A stretch of 64,000 nt of DNA from Selaginella tamariscina (lineage: Eukaryota; Streptophyta; Lycopodiopsida; Selaginellales; Selaginellaceae), in NCBI GenBank assembly GCA_003024785.1, contig PUQB01000127.1:326384-390383 (forward strand), written 5' to 3'. The position numbers and the translations under genes were made by a program. This document shows positions 1 to 64,000 of this stretch, piece by piece; position 1 is the stretch's first letter; each line of letters begins with the position of its first letter. Under the pieces are notes generated by a model. That model saw only the letters and a program-made list of their open reading frames with translations, searched no databases and was not told the DNA's origin.

Positions 1-2
1 TT

Positions 3-1091
3 ACTTTACTACTCCCCCAGAACGCAGTAGTGGAGGCTTTCCTGAGTAGAAATAGCAACCCCTCGGTACCCCTTGTTGCAGATGTTCTACGCTACCATTG
101 CTTATTGCAGTACTTAGAGGTGTCCCAGATACAGTCGATGACGAACGAGCTTGGCATGCTGGTCACCACGCTGTACCAGACAACAGGGCGTGCAGCAGGG
201 CAGAACGGGTTTGTGAACGTCTCCATCTCAGATGCTGCAGTTCGTGTTGGACTACCGTTTACCGAAGGATTCAATGCAACCATGGTTCGGAATGTGACTC
301 AGTTCCCATACAACATAAGCTACATAGAGATCGACCACGTACTTGTCCCAGTAGATCTTGGCCGTCCACAAGCTGCAGCATCCAGCATACTCAACTTCAC
401 TAATTCTTTACAGAGAGCTGGGAGGTTTAACACTTTCGTAAGCCTCATGCAGACCACAGGGTTAACAGCTTCGTTAGCCGGTTTATCTTCGTACACTGTG
501 TTTGTACCGACTGATGAGGCTTTCCAGGCACTGCCGGCCGGTACAATGCAGGCTCTCTCCCCCGACCAAGCGTCGAAGCTCATGGCGTATCATGTGCTTA
601 ACTCGTACGCTAATTTCGACGTCCTTCAGAGACAGAACAGTTGGGTACAGACACTTGCTTCTAACGGGGATAACAAGAGGTTTCTGGTTCAAGTCGTTGG
701 TGGTAACGGCGGGGTGAGCCTTTCAACACAAGTAGACACTGCACAGCTTATCTCAAGCGTTTACGATCAGTCTCCAGCTGCAGGCTACTCAGTAAACAGA
801 GTTCTTCTTCCTCCGGAGATCTTTGTTGTTTCCGGGGCACCTGCTGTCTCACCTGGAGTAGGGGCTCCGATCATCGGGGGTGTTCCGCCAGTTCTTAGTC
901 CGGCTGTTTCCCCGGTTATGGCACCTCCACCGAGTGAGCAGCAAGGTGATGCAGGTCAAGCCCCGGTTGAGGTTACACCTGGTCCTGCTTTGAACGTGGG
1001 GAGCTTGCCACCTGCATCTGGTCCTGGGCAAGTCCAAGTTCTGCCCTTACCAGGCTTGTCCTTTCTCCTGTGGTTTCTCTGCTTGTCATAG
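3..1091 (+). CDS. Fasciclin-like arabinogalactan protein, 3' part (5' end outside window)
   Basis: FAS1-domain cell-surface glycoprotein, expected at the plasma membrane/cell wall. The frame is open to the left edge: residues before the first listed codon read TLLLPQNAVVEAFLSRN, the start of a FAS1 domain (H1-type 'TxxxPxxxAV.AFL'), so the true start lies upstream. A first FAS1 domain ends near 370 (LRYHCLLQYL resembles the YH motif). A second spans about 390-830, with YTVFVPTDEAF (H1) and MAYHVL (H2/YH). The C-terminal ~90 residues are rich in Pro/Ala/Val (APAVSP, PALSP-like, MAPPP), typical of arabinogalactan glycomodules. The last ~12 residues are hydrophobic (GLSFLLWFLCLS), consistent with a GPI-anchor signal. 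The gene is convergent with the PPR gene. The family call rests on domain motifs; the exact subgroup cannot be told. Confidence 0.85.
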   Translation, partial: TLLLPQNAVVEAFLSRNSNPSVPLVADVLRYHCLLQYLEVSQIQSMTNELGMLVTTLYQTTGRAAGQNGFVNVSISDAAVRVGLPFTEGFNATMVRNVTQFPYNISYIEIDHVLVPVDLGRPQAAASSILNFTNSLQRAGRFNTFVSLMQTTGLTASLAGLSSYTVFVPTDEAFQALPAGTMQALSPDQASKLMAYHVLNSYANFDVLQRQNSWVQTLASNGDNKRFLVQVVGGNGGVSLSTQVDTAQLISSVYDQSPAAGYSVNRVLLPPEIFVVSGAPAVSPGVGAPIIGGVPPVLSPAVSPVMAPPPSEQQGDAGQAPVEVTPGPALNVGSLPPASGPGQVQVLPLPGLSFLLWFLCLS

Positions 1092-1227
1092 TTTCTGCTT
1101 TAGTGGTTTAGAAAGTTTAGGAGATTTCATTGTTTTTATGTAAGAGGATACATGAAAATCATTTTTTGGTTTGTTTGAAATCTTTGAAGTGTGTGTATGT
1201 ACGTGCGTGTGCGTTAACAATCTTAAT

Positions 1228-3107
1228 CTATCTAAACTTAATATTCTTTGGCTTTAGAGCTTCCATTGTCTCCATGGCAAGCTCTTCGTCCTCCTTACAC
1301 TTAGCAATACTACACATGCTCGAGAGCAGTACATACGGCGTGGGATTTTCGGGGTCGACTTGGTGTGCTCGCCGGGCAGCGTGTATTGCCCGTCTCAAGT
1401 CGCCGTATATCTTACATCCTCCAAGCAAAGATATCCAAACAACAACATCAGCCTTCACAGGCATCGTGTTTATCAGCTCTTCCGAGAGCCTTAACCATCC
1501 GGCTCTTGCTAGAAGATCAACCACGCACCCGTATAGACCAACGTCAGGGAGTATACCGTAGTCTCGCTGGAGAGAGAGAAAATAGTTTAGCCCGTCCTTA
1601 ACTAAACCTGCATGACTACATGAAGAGAGAACGCTAAGGAAGCTGATGACGTCAGGAAGTTCACCATCCAGCTGCATTACATGGAAGAGCTCGATTGCCT
1701 CTGTACAGTAGCCTGCTTGTGTGAAACCTGCAATAATGGCATTCCAAGCCACCAGGTTTCGTGCTGGCATATCCTTAAACATAGAGAATGCAGCTTTTAA
1801 GCTCCCACACTTGGCATACATGTTAAGAAGTGCAGTTCTCACACTAGCGTCCTCAATGAGTTCTGTGCTCGAGATACTGTAATGAACGGTGTTTCCCTTG
1901 GCCAGAGCTGAAGAGTTAACGCACGCATCGAGGATGCTTATGATGGTTATGGCATTGGGTGTTATCCCCTCAAGATCCATAGCTTTGAAAAGCTCCATGG
2001 CTTCAGTGAGATGCCTGTTCTGGGCATATGCAGATAGCATTGCGTTCCACGTCGGGGCAACACGTACAGGCATCTCGTTGAAAACATGGCGAGCCTCGTT
2101 TACTTTACCATTGTGCCCGTAAGCAGTTATCATCGCGGTAAACCCAACCATGTTCTTGAGAGGCATCATGTGGAAGAGACCTTGAGCATCCTCTAAACAG
2201 CCACACTTTCCATACAGATTTATTAAGCCTGTTAGAACAATTGGTTCTGTATCCAGCCCATTGTTATCCTTGATTGCAGTATGAATCTCTTTCCCTTCGT
2301 CCAACGCACCCAGCCACGCACAGGCACTTATCACTCCTGCAACTGTTACACGGTCTGGGAAAACGCCTTCGTGGTCCATCCTTCTGAACAAGCTCAACGC
2401 TTTCTTACCATGCCCGTTTTGTGCATATGCAGAAACGATAGCATTCCACGAAATACCGTTCCTGTCCGGCATCTCCTCGAACAAAGCCCTCGCTTCATCG
2501 AGATGCCCATTCTGGGCATACCCAGAAAGCATTGCATTCCAGCTTATGACATCCCTCTCGTACATTTTATCGAACAGAACTCTAGCTTCCCGTAAGCGCC
2601 CGCTTTGTACGAGTGCAGTGATCATGCCGTTCCAGGAGACTACGTTCTTATGTGGCATTTTATCAAAGATCTCCCTAGCTTCCATGAGATGCCCATTTTG
2701 GGCATATGCAGCAAACATGATGTTCCAGAGTAGAGGTTCTGATCTTGTATACTGTTAAAGACATCCCTTGCGGTTTGGATATGCCCACATTGGGCATACA
2801 TCTGGACTATAAGATTGAGCAGGAACCTGTCTTGTGCGTAACCGGTCGACGAGATGTGCGTGTGGGCGCGTTGGGCTTCTGGTACTGACCTGGAGTTGCC
2901 ACAGTCTCGAAGGACCGACGCATAGATTTTGTATGTGCCTGTGAGCTCCCCGGACTCGAGGAGATTGAGCGTGTTTTCTATGTTCTTCCTGCATTCTTCT
3001 GTTATTCCTGCGTCCTTGTAGAAGGCTTTCCTTGCGGATTGGCTCCTCAGAAAGAAACTGACACTGTTTTGTCTTTCTGCCCCCTCTTTCACGAGTCTGC
3101 TAACCAT
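1228..3107 (-). CDS. PLS-class pentatricopeptide repeat protein (one frameshift)
   Basis: Probable organelle RNA-binding/editing-type PPR protein. About 14 repeats are visible, with signatures such as YAQNGHLMEAREIFDKMP, VSWNGMI, LINLYGKCGCLEDA and LLNMYAKCGSLKAA, alternating P, L and S types. The C-terminus (VVVWISLLGGCKIYGDLRRAI, then QVDPENPTPYVLLSSM) is an E-type extension; no DYW domain follows. The start is taken as MVSRLVKEG at 3107. The frame breaks near 2727/2728: the N-terminal part (to NSIQDQNLYS) and the main part (MFAAYAQNG...) join perfectly if one base is added there, because the intact repeat would read NLYSWNIMFAAYAQ. The rest is open for almost 500 codons, so a sequencing error or a very recent mutation is more likely than an old pseudogene. 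No targeting peptide is obvious. The S/L wording resembles lycophyte and fern PPRs. Confidence 0.9.
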
Positions 3108-4095
3108 GAACAGAGGTGTACATTCGTATTTGCGTGCGTGCGTTGCGTGCGAGAGTCGGTTTAGGATTTTATAAATGTTACTTGGGTTTGGGGTTTAGGG
3201 TTTAATAGATTACATCTTAGCCATCCATGTTTATACAGTATGCAGTATAATGTACTATATGATTCATGTACAGATAAGGTATATACCTATGTGGTAGACA
3301 CCACTTTTGGTCATATCACGTCCGGCTCCTAATTGGAGAATGTACGTTCCTTTTTTTATGTTGGCCACACATGTGTGATATATCATAATGTGTATATTTT
3401 TAACATGGTTCATATTTTCCTCACTTCACATATCTGATGACATAGCAAATCATTAACACACAAGTTGCTAGAATCTATCATGACTAATATGGTTCTGCCA
3501 ATCCGAAGGTCGTTGATTAAAGTAGATTCAATCTATATATAATATATAAACTAAAGAAAAAAGAGCGAATAATATATATTTAATGCCAGTACCTCGCATC
3601 TCGTGCAGCTTCATGACAAACATGACCGTAGAAAGGAAAACCTTCCAGTTTGTCAAAGCTGCCATGGCCCCATATTGTGTGTGATAACGTGTATTATAAT
3701 GTGTATAATACTATGTTTAAACACTATGTTTAGGTGTGGTATAAAGATCGCAACCACCAACAGGATTCATATATTAAACCGCTGATATCCATTGATTCTT
3801 CTCTTGTCCTTATTCCACGATTCACAGCTGTTGTTGTCTGAGATTAATTCACTAAGTATAATACTAGGGTTGTTATAACACAGTCGCAGACAAAGCTACA
3901 GTATTTGGGAGAAGGGTATCGGTTGTGTACCAAACAAAGCTAAGGTGTTGGGACACGCACTCACACCGTCCACTTGAAATCATTTTCAGTAGAATTTTCA
4001 GAAAATGCACATCTTTTCCGGGGCCTATATAATGCCCATACATATACGGTAACTATATATCATTCCTATATTTTTCTTTTGTGTGTGCAGTAAAA
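3108..4095. other. Intergenic region between PPR and GH3 copy 1
   Basis: Divergent spacer holding the upstream regions of the PPR (-) and GH3 (+) genes. It contains a short telomere-like run (gggtttagggttta, near 3190). From about 3187 on it belongs to the segment duplicated at 45390-48727. A 60-codon open stretch at 3603-3785 is not a convincing gene. No other element is seen. Confidence 0.6.
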
Positions 4096-6473
4096 ATGCC
4101 TGGAGTTTCAGTGGTGACCGAGTTCATCGACATGACAAGAAATGCTGATGAAGTGCAGGCTGAGGTCCTGCAGAAGATACTGAGGGAGAATGCAAACACG
4201 GAGTACCTGAAAAAGCATGGGATTGACGCGATGATGATGAGGAGTCCTTTAAGACCCGACTACCTTTGATAACGCACGCTGACATCGAGGAGGAGGTGCG
4301 AAGGATCTCAGAAGGTGACAAGTCAGCAATCCTCAGTGAGCGCCCCTTTGACATGTTTTTCTTGAGGTAAACCGTTTTGTTTTTATAATATATACATATT
4401 TAATCATTTTTTATATGTTTAGCTCCGGAACGACCAAGGGACGAACCAAGCTCATTCCCATGAGAGAGGACTTCTTTCTTACAACCCTTCGTCTCTTTCA
4501 GATATCTGGTGCATTCAGATCGCGGTACAAATCCATCTTTTTTATTTTTATTTTGTTATTTTATGTGTACGTACACTTTTGGTTTGCACTTTGCAGATTG
4601 TATCCCATAAATCCCAATGGTAAAGTCATGGAGATTGCGTATTGTGGCAAGCAGTTCCTTACAAAAGGAGGTCTCAAGGCTGGAACTGGAACTACAAACT
4701 ACTTTCGCAGTGATGTGTTCACGCTCAAGCAAGAGACCAGCCGGACTTATAACTCAAGTCCGAACGAGGTTATCTTCTGCCCTGAGTACCGTCAAGCGAT
4801 GTTCTGCCACCTCTTCTTCGGGCTGCTTCACAGGAACGAAATCCAGTTCATTGCCTCCACATTCGTATACAGCATTGTGGAGATACTCCGCTACATGGAG
4901 GACGTGTGGGAGAGCCTGGCAGACAGTTTTGAGCACGGTACACTGCCGAGCTGGATCACCGACCCGGCCATCCGCAAGGCCGTGTTCGATAGGAAGATTG
5001 GAGGCGATCGAGCTCTTGCAAGTCTTATACGTGCAGAGTGCTCGCAGGGATTCCAAGGCATTGTAGCAAGGCTCTGGAAGGAAGCCAAGTACATCTACTC
5101 GATAATGACTGGAACCATGGAGAGCTACACTCCGAAGATGCGGTTTTATGCAGGTAGTGTGCCGCTCGTATGTGGTGACTATGGTGCATCGGAGACATGG
5201 ATTGCCATCAATGTAAACCCGTTAGCATCCCCTGAGAGCACCACTTTCACCATCTTACCGGACCTTGCTTATTTTGAATTTGTTCCTGTCAAGCGGCGCT
5301 CCAATGGTATCACCAGTAATGAGAAGCTGATCAACTCATCCTCACTGTTTGTCGAGCTTCCACCTGTCGGCCTTTCAGATGTTAAAGTCGGGGAGGAGTA
5401 CGAGATTGTGATCACTACCTTCACAGGTACTGTAACTCCAGCTTTACATGCTACACTTGCATGCAAATTGAAGCTTAAAAAATCTTCTAATTATTAATCT
5501 TGTCACTGCAGGATTGTATAGGTACAGACTGGGGACATCGTTAAGATAACTGGCTTTTACAACTGCTCACCACAGTTCAGATATGTCTGCCGCAGAGATG
5601 TACTTCTGAGCATCCACGTAGACAAGAACGGTGAAAGGGACCTGCAGATGGTTATTGAGAAGGCAGAGCCTGTGTTGAGGAAATCTAATCTGGAACTGCA
5701 AGATTACACAACGCACGCCGATATGCACAGTGAGCGTGGGCACTACGTCTTCTTTGTGGAGATAAAGATGGGGAAGAGCAGGGCTATGAGCGATTCGGTC
5801 TTGCAGGAGTATTGTAATTGTTTAGATGCATCATTTGTGGAGCCTGGGTATGTGATCTCACGAGCAGCTAGAACAATCGGCCCACTAGAGCTCTCTGTGG
5901 TGGAGCCTGGTACATTTGAGAGGGTAATGGAACATGCACTGGACAATGGTGGGACGCTCAACCAGTACAAGACCCCACGGTGTGTTGCTGCCCCTCAGAT
6001 GTTAAGTGTGCTAAAAAACGGTGTTATTCGCAAGTTTTTCTCTAGTTAGTTATTTTATGTAAAAGTAAAAGACCTTGATTCTTAAAGAGAAATATCTAGT
6101 ACAGATTTTGTTCTATACACTATAGACATACATATATTCGACTTTGCAACAATGGCATGTGTCTTTTGAAATACTTCCACCGTAATGCATATGATAAACA
6201 TTTTATATAAAAGAAGTGCTTTAGAAGAACACGAGGAGGCAGGTGAAAAGAATACTCAACGACTAGATGCCAAGTGGAAAGCTGCTAAATATATATTTGA
6301 AAAACACTGGCACCTGGAAGACATATACAGTAAGTTTGAAAACGTGTCTTCCCTTTAGGGCACTGTCAGTTTATCTTTAGGTTACTGCAGAGAAAGGAGA
6401 AAGTTTTGTATATTGGATATTTAGTTATATGGTCAGCTCTTTTCTTTTTGAGCTTTGTGTCAGATTTATGTAT
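3187..6473 (+). repeat. GH3 segmental duplication, arm 1
   Basis: About 3.3 kb including the GH3 gene and both flanks is present again in reverse orientation at about 45390-48727. The right boundary is sharp (shared up to 'gtcagatttatgtatat', at 6473). The left boundary is blurred: copy 2 has extra bases around its 'gggtttagggtttaat' run. The PPR gene is not part of the duplication. Undoing the 15-kb inversion described under findings puts both copies in the same orientation, so the original event was a direct duplication. Confidence 0.85.
4096..6049 (+). CDS. GH3 acyl-acid amido synthetase, copy 1 (two frameshifts)
   Basis: Adenylating enzyme of the GH3 family, which joins amino acids to jasmonate, auxin or related acids in the cytosol. 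Start is ATG 4096 (MPGVSVVTEFIDMTRNADEVQ). Exons by GT-AG: 4096-4366, 4423-4524, 4597-5426, 5512-6049. Family motifs present: SSGTTKGR (ATP/AMP motif 1), YGASETWIAINVNP (motif 2) and YRLGD (motif 3, in copy 2). The C-terminal domain ends ...LSVLKNGVIRKFFSS. Total about 590 residues, normal for GH3. Two single-base gaps break it. One is near 4235, after HGIDAM, where a consensus DEESFKTRLPLITHADIEEE continues in another frame. The other is at 5531-5534, where four G replace the five G of copy 2. With both corrected it would be full length. Substrate group cannot be judged from motifs alone. Confidence 0.85.
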
Positions 6474-9415
6474 ATTTCGTAATAAAATGCATGGATATGT
6501 GAATATATCACGTCCTCGCTATAATATATAAATTATAACGTGGACAAGAAGGACAAGAAGGGATATCATCTTGTATAACAATTACATATGTATTAATATC
6601 ACCATAATTAAACATATAGATCACAATCCAATGTTTAATAAGTAATTAAACTCTTATTATTAATGAGAAAATAGTTCGTTAAACTTGTTTTCAATAGTAG
6701 AAGAATTGTTTGAAGGTTAACAGTTTAATGCACTTTAGATGAGAACATGAATTTACTTATATAGTCCGTTTGCATTTCAACTTGAGTTGGGATGGTGTTA
6801 TATTACTGTTATGGTTTATTACATTTTTTTAAGCATAAGTGAAGATATTATTAAGTTTTATGTGACATAACTAGAATGAGAATTAGTATATTAAAATCCG
6901 CTTGCTTTGTGTGCTAATAAAAATCATGTAGAATGATTAAATAAAAAGATAAGATTATTATATTAAACATAAATATAAACAAAATATTAAGTGCTGCATA
7001 CCATAAATATCAATAACGATATTATTTTTAATGTTATATATATTATACACCCAAAGTTTTATATATAGTGTACATAACACATATATTTGTTTAAGCTAAT
7101 TAATTAAGAATAAGTGAAAATGATTTACATAATGAATTTAATAAAAATAAGATAATTCAAGTTATTATAAATATTAAGAAACTAATTTCCTTTACTTCAA
7201 TTTAACATTTGTATGTGTGACAACTTATAATAAATAATTTAAAGGAATAGAAAAGCATAAATATAAAAGCTCACTTATACACTAGTATTTAAACTTTTCA
7301 TTTAAAGCAATATTACTTTTTTATATATGTTACATTGTACCTAGTCAATTTATTTTTAATTTGACTATAATAATAAAACCCTATATTTATATTTGATTAG
7401 TCCAATATTTAATTTGGGTACAAATAAGGTATGTGTAGTGCAGGGTAATATGTTGGTGTTGATATGCCTATTGACACGGTAGGGCATGGGTGTACGAGAT
7501 TTACCATTGGGGTTAGGCAATGACAGAAAAAATGAAGAAGATTATAGTTTGTAGAGAGGAGAACTGATCAAAGTTACGTATTGGAACGATGAAAGTACTA
7601 GATTTAATCAAGTTTGAAATATTGAGAATAGAAATTGAATCTCCAAGGGTTACTTCCAACTAGTTGGGTTTCATAGATGAAGACGTAAATATCACACAAG
7701 CTCAAGAAAGAAAATAAATAATTGAGCAAGATTGAAGTTATCATTAGGGTAATAAAGGAATCTTACAAGGTTTTGAAACAAAGTTGTCATTACTATCGTG
7801 GAGGAATTCTACAAGGATTCAAAACATGTGGAACATTCGAATGATTTTCAAAAGATTGAGGTATTTAATTTTAGTAGTAAGTTAAAATTGTTTTTCCCTG
7901 AATTTTGTGTCAATTGATTTTTCATTTTAAGTTATAGAGAAAAGTGTTAACCTATTTGATTCAATAAGTTTGGTAGATTGACTTATGTCCAAGCCCGGGC
8001 ACTTCACTCTCCATATATGTATATACCATGTGCGTACACAAGATAATTATTTGCCCCCTTCTTATACGCAAAATCCCACTTGAAATCTCCCTCTGGTACT
8101 TAAAAATACACATTTTTTAATATTTCATATTAACCCCTTAAATGTACATTTACTTCATTTCCATGTAAAAATTGGATGTCTAAATTTATATTTAAGTCAA
8201 TGTTTACAATTTTGATTTACCTATGCTAAAGAATTGGTTCCCGGGTTGTTGGTTACAAATTCATTAAACCTTTGACGATCAATGTCTTCAAGTGCATATA
8301 GCTGTTTCTCAGTGTTATATGTAAGTGGTGCAAGCCCGATGACACTCGCAATTCCAACCCTCATGTTTTCATCATGGTAATAAAGGAATACCAAGTAGTT
8401 CCCCCTTCCTCACACATCTTCTTGTAGTAGGCAAAGACGAACTCCAAATGTCCTTTGTGGCAAATGCTAGAAGATCATGTATATCTATGGTCCTAGAGTT
8501 TCTCCATGCATTGCCCACTTTCTTCTGATGCTCAAAACACGACCGATATACCAAACACACCTGGTAAGAATCTGCCTCTTGCCTATTTGACCAGATGCCT
8601 GTTTTTAGGAATAATCTCTTCGAACCAGAGACCACAGTCAGAGCCAACACAAATTGCTGTTGATGTGCTCCAAGTCTTTGTAGGAGTAGCATACACAACA
8701 TTGTTCTTGACACGAGTCAACCTATCCTTAGAAAGCCAAGGGTTGCCATTGAGCTGGCTTACCAATGTGCTCTTGCAAACATCTTTCCCATCGACCTTGA
8801 CCAGAGATTTTACCAACACTGACTCAATTCCATTAGCCTCATCCAATACCTCGTCAAACACATGTCTTAGTTCAGACCTGTCTATCAACAGTTCGTCTTC
8901 TTCTATGTCAGCTTCCTCAAGATGGTCCTCAGAAACACCAATATCCACATGCTCAATATTATCTGATTTGTCTTGACCTATGGATGCAACATCAGCTATA
9001 TCTTTGTGGAAGTCTTCAAAAAGCCATGGTGTTTGAAACCAAGAGGACCATCAACCTCTTGTGTTGCTTTGCAAGTCATGCCAAGCTCATGACACAATGG
9101 TTGTGCAGAGCCTAGTCCTTCTTGTAAAACTCAACATAAGAACTTCATTTTTTAGATAAGCCTCTATGCACACTTCGTCTTATCACAAATTATATATTAA
9201 CAAGGATGGCAACTCTTAACTACATTCATGAGAGTGTTAAGTAGTGGCAACAATATAAAAATATTGACTAGAATGATTTGATTAATCTATAGGGTGACTA
9301 CTTAGATAAAATGAAAAGATTCTTCTATATGGTTAAAGAGATTGACATGTTAATAAGGAAATAATTTCATTTATAATTATGTTTAATAGTATTTTTTAAT
9401 TATTGTCATCTTAAT
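6474..9415. other. AT-rich intergenic DNA
   Basis: Nearly 3 kb of AT-rich sequence. Apart from the broken coding remnant at 8372-8976 I see no gene, RNA or intact repeat here. Confidence 0.6.
8372..8976 (-). pseudogene. Remnant of an unidentified protein-coding sequence
   Basis: Two overlapping minus-strand frames read as one broken coding region. The upstream part is acidic (EEADIEEDELLIDRSEL) followed by VDGKDVCKSTLVSQLNGNP and LSKDRLTRVK. The downstream part has WRNSRTIDIHDLL and ends KGELLGIPLLP. The wording resembles ORFs carried by plant and algal mobile elements, but I cannot assign a family. The frame changes near 8590, and no start or flanking element ends are visible. It could be a fragment of a larger transposon gene. 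Confidence 0.4.
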
Positions 9416-10132
9416 TATCACAAAATACTCTATAGCAATTTTATTTGTGTTATAAAGGTAAAAGTAATATATATACATGGAGAGTACTTGTATACATTTA
9501 CGAAAACAAATGCACGTCGTAACTAAATTAGGTATAATATATGAAAATGGGAATATAAAATAAATTATTAATTAATACTTAAGTTTTAGTTATTAATTAG
9601 TTATTTAATAAATATATAGTTAAGTCTTAATTATTAATTAATTAACAAATGAATCCTTGATTAACCTTACTTAGTAAAGAATATTCCTATCATCTCTCAA
9701 TTAAGTTTATTAAAATCCATAATATGTATTGTCTCTCTTCTCTCATAAAGCCTTTTGAATGCCATGTGGCAACCTTCCTTTTCAAAAATGTGTCTATTCA
9801 TAAGCCCTAAACCTAAGTTTTTATGGTTAAAGAATAATACAAAAATTCTAAGATATTTTAAGATTATTCTTTACTAAATAAGGTTAATCAAGAATTAATT
9901 TGTTAATTAATTAATAATTAAAACTTAACTATATATTTATTAAATAACTAACTAATAACTAAAACTTAAGTATTAATTAGTAATTTATTTTATATTCCCA
10001 TTTTCATGTATTATGCCTAATTTAGTTACAACGTGCATTTGTTTCGTAAATGTATACAAGTAATCTCCATGTATATATATTACTTTTACCTTTATAACAC
10101 AAATAAAGTTGCTATAGAGTATTTTGTGATAA
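9416..10132. mobile_element. Foldback derived from the left end of the E transposon family
   Basis: A long inverted repeat: arm 1 about 9416-9683, arm 2 about 9867-10132, with a ~180-bp loop. From 9510 inward, arm 1 matches the left terminus of E1 (22225) and E3 (58742): ATGCACGT.GTAACTAAA, then GAAAATGGGAATATAAAATA and the ATTAAT-rich block up to AAGAATATTCC. Arm 2 ends with the mirror image at 10038. The arms continue ~90 bp beyond the terminus on both sides, so host flank plus element end were duplicated together, tail to tail. It has no coding capacity. Confidence 0.8.
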
Positions 10133-13100
10133 CAACATTTATTAAATTATAGTAAACAATGCTTTTTGTTAAAATGGAATATGTTTTGGAAAATTAAACT
10201 CCACATTAACATAAATATATAAAAATTAGAAAAAAAATCACATATACCGCTATATAATATAACAATTCAAATTTATCATAGGATGATTGCAAAACAAAAA
10301 AGAATAATAATTAAAATATTTAAGTTATTGCATATTATATGTGTGTTTGCATATGCTAGAATTAAACTTTTGTTTCTATTTTAATACAATTGTTAATTTG
10401 TGAATCTTTATTTTAATTATAAAGATATTTAAACTTTAAATTGGTGCAAAATGTATAATACCTTGCACCCATATCTATTATTAAGGTAACATTCATGTTT
10501 AGTTATTGTGACTTTTACCTTTCACTTGTATTTGTTAATTACTTTATAATCAAATTCGTAAAGTTTGAGCTAATTTAAAAGATTTCAAAAATATAACTAT
10601 TTAATGTTATATTTTACTTATAAAGATTATTAATATATCTATAAGGTTTATAGCTCAACGAAGGGTTCATGCTACCTTGTATATTATATAAAATAAATAT
10701 ATTATAATATTATAAATAATATAAAATTAAAAATTTATGTGATAAAAAATGTAAATGGTGATGATAAAACAAGGATATAGTGGTATTATAGTAGTATCAC
10801 AATTATAAATAACTTTATTAAAAAAATAGGCATAATATAATGAATTAATCATACAAATTATGTAAATATATACCTTAAATATCCTAAATAGTGAAGCTTA
10901 CATAAACCTCTAGAACCTCCATAAAAAAGAGTTAAAAAAAACAATTGCAACTCACAGACGAGAACACAACAAATAGGGCAATTCTGAGAGTTGAGGACCC
11001 AAAACACTTTTAATTATATTTTTGGTATTTAGAGTGTTCTTGGTGCCAAAGGCACTTCTTAATGTAGTTGGAAAAGGTTTTTAAGGTAAGAACACATAAA
11101 GTATCTTTATTTATTTTGAGTTTTATACGTTATAACAAAATATGTTATAAAATTATGTTTATTATTTTTATTTATCATAAATAATATCATTCATTCATAC
11201 TAGTTTGGTAATTATATCAATAAAGTGCCTAAAGATTACTTAGTCTCTAATTGGTTAGTATCGGAACTAATATGATGAAAGACAAAATTAATTTTTTAAT
11301 GAAATCTGAATTTTCTTTATAATTAAAAATTATTTTTCCTTCAAATATGGCATTTAAGACCTTGATTTCATGCTCATTCATAAGTAAGATTTCTAGTATT
11401 TCATTAAAATTTAAATTAATTGGGCAAAACAAGTGTTTTATCTAAGCTTTAACAATAAAAGTTGTCTTGGAAATTATAATTTAAACATCTCAATACCTCA
11501 AATGCATATACGAAAAGTTCATATACATATCCCAACTATAGTTGTACATTATACATTCATATGTATCATGTTCTTATTAATGTACTATCTATGAATATCT
11601 TGATTTATTGTTTGAGTATGACGTGTATACCCTCTTATTTAGAGTGGCAATAGGCATTTGGTTATGTAATCTTATTTTGTTTATTTGAATATTAATATAA
11701 TTTACTTTTCTAAACTGTCGTTTACATGCAAAGCTATCAGTAAAGATATATGAGTTTCCACAATAAAAGAATTTGTCACAACTTGAATCACCATCTAATT
11801 TAGAAATATCACATGAGTGAATAAGTGACTATCAATGATACAGATTAATTATTAGCGACTTTCTTGGGATGGGATGGTTTAGGACTTTCATAATTGCTTA
11901 TTTTGCACTAGCAAGTGCATATGCTCAACACATGTATGTCCACAATTGTTCCATGCAGGGAATGTGTGAACAAACACTGAATGTGCTTCAAACAGAGAAG
12001 GAGAATATTCAGTTGAATCTTTCGACGTTAAACACACTTTTAGCATGCTCAATAGTTAAGTGGTAAACCTAAAGAGTAAAGCTCAATCATTAACATATGT
12101 ACTTATGTGCACTACAACATTCCTTTCCTAACTTGCATAATAATTTTCTTCATCTATAAGTTGAGACGCATATGCAACATATGCTTGAAATTGTTTACAT
12201 TAGTGAAAATGGTCAACATCAAGCATGAACAATAATAATTAAGATATATCAGTTTTTATTTCTTTATTCTCGATGTTAAGGACTATTTTAGAAAACCATT
12301 TTTAGTGTCAATGACCAATGTTTGTATACAATCTTTTTAGTTATTTTCATTTACTCTATAGTGTATGGATCTTAAAATGTTGTCAAGAATTAAGTTTTCA
12401 AACACATTGATCAAAAATATAAAATATAAAAAAGCAAGTTATTACAAATATATGTACTTCTTACCAAGTGAACCCATTTATAAAGAATTGATTCATATGA
12501 TTCTTTCAGACATTAAGGTGTAAAGAAATTATTAACACTTATGGCCATACTTGTTTTAATGCTCACAAATCCTAGTGATTACATTCTAACTTGTTCATGA
12601 AAGTGGAGTGCAATGGTTTTTGGTGATAAAGTGGGCAAAAATCAATATAAATCCTAACATGTATGTGCGTGTCAAACCATTTTGTTAAATCTTTTTTAAT
12701 GATTAAAAAAAAAATTTGTTGCCAAAAACACAAACTAGAAAAATAATGCTTTCAAAAGTGATAATTAAAAAGATAAATCCAAAGAAAATCACAAAGAATT
12801 TAATGTTAAAGTCAAACTCAAACCTCTAATTAAATTAGGGTTACAAAAGATGTTTACATCATAAAAAGGAGAGGGGCAAGAGAATAAATCCATATAAAGA
12901 TTAAAAATTGCTAACCAAAAAAAAATAAGATAGAAAAATGATTAAGGAGCATGTTGAAAAAAGACTCCTAATGATAATGTAAATAATAACCCCAACTAAA
13001 AGAATCACCAAATAATGGTTTTAATCATCAAAAGAATAATTTTAAATAATTTTGAGACTACATTTTCAACCGACGCCTTGTTATTAAAGATTTGTTTGTT

Positions 13101-13607
13101 CATAAAAATAACATAAGTTTTATTAATTTATTGAAGAATATGAAATCCTTTGTAAAAGAGATCTTTTTCATCAACTTCAATCTTACATAATTTTTCATTA
13201 AAATGAAAGAGTCACAAAACCCATAAAAAACATTAAAACCACTTGATAATAATAAGGGTGTTCCTAGGTTAAATGATAGTCACATCCTTAGCATTGATGA
13301 AAAAAGTAATGAATTTATAAAGGTTGCTCTAATAAGTAAACAATTAGCAATATGAGTGAGAACGTCCTCAGCATTAAAGATATATATACCAAAATTTTAA
13401 GGAATATTATATATATAGTTGTTTTTAAATGCTACAAATGTGTAAATGCATATGGACAAAGTACTTACTTTAGGTACCCCCTTCTTTGAACCTGCTTTTT
13501 AAATTAAATATTTTCTTTAAACATAAATAGAATAAAAGCAAAAAATATTTCAACTTTTGAAATGTTAATTTTCATTATTTTATAATGATTAATAAAAAGG
13601 TTAAAAA
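10133..13607. other. AT-rich intergenic DNA without recognised genes
   Basis: About 3.5 kb, very AT-rich. The only notable open frame is 65 codons at 11869-12066 (+), whose first 20 residues look like a signal peptide (MGWFRTFIIAYFALASAYAQ). Without conservation this cannot be called a gene. Nothing else is seen. Confidence 0.6.
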
Positions 13608-13737
13608 TGTGTATATCCTATTAACCCAACAACCCTAACTTATTTACAAGAGTGAGTGGTCCAGATTGAAACTAATCCAATGGATATCAAAATCCACTAT
13701 GTTAATAATAATATGTGCACATGCAGTGGATATTACA
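13608..13737 (-). repeat. 3' LTR of element A
   Basis: 130 bp, beginning TGTAATATCC and ending ATACACA in element orientation; partner of 19528-19666, with which it shares most positions including the block around 'aataatatgtgcac'. Confidence 0.75.
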
Positions 13738-14209
13738 TCATCCTCTCCTTTCAGAAGGATGGAAGGTGGTTAGGGTTCTATGGTAGATGGGCCCGGATCA
13801 GGAGGAACATTAAAAGGAGGCATCAATGGATTTGTAAGCGACACAGCTTGTTCCTGACCCGTTGCACAAAACGCTTCAACTGTTGCACATGCACAATTGA
13901 GTTGAATGTCGTGCTAAACCTCATAAATTTGCAATCCTACCTGCTGCAACACTCAATATGGTCCCTTCCACTGAGCAAGGAGACTCTTGGCTAAACCACA
14001 TACCATAAACTTGGGAAAATAAACCAACACCAACTCATCCACCTTATACTTTGCAGGTGGATGATGATGAGAATTTTAGCACTGTTGTTGTCCCACTTGT
14101 ACGCGGCCCAAGTGTTATGCAAACTCTGCTCAGACCAATGAAAGAATGCTCGTTAAATACCAATCCCAAGACCTAGCATTAGTAGCTCATACCAACGGAA
14201 CTCTATATC

Positions 14210-16556
14210 CTAGTTACATAAGCATATCGAAGAGACGATAGATAACCATCTCAATCCAAATACTGAAAGTTCACGTACTTTGTAATCATCTCCTTGAAAA
14301 GTCCTAACGAGCCGTTCCACCAAAACCGTCTGAAGATAATAATTACTTATGAAGGTGTGGCATATTCCCAGTCGAGATGTTAAGACATGAAATGCCTTAA
14401 CCATAAACACATGACCATTATCTGAAAGAATCCGCTCCGAACAAGAATGTTGGAACATGACCCAATTAAGGAAGAATTGGTCAATAGCAAAGGCAGTCGC
14501 ACTAGCGAGAGCACCAACTTCCACCCAATAAGTTAAATGTACTCATTGCCAATAGTCAATTGTGAAAAAGGTCCCATCAAATCAAATGTCACCAACTCAA
14601 ATGGACAAGAAACTGCAATTGACTCCAATCGTTCTTTCGAAGTACATGGGGGAGTATTACGAGCTTGGCACCATACACAACTACACACTTGCAACTCTGG
14701 CCAATCTAACTCTGCACCTTGCAGACATTAAATGTCAAGCACAACAATTGTTGATGGTACCGAATCTTCATACAAAAAGTTTATTGATGCTAAAACAATT
14801 GGCTCCTCATGGACAAAAGAAGAGAGATAAGGTGGAAGAGGGGCTAGAGAAAGAGTGTCATCATCAGCCATGGAACTCCCTTGGTGATGAACAACCTCAA
14901 AGTCGTAAATTTGAAGCTTTAAGACCCATCGAGTAGTACAACTAATTAAGTTCTTCCGCTTTAACAACAAAGTGACTGCAGCACGATCGCCTTCAACAGC
15001 ATTTGAAAACCATGCAAGTAGGCATGGAGCTTCTCAAGACTCCAAATCGCTATTAGACACTCCTTTTCTATCGTGGAAATTCATTTCTGCTTGCTGCAAT
15101 GTACGAATGATGTACGCAATGGGATATTGTTGTTCATGTACGCTCATACTCTCATGCATCAATACACCCCTGAGACCGATGTTAGAAGCATCCAACACAC
15201 AAGATGAAAGGATGAGTGTAATTAGGGTATGCAAAAACTGGAAGGGTCGTCAATAACTCTTTAAGATCTGCAAACACCTGCTTGCAATCCTTAGACCAAA
15301 CAAAAGATGACATTGACGACTTCAGCAATGCTCACAACAGTGCAGTACAATCTAAAAGATAATTCATGAAATGGTCTAAATATTGTACCTTGTCAAAAAA
15401 GTGTTACACATCATTCACACACTTTGTGTAGAGAACTTCAAAACTACAACAAGTTTGTCATGATTGACTTACAAACCTTCACGAAAAATGTGATAGCCAA
15501 GATAATTGGTGTCCTTGGAGCCAAACACACACTTAGACGTCTTCAACTTTAAACCAACTTCCCATAACCAATCCAAAACCTTGTGTACATCACCGACATG
15601 CTCCTCCCACATTCCATCCGAGTGGATTAAAACACCATCAATGAAGTCAGCAGTCACCTCCTGCATATCGCAAAAAACCTCGTCCATTATATGTTAGAAA
15701 GTCACTAAAGCATTGTTCAAATCGAAAAGCATCACCAAGAACTCATACAGGCTTAATGGTGTCAAAAAAGCAGTCTTGGGAATGTTCATGTCAGCCATCG
15801 AAACTTACCAATATCCAGAACTAACAGCTCTTCCCTAGTTGATTTAAAAGATTTACATTATGAGAAAGTGGGTAAACATTTGAAATGGTTATTCATTTAA
15901 TGAGCAATAGTTGATGCAGAACTGAATGCTCCCATCTGGCTTCATCACAAAATGAGGTTCGCACACTCAAGGATTTTGAGATTTTCGGATAAAACCTTTC
16001 TTCAACATCTCTTTAACATTTTTTCGTAAGATCTTGAGCTTTTCTAGTGATGAACACTGGACATGTACCTTCATTGACCTAGCATCCCTAGTTGGAATAG
16101 GGTGGCATGTCGTAATCTTGGCCCCAAACAACAAGTCAAAGTTCAAAAGATCAACATACTTTTTAAGTTAATCAATTATTGCAACATGATGGTCATTTGA
16201 GGGATTCAGAGAGGGAAAGGAAGAGCATGAAAAGAAGACAATTGAAAGTAAAGGTAAAATAAAAGTGATGAAAGTGGAGGTGGAAGGTGATGGATGAAAT
16301 GGAATAGAAGTAAAAAAATAAAAGAAAGATAAGGGAGAGTCAAACAGAAGGGAGTTTCAAAGTCACACTTGACATGATTGTGAGTCAACCAATCCATACA
16401 AAGAATAAGGTGAAAAGCTTGACTCGGCACCACCCGTAAAGATTGAAACTCAAACTCACGATTGTCCACACTAACAATAATGTCAACTTCACACGAACAA
16501 GTATGAGTGTGTCTATTGTCATACAGAATGAAGATTGATTTTACCGCACAATGCAA
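14210..16556 (-). pseudogene. Element A pol remnant (protease, RT, RNase H, integrase)
   Basis: Read right to left. Aspartic-protease-like end with FHLILCMDWLTHNHVKCDFETP (16206-16556). RT palm part with DFIDGVLIHSDGMWEEHVGDVHKVLDWL and FGSKDTNYLGYHI (15469-15687); the usual YxDD is degraded. RNase H pieces (LRGVLMHESMSVHEQQYPIAYI, 15034-15234; LQIYDFEVVHHQGSSMADD.LS, 14728-14970). Integrase core piece (FLNWVMFQHSCSERILSDNGHVFMVKAFHVL, 14210-14524). Many stops and frame changes; not functional. Confidence 0.85.
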
Positions 16557-19311
16557 ATGAAGATTACAACGTATAACAATAGATTGAGAAATAAAGACAA
16601 ACTCAAACTTATATTTCCTAATACTGAAAGGAAAACAGGACGTGTCATGTGATTAAATTAAGCTTAAAAAGTGAAGACCGAGTGAAATGGTGCCAAGTAA
16701 ACCCCTTGATGATACTCCCAAAAGAAAGACGGAGGGGTCACTAACTTAGTCGCATGAGGACCCTTCTCTACTCGTGTGATTCGTCATTTCCCGGAAGATC
16801 CACCACATCAAAATCTTCCACTATAGTGACGCCAACTGGACATTATTGTCGCCAAGGTCTCCATCCCGGAAACGAAGGATGTCAATTAAGAAAATGTCAA
16901 CAATGCCAATATGCGTGTCCAACTTCATCACATACCCAACAATGAATTGCACGTCCACGTCCATGGCCCCAACATTGTGCTGGTACACGTGCAACAACAA
17001 CATCAACCTCCATCAGAGCATGACCATCACCAACATGAAGTGGAACTAGAGAACATGAAGTTGCAAGTTGGAGAGGCGATGATTTATATCATTATGCCAG
17101 TCACAGAGCATCGTCATGAGTCACTAGAGCTAGTGCATGCACAAGCCCCACAAGGTCTTGACAAAATGCTTGGCCAGAACATACCTAACTTGATGCTCTC
17201 CAACATGTTAAGCTCTACATGCATCATTACAGTTGTTAGCATGCCCAAACACACTGCCAGAGTTTTAACCCGAAGGGCTAACATGTGGCAACACGTGGCT
17301 ACCAAGTGGCCTTTCGGCGTCAATTCCCTGTGTGAGCAACGCTAAGTTTACAAGATGACTTTAAGAGTCTGACTCAGATGCCTAGTTAAACAGAAGTCTT
17401 AGAGTCCTATCCTATGCCCCCTAGAATGACCATCCCTTAAACCTAAAGGATATCCTGAGTAGACTTTAGAATCCTATCTCAGTAGACCTAAACAGGCTCA
17501 TGCTCTAACCCCACAAAGGAGATGTGCTTTACACATACCCTCATGACAAAGCTAAGGCATCGTCACTTACCCCTTGAGGAATCACCCTCATTTGGGCGTA
17601 TAACCCCTTTAGGGCAACAAGGGGTACCTTGAACCACAATTAACCCTTAAGGGTTTGAGTGGTCAAGCTATACCTTAGACCTAGGGCTAGTACTTAGTGA
17701 GGGCACGAGTGTACGCCGTAGGCGAACATGAGTGTTTTACTAAGCAAACTCCCTTAGGCTAGGTTTGGATAACCCTAAGTACATGACCTTGTGAGTGCTT
17801 CATAAAAGAGCTCATGCTAACAAGCTTAAGTTGTTCAACTCCTAGATTCCAAGGAGAACACTCCCCTAGCCAAGTGTGCCTAGTTATGAGACCTAACCTC
17901 CCTTGAGCAAACGCCCAATGCTTAGCACCCTAGTGCGAGCACAAACATGCATGTTTGCTAGAGTATCCAACCCCTTGGCGACAAACCCATGACACAATCC
18001 TAAAGGGTGTGCCTTAGGCGTTGTATCGTGTGACGTTTAGCCTAGTGTCTCATCTCCATGTGATACTGCCTTCCACGATGTGGGCTATCATGCCATAGCC
18101 CTTAGATTCAAGAGTTGCACCAAGTGCCACAAACGTGGCTCCTAAATGCCAACTCTAGAACCCCTTGGTGAACTCTTAGGAACTGGTAATGTGAACCTGT
18201 CAAACAAGATCCCACGCTCATAGTTGGACAAGGACACAGATGTGTCTTGCTTAGCCATGAGTGCTACACCTAGTTTGACGTGGAGAAGGAGGTTGGAGAC
18301 AAGCCTCAACCTTTGCCTCTTGGAATGTGCATCTAACAAGACCTTCCAGGCATGGATTTGCCAACGTTAAAGGTAAGCTACCCTAAAGGTGGGACATACC
18401 CCTGCCATTTGGAAGTTAGGGCGGCACAATAGAGGGTTGTGCCTTAACACAAGCTAGAGCTTACACCGGCAGAAGAGCAACAAACTCAGTCATGAACCCA
18501 AGAGCTCTCCTATTCATACTCTACCTTATTTATGTGACGGAGCCCCGCCCCCCCCCCCCCCTCTTTTCCTGAATATGTAAGTGGGCTGGCACGAAATTAG
18601 CGAGCCCCTTATTAAGTTAATGAGAGAGTGTTTAACTTAGCCTAACTCTAACCCTAAAACCCTACCCAAGGGGGTGGGGTTTTAAGGGCGTGGGTTAGAG
18701 CAACCTTAGGGGTGTTCCTAACCCTACTAAACACATTGAACTCATTTACATTAACCAATCAGCCTAACTAGGACATCAAAATTGGGGGTGGGTTTCTAGA
18801 AGGTAAGTTCTAGCTTCGCTTAAAGTTTCTTGCAAATACCTAATGACACCCGGCCGGACTATCACTAGATACCCAAGTACACTAAGCGGGCTTTTCCTAC
18901 TACATCTAGGGTCCATCAACATAGTACAGTAGATAACAACAGTGAATGTCCAAAGTAAAGGGTCGAGTCATAGTAAAAACTATGACACACATGTTTGAAG
19001 ATCATTGAAGATCGTTTGAACATACTCCAATCCTCATAAGTTACAACGTCCAGACCATTGTACCATTGCAACACCAACCCTTAAAGACAAGTAAGAAACT
19101 TGCTCAAACACCAAGCATTATTTCACGAATGATATGTGGCGACCATAGTGAAGTGATCAAACCAATGGTACACATCATTCCCAGGATTTTCACTCAAGAA
19201 ATCCAGTCGGACGTGAGAATTTGCAATAAAAGCAGGAGTAGTACCATGGGTTGTGAACGCCAGCATCAATTGAGAGTGATTGTTCAGTTGCATCCGCATG
19301 GCATCCAACAA
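16557..19311 (-). pseudogene. Element A gag remnant, split by a solo LTR
   Basis: The minus-strand frame at 19123-19311 reads VRLDFLSENPGNDVYHWFDHFTMVATYHS, a gag-type start. The coding sense resumes left of the solo LTR (17114-17254: LNMLESIKLGMFWPSILSRP) and runs toward protease. It is full of frame breaks. Confidence 0.6.
17255..18987 (-). mobile_element. Solo LTR, family G (copy 1)
   Basis: 1733 bp, minus orientation, beginning TGTCATAGTTTTTACTATGA and ending ...CTCTGGCA. Flanking 5-mers are cacac (left) and cacat (right), a near-perfect target duplication. A second copy lies at 34711-35669. It includes a long C run (18546-18560) and no ORF of note. The first ~20 bases form their own small palindrome. 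Confidence 0.8.
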
Positions 19312-19527
19312 TTATATGAGTAATTGCTTCACAAACAAAGGATTTGCCTGTTGTGCATTTACAAATAAAAAAGAAAAAAGAAAAATCTACAAGGACATAA
19401 TGATCTAGACAAGTTAGATCTAAAAAAATAAAGAAGATTTATAAAAAAGACACAAATTTGAGTGTTCCATAGGGATAATTAAAGGTGCCCCTCACCTCCA
19501 CCAATGTGAGAGCTCAGAATATAGAAA

Positions 19528-19666
19528 TGTGCATATCCTATTAGCCCAAAAACCATAACTTATATACAAGAGCAAGAGGTCCAAATTGAAACCAATCCAA
19601 CGATTATCAAAATCCATTACACTAATAATAATATGTGCACATTTAGCCGTACATGTGGATCTTACA
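19528..19666 (-). repeat. 5' LTR of element A
   Basis: 139 bp, beginning TGTAAGATCC and ending ATGCACA in element orientation. The following internal sequence (TTCTATATTCTGAGCTC) is at best a degenerate primer-binding site. Confidence 0.75.
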
Positions 19667-20551
19667 GTCATAAAGTAATATATAGTAAATTTAACCCAAT
19701 TAAAAGGAAAATTTAAAATAAATATCAATTATTACAACATGTATATGTACAAACACTTTTTATGTACATAAATCATATTTTAAATGTGATATACTTGAGC
19801 AATTTGCTTTGAAAAAGAAAAAAAATAAAAATAATAATCAAAAACCAAATGTGTCAAGTAACAATAAATTTAAAATTTTCTAACCTTATTATTATGGTGC
19901 TAGAATAATAATTAACACATCTTGTGTTCAAATTTAATTAAAAAATTTAACTATGATTAAATAATAATTTAGTTGGTGTTTCATTGGTTAGAACAAGATG
20001 TTAAATACATTTGATTATTTATATGTACACATTCAATTTGTTCTTTTTCTTTTCTTTTCTATATTTTCATGATTTTATTTAAATTAAGATTATTTTATGG
20101 TTAGATTAGAACTTGAGTTGTCATTCCATCCTTTGAATAATTTAAAATGGTTATTAAAAAGTCAATAATTGTATGCTCATTTTCCATAAAAGGAACATAA
20201 GCAATTACATGCACCTCCAGTAGTTGCATATAGACTATCTTATTAAATAATAATAGATTTGAAGAAATTTTAATACGATGGACTGATTGCATCAAACACT
20301 CTTGTAAATTAAACAAAACGCAAATACGTTCCCATAGCGATAAAAGTGAATTTGAAGATGTAATTATTGTAAAGTTGTTGGTGATAACCTTTGTTTAAAT
20401 ATAAACTTTGTTTGTTATATTCTTTCAAGATTTGGACATATACCTATGAGGTGGCAATTGCAATCAAATAACCCTAGAGGTGCTTGTTTAGTTTAGAGTT
20501 AGGATGATGTGACAATTGGTTAGAGTTCTCTCTATCTAGTTAGTCTGAAAG
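19667..20551. other. AT-rich spacer between elements A and B
   Basis: No gene or repeat recognised. The last five bases (tcata, 20552-20556) are the target duplication of element B. Confidence 0.6.
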
Positions 20552-20556
20552 TCATA

Positions 20557-20826
20557 TGTTATGACCCATATTACAAATCAAATAATATTCCCTAGAAAGG
20601 TATAAGCCAAAATATTACTTAAAGGCTATAAGAACACATGTACATAGATTTAAAAGAATCCAAAAAGTATATAGATCTAGGGTATAAAAGGGAAATAAAA
20701 GAATTAAGAAAGGCACCATAATATTGGAAGCCCTTTTGGAAAGCAATGTGTGGAGATTACAGACAACTCAAGGGAGGTCGAGTAGTCTTGTGAGGGTCTT
20801 TAATTTGTATATAGTGGTGCCTAACA
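20557..20826 (+). repeat. 5' LTR of element B
   Basis: 270 bp, TGTTATGACCCATAT...CCTAACA. It is followed at once by AACTAGTATCAAAGC, a degenerate initiator-Met-tRNA primer-binding site. Partner LTR at 48807-49044 (reverse); the two are clearly diverged and differ in length, so the element is not young. Confidence 0.85.
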
Positions 20827-22224
20827 AACTAGTATCAAAGCAAGGTTCGAGACGAGTGACTAGTGGGAATGAGAGGATTAATACCAATGAAGAGTGGATA
20901 AACAAGAAAATCGTGATCAAACTATACGCTATGGTGAAAGATTTAAAACAATTTCAAGAGTATGTGAATGGCTCATTGGAGGTGATTCCTGAGCAGTTGG
21001 ATACTATTGAAGATTAGCTTGCTCAAAAAATTGTGGTGGTAAGAGCCAAGTATTGGATCGTCTTTGTGTTCCATTTTTTTTGGCAAAGAATCTGCAGATG
21101 AGGTTATGAGTTGGTTGGAGATAGCAGCAAACTTGCTTACTGCACAAGGAGTGACTACCGAGCAATCTATGATAGCTATATCAATGGTCTTAAAAGATAA
21201 AGTTGCGAGGTGGTGGACACACATTTGAAATCAGTTCAATTAGCTCATTAGGAGATGATTGCAACTTGAAAGGAGTTCTCTAAGCTATTTAAGAAGGTGT
21301 ACACTCCTGAGTTCGATGTATTTCATGCAAGACATGAACTATAACACTTACAGCAAGGAAAGATGACCTTGGACGACTACATTGAGAAGTTTCTAATGTG
21401 TTTGCCAACCAACAGAAGGATTATTTTAAAAATGGAATATAAAGTACTAACTTGCATAAACATCTTAACTCAATAATTCAATTTAAGAATTTGGAGTAGC
21501 TGTTCGAGTATGCTTGCTTGCTAAATATGAGGAGAAGGTTTTTAAGGAGAACGAGTGACATGGCAAGAAGTTGTGGTAGGATCACCTCTCCAAGTCCTCA
21601 TGAGCACCATGAGTATAGAGGGAATAGAAATCGTGCTAAGCCGAAGTCCAAGCTAGTGGCCTTTAGTTCTTATCACACTAACAACTGACATAATAAGATT
21701 GTTAAGGTGTTTGATAACGAACGTTGTCACTTGTATGGAGAGGTGGAAATTAGAAGGCAAATTGTCCAAAGAGAAAACATCCAAGGGTAAAAGTTTTAAT
21801 GGTGGCAAGGACAAGGAGATGCCTAAGAAGCTTTAAGAAATGGAGCATGGAGAGGAGCACAAGGGAGATAACTCTAAAATGTGAGATAAATTTTTGTCTC
21901 TTCTTGCTTGACAAGTAAACTGCATGGCACAGGAGGAGCCACACACACGTGCTATTGTGGTGAAGGGACAACTTGGTGGATGTTCAATGCAAATCCTCTT
22001 GAATAGTGAAAGTAGTGATAACTTTATGTCAGCAAGTGCCAGAGTGTAGCTTGCCCATGAAGATTGTGCCTCAATATGAGATTGAGGGCTCAACTACTGT
22101 CACATAGAGCTAGAATGCTTGTTGTGGTGGAGTTACAGCTAGAGGTTGGCAAAACCTAGACTTTCTTTCTTGTAAAGCTAGTGCATATGGATCTCATCCT
22201 TGGGATGAGTTGGTTGGAGCGTGT
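20827..22224 (+). pseudogene. Element B gag and protease start
   Basis: Gag pieces: VTSGNERINTNEEWINKKIV and YTPEFDVFHARHEL..LQQGKMTLDDYIEKF. A CCHC-like knuckle follows near 21720. The protease starts near 21980 with a degraded LLDSGSSDNFM-type site and ends LVHMDLILGMSWLERV, cut by E1. Several stops are present. Confidence 0.75.
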
Positions 22225-22252
22225 ATGCACGTTTGTAACTAAAGTGGGCATG
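22225..22252 (+). repeat. Left terminal inverted repeat of E1
   Basis: Pairs with 38304-38330; one extra T and two substitutions in 28 bp. The same end recurs at 58742 (E3) and in both arms of the foldback (9510, 10038). Confidence 0.9.
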
Positions 22253-22491
22253 ATACGTGAAAATGGGAATATAAAATAAATTACTAATTAATACTTAAGT
22301 TTTAATTATTAATTAATCATTTAATTAATATAATTAAGCCTTAAATATTAATTAATTAATTAATCCTTCAATAACCTTACTTAGTAAGGAATATTCCTAA
22401 AATATCTTAGAATATTCATATTATTCTAAAAATAGTTTACAATAATGAAGAAATACTATCAAACATAATTACAAATGAAATCATTTTCTTA

Positions 22492-23686
22492 TCAACATGT
22501 TAATTTTTTTATAAATACTTTCTTCCTATCATACAAAGAAATCTTCATTTTGTCTAAATCATCACTCTCCGGATTAATCAAATCATTTTGGTCAATATCT
22601 TGATGTTGTTGCCACCACTTAACACTCTCACGAATGCAATTGGGAGTTGCCATCCTTGTTAATACATAAGATGTGATAAGAGAAGGTCTGCATAAAGGCT
22701 CATCTAAAAACTGACGTTCCTTAAGAATAATATTATAAAGCGCCCGGTTGCTATCCTTCATTTTATAAAATTCAATATCACGAGAAAGAAAAGCTTCAGG
22801 AAATGTATGATACGGTGGATACTGCTCACAAAAATTTTCGAGATTCTTCTTTCTGAGGCACGTATCCAAGTAGTTCACTAGCTCATCCATGATATCGGTA
22901 TCAGAATATGGATCGAAAGTGATTGGATGAATACAAGCAATGTTTTGGTTGAGCATAGCCTTCTGAGGAGAGTCGTCTACTACTAACATCTGTGCGTTCT
23001 TCATTATCCTTAAGCGACTGATCTCCCCATGAGTCCCAATTATTCTTTCATTCTTGAAGAAGTACGGCTTGCTTTCCTTTCTTATATTGTGAAATTCGAG
23101 AGGTTTATAACATATTCGCTGGTCAAAAATCCAATCTTTACGAATCACCTCTTCTGCAACACTACAATGTTTCTTAAGTAAATTCAACAGCGGTGTTAAG
23201 TTATGAATCTGCATGCATGACCAAATCCCCACAAGCGCACCCATCTCCTTAAGCTTTTGAAAGAGACGATCCAACCCTGGACGAAAAATAATATCATATC
23301 GAAATTTACCATGACAAGGAATGAAATCTCCTTGTTTGATTTCTTTTTTCTATCTCGGGCCTTTGTCGATGAAGCAGAACACCATTGACATCCAACAACA
23401 CAATATGGCCATGAGTAACATGAGATAGCGTTGCCTCTTGAATACTTTGCAAATCACTTGTTTGCTCCCTTTCACATTTATCCGTTGCCACTATCTCGTT
23501 GCCTATCCCTTCATCATTTAATTGTACATCATCCTTACAAGATTCAGATATTGCATGCGCTGAAGAAATTGATTTCGGAATTGAAGCCAATAAAAATGAT
23601 GATGAAGTGGCCCCCATGGTAACGATGTTTTGAGCTGCATTATTATCCATTTCCTGCATGAACTCTGTCATTCTGACATGTGGCAC
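22492..23686 (-). CDS. HAD-superfamily (FCP1/NIF-type) phosphatase carried by E1
   Basis: Predicted phosphatase of the FCP1/NLI-interacting-factor fold. Motif I is GHIVLLDVNGVLL (about 23371-23400): the nucleophile Asp is present, but the second Asp of DxDx(T/V) is Asn. Then RPGLDRLFQKLKEMGALVGIWSC (motif II, Ser) and, after an insert, MLVVDDSPQKAMLNQN (motif IV, acidic pair), followed by ITFDPYSDTD..MDELVNYLDTCL. The N-terminal ~100 residues are low in predicted structure. Start is 23686, or Met at 23650. One frame change lies near 23345 (after HRQRPE); copy E3 reads through there (RPEDRKKEIKQGDFIPC), so the family gene is open. Transcribed in the same direction just downstream of the ParB-like gene, with a 230-bp gap. 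Role in the transposon unknown; a captured host phosphatase is the simplest reading. Confidence 0.75.
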
Positions 23687-23915
23687 AAGAAATTGTCGCC
23701 AAACCCCTCTTTACCTCATGCAATGCTGAAAATCCATGTTCTCAATTATTTCATTACATCTGCAAAATGATAATTAGCTGACCTTAATATATTAAATAAT
23801 TGTGTGACCCATGTTTGAACTAAAAGCTTCATTAATCCTTGAGAATTTATTTTCTGTACAAATATAAAAGAAATATACAAAAATGCCTTATGTTATACTC
23901 ATTTACAACTATTCA

Positions 23916-26900
23916 TCACTCTAAATTCATTAACAATTCTTCTTCGCTATTACCTTCTGAGTGAGGCGAAGAAGGTCTAAGCCGCTTGTGAGATGGTTCA
24001 AGATCTTCTGCATCTTCTATTGATGTTTCCATGGGTCCTGGAGTGTGCGAATGTTCTGTACTCCTCGAGATAACTTCCGGTCTAATATCTGATTGAAGTT
24101 CGTTCTCAGACTCCGAGATTGAACCAGATTCACCTTCAGAGCTATCGCACTTATCTGGAGGGAACTTTCTCAAATACGCCTTTATGGATTCGTTGGGGTA
24201 CTCAGTTGAGACCCAATCTATCCACTTGTTCAGGTCCTCAACCATGGTCTTATCCTTTTCAACGGCAAACACACATGTATGCCGAAGGTAACACTCCTTC
24301 AAGACGGACCCCCTAGTGCAGTAGTCAAAAACCCACGCATCACTGTGAGGACCCCTGATCAAGTTGACGATGCTCCGTGCCGCTTGACTTGTAATGTTTG
24401 GATAACGTACATTGCCGAATACGTCACTCACCTATCGGTGTATCGGATGGAGGTTCAGGGCCGTTGGAGTGCAAACAGATGCCTGGCCAGTCATTTGGAA
24501 GCTTGAAATTGTTTGGCGCATTCCTAACAACCAAGTGAACAACGTATCAATGCACTTGGGATTAGCATCGTTCATATAAAATCCTGTCCAACGATGTCTA
24601 TTCTTCTTGGCGAAGGCGAAGGCAAAAGTATCGGTGACATGAGCAAGAATCAAGAAATAAATACCTGAAAAAGTAGGTATCAGTGAAGAGCGCAAGCATG
24701 AATTCAATAATAAATACCTTCTATGTATATGCTTGCACGGCTAAGTTTCTCCACCAGATCCTCTAGTGCCCTATCTGTCGAAAGATTTTTTGACACCCGC
24801 CGATCCATCACGAACAATTGAAACGGTTTCCTACAAGCAGTGATGTTACCCCATAAAGTCTCCGAATCTAACAACAAACATCTGTAGGGCTTGTCGTGAT
24901 TCGTAGCATCCTCCTTTATAAGGTTCAATTCGGTTCTCCGCTGCTGAAGGACTGCCATAAGAGAAGGCGTCATCCCAATGTTCTCCTTTTTGGCGTTGGC
25001 GTGCAATAGATTCTTGCCTAGATCTTCCGATTGGTTCACCCATTCGACAAGCATATCATCGTTCGTCACATGCAAATATTTGCTGACCTCTTCATATGTT
25101 GAAGTCGAGGTCCAACCCAGTTTGTGGCAGTGTATTCCCAACCACTCCTTGAAATGCCTGACCGTCTTCAACTCCATTGCCTTGAGATGAAAAGGAGAGG
25201 TTGGGCTGCTGTTATTAATTTGTAGTTTGCCATCGATCACCAAATCAGCCAAGACTTCCATCTCCTCCATCGTTGTTCCATTTAAAGGCTTCAACCATGT
25301 GAGCTTGAAATCGTTGTCTACATCCTTTGTAGATTGAACAGACTTAGCCTTCGGCGTCTTACTGGGTTTCTTTGCAGACTTTTCTGAGGGCTCCCTTCAC
25401 TTGTCTGCTTCTTCTTCAGTGTTCCTTTTGAAAAGGATTCCATAATCCCCAACCATTTGGCAAAGATCCTATCTTCGGGGCAAGAAATCAACATCATCAG
25501 AAAGGATGTTTCCTTCCCGCCCACCTGGGCAAAAATCAACTGCTGCAATTTCTTCAACTCTCTGAGGAAAAAGACAGATTAATATACCGGCGAGATAAAT
25601 CCCGCCCAAACAATTTGCTTACCCGGTATTCCGCAGATTGTGTATTCCCTGCGGTAGCTCTTTGTGGTCGCTGAAGAGATTCCCACACGGCTCGCGTGTG
25701 TTTAAACTTCTCCCATATTTTGCTGTTGTAGTGGTTGGTGTCGGCAGCGTCCCATTCCGCCGATAACTTATGGTACTGCTCGATTGTGAGATTCGGCTTA
25801 GCTAAAAACGCCGATCTTTTTGTCAGCTTCTCACGGGTATGCTCGGAAAGTTTTGTTGCCATCGTTCCTTTGTTGTGTTCTCGAGAAGTCGTTGGGCTGC
25901 CGTTATTGTGTGCTGGCCACTAATGATGTAGTACTTGATAGATTTTTATTCTCCGTCTGAATCTTCATGAGTTGTTCTGGTGTTGTGATCCAGACTTTGT
26001 CAGCGCCCTTCCTTCTTTCATAGTATGGACACAAAACAGCATTATGTGGAACGGTATAAGAATTGTCGTCCTTCATCTTCTCCATGAGCTCAGCTACACG
26101 TTCCTGGTTGAGTGGCCTGTAATTGAAGTTTGGGTTGACGCTGCAATATTTAACCCTACAAGGATAAATCTTATCATCCAACATCATTTCCTTGTGACTT
26201 ATTGCAGCATGAGATGCCACAGGTGCAGCTGACAAAACGATTGATGATTTTCTTTTGCGATCCGAATCAACATGTGTGATCCCCGACTGCAGCTGTTCTA
26301 GTGTTCTCGGCACACTCTTCCAGCTCCCGAAGCTTCCTAAGCAAATTGAACGTGATCTGTAGAGAACCTGAGACCGAGCCACCTCTCAATCTCCTTATGA
26401 TGTCGCTGTGTTCTTCTTCAATGTGAAGAGGGAAGATTGCTCCACTTGCTGATTTTCTGTATTGTGAAGCAATATCTCCTGACAATACACCTACTCGATG
26501 AGTCTGAAGATCTTCGAAGTAGACATCCAGATGGATCCCCTCCATAGATGGGCTTTCGTTGAGTTGAAGAAGAACTCCAAGGTCAACATCATTAGTGAAC
26601 ACGTGAACGTCATTATCCACAAGTCGACAAAACCACCCGAAATTAATGTTGTAACTGACGACCTCTGGATCCGAGAACGTGACATTGGATGGAACAAGGC
26701 ATATCTGTCGAGCATCGTCCAATCTGGGTTCGCAGCCTGCTTTCGGGTGCTTGACTAGCGAATCTACTTTCCATTGTTTTGCTTGTCCATGAGATGTGAC
26801 AGAGGTTAATTTGACAGCACCATGGTTGCTCCAATGCGCTTCCCATTTATCTTAAAATATGGCCAAGTTGATTCCAGAATCCCCCTGCCCATCTCTTCTC

Positions 26901-27019
26901 CTGCTCTTGTCTTTAATGTCACCTCAATTCCACATCTGAATACAAAAATGATTAGTTCAAGTATCCGAGTATAACAGATTTTATTTTAATTCTTACCCAG
27001 AATTTGACGACGACTCCAT
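23916..27019 (-). CDS. Long E1 protein with ParB-like segment and methyltransferase-like motif (several frameshifts)
   Basis: Start ATG 27019 (MESSSNSG), a short first exon with donor GGGTAAGA, next exon from about 26935. Introns near 25622-25563 and 24717-24666. Segments in order: an unassigned N-terminal region (CGIEVTLKTRAGEEMG..., NINFGWFCRLVDNDVHVFTNDVDLGVLL). A ParB/Srx-like stretch: VKYCSVNPNFNYRPLNQERVAELMEKM (about 26085-26165), then YYIISGQHTITAAQRLLDE (about 25890-25935). A Lys/Ser-rich linker. A region with HFKEWLGIHCHKLGW and YFLILAHVTDTFAFAFAKKNRHRWTGFY. Last, DAWVFDYCTRGSVLKECYLR with VFAVEKDKTMVEDL (about 24280-24342), which looks like SAM-methyltransferase motif I of beta-type N4/N6 enzymes. 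No DPPY is seen: the expected place reads LLLDSETLWG. Tail acidic/Ser-rich. At least five single-base frame breaks; E3 reads through several. About 900 residues if intact. Confidence 0.6.
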
Positions 27020-27360
27020 ACTAATGACTCGATCTCCTTGTTTGATCAAATCGTCCTTCTGCAAAATAATACACTATAAATAAATTATATAAAAACGCAC
27101 ACACACTTGTATAAACCCGAATATACAAAAATAATACACAGAGAGAAGTAGACGTAATTAACTGTCCGAAGCTCACATTTGTGTTAGTGCAAAAGAAAGA
27201 TAACATTTCGTTTTAGAACCACCACAAATGTGAGCTCTGGACAGTTTTACATAGATTCCTAGCTTTTACTCGAAATATTATGATAAGATGATAAAAGTAA
27301 ATAAAATGAGATATGCAACTTATATATACTAATACACATATATATTCACATGGAAGGTGC
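27020..27360. promoter_or_regulatory. Upstream region of the leftward E1 genes, with a hairpin
   Basis: Holds an inverted repeat, arms 27162-27183 and 27223-27244 (CTGTCCGAAGCTCACATTTG against its near-perfect mirror), loop about 39 bp. It lies 140-220 bp upstream of the predicted start at 27019, between the gene and the first palindrome array. It may be a promoter or operator structure; function not shown. Confidence 0.5.
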
Positions 27361-28952
27361 GGCGGGATTAATCTCGCCACCCCTTCAATGCCTCCTGAAA
27401 GAGTGGGCGGGATTAATCTCGCCACCTTTCTGGAGGCCTTGAACGGGAGTGCGGAATTAATCTTGCCACCCTTCTCGGTCTCAGAGAGAACTGGGCAGGA
27501 TTTATTTCTCACACCCCTTCAGTGACTCCAGAAAGGAGGCGGGATTAATCTCGCCCACCATGTAAGGGATGGTTAAATGAATTTCCCCACCCTTCCCATT
27601 CTCTCCATTGGTATGTTGTAAACCTTCTACGTCTCAGACAGAAACGTTTGGGATTGGTCCGACTCACCAATGGAGAAAAAAGAAGGGTGGCGGGATTCAT
27701 TCCTCCAACAGGCATTGAAGACTCGGCGGGATTAATCCCGCCGCCCAGGGCCTTCACTCGGTCCCTATGCGGCGGGATTAATCCCGCCGGACGCCAATTC
27801 CCTGCGCGGAATCGGGCGGGATTAATCCCGCCGCCTAGGCACTTCAGGCAGGCCAATGGCGGCGGGATAAATCCCGCCCGATTCCGCGCAGGGAATTGGC
27901 GTCCGCGGGATTAATCCCGCCTCCCAGGCCCTTCACTCGGGCCTTAGTCGGCGGGATTAATCCCGCCGAACGCCAATGCCCTGTGCGAAATCTTGCGGGA
28001 TTAATCCCGCCGCCTAGGCCCTTCAGGCAGGCCAATGGCGGCGGGATAAATCCCGCCCGATTCCGCGCAGGGCATGCGTACGCGGCGGGATTAATCCCGC
28101 CCACCATGTAAGGGATGGTGAAATTAATCCCACCACCCTTCTCAGTTCCCTCCATTGGTATTTTGTAAACCTTCTCCGTCTCAGACAGAGTTAGTCGGGA
28201 TTGATTCAACATACCAATGGGGAAAAGAAGGTGGCGGGATTAATCCGCCACCGGGTAATGAAGGTTCGGAGAGACTAATCCCGCCGCCCTCTCGTAAATC
28301 ATGCGCTCACACATATATATTGGCTGCGGCATTTTGAACAGGGATGGGTGGGGGCGGGATTAATCCCGCCGCTTATATCCTGCGGAAGTGCCTGAGCGGC
28401 GGGATTAATCCCGCCGCTCCGCGAAGGGATGAGCGGGGGGGATTAATCCCGCCGTTCATGTCCTGCGTGAATTCCCTGGGCGGCGGGATTAATCCCGCCG
28501 CCTTACGCGCAGGACATGTCATGCAGGCTCTTCGGTTTTAGCCTTCCGTGCAGGATCTTTCATGCAGGCTCTTCGGTTAGCCTTCCGTGCAGGATCTTTC
28601 ATGCAGGCTCTTCGGTTAGCCTCATGAGCGGCGGGATTAATCCCGCCGCCCATCCCCTGTAAATGCCCTGCGCGGAATCCATCGGGATTAATTCCATCCA
28701 TTAGGGCATTCACATAGGCCATTGCTGGCGAGATAAATCCCGCCGCATTCCGCGCAGGGCATGGGTGAGCGGGGATTAATCCCGCCGCTCTTCGGTTTGT
28801 CCTAGAGCGGCGGGATTAATCCCGCCGCCCATAGCCTGCGTGAAGGGCCTCGGCGGCGGGATTAATTCCGCCGCCATGGCCCCAATTATATAGCGGCGGG
28901 ATTAATCCCGCCGCCGAGGCCATAAACCTATAGCGGCGGGATTAATCCCGCC
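27361..28952. repeat. Palindrome array 1 of E1
   Basis: About 29 units (counted by eye) of the perfect palindrome GGCGGGATTAATCCCGCC and close variants (ATAAAT core, one- or two-base changes). Examples start at 27725, 27771, 27815, 27861, 27904 and 27950, i.e. 43-46 bp apart. Spacers are partly related (CCCTGCGCGGAAT, CAGGCCAATGG, CCTTCACTCGG). Some neighbouring units form larger inverted pairs, e.g. 27783-27900. Open frames here give only GGINPA / GLIPP repeats and are artefacts of the palindrome. Confidence 0.95.
28516..28625 (+). repeat. Short tandem repeat inside array 1
   Basis: Three imperfect copies of a ~41-bp unit (catgcaggctcttcggtt ... gccttccgtgcaggatcttt), inserted between two palindrome units. 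Confidence 0.85.
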
Positions 28953-28979
28953 GCTCGAGGGCTTAGCGTGTGTGCGAGA

Positions 28980-29033
28980 GAAAAAATTAATAAATAAAAA
29001 AATTATACAGATAAAAACACACACATATATATA

Positions 29034-29080
<47 letters not shown>

Positions 29081-29459
29081 TGTGTATGTATGTATGTATG
29101 TATGTATAAGAGTGTACGTGTGTGTGCAAGAGATAGATAAATAAATAAAATTATACAGTACTGGTACACATAATAATGTGTGTGTATATATATGTGTATA
29201 TGTATATCGTGTGTTGCGTATGCTGTGAGCGAAACAAATAAAATCATACAGATAAACAAACACACACACACACATATATATACATAGGAGTGTGTGTGTG
29301 TGCGAAAAATAAAACTAATAAATAAATAAAATTATACAGATAAACACACACATATATATGTGTGTGTATATAGATATATAACCCATAGAGAAAGAGAGAG
29401 AGTCTGTGAATATATAAGCATATATAAACTAGTGTTGTATACTATTTGTTAATATGTAT

Positions 29460-29491
<32 letters not shown>

Positions 29492-29920
29492 GCAGTGTGC
29501 GTGTGTGTGGGAGAGATAGATCAATAAAAAAAAATTATATAGATACTGGTACACATAATATATGTATGTATATATGTATATAGGTATATATATATATGTG
29601 TATATGTATATTGTGTGTATGCGTGTGTGAGCGAAACAAATAAAATCATACAGATAAACAAACACACACACACACACATATATATATGTGTGTATATAGA
29701 TATATAACCCATATGAATATATAAGCATATATATAAACTAGTGTTGTATACTATTTGTTAATATGCATTGATTATATATTATATATATATATGTAAAGCA
29801 GTGTGGGAGAGATAGATCAATAAAAAAAAATTTATAGATACTGGTACACATAAAATTATACGCACACTCTTATACATATATACATACATACATATACTCA
29901 CACACACACACACACACAGA
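28980..29920. repeat. TG/TA microsatellite region of E1
   Basis: Long (TA)n and (GT)n / (AC)n tracts with a recurring 'aaataaaattatacagataaacacacac' type segment. Tyr/Ile/His-rich open frames on the minus strand are microsatellite translations, not genes. Confidence 0.9.
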
Positions 29921-31101
29921 TCTCACCTGTGTGCACAGCCGCCGCCGCCGATTTCACAGCCGCCGCCTCTTGAAACCCTAAGAATATACCTAAACCCTAA
30001 AGGAATTAAATATATATATTAACCCTAATAGAATATTCCTTCTGAGAATATACTTAAACCCTAAAAAGAATAAAATATAGATTCGCCCTAAACGAATATT
30101 CTTTCATTATATTATTAGCGCGTGCGTGTGCGTGGGTGTATCACATACACCCCAAAAATATAAATCATGCAGGGATTTAACATGTGTGTGTCCATGAGAG
30201 TGTTAAAGTTTCATGTGTATCAATACATACATACACATTGCATATATTAATACACATAATATATACATACACACATGTATACACACAGACATACATACAT
30301 ATTACATGGGTTTAGGGTTTAGGGTTTAGGGTTTTGGATGGATCATGCATGATGTGTATGTATGAGAGAAGAGAGAGTGTTGAAAAATTTTTTGTACACA
30401 TTGCATATATTAGTACACATATATACTTACACATATTATACACAGATATACATACATAGTATATGAGAGAAAAGAGACAATACATATTATGGATCATGCA
30501 TGGTGTGTATTATACACACAGACATATATACATATTAGTACATAATATTAGAGACCGAGTACATATTATAGATCATGCATGGTGTGTATGTTTGAGAGAA
30601 GAGAGACAGTACATATTAACATGGATCATGCATGGTGTGTATGTATGAGAGAAGACAGAAAGTACACATATATACATACAGAGTACACATATATACATAC
30701 ACACGTGTATACACACAGACATACATACATATTACATGAGTAAATTCATTGTGTTACATATTAGGGTTTAGGGTTTAGGGTTTAGGATGGATCATCCATG
30801 GTGTGAAGAGAGAGTGTTGAAAAATTATTTTTGTACACACATGTATACACAGGGTTTAGGGTTTGCTCCCAACAAGCTTAATATAAATATTACACATGTA
30901 AATTCAATGTGTTACATACACACAGATTGAGTACATATATCATACATGCGTTGAACATGATGTTTTCAATAAAGAAGCAACATATTTCTTCAGTTTGGTT
31001 TAGGGTTGTGCATGTGTGTGCATATGTGTTTTTGTAAGTTCTTGTAATGTGTGTGTAAATTATGATTGTATTTATATATGTGTACAAAACAAACATCGAA
31101 T
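29921..31101. repeat. Mixed low-complexity region with telomere-like and 'gatcatgcatgg' repeats
   Basis: Interstitial TTTAGGG-type runs at about 30307-30334, 30765-30785 and 30849-30862. An imperfect repeat around 'ggatcatgcatggtgtgtat' plus 'gagagaagagaga' recurs at about 30338, 30481, 30570, 30627 and 30786. No gene. Confidence 0.75.
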
Positions 31102-32160
31102 AATTAAGAAAATAATATTAATAAACACACTATGAACATATTTTAAATTATACATAATAATATATGATTTTATCTAATATATAGCCATATATAGTTTTAA
31201 TAATATATATTAATTTAATATTGATAAAAAGGTTTAACATTGAAATATTCTTGAATAATAAGAAATTAATTGAGAAAATCCCATTAATATATACAAATGT
31301 AAATTAAGTACTCAAATAATTAACTAAATTAATTATCATAATCATGTTTAATATTGGAATATTCTTGGAATAATAAGAAAATAATAAAGAATATCCCATT
31401 AATATAAAGAAGATTAATTACTCAAGTAATTAAGAAAATGATATTAATATACACACTATGAACATATTTTAAATTATACATAATAATACATCATTTTATC
31501 TAATATATAGTCATATATAGTTTTAATAATATATATTAAATTAATATTGAAATAAAGGTTTAACACATGAATATTCTTGAAATAATAACAAATTAATTGA
31601 GAAAATCCCATTAATATATACAAATGTAAATTAAGTACTCAAATAATTAACTAAATTAATTATCATAATCATGTTTAATATTGGAATATTCTTGGAATAA
31701 TAAGAAAATAATAAAGAATATCCCATTAATATAAAGAAGATTAATTACTCAAATAATTAAGGAAATGATATTAATATACACACTATGAATATATTTTAAA
31801 TTATACATAATAATACATCATTTTATCTAATATATAGTCATATATAGTTTTAATAATATATATTAATTTAATATTGATAATAAGGTTTAACACATGAATA
31901 TTCTTGAAATAATAACAAATTAATTGAGAAAATCCCATTAATATATACAAATGTAGAATAATTACTGCAATAATTAAGAACAAGACTAATTTAATTATGA
32001 TAATCAGGTTTAATATTAGAATATTCTTCAAATATTAATAAAATAATAAAGAATATCCCATTGATACTAGGAAATGAAAATAAATACTCGAGTAATTAAG
32101 AAAATAATAATAATAAACAGACTATGAATATATTTTAAATGATACATAATAATATATCAA
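31102..32160. repeat. Tandem repeat of ~326 bp, just over three copies
   Basis: Units start at about 31102, 31428, 31755 and (partial) 32094, each beginning 'aattaagaaaat.atattaat'. AT-rich and noncoding. The same sequence borders array 3 in E2 (58200-58555, reverse), so it is a resident part of the element. Confidence 0.85.
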
Positions 32161-32781
32161 TTTATTTATTGTATAAGTATATATTTATATATATATATAA
32201 TATAAAATACTTGAATATTAAGAATGTAGAATATAGTTTAAAATTTCGTAATATTAAACAGCTTGAATCACTTAAATAACATTAAATGCAATTTTAAAAT
32301 ACTCATTGGAACTGGAGAGTATATATGTCAGAGTGTCGGATATTTGTGTCAACTCATCTTAAATTTTATTTTCTGTTCTTTTTAAAAAATTTGAATTTCT
32401 GACATATGTATTGTCGGTCTGACATGTAAATTTGAAAATGCATTTAATTTCCCACTTAAATTCAGATCTGGTTCTTTCTCCGGCAAGGGTTTCTTCATTT
32501 CTGTATTTTTCACTCTTTAGATCTTCTTTTTTCTTCATAATGATCATCTCAGGAGTGAGATTAAATTGGGTGCTATTCTTTATAGGAAAGCACGGCGCCT
32601 TCAGTGCTGTTTACAAGTATTATAAACAAATTTAAAAATACTTATAAAGATTCATCTCTTACATTCTCTCTTAAAATTACAATTTAGGGGTTTAGGAATG
32701 CATTAGGATTATAATATATTCCGTTAGGGATTTATCCCGTTTAAATATCCTTTTAACTTAATATTCTAGGTTAACCGGAGC
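32161..32781 (+). promoter_or_regulatory. Conserved leader region upstream of array 2
   Basis: AT-rich DNA, then a less AT-rich block (about 32400-32640) with 'cagatctg..tctttctccggcaaggg' that is conserved in reverse in E2 at about 57830-58020. It may hold the promoter, leader or first exon of the rightward gene. Its 67-codon open frame is not kept in E2. Confidence 0.45.
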
Positions 32782-33593
32782 GGCGGAATTAATCCGGCCA
32801 TTTCTTTTTCGCCTCTTCGAAGAGGTGGCGGGATTAATCCCGTCACCATCTTTCGGGCAATGCTTCTCCGCCACTGAAAAGAGTGGCGGGATTAATCCCG
32901 CCGATAACCTTCTCAACTGATGAAGAGTTACCAGAATTTATTAAAAAGAGTTGTCGGCGGGATTAATCCCGCCAACCATTTTAGGAGGCAGGGAAGGGGT
33001 GGCGGGATTAATCTCACCACCACATCCCTGTTTTAAGGATTTGGGGACAGGATTTATCCCGAGATCTCTTTGAAATCATAGTTTTGGAGAGAGTTATGTG
33101 CGGGTTTAATCCGCCACCCATTCCCCGTCGTAAGAATTGTGGGCAGGATTAATCCCGCCTTGGACTCCCTCTGACAAGGAAGAGCCGGCGGGATTAATCC
33201 GCCGCCTCTTCCTCCTCGGGGGAGTCCGGCGGGATTAATCCCGCCGACTCATCCTCGCTGGAGAGAGTCCGGCGGGATTAATCCCGCCGACTCCCCCCAG
33301 AGGAAGAGGCAGCGGGATTAATCCCGCCGGCTCTTCCTTGTCGTAGGGAGTCCAAGGCGGGATTAATCCCGCCATTCTCTCCGACGAGGAAGAGAGTCGG
33401 CGGGATTAATCCCGCCGGACTCCCCCCGAGGAGGAAGAGGCGGCGGGATTAATCCCGCCGGCTCTTCCTTGTCGAAGGGAGTCCAAGGCGGGATTAATCC
33501 CGCCGACTCTCTCCGAAGGGTTGAGTCAGCGGCGGGATTAATCCCGCCGACCGTTCCTCGTCGGAGGGATTCGTGGGCGGGATTAATCCCGCC
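32782..33593. repeat. Palindrome array 2 of E1
   Basis: About 18 units of GGCGGGATTAATCCCGCC or near variants. Examples start at 33228, 33271, 33311, 33356, 33399 and 33576, spacing about 40-46 bp. Spacers (gaggaagag, ctcttccttgtcg, cgacgagg) differ from those of array 1, so the palindrome and its spacing are shared but the filler is not. The array ends 150 bp before the transposase exon. Confidence 0.95.
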
Positions 33594-33741
33594 CATCAGT
33601 TGTATTAATCAAACATGAGATATTATCTCTAAACATAATTATGTATTATTGCATATGCATATTATTAAGTAACCGTAATTCAGATTTCTTAGAAATATTG
33701 CATAAACAGATATTATAAATAATACAATTATTTATGTGCAG

Positions 33742-36700
33742 GACAATATGTTTAATACTGGAGATAAAGTATGTCTTCTTCGGAACAACGAGATAGTTGG
33801 CACTGGAACTGTAGAAGTTCGAGATAATAATGCATCATGTCACAATATTGCCCAAGGATCTTGTGTGTACGTATGGGTGAACACCATTTACAAGCATGTT
33901 GAGGTTCTGGGAATGGAATTTGAGGAGGGTTCTCCTGTATTGTGGAATTTGGATGAAGTCAAGGCTGACACAGAATATGCAGAGTCACAAACAAATAGTA
34001 GCACGAGTTTACTAGATGATGGCTTGCCTGCTGTGATGGATGAGGTGATTCTCTTTCTTCGTGAGATTGAAGTCGGAAGAGGCATCATCACAGCTATAAA
34101 TCCAATGGAAGCAGTGTCAGAAGAGAAACTAGGGTCTGACTTCGTAGGTGTAGTTGTGATAGAGGTTTCACCTAATGGCAAATTGTATCCTGGATCCCTC
34201 GTGAGGTGGCGAACATCTGAATTAAGACGGCAAGATGGTTCAACATATTCTGGGTTGGATTTCAATAATAACAACCTGGAAGAACAACTCATATTTGAAG
34301 AGGTTCCTTGCATTGGTCCTATTGTAAGAAAAAGGCGATTCATGGGTTGTAGATCTTCCCCTGCAAGTTTCAGCAAGAGGGTAAAGATGGATCTTACATC
34401 TTCCGAAAGTGTTACGAGCATTTCCACGATTGACTGTTGCAAGAAGAAGTGTTGTCAGATGGCAGACCGGAATGAAATTACCCAATGTAGACATGTCTTT
34501 TGTATGCTCACCCAAAAGCAAAGGCATGAGTTTGTATATGTTGCACTAACTGGGTGTATTGATGGAATGGCCTCGGACACAGGTTATCAGAGTACATCCA
34601 TGGTATTTAATAAGGTGGCCATCTGCTTCAAAGCTTGGTACAGTATATACGGGATCCCAAAGACCACGTTCTACCGTCGGAGGGATGAGTGGCTAGATGG
34701 AGCGCGAACCTGTCATAGTTTTTACTATGACTCGACCCTTTACTTTGGGGTTTGACTGTTGTTACCTACTGGATTATGTGACGAACCCTAGATGTAGAAG
34801 AAACAGGCCCGCATAGTGCACTTGGGTATCTAGTGATGGTTCGGCCGGGTGTCGTTAGGTATTTGCAAGAAACTCTAGGCGAAGCTAGCACTTCCATTTA
34901 GAGAACCCTCCCCCATTTTGACGTTCCAGGTTAGGGTTTTTAGCTGATTATAGCTTGTCAAAATAAGGGTTAGGGACACCCCTAGGGTTGACCTAACCCA
35001 CGTCCTAAACCCCCCCCCCTAGGGGTTAGGTTTAGGATTAGGTTAGGACAACCATTTTCTCTAAGGGCTGGCATTTCCGTGCCAGCCCACTTACTCATTT
35101 AGGTAAACAGGGGGGGGGTCCGTCACATAAATAAGGTAGAGTATATGTAGTGAGGCTTCCTGGGTTCAAAAGAGAGCTCGTTAACCCTACCGGTGCAAGC
35201 TAAGCTTGTGTCGTCAAGGTGCAACCCTCTGTTGTGCCGCCCAAACTTCCACACGACAGGGGTACAACCCACCCTAGGGTTAGACTATCCTTATCGTTGG
35301 CAGGATCTTGCCTTTGAGACAAGGGCACGTCACTTCCAAGGAGTTAGCCAGATTCCTTGGTCCGAAAACCTGCTCGCAAGCTCAAAGGTATTGCCCGAGT
35401 TCACGTTCTGCAGAACTAGTGGTTGAGGCCTTGCTCCGGCCGCCTCAACCACGCCAAGCTAGGAACAACACCTATAACTCGGCCAATCCGTGCATCCTGA
35501 TTTACAAGGTGAGTCTCGTTCGTGGACTTGGTCAGTTAGGGTTTAAGTTCCTAAGGGTTGGGTTCCTAATACGGGTTACTTTACCAGATTTTGTGGGGTT
35601 TCCAGAGAGGGGATTCCAGGGTTGGCACCTGGCAAGCCGCCTTTGTGGCACCAGGTAAAAACTCTGACAAACCTCAATTCATGGGAACACTCGCTTGGTC
35701 AAAACCCGCTCTCACATCATGGCAGCCATAGAGATACTCAAGGCTTTTGTGGAAGCAAATGCAGACAGGATGCCTCACAAATGCCGAACCACAAATGCAG
35801 GGGTTAGGGAAAATCTCAAGGTTTTGCCTTCAATCTACACTCAATTGAAGCTGTGTGAACATGTGAACAAGTGCCTCAGTTTGATGGGGCTCCAAGCAAT
35901 CTGCACTGGTACCTTCAACAACATATGGAATACTCATTTTAAGGATGTGGAGATTGCAAAACACTCTAGCTTTCCAAGTGTGACACTTGTACATCATTGA
36001 AGGCTGCAGAGGCTTGTGCAAAAACCTTGGTGGAGATCACTGCCATTCAAAAGAAGATGGAGGCCCACATGATTGCACAACAAACTTGCCGGTCTCAGTA
36101 CTATGCACACCACATGCTTTCTGTGTCACGCCATCAGAGTACCTGTGCTTGATCCATGACAAGATGGATCATTCAAAGACCAGCATTCCAAAGCTCTTTG
36201 CAAACACCAAAGTGCCTTGGAAATGTCATGAAACTTCCGATTTCATTAACAGGTGTGCTAACACGTGGACACGGTTGTGAGTCATATGGACACTTTTCAC
36301 TTCCACATTGGTATAGCGACTCCAATTTCACTATTGGGTCGTTGGCCATGTGTTTCAGAAACCTTGAAGCCCACTCACAGACAAGTCCTATCAGTGATCT
36401 CAAAGTGAAGAAACAACACCTTCAACCTTTACATAATGCTCTCATGAACACGTCTGCACTTGAGGCTACTTGGGAATATGAGAGGCATTGTCAACAGCCT
36501 GCACAGAAAACAAATGGCCCTATTGAGAGTTTGCTTCAGTGGAGGGATCTAGCTCAAATAGTGTACATGTGTCCTCAACATCAAATAAGCTTCCTCGTCA
36601 TTTACTTTTACAGATGGATAATTGTGCAGGCGAGAACAAAATAGGTAAATCATTTTACTTAAGGGTTTCTCAAGCTCATACTTACTTTTATTTTCTAGAT

Positions 36701-37730
36701 ATGTGCTAGCATACTTGTCAATGCTTGTTGCCAAAGGTGTGTTTGAAACAATCACGCTCAGTTTCCTTATGTTGGTCACACTCATGAAGATATTGATGCG
36801 TTCTTCAGCAAGGTCTCCAACTCTACAAAAAGGACAAGTGCACTTACCTTACCGCATATGATGAATCTTTTTGAAAATTGCATCTCCAAAAAAGTTGTGC
36901 TTTGCTTGTGACTGAGGTGCCAGACTTCAAAAAATTTCTCAAGGAGTATATAAAAGAAGGGAGTGATTCTTTAGTTGGTCACCTTGTGCCGTTACAATTC
37001 TTTTTCTCCATACGAGATGGTATACCTATTATGCAGTACAAGTTACGGCCATCAGAGCAGGAGTGGTTACCGAAAGAGGGCTTAATGCTCTTCAAAAGTG
37101 GAGAGGATGGAAAGCCACTTCTTCCCAGAAGGACAACCAGACCCTATTCCATTGAGTGCCCAGCTCAAGGAACAAGAGGTTATTATTGATTGCATCGAAA
37201 AATATGTGGCATGGGTTCAAAAATCGATGCCAAAGAATTCTGATAAGGCAACTGGTTACTCAGAACTATATAAGCATGTGGTCGACTATTGGGAGACTGT
37301 TGTTCGAGAGTTGGAAGGGCCTATTGTCACAAGTACAGAATTGCAACACCCTTTCTGGCCTACAACAAGGTGGCGAGAGGAGATTGAAATGACATCACTG
37401 AGCATAGACGACATAGAAGCCAGTAGTGATGTGGAAGTGCAAACCCCACACTTTATTGGACAAAGGAACCAAAAACCTAAAGCATACTTTGATTGTTGCC
37501 AGGATCTTCAAAAACTAATGATGATTCTCATTACTCCAGATGCGTCATATAATCAGCCTATTTGGATGGGTCAAATTATCGACACACCTGAAGTAATCAC
37601 AAAAAATAGTATTGTTAAGGTTGCATGGTTCAAACCACAAAAAAGGCGACACGAGAAGGAGAGCGAAAGATATAATGGATGCCTAGAGAAAATATGGTTT
37701 CCCAATCAAAAAGCCCAGCATGTTTTATAA
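33742..37730 (+). pseudogene. E1 transposase-like gene (DUF7869-type), broken by a solo LTR and frameshifts
   Basis: Exon begins after acceptor tgtgcag at 33741; the first Met in frame is 33748 (MFNTGDKVCLLRNNEIVGTG). Segments: an N-terminal domain of unknown type; a Cys-rich zinc-type stretch DCCKKKCCQMADRNEITQCR..FC (about 34430-34505); ICFKAWYSIYGIPKTTFYRRRDEWLDGART, then the solo LTR. It resumes at 35670 with FVEANADRMPHKCRTTNAGVREN and LPSIYTQLKLCEHV, then KCDTCTSLKAAEA. Candidate catalytic residues: KMDHSKTSIPKL (about 36160-36190), LPRHLLLQMDNCAGENK (about 36592-36642), an intron with acceptor near 36698, YVLAYLSMLVAKGVF and GHTHEDIDAFFSKVS (about 36775-36820). The C-terminus ends near 37730. 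This order matches what I know of DUF7869 proteins, common in mobile DNA of fungi, protists and early plants. Two homopolymer deletions (35971, 36131) are absent from E2. Confidence 0.75.
34711..35669 (+). mobile_element. Solo LTR, family G (copy 2), inside the E1 transposase
   Basis: 959 bp, TGTCATAGTTTTTACTATGA...CTCTGACA, shorter than copy 1 (17255-18987) but similar along its length, including the G run near 35110. Flanked by gAACC / AACC; removing it with one AACC joins the transposase exon (GART to the following SWEHSLGQNP). Confidence 0.85.
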
Positions 37731-38303
37731 ATGTTAAATCCATTCGATATGGGTGGATGTCAAGAAGCGTTGATAAAGTCACGATTAACAAAACTGCAAG
37801 GGAATGTATGTTTTCTGAAGCTTAAAGCAATTACAAAATTATAAAATATCATATTTAATATTCATAATATTATAAACTCTTTAATAATAGTATCAAATTG
37901 TATACTTAACTATATAAATTTAAAAAATGATATGGAAGATTGACTATATTATTATAGGATTTTATATATATTATTATTACTACTACAAATTTTCAATTAA
38001 TAATGTTATATTTAAATATTAATATTTTAATAACAACATCAATATTTATATAATGTACCTCTTATGCTCTTCCTTAATTGTTATATTAGGCAATATATTA
38101 TATAATTTAATACCTTCTACTTTTATAATGTTATTAATTTTTTTTCAATGAATGCTATAATTTATTAAAGGGTAGAATACAAAATAGAATATTCTAAAGA
38201 ATATTCTATTTTCAAACATATATTCTAAAGAATATTCCTTTAATATTAGAAAATGCTAATTAAATAGCTAAAATTGCTAATTATTAGGAAATGGAACTAT
38301 AGC
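37731..38303. other. AT-rich right subterminal region of E1
   Basis: Noncoding; similar to 41820-42400 in E2. Holds several AAAGAATATTC / GAATATTC motifs, also found near the left end (22390-22410). Confidence 0.7.
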
Positions 38304-38330
38304 CATGCCCATTTTAGTTACAACTTGCAT
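38304..38330 (-). repeat. Right terminal inverted repeat of E1
   Basis: Reverse complement starts ATGCAAGTTGTAACTAAAAT. The same right end occurs at 42420 in E2 with about 270 bp of similar AT-rich subterminal DNA before it. Confidence 0.9.
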
Positions 38331-38334
38331 GTGT

Positions 38335-39484
38335 GGATTCTAAGATTAAGTGAAGCATCAAGTGAGTGAAGCTTGAGTACAATGGAGTGTGGTTTGGAGC
38401 AAAGCTTGAGTCTCTAAACAAGTATCTTTCTGCTATGTCTTTGAAGAATTATCTCCATAATAAAGAAGATCAAGTCTATCTGATGTATATACGAGAGTTA
38501 GATTTTTCTAATGTCACATTGGGTGAAGCTATTGTGTGAGTTGTCCTTGAGGAGTTTGCTAATGTCTTCCTTCCTGAACTATTTCATGGATTCCCCCTTG
38601 CAAGAGGTGTGGAGCATGAGATTGTGTTGGAATTAAGTATGAAAGCCATTTATCATAACCCGTTCCAACTGAGCCATGCTGAGGAGTAAAAGGTTAAGAG
38701 ACAAGTGATGAAGCTATTAGAATATGACTTTATACAACCAAACAAGTCTCCATTTGGTGCACTAGTATTGCTCGTTAGGAAGAAAGATGGCACCATGAGA
38801 ATGTGCATAGACTATAGAGCTCTTAACAAGCAAACAGTGAGAGACATGATGCCCATGCCACATGTGGATACTATCATGGATCATCTCGGTGGAGCCAGAG
38901 TATTCACCAAGATAGATTTGTGTAGCAGGTATCATCAAATTGTTGTGAGGAGGCAAATATCCACAAAATTGGTTTCAACACTAGCTTTGGAGTTACTGTT
39001 TTGCCATTTGGCTTAACAAATGCCCCAGCCACATTCACTCGGTTGATGATTGAGGTGTTTGGCAACTACTTACATGACTTGTGGAGATCTTCCTTGATGA
39101 TATTCTTATTTACAGTAAGAATATAAAGAAACATGTGGAACATTTGCAAAAAGACCTTCAGTTGCTGCAGGAGAACAAGCTTTATGCAAAGAAAAGCAAA
39201 TGTGCATTTGCTCAGTGTGAAGTGGAGTATTTGAGTCACATTGTGATGCCAAGTGAAGTTAAAACTGATCCACAGAAGGTGGCAATGGTGGAATAATGGC
39301 CAATCCTTAGCAATGTACAAGAGTTACATAGTTTTCTTGGCATGACTAGCTATTACCGTTAGTTTGTTAAAGACTATGCCAAGAAAGCTTCTTTTGTTAA
39401 CTAGGTTGCGGTGGAAAGACATTCCTTTGCATGGAGTGATTTAGAGGAGAGCAGTTTCCAAGCTTTGAAATAAGCCTTGGTATG
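38335..39484 (+). pseudogene. Element B reverse transcriptase region
   Basis: Resumes the gypsy frame after E1 (DSKIK). RT motifs: SPFGALVLLVRKKDGTMRMC, IDYRALNKQTV, GGARVFTKIDLCSRYHQI, EIFLDDILIYSKN (catalytic FLDD in place of YxDD), then CEVEYLSHIV and a FLGMTSYYR connection. Stops and frame changes are present. It ends at the insertion point of element D (GTATG at 39480-39484, the reverse of CATAC at 50794-50798). Confidence 0.85.
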
Positions 39485-40066
39485 TGTCAAGCCACGATCC
39501 AGGAACTAGGAAGAGAGCAGGATCCCAAGAACAAGAAGGCTTGACTCGGGAACATGACGGAGAGTAGGACAGGAACTCAGAAACTTAGGAGCAAGACAGG
39601 AACATGATAAGATCCGGGAGCAAGACAGGAAGGCACAAGACATGATCCAGTAACAAAACAGAAATAGAATAGGGTCCGGGAACAAGACAGGAGCAGGACA
39701 GGATCCAGGAGCAGGATAGGAAAAAGGAGCGAGACAAGAGCAGGATAGGAAACAAGACGAGATTGATCGTAGTAAGACTGGTGTTGATAGTAATTGATTG
39801 TACAACAATTAGGTCGGAGCTTTTATGCTCACAACTCCAAGAGCTAATCTAGGCATGAGTGCTAAAAGTGGTTGCATGCATGCAAAGTGACTGCATGCAT
39901 GCAGAGGCTAAGATGAGTTCACATGTCCCTTATCCTCTAGGCATATCATGTGGCATATCCTGTAGGAATATCCTGCAACCATATCCTGTATCCGGAATCC
40001 CTGTAGGAATATCCTGCAACCCATATCCTGTATCCGGAATCCTGTATCCTGTATCGGGTCGTGACA
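39485..40066 (-). repeat. 3' LTR of element D
   Basis: 582 bp, TGTCACGACC...TTGACA in element orientation, preceded by the purine tract AGGGAGGAGGTGC. It contains many repeats of an ACAGGAT/ATCCTGT word. Partner at 50799-51399. Confidence 0.9.
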
Positions 40067-40077
40067 GCACCTCCTCC

Positions 40078-40650
40078 CTAAAGACGAGTTCCACGAGTCT
40101 TGGGACTTGGTTTAGCAGGATAATGCCGATGGAAGGCAGCAACTTTGGAAGAAGCATGAAGTAAGTTAGATGTAGATTCCCAAGTGCGATCAGTAGGCAA
40201 ATAACCTTTCCAATCTACTAAGTATTGGAGTTGGTGGCGATGAAGACGAGAATCAAGGATGGTTGCAACTTTGTACTCAGGTTCAGTGTCAATGACCACA
40301 AGAGGGGGAGGAGAAGAAGCACGACCGGGAAGAGAAGAAGGATGATACAGCTCCAATAAGGAGGTGTGAAACACAGGATGAAGTTTCACCGTAGATGGTA
40401 ACTCAAGTCGGAAAGTTACAGGATTGACCTCCGCCACAATCCTGTAAGGGCCCAATCGTTGAAAATCCAACTTAGAAGAAGGCCTGTTGGTGCGAATATG
40501 TCGATGAAGAAGCCACACGAGATCACCAATCTTGTATGCAGGTGCCGGCTGATGGTGAGCATCAGCATGATGCTTGTATCATTCATGTGCCTGCTGAAGA
40601 TGGACCTGGAGATCATCTGTACCTGACGAAGATGCTGGAGACGATCCTAT
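40078..40650 (-). pseudogene. Element D integrase C-terminus and chromodomain
   Basis: HIRTNRPSSKLDFQRLGPYRIV is the integrase GPY/F-type end. It is followed by HPVFHTSLLELYHP and a chromodomain, YKVATILDSRLHRHQLQYLVDWKGYLPTDRTWESTSNL, which places D in the chromovirus clade. The left part is open for 146 codons; the integrase side is cut at the inversion breakpoint near 40650. Confidence 0.9.
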
Positions 40651-42420
40651 ACTAGTAGAAAAGAGATGGCCCTCTTGAGAGTTCTGGTTCAGTGGAGGGA
40701 TCTAGCTCAAATAGTGTACATGTGTCCTCAACATCAAATAAGCTTCCTCGTCATTTGCTTTTACAAATGAATAATTGTGCAAGCGAGAACAAAAATAGGT
40801 AAATCATTTTAATTAAGGGTTTCTCAAGCTCATACTTACTTTTATTTTCTAGATATGTGCTAGCATACTTGTCAATGCTTGTTGCCAAAGGTGTGTTTAA
40901 GACAATCACGCTCAGTTTCCTTATGTTGGTCACACTCATGAAGATATTAATGCGTTCTTCAGCAAGGTCTCCAACTCTATAAAAAGGACAAGTGCACTTA
41001 CCTTACTACATATGATGAATCTTTTTGAAAATTGCATCTTTAAAAAAAGTTGTGCTTTGCTTGTGACTGAGGTGCCAGACTTTAAAAGTTTCTCAAAGAG
41101 TATATCAAAGAGGGGAGCGATTCTTTAGTTAGTCACCTTGTGCTGCTACAATTCTTTTTTCCATAAGAAACGGTATACCTATTATGCAGTACAAGTTACG
41201 GCCATCAGAGCAAGAGTGGTTATTGAAAAAGGACTTAATGCTCTTCAAAAGTGAAGAGGATGGAAAGCCACTTCTCCCAGAAGGACAACCAAACCCTATT
41301 CCATTGAGTGCCCAGTTCAAAGAACAAGAGGTTATTATTATTGATGGCATCAAAAAATATGTGGCATGGGTTCAAAAATCGATGGCAAAGAATTCTGATA
41401 AGGCAATTGGTTACTCAGAATTATATAAGCATGTGGTCGACTATTGGGAAACTATGGTTCAAGAGTTAGAAGGGCCTATTGTCACAAGTACATAATTATA
41501 ACACCCTTTTTGGCCTATAACAAGGTGGTGAAAGGAGATTGAAATGACATCACTGAGCATAGATGACATAGAAGCCAATAGTGATGTGGAAGTGCAAACC
41601 CCACACTTTGTTGGACAAAGGAACCAAAAACCTAAAGCATACTTTGATTACTGTAAATTATCGACACACCTGAAGTAATAACAAAAAATAGTATGGTTAA
41701 GGTTGCATGGTTCAAACCACAAAAAATGTGACATGAGAAGGAGAGCGAAAGATATAATGAATGCCTAAAGAAAACATGGTCTCCAATCAAAAAGACCCAG
41801 CATGTTTTATAAATGTTAAATCCATTTGATATAGGTGGATGTCAAGAAGCATTGATAAAGTCACGATTAATAAAACTGCAAAAGAATGTATGTTTTCTGA
41901 AGCTTAAAGCAATTACAAAATTATAAAATATCGTATTTAATATTCATAATTATAATAAGCTCTTTAATAATAGTACCAAATTGTTTACTTAACTACATAA
42001 ATTTATAAAAAGATATGGAAGATTGACTATATTATTATAGGATTGTTTTATATTATTATATATTATTACTAGTACAAATTTTTAATTAATGTTATATTAA
42101 ATATTAATATTTTAATAACAACATCAATATTTATATAATGTACCTCTTATGCTCTTCCTTAATTTTTATATTAGGCCCATACAATCTTAAATATAATATA
42201 TTATATAATTTAATACTTTCTACTTTTATAATGTTATTAATTTTTATTCAATAAATGCTATAATTTATAAAGGGTCAATTACAAAATATAATATTCTATC
42301 TTCAAACATATATTTTAAAAAATATTCCTTTAATATTAGAAAATGCTAATTAAATAACTAAAATTGTTAATTATTAAGAAATGGGACTATAGACATTCCC
42401 ATTTTAGTTACAACTTGCAT
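40651..42420 (+). mobile_element. E2 transposon, right-end portion
   Basis: Matches E1 from about 36505 to 38330: transposase exons with the LPRHL..MNNCA-type site, intron, YVLAYLSMLVAKGVF, C-terminal exon (41184-41495: MQYKLRPSEQEWLLKKDL), AT-rich tail and right TIR ending ACTTGCAT at 42420. It is more decayed than E1, with a ~60-bp gap after AYFDYC. Its other part continues at 55837 on the minus strand, exactly where the homology stops here. Confidence 0.85.
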
Positions 42421-43021
42421 TATGGACCGTATATTATTACGGATATACGAGCTAACAATACAATCACTCTTATGGATACAACGTGAGTCCTACTTACAAC
42501 AAATACAAATTGCATATGAAAATATACCTCCAACAAGCCAGAGGACGATCTTGACAACGACTCGAAATATAAATTGCACAACAAGCCGGAATACGAATTG
42601 CACAACGAACATGAATTGAACAACGACCTGGAACATGATCTCAACAATAAGTTGGAATAGAACATGGAAAAACATGTGCCGATATGGCAGGTAGACGTAA
42701 GCAAAATCTTTTGAAAACATCGACAGGATAATTCACATGAGGGAGAACTGAAGTCCAAGATATGGGGAAATTCAAGAAATACAATATCCAATGATGAGAT
42801 ATTCTCTGTTAAATCTACCAAAAACCAAAGTGTTCACACACCAAGCAAATTAGATATCGACACGTGGACTACCCAGAAAACACTCATAAATATACCAAGC
42901 ATAAAACGGCAACATCACCCAATTGAATACACACACTAAGGTTTCCCAGTTCTTCTTTGATCTCTTCTTCCTTACAATCTTCAGGTCCTTCTCATTTCCT
43001 TCTTTCATACACCATTCACTA

Positions 43022-44767
43022 ATGGAATTGATGGAGGAATTCACTGACACAACAAGCACTTCCACTACAACACTAAATTCAGCATCCCAGTCCAAACCGA
43101 CAGTGCCACTCTCACCAGTCTCAGTACCACTCTCACTAGTCTTGTACCATGTTGCTTGTCCAGCACCAACACTCATTTCTGAGATACGAGAATGGATACA
43201 ATGAATGCAGTTGGAAAAGTACTTCAACATATTCGTTCACAAACGATTGGACCAACATGGTGAGCGTTTATTCGATCAAGTGATTAAGGCTTATGCACCA
43301 CAACTCAAGGCCTTACAACTACACGGCGGGGCATTTGCTTTCACAAATAAGCTCATTAGGGATGTCTTTAAGATCCACAGGCTTCTTTCAATCCAATTCC
43401 GCAAGTCCACACATACACTCAAGCCTACACCAACAACTACAATAGATTTCTCTAAAAACAGAGGACTACCAACGCAGCACCAATGTCTATCCTACGGGAG
43501 CCCCGTAAGAGCCGCATCAAGGCAATCACCACTACATTTGCTTTTTGAAAAACTCCGGCAGGATTCAATAAAGAAATCGTGTATGTCTATCATATAACTG
43601 AATAGGGACACAAACTAGATTAGGGGAGCTAGTCATAGTGGGATTACAACGTGAGCTGCAAACTCTACACAATCTCAAAATCAAGGATAAGGAGACAACC
43701 GTATTTCTAGTGCTTCATCACATTCTAACAGCACTCCATATTATGCACGCAGATTTAGCACCGATAGGTACACCGGTAATGACGACAAGGATGGAGTTTT
43801 GGTTAGGTCTCACTTCACAGTACCCAAACAACATTTTCAACACTCGTAATTTGGATGCACCATTACCAACCAAGCCGAAGAAATGACCATGATCACAAGC
43901 AAAGAAACCAGAAGAACCACAAACATAGGGACCAATGTCCTACCAATTTGTGGAAGACAAGGAAGAAGATGATCAAATCTTACAAAGGAGACCGTTACCA
44001 TGAGGAGACCTTCGGAGAATGCGTAATAAGCCCACGGCATCAACCTCCACAACACGCATGGAGTGTGGAGACTCAACACCATTAGACAACATCCATACGA
44101 AAGACACCGTAATACCATCACCTCCATCAACTCAACCTCCCTCTACCACATGTATTCCTCACATCATAACACAGCAGGTACAAACTACGATAGAGCATGT
44201 ACGGAATCCAGCTGTTCAGCAGACACATCAAGAACCACATTCACCCTCACCCACACCTAGACAACAAGCCAAGAATGACATTCATGATAAAGGGAAGGAG
44301 CAAGAACCCTACTCCCAACCACAACAAATGGGGCATCATGCATCAGATCGACAAGAGTGAGACACACTTAGAGGTTCAAAGTGCATGTGCGATCAAACCG
44401 CTTCACCCAGATTACCACCGCAAGACCCAACAAATGATCCTACTTTCGAAGGTCAACTATCACATCATGACCGCTGTAACATCATCGACAAGCAACTCCA
44501 AGAACAGTCGAACATCGCATGTTGTATGTACGAACAACACAAGGTACTCATGGACATCGTACACACACAAGCTGAACAAGTATGTAACATCCATGATAAG
44601 CTGAGTGATTTCAACCCAACAACCGCCACAACCACGGACGACACAGAAGAAGTACACAAACTACAGGAGGAGAATCAAGCTCAAGAACGTGGTTGCATCT
44701 TTCTGCGGAACAATGGGGACATCATAAGGTTGCATTGGGGCGATGCACCACTTCTAGTTTGGGGGGA
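43022..44767 (+). pseudogene. Gag-like remnant of element F
   Basis: Frames in sequence: MELMEEFTDTTSTSTTTLN (43022), LEKYFNIFVHKRLDQHGERLFDQVIKAY (43205-43597), a Pro/Gln/His-rich stretch (44019-44360), and a possible coiled coil CNIIDKQLQEQSNIACCMYE...VHKLQEENQAQE (44385-44700). Frame changes and stops are frequent. No zinc knuckle recognised. The gag call is inferred from position before the LTR. Confidence 0.45.
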
Positions 44768-45389
44768 TGTTAGGATCATAGTTAGGCATGTAAAAGGATC
44801 ATATTTGTGTTTATTTCATGGGCAAATATAATGAGAAAAACACCAAAAAAAGTATACATTGTGGAAAAATGAGAGTTGGATAGAAATATCAGAGTACGAG
44901 ACACTATTGTAATACGAGTGAGTCACTACCGCAATACGATGTTTGAAGCAGAGTACGACATACTTGGATAAGGATAAGAAGGTACAGTAACTGAATGGAT
45001 AAGGCTAAGAGGTAGTTACTATAGTTGCTAATACGGGACCAAGAGTACGAGTATAAATAGACCAGATTAGGACTAGAACAAGATCCCGAGTATATTGTAA
45101 TTTTGTGCTATGTGCTATGTGCAGACATAATATAAGTTTCCTTTCACTCTCAATACGTCTATCTCTTGCGCATCTTTCTGCTTTAATGTATACTATTCTT
45201 TCTCAGTACTATAACAAGATTTGCAGTATTGTTACCTATTACACCTTGCCATCCTTACCCTTTCCCAACTTTCTAAAATTTGATTTGTATTCTAATTCTA
45301 TTCCTTCTTATTCTGATAAATCCTTAATACGGGTTTGTCGGTGGCGACCACTACTACGTGTTAGTCTATAGGAATTTCTTTGTTTAACA
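44768..45389 (+). repeat. 3' LTR of element F
   Basis: 622 bp, TGTTAGGATC...TTTAACA, with a TATA-like 'gagtataaatagacc' near 45048. Followed by tatac, then by the GH3 duplication. The 5' partner is not in the window. Confidence 0.75.
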
Positions 45390-48300
45390 TATACATAAAT
45401 CTGACACAAAGCTCAAAAACAAAAGAACTGAATATCCAATATACATCCTTTCTCTGCAGTAACCTAAAGATAAACTGACAGTGCCCTAAAGGGAAGACAC
45501 GTTTTTAAACTTACTGTATATGTCTTCCAGTTGCCAGTGTTTTTTCAAATATATATTTAGCAGCTTTCCACTTGGCATCTAGTCGTTGAGTATTCTTTTC
45601 ACCTGCCTCCTCGTGTTCTTCTAAAGCACTTCTTTTATATAAAATGTTTATCATATGCATTACGGTGGAAGTATTTTCACATCTTATGATTAAGACACAT
45701 GCCATTGTTGCAAAGTCGAATATATGTATGTCTATAGTGTATAGAACAAAATCTATACTAGATATTTCTCTTTAAGAATCAAGGTCTTTTACTTTTACAT
45801 AAAATAACTAACTAGAGAAAACTTGCGATTAACACCGTTTTTTTTAGCATACTTAACATCTGAGGGGCAGCAACACACCGTGGGGTCTTGTACTGGTTGA
45901 GCGTCCCACCATTGTCCAGTGCATGTTCCATTACCCTCTCAAATGTACCAGGCTCCACCACAGAGAGCTCTAGTGGGCCGATTGTTTCTAGCTGCTCGTG
46001 AGATCACATACCCAGGCTCCACAAATGATGCATCTAAACAATTACAATACTCCTGCAAGACCGAATCGCTCATAGCCCTGCTCTTCCCCATCTTTATCTC
46101 CACAAAGAAGACGTAGTGCCCACGCTCACTGTGCATATCGGCGTGCGTTTGTGTAATCTTTCAGTTCCAGATTAGATTTCCTCAACACAGGCTCTGCCTT
46201 CTCAAAACCATCTGCAGGTCCCTTTCACCGTTCTTGTCTATGTGGATGCTCAGAAGTACATCTCTGCGGCAGACATATCTGAACTGTGGTGAGCAGTTGT
46301 AAAAGCCAGTTATCTTAACGATGTCCCCCAGTCTGTACCTATACAATCCTGCAGTGACAAGATTAATAAATTAGAAGATTTTTTAAGCTTCAATTTGCAG
46401 CATGTAAAGCTGGAGTTACAGTACCTGTGAAGGTAGTGATCACAATCTCGTACTCCTCCCCGACTTTAACATCTGAAAGGCCGACAGGTGGAAGCTCGAC
46501 AAACAGTGAGGATGAGTTGATCAGCTTTCTCATTACTGGTGATACCATTGGAGCGCCGCTTGACAGGAACAAATTCAAAATAAGCAAGGTCCGGTAAGAT
46601 GGTGAAAGTGGTGCTCTCAGGGGATGCTAACGGGTTTACATTGATGGCAATCCATGTCTCCGATGCACCATAGTCACCACATACGAGCGGCACACTACCT
46701 GCATAAAACCGCATCTTCGGAGTGTAGCTCTCCATGGTTCCAGTCATTATCGAGTAGATGTACTTGGCTTCCTTCCAGAGCCTTGCTACAATGCCTTGGA
46801 ATCCCTGCGAGCACTCTGCACGTATAAGACTTGCAAGAGCTCGATCGCCTCCAATCTTCCTATCGAACACGGCCTTGCGGATGGCCGGGTCGGTGATCCA
46901 GCTCGGCAGTGTACCGTGCTCAAAACTGTCTGCCAGGCTCTCCCACACGTCCTCCATGTAGCGGAGTATCTCCACAATGCTGTATACGAATGTGGAGGCA
47001 ATGAACTGGATTTCGTTCCTGTGAAGCAGCCCGAAGAAGAGGTGGCAGAACATCGCTTGACGGTACTGAGGGCAGAAGATGACCTCGTTCGGACTTGAGT
47101 TATAAGTCCGGCTGGTCTCTTTGCTTGAGCGTGAACACATCACTGCGAAAGTAGTTTGTAGTTCCAGTTCCAGCCTTGAGACCTCCTTTTGTAAGGAACT
47201 GCTTTGCCACAATATGCAAATCTCCATGACTTTACCATTGGGATTTATGGGATACAATTCTGCAAAGTGCAAACCAAAAGTGTACGTACACATAAAATAA
47301 CAAAATAAAAATAAAAAGATGGATTTGTACCGCGATCTGAATGCACCAGATATCTGAAAGAGACGAAGGGTTGTAAGAAAGAAGTCTTCTCTCATGGGAA
47401 TTGAGCTTGTTCGTCCCTTGGTCGTTCCGGAGCTAAACAATATAAAAAATGATTAAATATGTATATTTATAAAAACAAAACGGTTTACCTCAAGAAAAAC
47501 ATGTCAAAGGGGCGCTCACTGAGGATTGCTGACTTGTCACCTCTGAGACCCTTCGCACCTCCTCCTCGATGTCAGCGTGCGTTATCAAAGGTAGTCGGGT
47601 CTTAAAGGACTTCCTCATCAGCCATCGCGTCAATCCCATGCTTTTTCAGGTACTCCGTGTTTGCATTCTCCCTCAGTATCTTCTGCAGGACCTCAGCCTG
47701 CACGTCATCAGCATTTCTTGTCATGTCGATGAACTCGTTCACTACTGAAACTCCAGGCATTTTTACTGCACACAAAGAAAAATATAGGAATGATATATAG
47801 TTACCGTATATGTATGGGCATTATATAGGCCCCGGAAAAGATGTGCATTTTCTGAAAATTCTACTAAAAATGATTTCAAGTGGACGGTGTGAGTGCGTGT
47901 CCCAACACCTTAGCTTTGTTTGGTACACAACCGATACCCTTCTCCAAATACTGTAGCTTTGTCTGCGACTGTGTTATAACAACCCTAGTATTATACTTAG
48001 TGAATTAATCTCAGAAACAACAGCTGTGAATCGTGGAATAGAAGAATCAATGGATATCAGCGGTTTAATATATGAATCCTGTTGGTGGTTGCGATCTTTA
48101 TACCACACCTAAACTAGTGTTTAACATAGTATTATACACATTATAATACACGTTTGGGGCCATGGCAGATTTGAAACAGCTGAAAGGTTTTCCTTTCCAC
48201 GGTCATGTTTGTCATGAAGCTGCACGAGATGCGAGGTACTGACATTCGGCACTTGAAATATATATTATTGGCTCCCTTTTTTATTTATATATTATATATA

Positions 48301-48727
48301 GATAGGATTGGCAGAACTATATCTCATGATAGATTCTAGCAATTTGTGTGCTAATAATTTGCTATGTCAACAGATATGTGAAGTGAGGAAAGTATGAACC
48401 ATGTTGTAAACACATTATGATATAGAAATTGGGGCACTCATCATCCATACATGTGTGGCCAACTAAAAGAAGGAAATGTACATAGCCGGACGTGATATGA
48501 CCAAAAGTGGTGTCTACTGGTATAAAGAAGTTTTGAACGTCACATAGGTATATACCGTATCTGTACATGAGTCATATAGTACATTATACTGCATAATGCA
48601 GAAACATGATTCTTTCTTCTAATGTTCCTAACATATTCTATTCATTCCTTGGGATGGCTAGGATGTAATCTATAAAACCCTGAATCCAACATATCTTGTT
48701 CCTTTGATGTATTAAACCCTAAACCCC
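45390..48727 (-). repeat. GH3 segmental duplication, arm 2
   Basis: Reverse copy of 3187-6473. Element F was inserted at its left edge. Element B's target duplication (48802-48806) lies 75 bp beyond its right edge. Confidence 0.85.
45808..47760 (-). pseudogene. GH3 acyl-acid amido synthetase, copy 2 (several frameshifts)
   Basis: Same exon plan as copy 1 (start 47760; exon 1 ends 47489 before GTAAAC; last exon ends at the stop at 45808). Motifs SSGTTKGR, YGASETWIAINVNP and YRLGD are all present. Breaks differ from copy 1: one extra base after HGIDAMADEE, extra bases around ...VMEI / CGKQF and in the ...TLKQETS region, one near ITSNEK and one near RAARTIGP. Five G at 46325-46329 keep the YRLGDIVKITG frame that copy 1 loses. 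It is either a decaying paralogue or a functional gene with assembly errors. Confidence 0.85.
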
Positions 48728-48806
48728 ACTCACAACGTCTACTAGTAACAATTTCTTATTCCTATATCAGTGCATGTGAATATATACAAGATGATAGTTC
48801 ATATGA

Positions 48807-49044
48807 TGTTAGGCCACTACATACAAATTAGAAACCCTCACAAGATCATCCCAACCTCCCTTGAGCTGTCTTTAATCTCCACACATTGCTTTTCAAAAAG
48901 ACTTTCAATATTAAGGTGCCTTCCTTAATTCTCTTATTTCCCTTTTGGATTCTTTATGTACATGTGTCCTTCTAGCGTTTAGGGAATATTTTGGTTTATA
49001 CCTTTCTGAAGAATATTCATTGATTTGTTATATGAGTCATAACA
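48807..49044 (-). repeat. 3' LTR of element B
   Basis: 238 bp, TGTTATGACTCATAT...CCTAACA in minus orientation, bordered by TCATA (reverse of 48802-48806). Partner of 20557-20826. Confidence 0.85.
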
Positions 49045-50798
49045 ATCCTCCAGCAAGTTTTTGTTCTCAAGGGCAATATAACTTACTCAATCAGTTTCGC
49101 ATCGTTAGCCTCGCACATTTACAAAGAATCTACTTGGGACTCATTCCTTATGAATACTCTCTTTAACTAGCTAACATGAAACATTGGGTGCACCCTCACT
49201 CCTTCTGGCAGCCATAGTCAATATGCCACCTTATTGAACACTCCAAATTTTATAATGACATGAGTACCTAGGGAACAACTTATCATTGCCTCCTTCTATA
49301 AGGCCACAATAGTGTTTTACCTTACATGTGTGGTAAATACCACTCGCAGATATACACAATCTCCCACCTATAACTCTTGGAAGCTTCTTTGCTCATTAAC
49401 AAACTTAATAGTTTGGCTCTGAGCTACTTATAAGTTTTTTTTGCACAAATTCTGAATGTTCTCAAGCTCGACACTAAGATCTTTAGCTTCCTCATCCATG
49501 TTGCTTTGGGCCTTCTTACTGTTGTCTTGGGGCCTTCTAAACATATTATAATACGGATTCATCCCAATCCCATTGAGTTGGCTGTTATTATAAGCAAACT
49601 TAAGTAATGAAATATACTTATCCACTAGCCTTCCTTCTAGTTAATAGAGCATCTCAACATATCTTCTAGAATTGGTTTACACTTTCTGTTTGCCCATTTA
49701 TTTTGGGAAGATCTCTGTTACATAGCTTAAGCTTCACTTCCATGCACTTAGAAAAAGCCTCTCTAAAAAGTTAGAAATGAACTTGAAGTCTCAATAACTT
49801 ACAATATCATCTAGAAATCTGTGGATAGAAATATATGTTGTAAATATATCATAGCCAGCTCGGATGCATTCACATTCTTTTTTAATAGAACTAACTTGAC
49901 AAACTTTGTCAACCTATCCACAATGACAACACATGTTCATTTTACCTCTATGTCCTTGGCAAATGAGTGACAAAGTTCATAGAGATATTGCCCCATCACC
50001 TGTCTGGAATAAGTAATGATATACTAATAGCCCACATGGTTTCTTCTTGGACGTCTTTACTTGCTAACACTTGCACAAAGTCTTGCAGTACTCTATGATA
50101 TTAGCTTTCATATTCCTCCAATAGAATTTCCTCTTAATGATTTCATACATTTTTCTCCCCCAAAATGATCAGCCTCTGACTGATCATAATGGAAAATTAA
50201 TATAATACTTGGTTGATTAAATGGTCCACACGAGGAAGATACACATGGCCGTTGTAGTATAGAACTTCATCCTTAAAATGAGAATGGTTGGCTCTAGTTA
50301 TCCTATGAGCTCCTACACGTTGGATTACCTGTTAAATTCATTGACCGTCTTTATTAATGCATTACATAAGTGTGTTTGGAATTCTCCAACCATTCTAGAT
50401 CTCCTAACATGTGACAAAGCATTTGCCACCACGTTAGCCTTCTCCGCATGATGCTCAATAAGAATTTTACCAAATTCCATGAGCTTAACCATCTAGCGAG
50501 CTTGCCAAGAGTTGAGCTCTTTCTGTGTTGAATAGATACACCAAAGGCTTGTGATTTGTAAACACCTTAAAACTTGCACTATAGACATAGTGCCTCCAAA
50601 CTCGTAATGCATTAACAATAACCAGTATCTTTTGCTCATATGTCAAGTATCGTTGCTCTACAAGATTCAAAGTACAACTCTCATAAGAGATAGGCCTCCC
50701 CTTTACATAAGTATAGCTCCAATGGCCACTTCACTTACATCACATGATACCTCAAAAGGCTTAGAGGGATCTACAATACATAAAACTAGTGCACATAC
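49045..50798 (-). pseudogene. Element B RNase H and integrase region
   Basis: RNase H: NLVEQRYLTYEQKILVIVNAL and FKVFTNHKPLVYLFNT (50485-50670). Integrase: a degraded zinc/core region, then DKYISLLKFAYNNSQLNGIGMNPYYNMF (49428-49625). It ends at the D insertion point (CATAC, 50794-50798). It completes the element begun at 20557. Confidence 0.85.
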
Positions 50799-51399
50799 TG
50801 TCACGACCTGATACAGGATACAGGATTCCGAATACATGATACGGGTTGCAGAATTTTCCTATAGGATATTCCTACAGGGATTCCGGATACATGATACGGT
50901 TGCAGGATATTCCTACAGGATATGCCACAGGATATGCCTAGAGGATAAGGGACATGTGGACTCATCTTAGCCTCTGCATGCATGCAGTCACTTTTGCATG
51001 CATGCAACCACTTTTAGCACTCATGCCTAGATTAGCTCTTGGAGTTGTGAGCATAAAAGCTCCGACCTAATTGTTGTACAATCAATTACTATCAACACCA
51101 GTCTTACTACGATCAATTTCGTCTTGTCTTGTTCTTGTCTTATTTCCTGTCCTGCTCTTGTCTCGCTCCTGTTTCCTGTCCTACTCCTGGATCCTGTCTT
51201 GTTCTCGGACCCTATCCTGTTTCTATCTTGTTACTGGATCTTGTCTTGTGCCTTCCTGTCTTGCTCCCGGATCCTATCCTGTTCCTGTCTTGCTCCTAAG
51301 TTTTTAAGTTCCTATCCTACTCTCCGTCATATTCCCAAGTCAAGCCTTCTGGTTCTTGGGATCCTGCTCTCTTCCTGGTTCATGGATCGTGGTTTGACA
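50799..51399 (+). repeat. 5' LTR of element D
   Basis: 601 bp, TGTCACGACCTGATAC...GGTTTGACA. Full of ACAGGAT and CCTGTC-type words. Partner of 39485-40066. Confidence 0.9.
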
Positions 51400-51494
51400 G
51401 TTTGATAGTAAACTGTTTTCATAATTCTCTGTTTCCCAGTTACTTATTTTTTTTTATTCTTTTCCTTCGTTTTCCTCCTTTTCTTTCATAGATC

Positions 51495-52270
51495 ATGACT
51501 GATTTTGAGCACTTCCAACACGAGCACCAAATATTGCTTCATGAGCTGGCCACTTTGCGCCAAGCGGTCACTAATCTGCAAGGTTTCACCAATGCGGCAC
51601 ATGTAGTTGCTGATGCATCCTCCCAAGGCTGCTGCACAGGCTCTCTCTCAGGCATCGGTGATTCCTTCTTCATCGAACTTTTCTTCGGAACCGAAGATCA
51701 GCATGCCCGAAAAGTTCGGTGGCAATCGTGCGGATTTCCAAGGTTTCCTGAATCAGATCCGGCTCTTGATCCGCATGCAACCACGCCGCTTACTCGACTG
51801 ATACACAAAAGGTTGGCCTTTTGGCATCCTTACTAAGTGGATTTCCATGGGCTTGGGTTGCCCCCTTGCTGGAGCGTGACGACCCATTAATGAAAGACTT
51901 TGAAGGTTTCGTGGCTGCCTTTGAAGCCTGCTTTGGAGATCCTGATAAGTACCGTTCGCATGCACGAAGTTATGGAAGCTCACTCAAGGATCCTGACCAG
52001 CTTCCGTCTATGCGTCCGAATTTCAGCAACTTTGCACGAACATTCCATGGGACGAGACTGCATTGATTGAACACTTTCGTTTTGGGTTGAGAGATGACAT
52101 GAAGGACCTTCTCCTTACATTACCGAATGCCCAAACATTAGCAAAATCATGCAACAAGCTTTTCGTTGTGACAACCGTTTATTCGAGCGTCGTCAGGAAA
52201 GATCCCGTTAGCAGTTCCTGCAAACCAATCCTGCAGCTATGGTACATATTCCTGCACCACCTTTTGGAGT
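51495..52270 (+). pseudogene. Element D gag
   Basis: Starts MTDFEHFQHEHQILLHELATLRQAV. Contains MPEKFGGNRADFQGFLNQIRLLIRMQP and PLLERDDPLMKDFEGFVAAFEACFGDPDK, typical of retrotransposon gag of Ty3/gypsy chromoviruses, then YIEHFRFGLRDDMKDLLLTLP. Frame shifts occur every few hundred bases. Confidence 0.85.
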
Positions 52271-55200
52271 AGTTCCTATGGAGGTTGAGAAATCCAAAAC
52301 GTGGCTCTCTTTCTGCTGCTGAGAGCAACGTCGCCGCAGTGAGAACCTATGCTTGTATTGTGTGAAGCAGGACACAAGGTGGCAAATGTCCTATTAAAGT
52401 CAGGAAGTTCAAGACGCGTGAAGTTGAAGCCGAAGTTCAGTCGGAAAACTTCAATGTCCACTTCGTCTAGGAGCCGCGAAGTTGGATGTAGGTGCAAGCT
52501 CTATTGATGCTGCTCATACCATCCCATCACTTAAGTTTCCTGTACATTCATCTTAATAATCGAGAGCTCATGGAGTTTGCCTTGTTAGACACTGGTGCAA
52601 ATGCATGCTTCATGGATGACACTTTGCAACTCAACATGGCATTTCGGTGGTGAAGTTGAAGCGTGCAGTTCCTGTAGAGGTGGCCGATGGGCGTCTGATT
52701 GCTTCTGGTGCAGTTACCCATGCTACCGAACTCTCTCCTGCAGTTATGGCACATTCAACTGTTCAATTTCCTTTCAACTTGATCAAGACTCGGTCGACTC
52801 CCATCATTTTGGGCATGCCATGGTTCGTTGTTGCAAATCCGCAGATCGACTGGAGGTCTAGGACGCTCACGTTTTCCTCTCCGACAGCTAGGATCAATCC
52901 TGTACCTTCCTGTGTGCAGGATACATCCTTAGTATCTGAGGCAGTACAAGCTACAGGATTGACCGTGCCTGTTCCTGTACCAGTGTTGAAGACTCCTCGA
53001 CAGGATTCATCATCAGTTCCTCAGCACATCCGCAGGCTCTCTCCACTCCTGTAAGTTTGCGGTTCCTGTACAGGGTTCTTCCAATCCTGTATCAGTGTCG
53101 AAGGTTCCTCCTCAACAGGATCCACCTCCTGTTGATTCGTCAGCACATTCGCAGGCTTTTCCCACTCCTGCAACCACGGACTCCTGTACAGGATTCTTCC
53201 AATCCTGTACATCAACACCACACAGTTTTTTCCAATCCTGCCTCTTTCTGTTACCCTGCTTCTGTTCCACCCCCAAGATCCTTCCTCTTTTTCAGTCACA
53301 GCTCCCTCCTTCTCCTCTCCGAGTTCTTACCACTACCATGCATGAACTCGCCACTGATCCTGCTCCTTTCCACCTTTTTGCCTTTCAAGTAACTCCTACG
53401 TCCTCTTCTACCTTTCCTGTATCCGACTCCTGTTTTTCAATCCCTTCCCTCCTTCTCCTTCTCCTCCTTCTTCCCTACCATCCAAGTATCACGACTTTAA
53501 GGACGTTTTTGACAAGCACAAGGCTGCAGTTCTTCCTGTTCACAGGTCCTACGACTGTCCTATTGATCTTGCGGAAGGAAAGACTCCACCATTCGGACCG
53601 ATTTATGCATTGTCACCCACAGAGTTGGAGGTTCTTCGTCAGTACATCGAGGACAACTTGGCATCCGGCTTCATTCGTCACTCAAAGTCCCCTGCAGGAG
53701 CCTATCTTCTTTGTCAAGAAGAAGGATGGGAGTTTACGTTTGGTTGTGGACTACAGGGGTTTGAATCAAGTCACCATTCGGAATCGGTACCCGTTGCCAT
53801 TGATCCCGGAACTTCTGATCGGCTGCGAGGAGCAAAGGTGTTCACGAAGATCGACTTACGGGCCTACAACCTTGTACGAATTCGTCCAGGCGATAGTGGA
53901 AGACTGCCTTTCGTACAAGGTATGAACACTTCGAGTACACGGTGATGCCTTTGCCTTACCAATGCCCCAGCCGTGTTCCAAACACATGGTGAACGACATC
54001 TTTCGTGACTTCTTGGACCAGTTTTGGTGATCTACCTCAACGACATTTGATTTTCTCCAAGGACCAGGCGGCACATGACAAGCATTACGACTAGTTTTAG
54101 AGCGGCTTCGCGAGCATGGCCTGTACGCGAAGTTGGAGAAGTGTTTTTTGAAGGGATTGGTGAGTTCTTGGGCTACATCGTCCTCTTGCCGGTGTTTCCA
54201 TGGACATGCACAAGGTGAAGAGCATCGTGGAGTGAGAGGCCCAAGTCTGTACGAGATGTACAATGTTTCCTTGGCTTTGCAAACTTCTACAGGCGGTTCA
54301 TACAGGACTTCTCCAAGCGTGTACTTCCACTCATGGAACTCACCAAGCGCACAGAGCTTTTCTCTTGGTCCGACAAGGCGGAACACGCATTCACAACACT
54401 CAAGGACCCTTCACGACAGCTCCGATTTTAGCACATCCTGACCCTTCTCATCCTTTCTTCATTGAAGTAGATGCCTCGGATTTTGTAGTAGGATCCGTCC
54501 TATCACAAGTTGGAAAAGACAAGTTGCTTTTCCTGTAGCTTTTCACTCTCGTAAGTTCCTTTCGGCGGAGATCAATTACGAATTCATGATAAGGAACTCA
54601 AGGCCATTGTGGATTCGTTCGAGAGTGGCAGCATTTCCTAGAAGGTGCTGCACATCATGTACAAGTTCTTATGGATCACAAAACCTGGAGTATTTTCAAA
54701 CGATTCGAGTTCTCAGTCGGCGACAGGCTAGGTACGAAGTTCCTATCACATTTCTTTCGTCATCTCTACAGGCCGGTTTTCGGAATGTAAGGCGGATGCA
54801 TTGTCTAGACGCTCTTACCTTGCACCAAGCCTGGGCGATCCTGCATATGACTGTCAAAGGCAAGTGTTATTGGTCCTGATCGATTCCGGCTTGCGGCACT
54901 GCAAGTTCATCAGGCTCCAGCAAATTTAACACTCCTACAGGACGTCCGTTCGCAATTGGCTATAGACGACTTGGCAAATAATGTGTTCTCACACATTCAT
55001 CTGACATTGCAAGTTCCTCTCCTGCAGTTCCCGTTCAGACTACAAGTTGTTCACCATACAGGATGGACTCTTGTACCGGGAAGGTCTCCTGTATGTTCCT
55101 TGGTATTTCCAGGACTCTTGTGGTACATGATCGTCATGATACCCCGGCTACAGACATTTTGGTGTGGCCAAGGTAGTGGAGTTGTGACTTGCAACTATTG

Positions 55201-55837
55201 GTGGCCTGGGTTGCAAGGTTTGTGGAAAGTTTGTACGGAGTTGTGACACTTGTAACAGGTCGAAGATGCCTCATCATGCATCCTCTGGTCTTCTTCTCCT
55301 CTTCCTGTTCCTTTTGCTCCTTGGAGATCCATTTCTATGGATTTCCTCACAGATCTTCCTCCTTCTCGTGGATTCGATGCAGTTTTGTGGTGGTTGACCG
55401 TTTCACTAAGCAGGCTCATTTCCTACCCTGCAACAAGACAGCTACAGGTCAACAACTGCTGAGTTGGTGATCCGTGAAGTGTTCCGACATCATGGTCTTT
55501 CTGAGAGCATTGTTTCCGATCGAGGTCCACAATTCATGTCCAAGTTTTGGCGAGAGCTTCTTCGGAGTCTACAGGTTAAAGCGGATCTTTCTTTAGGATA
55601 TCATCCACAAACTGATGGGCAGTCCAAACGCACAATTCAGCCTTGGAACAGTATCTTCGTTGCTTCATCAGTTACCAGCAGGACAACTAGTTGGACCTTC
55701 TTCCAATGGCGGAGTTTGCCTACAACAACTCCGTTCACGCATCTATAGGACAGACACCTTTCTTTGCTCTTATAGGTCACCATCCACGTTTTGACTTTGC
55801 TCCTCCCTCTTCTCCTTCTTCCACTCCTGCGACAATG
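52271..55837 (+). pseudogene. Element D pol (protease, RT, RNase H, integrase)
   Basis: Protease: LLDTGANACFMDDT (about 52585-52625) and STPIILGMPWFVVANPQIDW. A Pro/Ser/Thr-rich linker made of CCTGT-type repeats (52900-53480). [36 protein letters not shown] and [14 protein letters not shown]. RNase [20 protein letters not shown]. Integrase: [32 protein letters not shown] and GYHPQTDGQSKRT. Ordered as in chromoviruses; many frame changes. Confidence 0.9.
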
Positions 55838-56850
55838 CCTCTCATATTCCCAAGTAACCTCAAGTGCAAACGTGTTCATGAGAGCATTATGTAAAGGTTG
55901 AAGGTGTTGTTTTTTCACTTTGAGATCACTTATAGGACTTGTTTATGAGTGGCTTCAAGGTTTTTGAAACACATGCCAACGACCCAATAATGAAATTGGA
56001 GTCGCTAAACCAATGTGGAAGTGAAAAATGTCCATATGACTCACAATCGTGTCCATGTGTTAGCACACATGTCAATAAAATTGGAAGTTTCATGACATTT
56101 TCAAGGCACTTTGGTGTTACAACGAGCTTTGAAATGCTGGTCTTTAAATGATTCATCTTGTAATGGATCAAGCACAGGTAATCTGATGGGCGTGAAACAG
56201 AAAGCATGTGGTGTGCATAGTACTAAGACAAGCAAGTTTGTTGTGCAATCATGTGGCTCCATCTTCTTTTGAATGGCAGTGATCTTCACCAAGTTTTTGC
56301 ACAAGCCTCTGCAGCCTTCAATGATGTACAAGTGTCACACTTGGAAAAGCTAGAGTTTTGCAATCTCCACATCCTTAAAATGAGTATTCCATATGTTATT
56401 GAAGGTACCAGTGCAGATTGCTTGCAGCCTCATCAAAGTGAGGCATTTTCACATGTTGAACCCTAGTTCTCTTCTAACACTACTTCCATTGGATTTATAG
56501 CTGTGATGATGCCTCTCCCAACCCAATCTCATGAAGAAAGAGAATCACCTCATCCATCACAGCAGGCAAGCCATCATCTAGTAAACTCGTGCTACTATTT
56601 GTTTGTGACTCTGCATATTCTGTGTCAGCCTTGACTTCATCAAAAATTCCACAATACAAAAGAACCCTCCTCAAATTTCATTCCCAGAACCTCAACATGC
56701 TTGCAAAGGTGTTCATCCATACGTACACACAAGATCCTTGGGCAATATTGTGACATAATGCATATTATCTCGAACTTCCACAATTCTAGTGCCAACTATC
56801 TCGTTGTTCCAAAGAAGACATACTTTATCTCCAATATTAAACATATCCGC
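55838..56850 (-). pseudogene. E2 transposase remnant
   Basis: Minus-strand pieces: FNIGDKVCLLWNNEIVGTR-type start (about 56850), the VMDEVILFLREIG stretch (about 56525), deletion junction near 56462, then ICTGTFNN, FSKCDTC and YLCLIHYKMNHLKTSI (about 56165). The E1 MDHSKT is MNHLKT here. It keeps the TTTT (56345-56348) and CCC (56188-56190) runs that E1 lacks. Confidence 0.8.
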
Positions 56851-56993
56851 ACATAAATAATTGTGTTATTTATGATATCTGTTTATGCAATATATCTAAG
56901 AAATTTGAATTGAAGGTGCTTAATAATAGCATGAGCAATAATACATAATTATGTATAGGTATAGATTATCATGCTTGATTAATATAACTGGTG

Positions 56994-57665
56994 GGCAAGA
57001 TTAATCCCACCCACGACTCCTTCAGACGAGAATGGTGGTGAGATTAATCCCGCCGCTGACTCTACCCTTCGGAGAGAGTCGTGGATTAATCCCGCTGCTG
57101 GATCTTCGTCGTTGGAGAGATGCGGCGGGATTATCCTGCCGCTATCTCCCTCTGACGAGGAAGAGGCAGCGAGATTAATCCCGCCGTAACACCCTTCCAT
57201 GAGGAAAATTGGCGGATTAATCCCACCCCACAACTCTCACAATAGGGAATAGGTGGGATTAATCTCGCTCACAACTCTCTCTGAAGCTATGATTTCAAAG
57301 AGATCTCGAGAGGTGGTGGATTAATCCCGCCAATGCTTTTATGTGTTCGAAACTAATCGGCAAGATAAATCCTGCCCACAAATCTTTAAAACAGGGAAGT
57401 GGTGGCGAGATTAATCCCGCCACCCCTTCTTTGCCTCCTAGAATGATTGGCAAGATTAATCCTGCTGACAACTCTTTTTAATAAATTTGGGTAACTCTTT
57501 ATCAGTTGAAAGAGTTATTAGCGGGATTAATCCTGCCGCTCTTTTTATAAGCGAAGAAGCATTGTCCGAATTAATTCTGCCATGGTTTTCAAAGAGATGG
57601 TGGCGTGATTAATCCTGCCACTTCTTCTAAGAGGCGAAAAAGAAATGGCCGGATTAATCCCACCG
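56994..57665. repeat. Palindrome array 3 (E2), degraded
   Basis: About 15 units recognisable as GGCGGGATTAATCCCGCC with mostly C-to-T and G-to-A changes (ggcaagattaatcctgcc, ggtgggattaatctcgct). The 8-bp core GATTAATC is kept far better than the CpG-bearing flanks. Spacers align in reverse with those of array 2. Confidence 0.9.
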
Positions 57666-58555
57666 CCCCGACTAACTGAGAATATTAAGTTAAAAGGATG
57701 TTTAAATGGGATAAATCCCTAACGGAATATAATATAATCCTAATGCATTCCTAAACCCCTAAATTCTAATTTTAAGAGAGAATGTAAAAGAGTGAATCTT
57801 TATAAGAATATCTAAATTTATTTATAATACTTACTTGTAAACAGCACTGAAGGCGCTGCTTTCTTATAAACAATAGCCCAATTTAATGTCGCTCCTGAGT
57901 TGATCACTATCAAGAAAAAAGAAGATTTGAAGAGTGAAAATTACAGAAATGAAGAAACCCTTACCGGAGAAAGAGTCAGATCTAAATTTGAGTAGGAAAT
58001 TAAATGCATTTTAAATTACATGTCAGACCGACAATACTTATGTCAAAAATTTAAATTTTTGAAAAAAAATAAAATAAAATTTAAGATGAGTTGACACAAA
58101 TAACCAACACTCTAACATATATACTCTCTAATTCCAATGAGTTTAATAAAATTGATTTAATGTGATTCAAGTGATTCAAGCTGTTTAATATTACAAAATT
58201 TTAGTAATTATTCTACATTCTTAATATTCAAGTATATATTATTTTATTATATATATATATATAATATACATACTTAATATAAATAAATTGATATATTATT
58301 ATGTATCATTTAAATATATTATATAGTCTGTTTATTAATATTATTTCTTAATTACTCGAGTAATTAATTTACATTTCCTACCATTAATGGGATATTTTTT
58401 ATTATTTTTTTAATATTCGAAGAATATTCCAATATTAAACATGATTATTATAATTAATTTAGTTAATTATTTCAGTACTTGATCTACATTTGTATATATT
58501 AATGGGATTTTCTCAATTAATTTCTTATTATTTCAAGTTATCAATATTAAATTAA

Positions 58556-58741
58556 AGGCCCACTTTCCATTAGCGGGTGGTTATTTGCCGGTGGTAAATT
58601 AAAATAATGACATGTCATTAATTATTACTACCATTGTGCTTTTCCATTAGAGTAGTTAATTGAATTAAAAATAAATTAGTAATGCACAATTTTTATTTAA
58701 CTGGTTATTATAAAGGGTTTTTACATATATATTACACATAC
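58556..58741. other. Unassigned spacer between E2 and E3
   Basis: About 185 bp not found elsewhere in the window. Contains 'cattagcgggtggttatttg' and a run of AT-rich DNA. No gene. Confidence 0.5.
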
Positions 58742-59082
58742 ATGCACGTTGTAACTAAAGTGGGCATGATACGTGAAAATGGGAATATAAAATAAATTAC
58801 TAATTAATACTTAAGTTTTAATTATTAATTAATCATTTAATTAATATGTAATTAAGCCTTAAATATTAATTAATTAATTAATTAATCCTTCAATAACCTT
58901 ACTTAGTTAGGAATATTCCTAAAATATCTTAGAATATTCATATTATTCTAAAAATAGTTTACAATAATGAAGAAATACTATCAAACATAATTACAAATGA
59001 AATCATTTTTTTATTAACATGTTAATTTATTATAAATACTTTCTTTCTAACCATACAGAGAAATCTCTTCATTTTGTCTAAA

Positions 59083-60149
59083 TCATCTCTCTGGATTAAT
59101 CAAATCATTTTGGTCAATATCTTGATGTTGTTGCCACCACCTAACACTCTCATGAATGTAATTGGGAGTTGCCATCCTTGTTAATACATAAGATGTAATA
59201 AGACTAGGTCTGCATAAAGGCTCATTTAAAGAATGACGTTCCTTAAGAATAATATTATAAAGCGCCCGGTTGCTATTCTTCATTTTATAAAATTCAAAAT
59301 CACGAGAAAGAAAAGCTTCAGGAAATGTTTGATACGGTGAATACTGCTCACAAAAATGTTCGAGATTCTTCTTTCTGAGGCACATATCCAAGTAATTAAC
59401 TAGCTCATCCATAATATCAGTATCAGAATATGGATCAAAAGTGATTGGATGAATACAAGCAATGTTTTGGTTGAGCATAGCCTTCTGAGGAGAGTCGTCT
59501 ACCACTAAGATATGTGCATTCTTCATTATCCTTAAGCGACTAATCTCCCATGAAGCCCAATTAATCTTTCATTCTTGAAGAAGTATGGCTTGCTTTCCTT
59601 TCTTATATTGTGAAATTCGAGAGGTTTATAACATATTCGCTGGTCAAAAATCCAATCTTTACGAATCACCTCTTCTGCAACACTACAATGTTTCTTAAGC
59701 AAATTCAACATCGGTGTTAAGTTATGAATCTGCATGCATTACCAAATCCCCACAAGCGCACCCATCTCCTTAAGCTTTTGAAAGAGACGATCCAACCCTG
59801 GATGAAAAATAATATTATATCAAAATTTACCATGACAAGGAATGAAATCTCCTTGTTTGATTTCTTTTTTCCTATCCTCGGGCCTTTGTCGATGAAACCG
59901 AACACCATTGACATCCAACAACACAATATGGCCATGAGTAACATGGGATAGCGTTGCCTCTTGAATACTTTGCAAATCACTTGTTTGCTCCCTTTCACAT
60001 TTATCCGTTGACACTATCTCATTGCCTATCCCTTTATCATTTAATTCTACATCATCCTTACAAGATTCAGATATTGCATGCGCTGAAGAAATTGATTTCA
60101 GAACTGAAGCCAATAAAAATGATGATGAAAAAACTGAAGTGGCCCCCAT
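59083..60149 (-). pseudogene. E3 copy of the HAD phosphatase gene
   Basis: Same motifs as in E1: HIVLLDVNGV, FQKLKEMG, ILVVDDSPQKAMLNQN. It has a stop after MDNNAA, a stop after HGKF near 59823 and a frame change near 59550. It reads correctly across the site where E1 is shifted. Nonfunctional as assembled. Confidence 0.85.
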
Positions 60150-60392
60150 GGTAACGATGTTTTAAGCTGCATTATTATCCATTTCCTGCGTGAACTCAAT
60201 TGTTTCATTACATCTGCAAAATGATAATTAACTGACCTTAAAATTATCAAGGTATATTATTTACTTTGTTAATGTGTGACCCATGTTTAAACTAAAAGCT
60301 TCATTAATCCTTGAGAATTTATTTTCTGTACAAATATAAACGAAATATACAAAAATGCCTTATGTTACACTCATTTACAACTATTCGTCACT

Positions 60393-62539
60393 CTAAGAAC
60401 TCATTAACAATTCTTCTTCGCTATTACCTTCTGAGTGAGGCGAAGAAGGTCTAAGCCGCTTGTGAGATGGTTCATGATCTTCTGTATCTTTTGTTGATGT
60501 TTCCATTGGTAATGGAGTGTGCGAATGTTTTGTACTCCTCGAGATAACTTCCAGTCTAATATCTGATTGAAGTTCGTCATCAGACTCCGACATTGAACCA
60601 GATTCGTCCAGAACTATCGCACTTATAGGGGAACTTTCTCAAATACTCTTGTATGGGTTTGTTGGGGTAGTCAGTTGAGAACTTATCTATCCACTTGTTC
60701 AGGTCCTCAACTATGGTCTTATCCTTTTCAACGGCAAATACACATGTATCCCGAAGGTAACACTCCTTCAAGACGGACCCCCTAGTGCAGTAGTCAAAAA
60801 CCCACGCATCACTATGAGGACCCCTGATCAAGTTGACGATGCTCCGTGCCGCTTGACTTGTGATGTTTGGATAACATACATTGCCGAATACGTCACTCTC
60901 AACTATCGGTGTATCAGATGGAGGTTCAGGGCCGTTGGAGTGCAAAGAGATGCCTGGCCAGTCATTTGGAAGTTTGGAAACTGTTTGGCGCATTCCTAAC
61001 AACCAAATGAACAACCGAATCAATGCACTTCGGATCAGCATCATTCATAAAATCCTGTCCAACGATGTTTATTCCTCTTGGCAAAGGAGAAGGCAAAGGT
61101 ATCGGTGACATGAGCAAGAATCAAGAAATAAATACCTGAAAACGTAGATATCAGTCAAGAGTGCAAGTATGAATTCAATAATAAATACCTTCTTTGTACA
61201 TACTTGCACGACTAAGTTTCTCCACCAAATCCTCTAGTGTCATGTCTGTCGAAGGATTTTTTGACACCCGCCGATCCATCACGAACAATTAAAACGGTTT
61301 CCTACAAGCAGTGATGGTACCCCATAAAGTCTCCAAATCCAACAACAAACATATGTAGGGCTTGTCATGATTCGTAGCATCCTCCTTTATAAGGTTCAAC
61401 TCGATTCTCCGCTGCTGAAGGACTGCCATAAGAGAAGGCGTCATCGCAATGTTCTCCTTTTTGGCGTTGGCGTGCAATAGATTCTTGCCCAGATCTTCCG
61501 ATTGATTCACCCATTCGACAAGCATATCATCATTTATCACATGCAAATATTTGCTGACCTTTTCGTATGTTGAAGTCAAAATCCAACCCAGTTTGTGGCA
61601 GTGTATTCCCAACCACTCCTTGAAGTGCCTGACCGTCTTCAACTCCATTGCCTTGAGATGAAAAGGAGAGGTGGGGCTACTGTTATTAATCTGTAATTTC
61701 CCATCAATCACCAAATTAGCCAAGATTTCCATCTCCTCCATCGTTGTTTCATTTAAAGGCTTCAACCATGTGAGCTTGAAATCGTTGTCTACATCCTTTA
61801 TAGATTGAACAGACTTAGCCTTCGGCGTCTTACTGGGTTCTTTGCAGACTTCTCTGAGGGCTCCACTTCACTTGTCTACTTCTTCTTCAGTGTTCCTTTT
61901 GCAAAGGATTCCATAATCCCCAGCCTCGCAAAGATCCTATCCTCGGGACAAGAAATCAACATCATCAAAAAGGATGTTTCCTTCCCGCCCACCTGGGCAA
62001 AATCAACTGCTACAATTTCTTCAACTCTCTGAGAAAAAAGACAGATTAATATACCAGCGAGATAAATCCCGCCCAAACAATTTGCTTACCCGGTAGTCCG
62101 CAGATTGTGTATTCCCTGCAGTAGCTCTTTGTGGTCGCTAAAGAGATTCCCACACGGCTCGCGTGTGTTTGAACTTCTCCCATTTTTGCTGTTGTAGTGG
62201 TTGGTGTCTACAGCGTCCCATTCCACAGATAACTTATGGTACTGCTCAATTGTGAGATTTGGCTTTGCCAAAAACGCCGATCTTTTCGTCAGCTTCTCAC
62301 GGGTATGCTCGGAAAGTTTTGTTACCATCGTTCGTTTATTGTGTTCGTCGAGAAGTCGTTGGGCTGCCGTTATTGTGTGCTGGCCACTAATGATGTAGTA
62401 CTTGATTGATTTTCTATTCTCCGTCTGAACCTTCCTCATTTGTTTTGGTGTTGTGATCCACACTTTGTCAGCGCCTTTGTTTCTCTCGTAGTATGCGCAC
62501 AAAATAGCATTATGTGGAACGGTGTAAGAATTGTCATCT
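60393..62539 (-). pseudogene. E3 copy of the ParB-like/methyltransferase-like gene, 5' truncated
   Basis: ParB-like core read without interruption (YYIISGQHTITAAQRLLDEHNKRTM, 62086-62502). Intron near 62090-62030. Then a stop in LKKK*TSE (Q codon to TAG) and one base missing in a run of A. The MTase-like part is continuous from WLLGMRQTV to VFDYCTRGSVLKECYLRDTC (60580-61044). The acidic tail ends at 60393. Everything upstream of the ParB-like core is missing. Confidence 0.8.
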
Positions 62540-62921
62540 ATGGAAAGGAAAAGGTCAGCCCAAAGTTAAAAGTGTTACAATATTATACTCCAAAACTTCC
62601 GACGAGAAAAAACCATGGTTTTGTCATAACTTTACCACCATTTTCTGCAAAAGTGTGATTTAGGGTTCCAATTTCTAGGGATACATGGGTTAAATAGGCA
62701 TGGATGGGTATCATAGAATCTAGTATATTCATTCAAGAATATATGTGGAATCTAGCATAGTCATCCATGGCTATGTATGGAATCTAACATATTCATCCAA
62801 GCATATGATGATCTCATCTATGCATGGCTGACCGTTGATTGCCTCAATGGCCTAGATTGAATCCAAAATTAGATAGGCATTTAATTGACTTAGGCGGTGC
62901 GAGCCCTAGGAGCCAAGCTTC
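62540..62921. other. Spacer upstream of the right-edge gene
   Basis: Contains an imperfect repeat (gaatctag.atattcatcca.g.atg, three copies in 62700-62830). Likely promoter/5' leader of the following gene; no element recognised. Confidence 0.45.
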
Positions 62922-64000
62922 ATGGCACCGGTAAGATTTTTTTCATCCCTGTTTTTTGTTTTCTCACATTCCAATGCAGATGACTCGGCAAAAGAGGAAA
63001 GCAGTGGGTTTGGACATTGTTTCTCCATTGAAGACATCTCCAAGAAGAAGGAAAATTGCACCTCGAGCAGATGTTCCTTCAATTGATGCACTAAATGCTC
63101 ATCTAGATGAGGTTGGTGTTTCACGGCGAGTTTTACAAGCTTCTATACATCAACATAAACCCATTGTAGTAGAAGATGATAGCTCAGAGGTATGTTCAAG
63201 CACTTGAAGTCCATTTAGTTTCTCTAAACTTGCAGGATATTTTGAGGACAATGCACGTTCAGCTTTCATTCCATCTAAGACTACAAATCGAGAGGTAATT
63301 TTTTTCACATTTTTGCTGAAGCTTGCTCTTCCATTACAGAAATGCAATGACTTCTCAACAAGAGAATGCTCTAGACAAGGACTTCTAGCTGAAGTGCTAC
63401 CTAGAACGGTATGCTTTTTTACTTTGTGTTTGCCATTTTTTTTTTTTGTAATTACTGAGATGTACTTTTAGGATGTCAAACGAGGTTTGAAACTTCTAGA
63501 GCATTCAACACCTTCACCAAGTCAAATGCAGGACAACTGCAGCAAGGGTAATTTTTCTTGGTTTAAATGTAAATGGTCCAATAATTTTGTGTTTGTAGAA
63601 TACATATGGATCATCTACGTTGCTAAGTGAAGCGGTTACCAAAATGGTGGATGACACTGCCAGAGTCAATAGCAAACGACGTACACATCTGAACAGTTCA
63701 ACCTTGGCTGCTGTTAACTTGAAGATGATTTCTCGTTGGTTTAGCGTGAGTGTGGCATGTGCTGTTGTTGTGGACAAGAACCGTACCTATACTAAACACA
63801 AGAAGTTATTGCCAGTGGAGGTGAATGTTCTAGCAGATTTAAAATGGGGAGATGGTTACAAGTGTTTTGAAGAGTTCCCTCCTGGGACAGCTCAAAAAGC
63901 TGTTGCAGTCCAGCTACTTGCGAAGCTCAAGATAGATGAACAAGAGAAGCGGAGGCCAAAAGGTTATTGGGTCAAGAGAGCCGGCATTAGTGTTCGTCCA
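62922..64000 (+). CDS. Unidentified multi-exon gene, cut by the window end
   Basis: Exons inferred from GT-AG sites: 62922-62930 (MAP), 62980-63189 (MTRQKRKAVGLDIVSPLKTSPRR...), about 63236-63294 (YFEDNARSAFIPSKTTNRE), 63340-63408 (KCNDFSTRECSRQGLLAEVLPRT), 63472-63546 (DVKRGLKLLEHSTPSPSQ) and about 63600 to the edge (NTYGSSTLLSEAVTKMVDDTARVN...). The last exon has LPVEVNVLADLKWGDGYKCFEEFPPGTAQKAVA and EQEKRRPKGYWVKRAGISV. The N-terminus is basic and Lys/Arg-rich, with a nuclear-localisation look (SPRRRKIAPR). I do not recognise the family. Two exon joints need a one-base change to stay in frame. It could be a host gene or the start of another transposon gene. Confidence 0.55.

Follow-up and report, generated by a model that had tools for sequence, protein, structure and literature searches.

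The window, a stretch of 64,000 nucleotides, holds one copy of a giant DNA transposon that carries a ParB-like gene, and two arrays of the 18-bp perfect palindrome GGCGGGATTAATCCCGCC, with a central TTAA and a spacing of ~45 bp, lie upstream of this gene and of the transposase gene. By analogy with characterized systems, we propose that the element-encoded ParB-like protein reads these arrays, and controls or de-silences a giant Sola-like transposon of a land plant, a reading to which we assign a probability of about one half. The arrays are the strongest feature of the element and were absent from the original prediction for this DNA.

A young and high-copy transposon family

The window copy spans positions 22225-38330 (16,106 bp), with imperfect terminal inverted repeats and GTGT on both sides (22221..22224 and 38331..38334). 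The left repeat (22225..22252, plus strand) begins with ATGCACGTTTGTAACTAAAGTGGGCATG, and the right repeat (38304..38330, minus strand), which ends at 38330, reads ATGCAAGTTGTAACTAAAATGGGCATG as its reverse complement. Once the flanks of the element are joined, the frame SWLERVDSKIK is open again. Of 623 first-look candidates for the joined-flank 120-mer, all the 40 genome matches scored cross the junction, at 87-91% identity, which indicates insertion of the element into a host sequence that is itself repeated, accompanied by a duplication of 4 bp. Both ends, same-ended copies and these paralogous empty sites thus uphold the terminal inverted repeats and GTGT duplication of the original prediction, and the joined flanks uphold its claim that a gypsy frame (SWLERV/DSKIK) is restored on removal. 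An assembly chimera or a lone odd copy is ruled out by the empty sites and the many copies.

The 20-bp terminal core TTGTAACTAAARTGGGCATG has 1,591 + 1,566 = 3,157 exact matches in the genome searched (300.7 Mb, 1,391 contigs), compared to 0 for the reversed-pattern control. Among its first 100 listed places are 38 adjacent same-contig pairs less than 20 kb apart, 23 of which face inward; a G-type and an A-type end are combined in 20 of these 23, and 18 enclose 13.7-15.7 kb. The left 401 bp have a full-length match at ≥98% in 40 of 40 scored out of 1,990 candidates (window copy included), and all 30 left-end loci examined, among them that of the window copy, share an identical terminal start, with similar flanks in three. 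Moreover, a DUF7869 search of the genome gave at least 300 matches, with 150 of 4,249 candidates scored.

Eight elements with both ends, 3.4-16.1 kb long, were compared, namely the window copy and seven regions taken around DUF7869 matches. Six have perfect 4-bp duplications (GTGT, AAGG, CTCT, AATT, TATG and TTAG), among which no target motif was seen; C982 and C722 are the two without a perfect duplication. The whole cargo region DNA is present in five elements, of which C1182 is without the 5' part of the transposase gene, and the window copy, C869, C982 and C852 have both the cargo and the transposase regions whole. In the remaining three, cargo parts are missing via internal deletion. Copies lacking cargo genes, which the original prediction had named as counting against it, are thus found only as these three same-ended deletion derivatives.

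The loss of cargo parts in three of eight copies would fit ParB-like and phosphatase-like genes that are carried along by chance, without a function in the element, and gene capture is known among plant transposons. Nevertheless, we consider this improbable, as one exon of cargo 1 (301 aa) shows 100% protein identity across all the 131 copies scored, which are the best of 5,742 candidates, and a ParB-like-domain gene is also described in a Sola-1 element of Ectocarpus (PMC12477816). The same exon identity points to a recent expansion of the family.

Altogether, the family is a young, high-copy, recently amplified cut-and-paste DNA transposon of 14-16 kb, and the two-ended copies, end counts and cargo exon identity bear out the predicted large plant DNA transposon family with a defined gene set. 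As a rough inference from end counts, ~1,600 element equivalents of ~14 kb would represent some 7% of the assembly, an estimate pushed down by deletion derivatives and up by mutated ends. On this estimate, a considerable part of a land-plant genome consists of a giant transposon with ParB-like cargo. To our knowledge, giant transposons with such cargo were previously known only from algae. The plant host was also predicted correctly: the NAC/NAM family, which we take to be plant-specific, has 50 exon-level matches in the host genome and 0 in 14 control genomes (prokaryotes as far as named, and therefore a weak control), which on that assumption indicates a land plant.

Transposase, cargo genes and superfamily placement

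As predicted, the element has one rightward transposase-like gene and two leftward cargo genes, namely a DUF7869 gene and, in the opposite direction, NIF-type and ParB-like genes. The window copy is not intact, with frame breaks in both transposase and cargo. The DUF7869 gene (33748..37730, plus strand), which has two coding exons where it is open, is here split by a nested insert (~34712-35669) that is absent from the other copies covering the place. A second, partial copy (E3) had been predicted to keep the same gene order. However, E3 is not a single collinear copy. It consists of a minus-strand fragment (55831-58551) beside a plus-strand left-end fragment (58742-62535), and the latter has both cargo genes in the predicted order without a transposase.

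Pfam assigned DUF7869 with an E-value of 5.2e-47 on the read-through of another copy and 3.8e-4 on one window ORF, and 53 homologues were found. A search of viral contigs for the transposase gave no match. Across 16 sequences, the candidate catalytic residues D486 and D681 are invariant and D639 is nearly so, the third Asp being chosen by its position in the predicted model. Comparison by VIA-align revealed a DDE/D transposase fold in this model, whereas a Foldseek search with it gave a best E-value of 0.035 and no hit at ≤0.001. The DUF7869 protein is thus, in its predicted structure, one that folds like a DDE/D transposase, in line with the transposase-like gene of the original prediction. 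No mention of DUF7869 was found in the openly licensed literature.

The element is best placed near the Sola superfamily, by the defining features of that group, reportedly laid down by Bao et al. in 2009. We take these to be a 4-bp duplication and three catalytic Asp residues in an RNase H-like fold. The element shares both, with perfect 4-bp duplications in six of eight two-ended elements in addition to the empty sites, and with D486, D639 and D681 in the DDE/D fold of the model. Other superfamilies were ruled out by their termini or duplication length. The ATGCA termini and 4-bp duplication differ from the CACTR termini and 3-bp duplication of CACTA/EnSpm, the duplication differs from the 8-11 bp of Mutator/MULE and the 8 bp of KDZ, and Pfam gives DUF7869 only and no MULE transposase. 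Helitrons, which encode RepHel, have neither the inverted repeats nor the duplication present here.

Cargo 2 (22495..23671, minus strand) adjoins the left end and encodes an NIF/FCP1-type (HAD) phosphatase-like protein, its frame being broken in the window and open over 402 aa in another copy. Pfam NIF scores 36.9 bits (3.7e-9) on the window ORF and 46.3 bits (4.8e-12) on the other copy, both above the curated cut-off of 21.8, which confirms the predicted phosphatase-like gene as one of NIF/FCP1 type. The catalytic motif of these HAD phosphatases is DxDx(T/V). The first HAD motif of cargo 2 reads DVNGV, in which the second acidic residue is replaced by N, and phosphatase activity is therefore uncertain. 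A protein search over 1,948 candidates gave no match to cargo 2.

Cargo 1 (23916..27019, minus strand), the ParB-like gene, has four coding exons as judged from frames and splice signals, corresponding to ~800-1,000 aa; its frames are broken here. The ParB_N-like domain (25870..26190, minus strand) includes PLNQERVAELMEKM and YYIISGQHTITAAQ. A single set of 14 bacterial ParB sequences, taken in two template frames, was used for profile-profile comparison. The domain scored 28.9 and 30.7, compared to maxima of 17.3 and 18.0 among 60 column shuffles, none of which reached the score in either frame; these scores are not calibrated E-values. The alignment covers the ParB boxes, including YYIISGQHTITAAQRL, and the ParB-like part of the original prediction thus stands. 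HMMER searches with this cargo in Pfam, PHROGs, NCBIfam and PDB sequences yielded nothing significant, whether family, homologue or structure, and none of 7,649 candidates in the protein search reached an E-value of 0.001. Weak matches to PHROG 21535 (E 0.076), neuroblastoma suppressor chains (0.41-0.54) and p27 chains (0.06-0.45) were taken as chance. The predicted model of the ParB-like protein, with a pLDDT of 33, is uninformative.

A tract at 24215..24890 (minus strand) resembles a beta-class DNA methyltransferase in its order, by eye only. Compared with one set of ten bacterial N6/N4 enzymes in three template frames, its score was reached by 1, 18 and 8 of 60 shuffles, which is at or near chance and gives no statistical support. 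A DPPY-type motif ([DNS]PP[YFW]) is absent from the spliced sequence of one copy, whose 773 aa do not include the N-terminal part of the protein. The predicted methyltransferase-like gene thus comes down to a resemblance, and if the tract does adopt a methyltransferase fold, the enzyme is, from its sequence, probably inactive.

Palindrome arrays upstream of two genes

Array 1 (27361..28952) contains 23 sites with ≤2 mismatches, the first ~340 bp upstream of the cargo 1 ATG (27019), and array 2 (32782..33593) contains 15, the last ~150 bp upstream of the transposase ATG (33748). The spacer between them (28953..32781) contains microsatellites and ~327-bp tandem copies (31096-32247). In total, the window copy has 22 exact palindromes and 39 sites with ≤2 mismatches, compared to none in any of 30 shuffles. 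The neighbour distance inside the two arrays is 40-46 bp in 29 of 42 cases (sites with ≤4 mismatches). A single degenerate palindrome (25589..25606) is located in the intron between the ParB-like exon and the next one.

Genome-wide, GGCGGGATTAATCCCGCC has 27,128 exact copies and the reversed control 0; elsewhere, it was found in 49 stretches across 84,980 prokaryote genomes and in one within viral contigs. In C1, one of 11 palindrome clusters lies away from all listed element parts. Conservation stops abruptly at the edges of the 18 bp, identity dropping from 0.89 to 0.33 next to the site. Across copies, the distance from the arrays to both start codons is fixed and the number of sites is variable. 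An older copy of ~80% DNA identity keeps the arrays in degenerate form. The diverged copy C1064, with 50-58% identity in one exon and 36% in the ParB-like stretch, has no array upstream of its cargo gene within the stretch examined, an argument against the arrays being deeply conserved. In C1064, the corresponding intron of the ParB-like gene contains a single site with 4 mismatches, which may be due to chance.

The variable site number, together with parts of the arrays that match one another in inverted orientation, is what would be expected of selfish or structural repeats, such as hairpins or a source of small RNA, which spread by slippage and conversion and have no specific binder. We give little credence to this account, since slippage or conversion would preserve the linkers too, whereas identity is lost immediately beside the site. 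A simple origin by tandem duplication is ruled out, as the linkers are not conserved.

The arrays might instead be enhancers or repression sites bound by the transposase. Array 2 adjoins the transposase gene, and binding to repeated internal sites is common among transposases. However, none of nine elements examined has a palindrome site at its termini, and the deletion derivative C633 has both ends and a duplication yet no arrays, which indicates that transposition does not require the arrays in cis. A role as transposase-binding sites is accordingly quite unlikely.

In addition, the palindromes could be host E2F-type sites by which the host switches the element on in cycling cells. The halves GGCGGGAT and ATCCCGCC each differ at one position from the degenerate E2F consensus WTTSSCSS, so that a host factor could be the reader. 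The sites are promoter-proximal, and Brassica transposons are said to amplify E2F sites. Against this, conservation extends over all 18 bp of the palindrome, the central TTAA included, and is not that of a half-site, and the E2F consensus requires TT where the palindrome reads AT. We regard a host E2F reader as unlikely, if less so than binding by the transposase.

The palindrome arrays were not found described in the openly licensed literature, from which GGCGGGATTAATC is absent as well; its inner 12-mer alone occurs, in a single paper.

A candidate reader and related systems

According to the preferred reading, an element-encoded, dimeric DNA-binding protein would read the palindrome at both promoters. 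In bacteria, ParB proteins target palindromic sites close to the gene that encodes them, which makes the ParB-like cargo protein the best candidate for this reader. It would recognise the palindrome, load on both arrays, and control the transcription of the transposase gene and its own gene, or lift their silencing by the host, in the manner of VANC proteins in VANDAL transposons; the arrays would then represent an element-encoded operator for an element-encoded protein. Against this reading stand the uninformative model of the ParB-like protein and its uncalibrated profile scores, the C1 cluster away from element parts, the missing array in C1064, the array-free C633 and the E2F-like half-sites. 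The phosphatase-like protein might assist by targeting host components such as RNA polymerase II or chromatin, a step that is weakly grounded. The arrays provide the so far unexplained ParB cargo with a concrete candidate ligand. If the ParB-like protein does read them, a eukaryotic transposon would be re-using a site-loading protein of bacterial type to control or de-silence itself, in parallel to the VANC system by an independent route.

More tentatively, the arrays could form a parS-like system in a plant nucleus, in which ParB-like protein on promoter arrays and the 27,128 dispersed sites would make up a self-recognising, bacterial-type regulatory network across the genome; we find this conceivable but doubtful. 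Bacterial ParB-parS likewise combines a ParB_N domain with clusters of palindromic sites near the gene of the protein. Unlike in ParABS, no ParA match was found among the ORFs scanned with Pfam, and no segregation function is implied.

The closest described element found is Sola1-1_Ec32, a 21.5-kb Sola-1 transposon of the brown alga Ectocarpus, in which a gene for ParB and methyltransferase lies opposite the transposase (PMC12477816). This source was the sole relevant title that the openly licensed literature gave for ParB cargo in land-plant transposable elements, and for green and red algae it cites Iyer 2011 and Petroll 2025. The original prediction knew of no element pairing a DUF7869-type protein with ParB-like and HAD genes, which Sola1-1_Ec32 answers in part, for its ParB and methyltransferase gene opposite the transposase. 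By description, both are giant DNA transposons with a ParB-like-domain accessory gene on the opposite strand. However, the Ectocarpus protein has a predicted 4mC/6mA methyltransferase domain, whereas the element here has no supported methyltransferase domain or catalytic motif; compared to Sola1-1_Ec32 as far as its description was examined, the NIF-type cargo, the promoter palindrome arrays and the land-plant host are new. According to the same source, the transposase gene of giant families is frequently predicted to be pseudogenised, a feature in common with the interrupted gene of the window copy. Its authors raise the possibility that proteins of this kind bind the transposon that encodes them and modify it epigenetically (PMC12477816), which also favours the ParB-like cargo as the candidate reader.

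VANDAL21 of Arabidopsis with its VANC21 protein is an anti-silencing system in which binding to a 9-bp motif has been shown (PMC5735166), and it indicates that such a design exists in plants. The two systems share non-coding motif arrays that vary in number between copies and an element-encoded accessory protein, but the VANC21 motif is 9 bp long and not a perfect palindrome, and binding, shown there (PMC5735166), is inferred here.

The element here differs from KDZ transposons, which have 8-bp duplications, in its transposase and cargo as well. VANC21 is not known to contain a ParB domain, and VANDAL elements are MULEs. Fungal KDZ and other transposons carry TET/JBP genes and resemble the element here, as far as they are described in PMC12730594, in being DNA transposons with a DNA-modification accessory gene.

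Relatives and fragments of the giant transposon

An older relative of the giant transposon, with a DNA identity of ~80%, is located on contig C633 of the S. tamariscina genome (241662-250748, L016), which argues that the transposon lineage has long resided in this genome. At positions 9504-10044 of the window, a pair of left ends belonging to this family point towards one another. Their flanks (ACAA/TTGT) are inverted rather than direct, and the structure is a foldback or rearranged derivative that carries no duplication. In addition, a truncated right-end copy (positions 40657-42420) retains a right terminus of its own, and TATG follows it.

Other repeats in the window

The DUF7869 transposase gene of the window copy harbors a separate repeat at positions 34712-35669, relatives of which lie at positions 18359-18987 of the window and close to further elements. 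The junction of this insert shows a 5-bp overlap, suggestive of a 5-bp duplication. Moreover, a row of paired inverted repeats, most with an identity of 99-100%, links positions 4731-6304 with 45541-47121, ~40 kb apart; the two segments are probably young copies, in opposite orientation, of another mobile element.

The 18-bp palindrome in a bacterial genome

The 18-bp palindrome arrayed before the ParB-like and transposase genes also occurs in nine contigs of the Prevotellaceae MAG Cus372_bin5, with one copy each (matched stretches L069, L078, L082, L083, L089, L091, L093, L095 and L106). These occurrences may represent an unrelated repeat family or chance.
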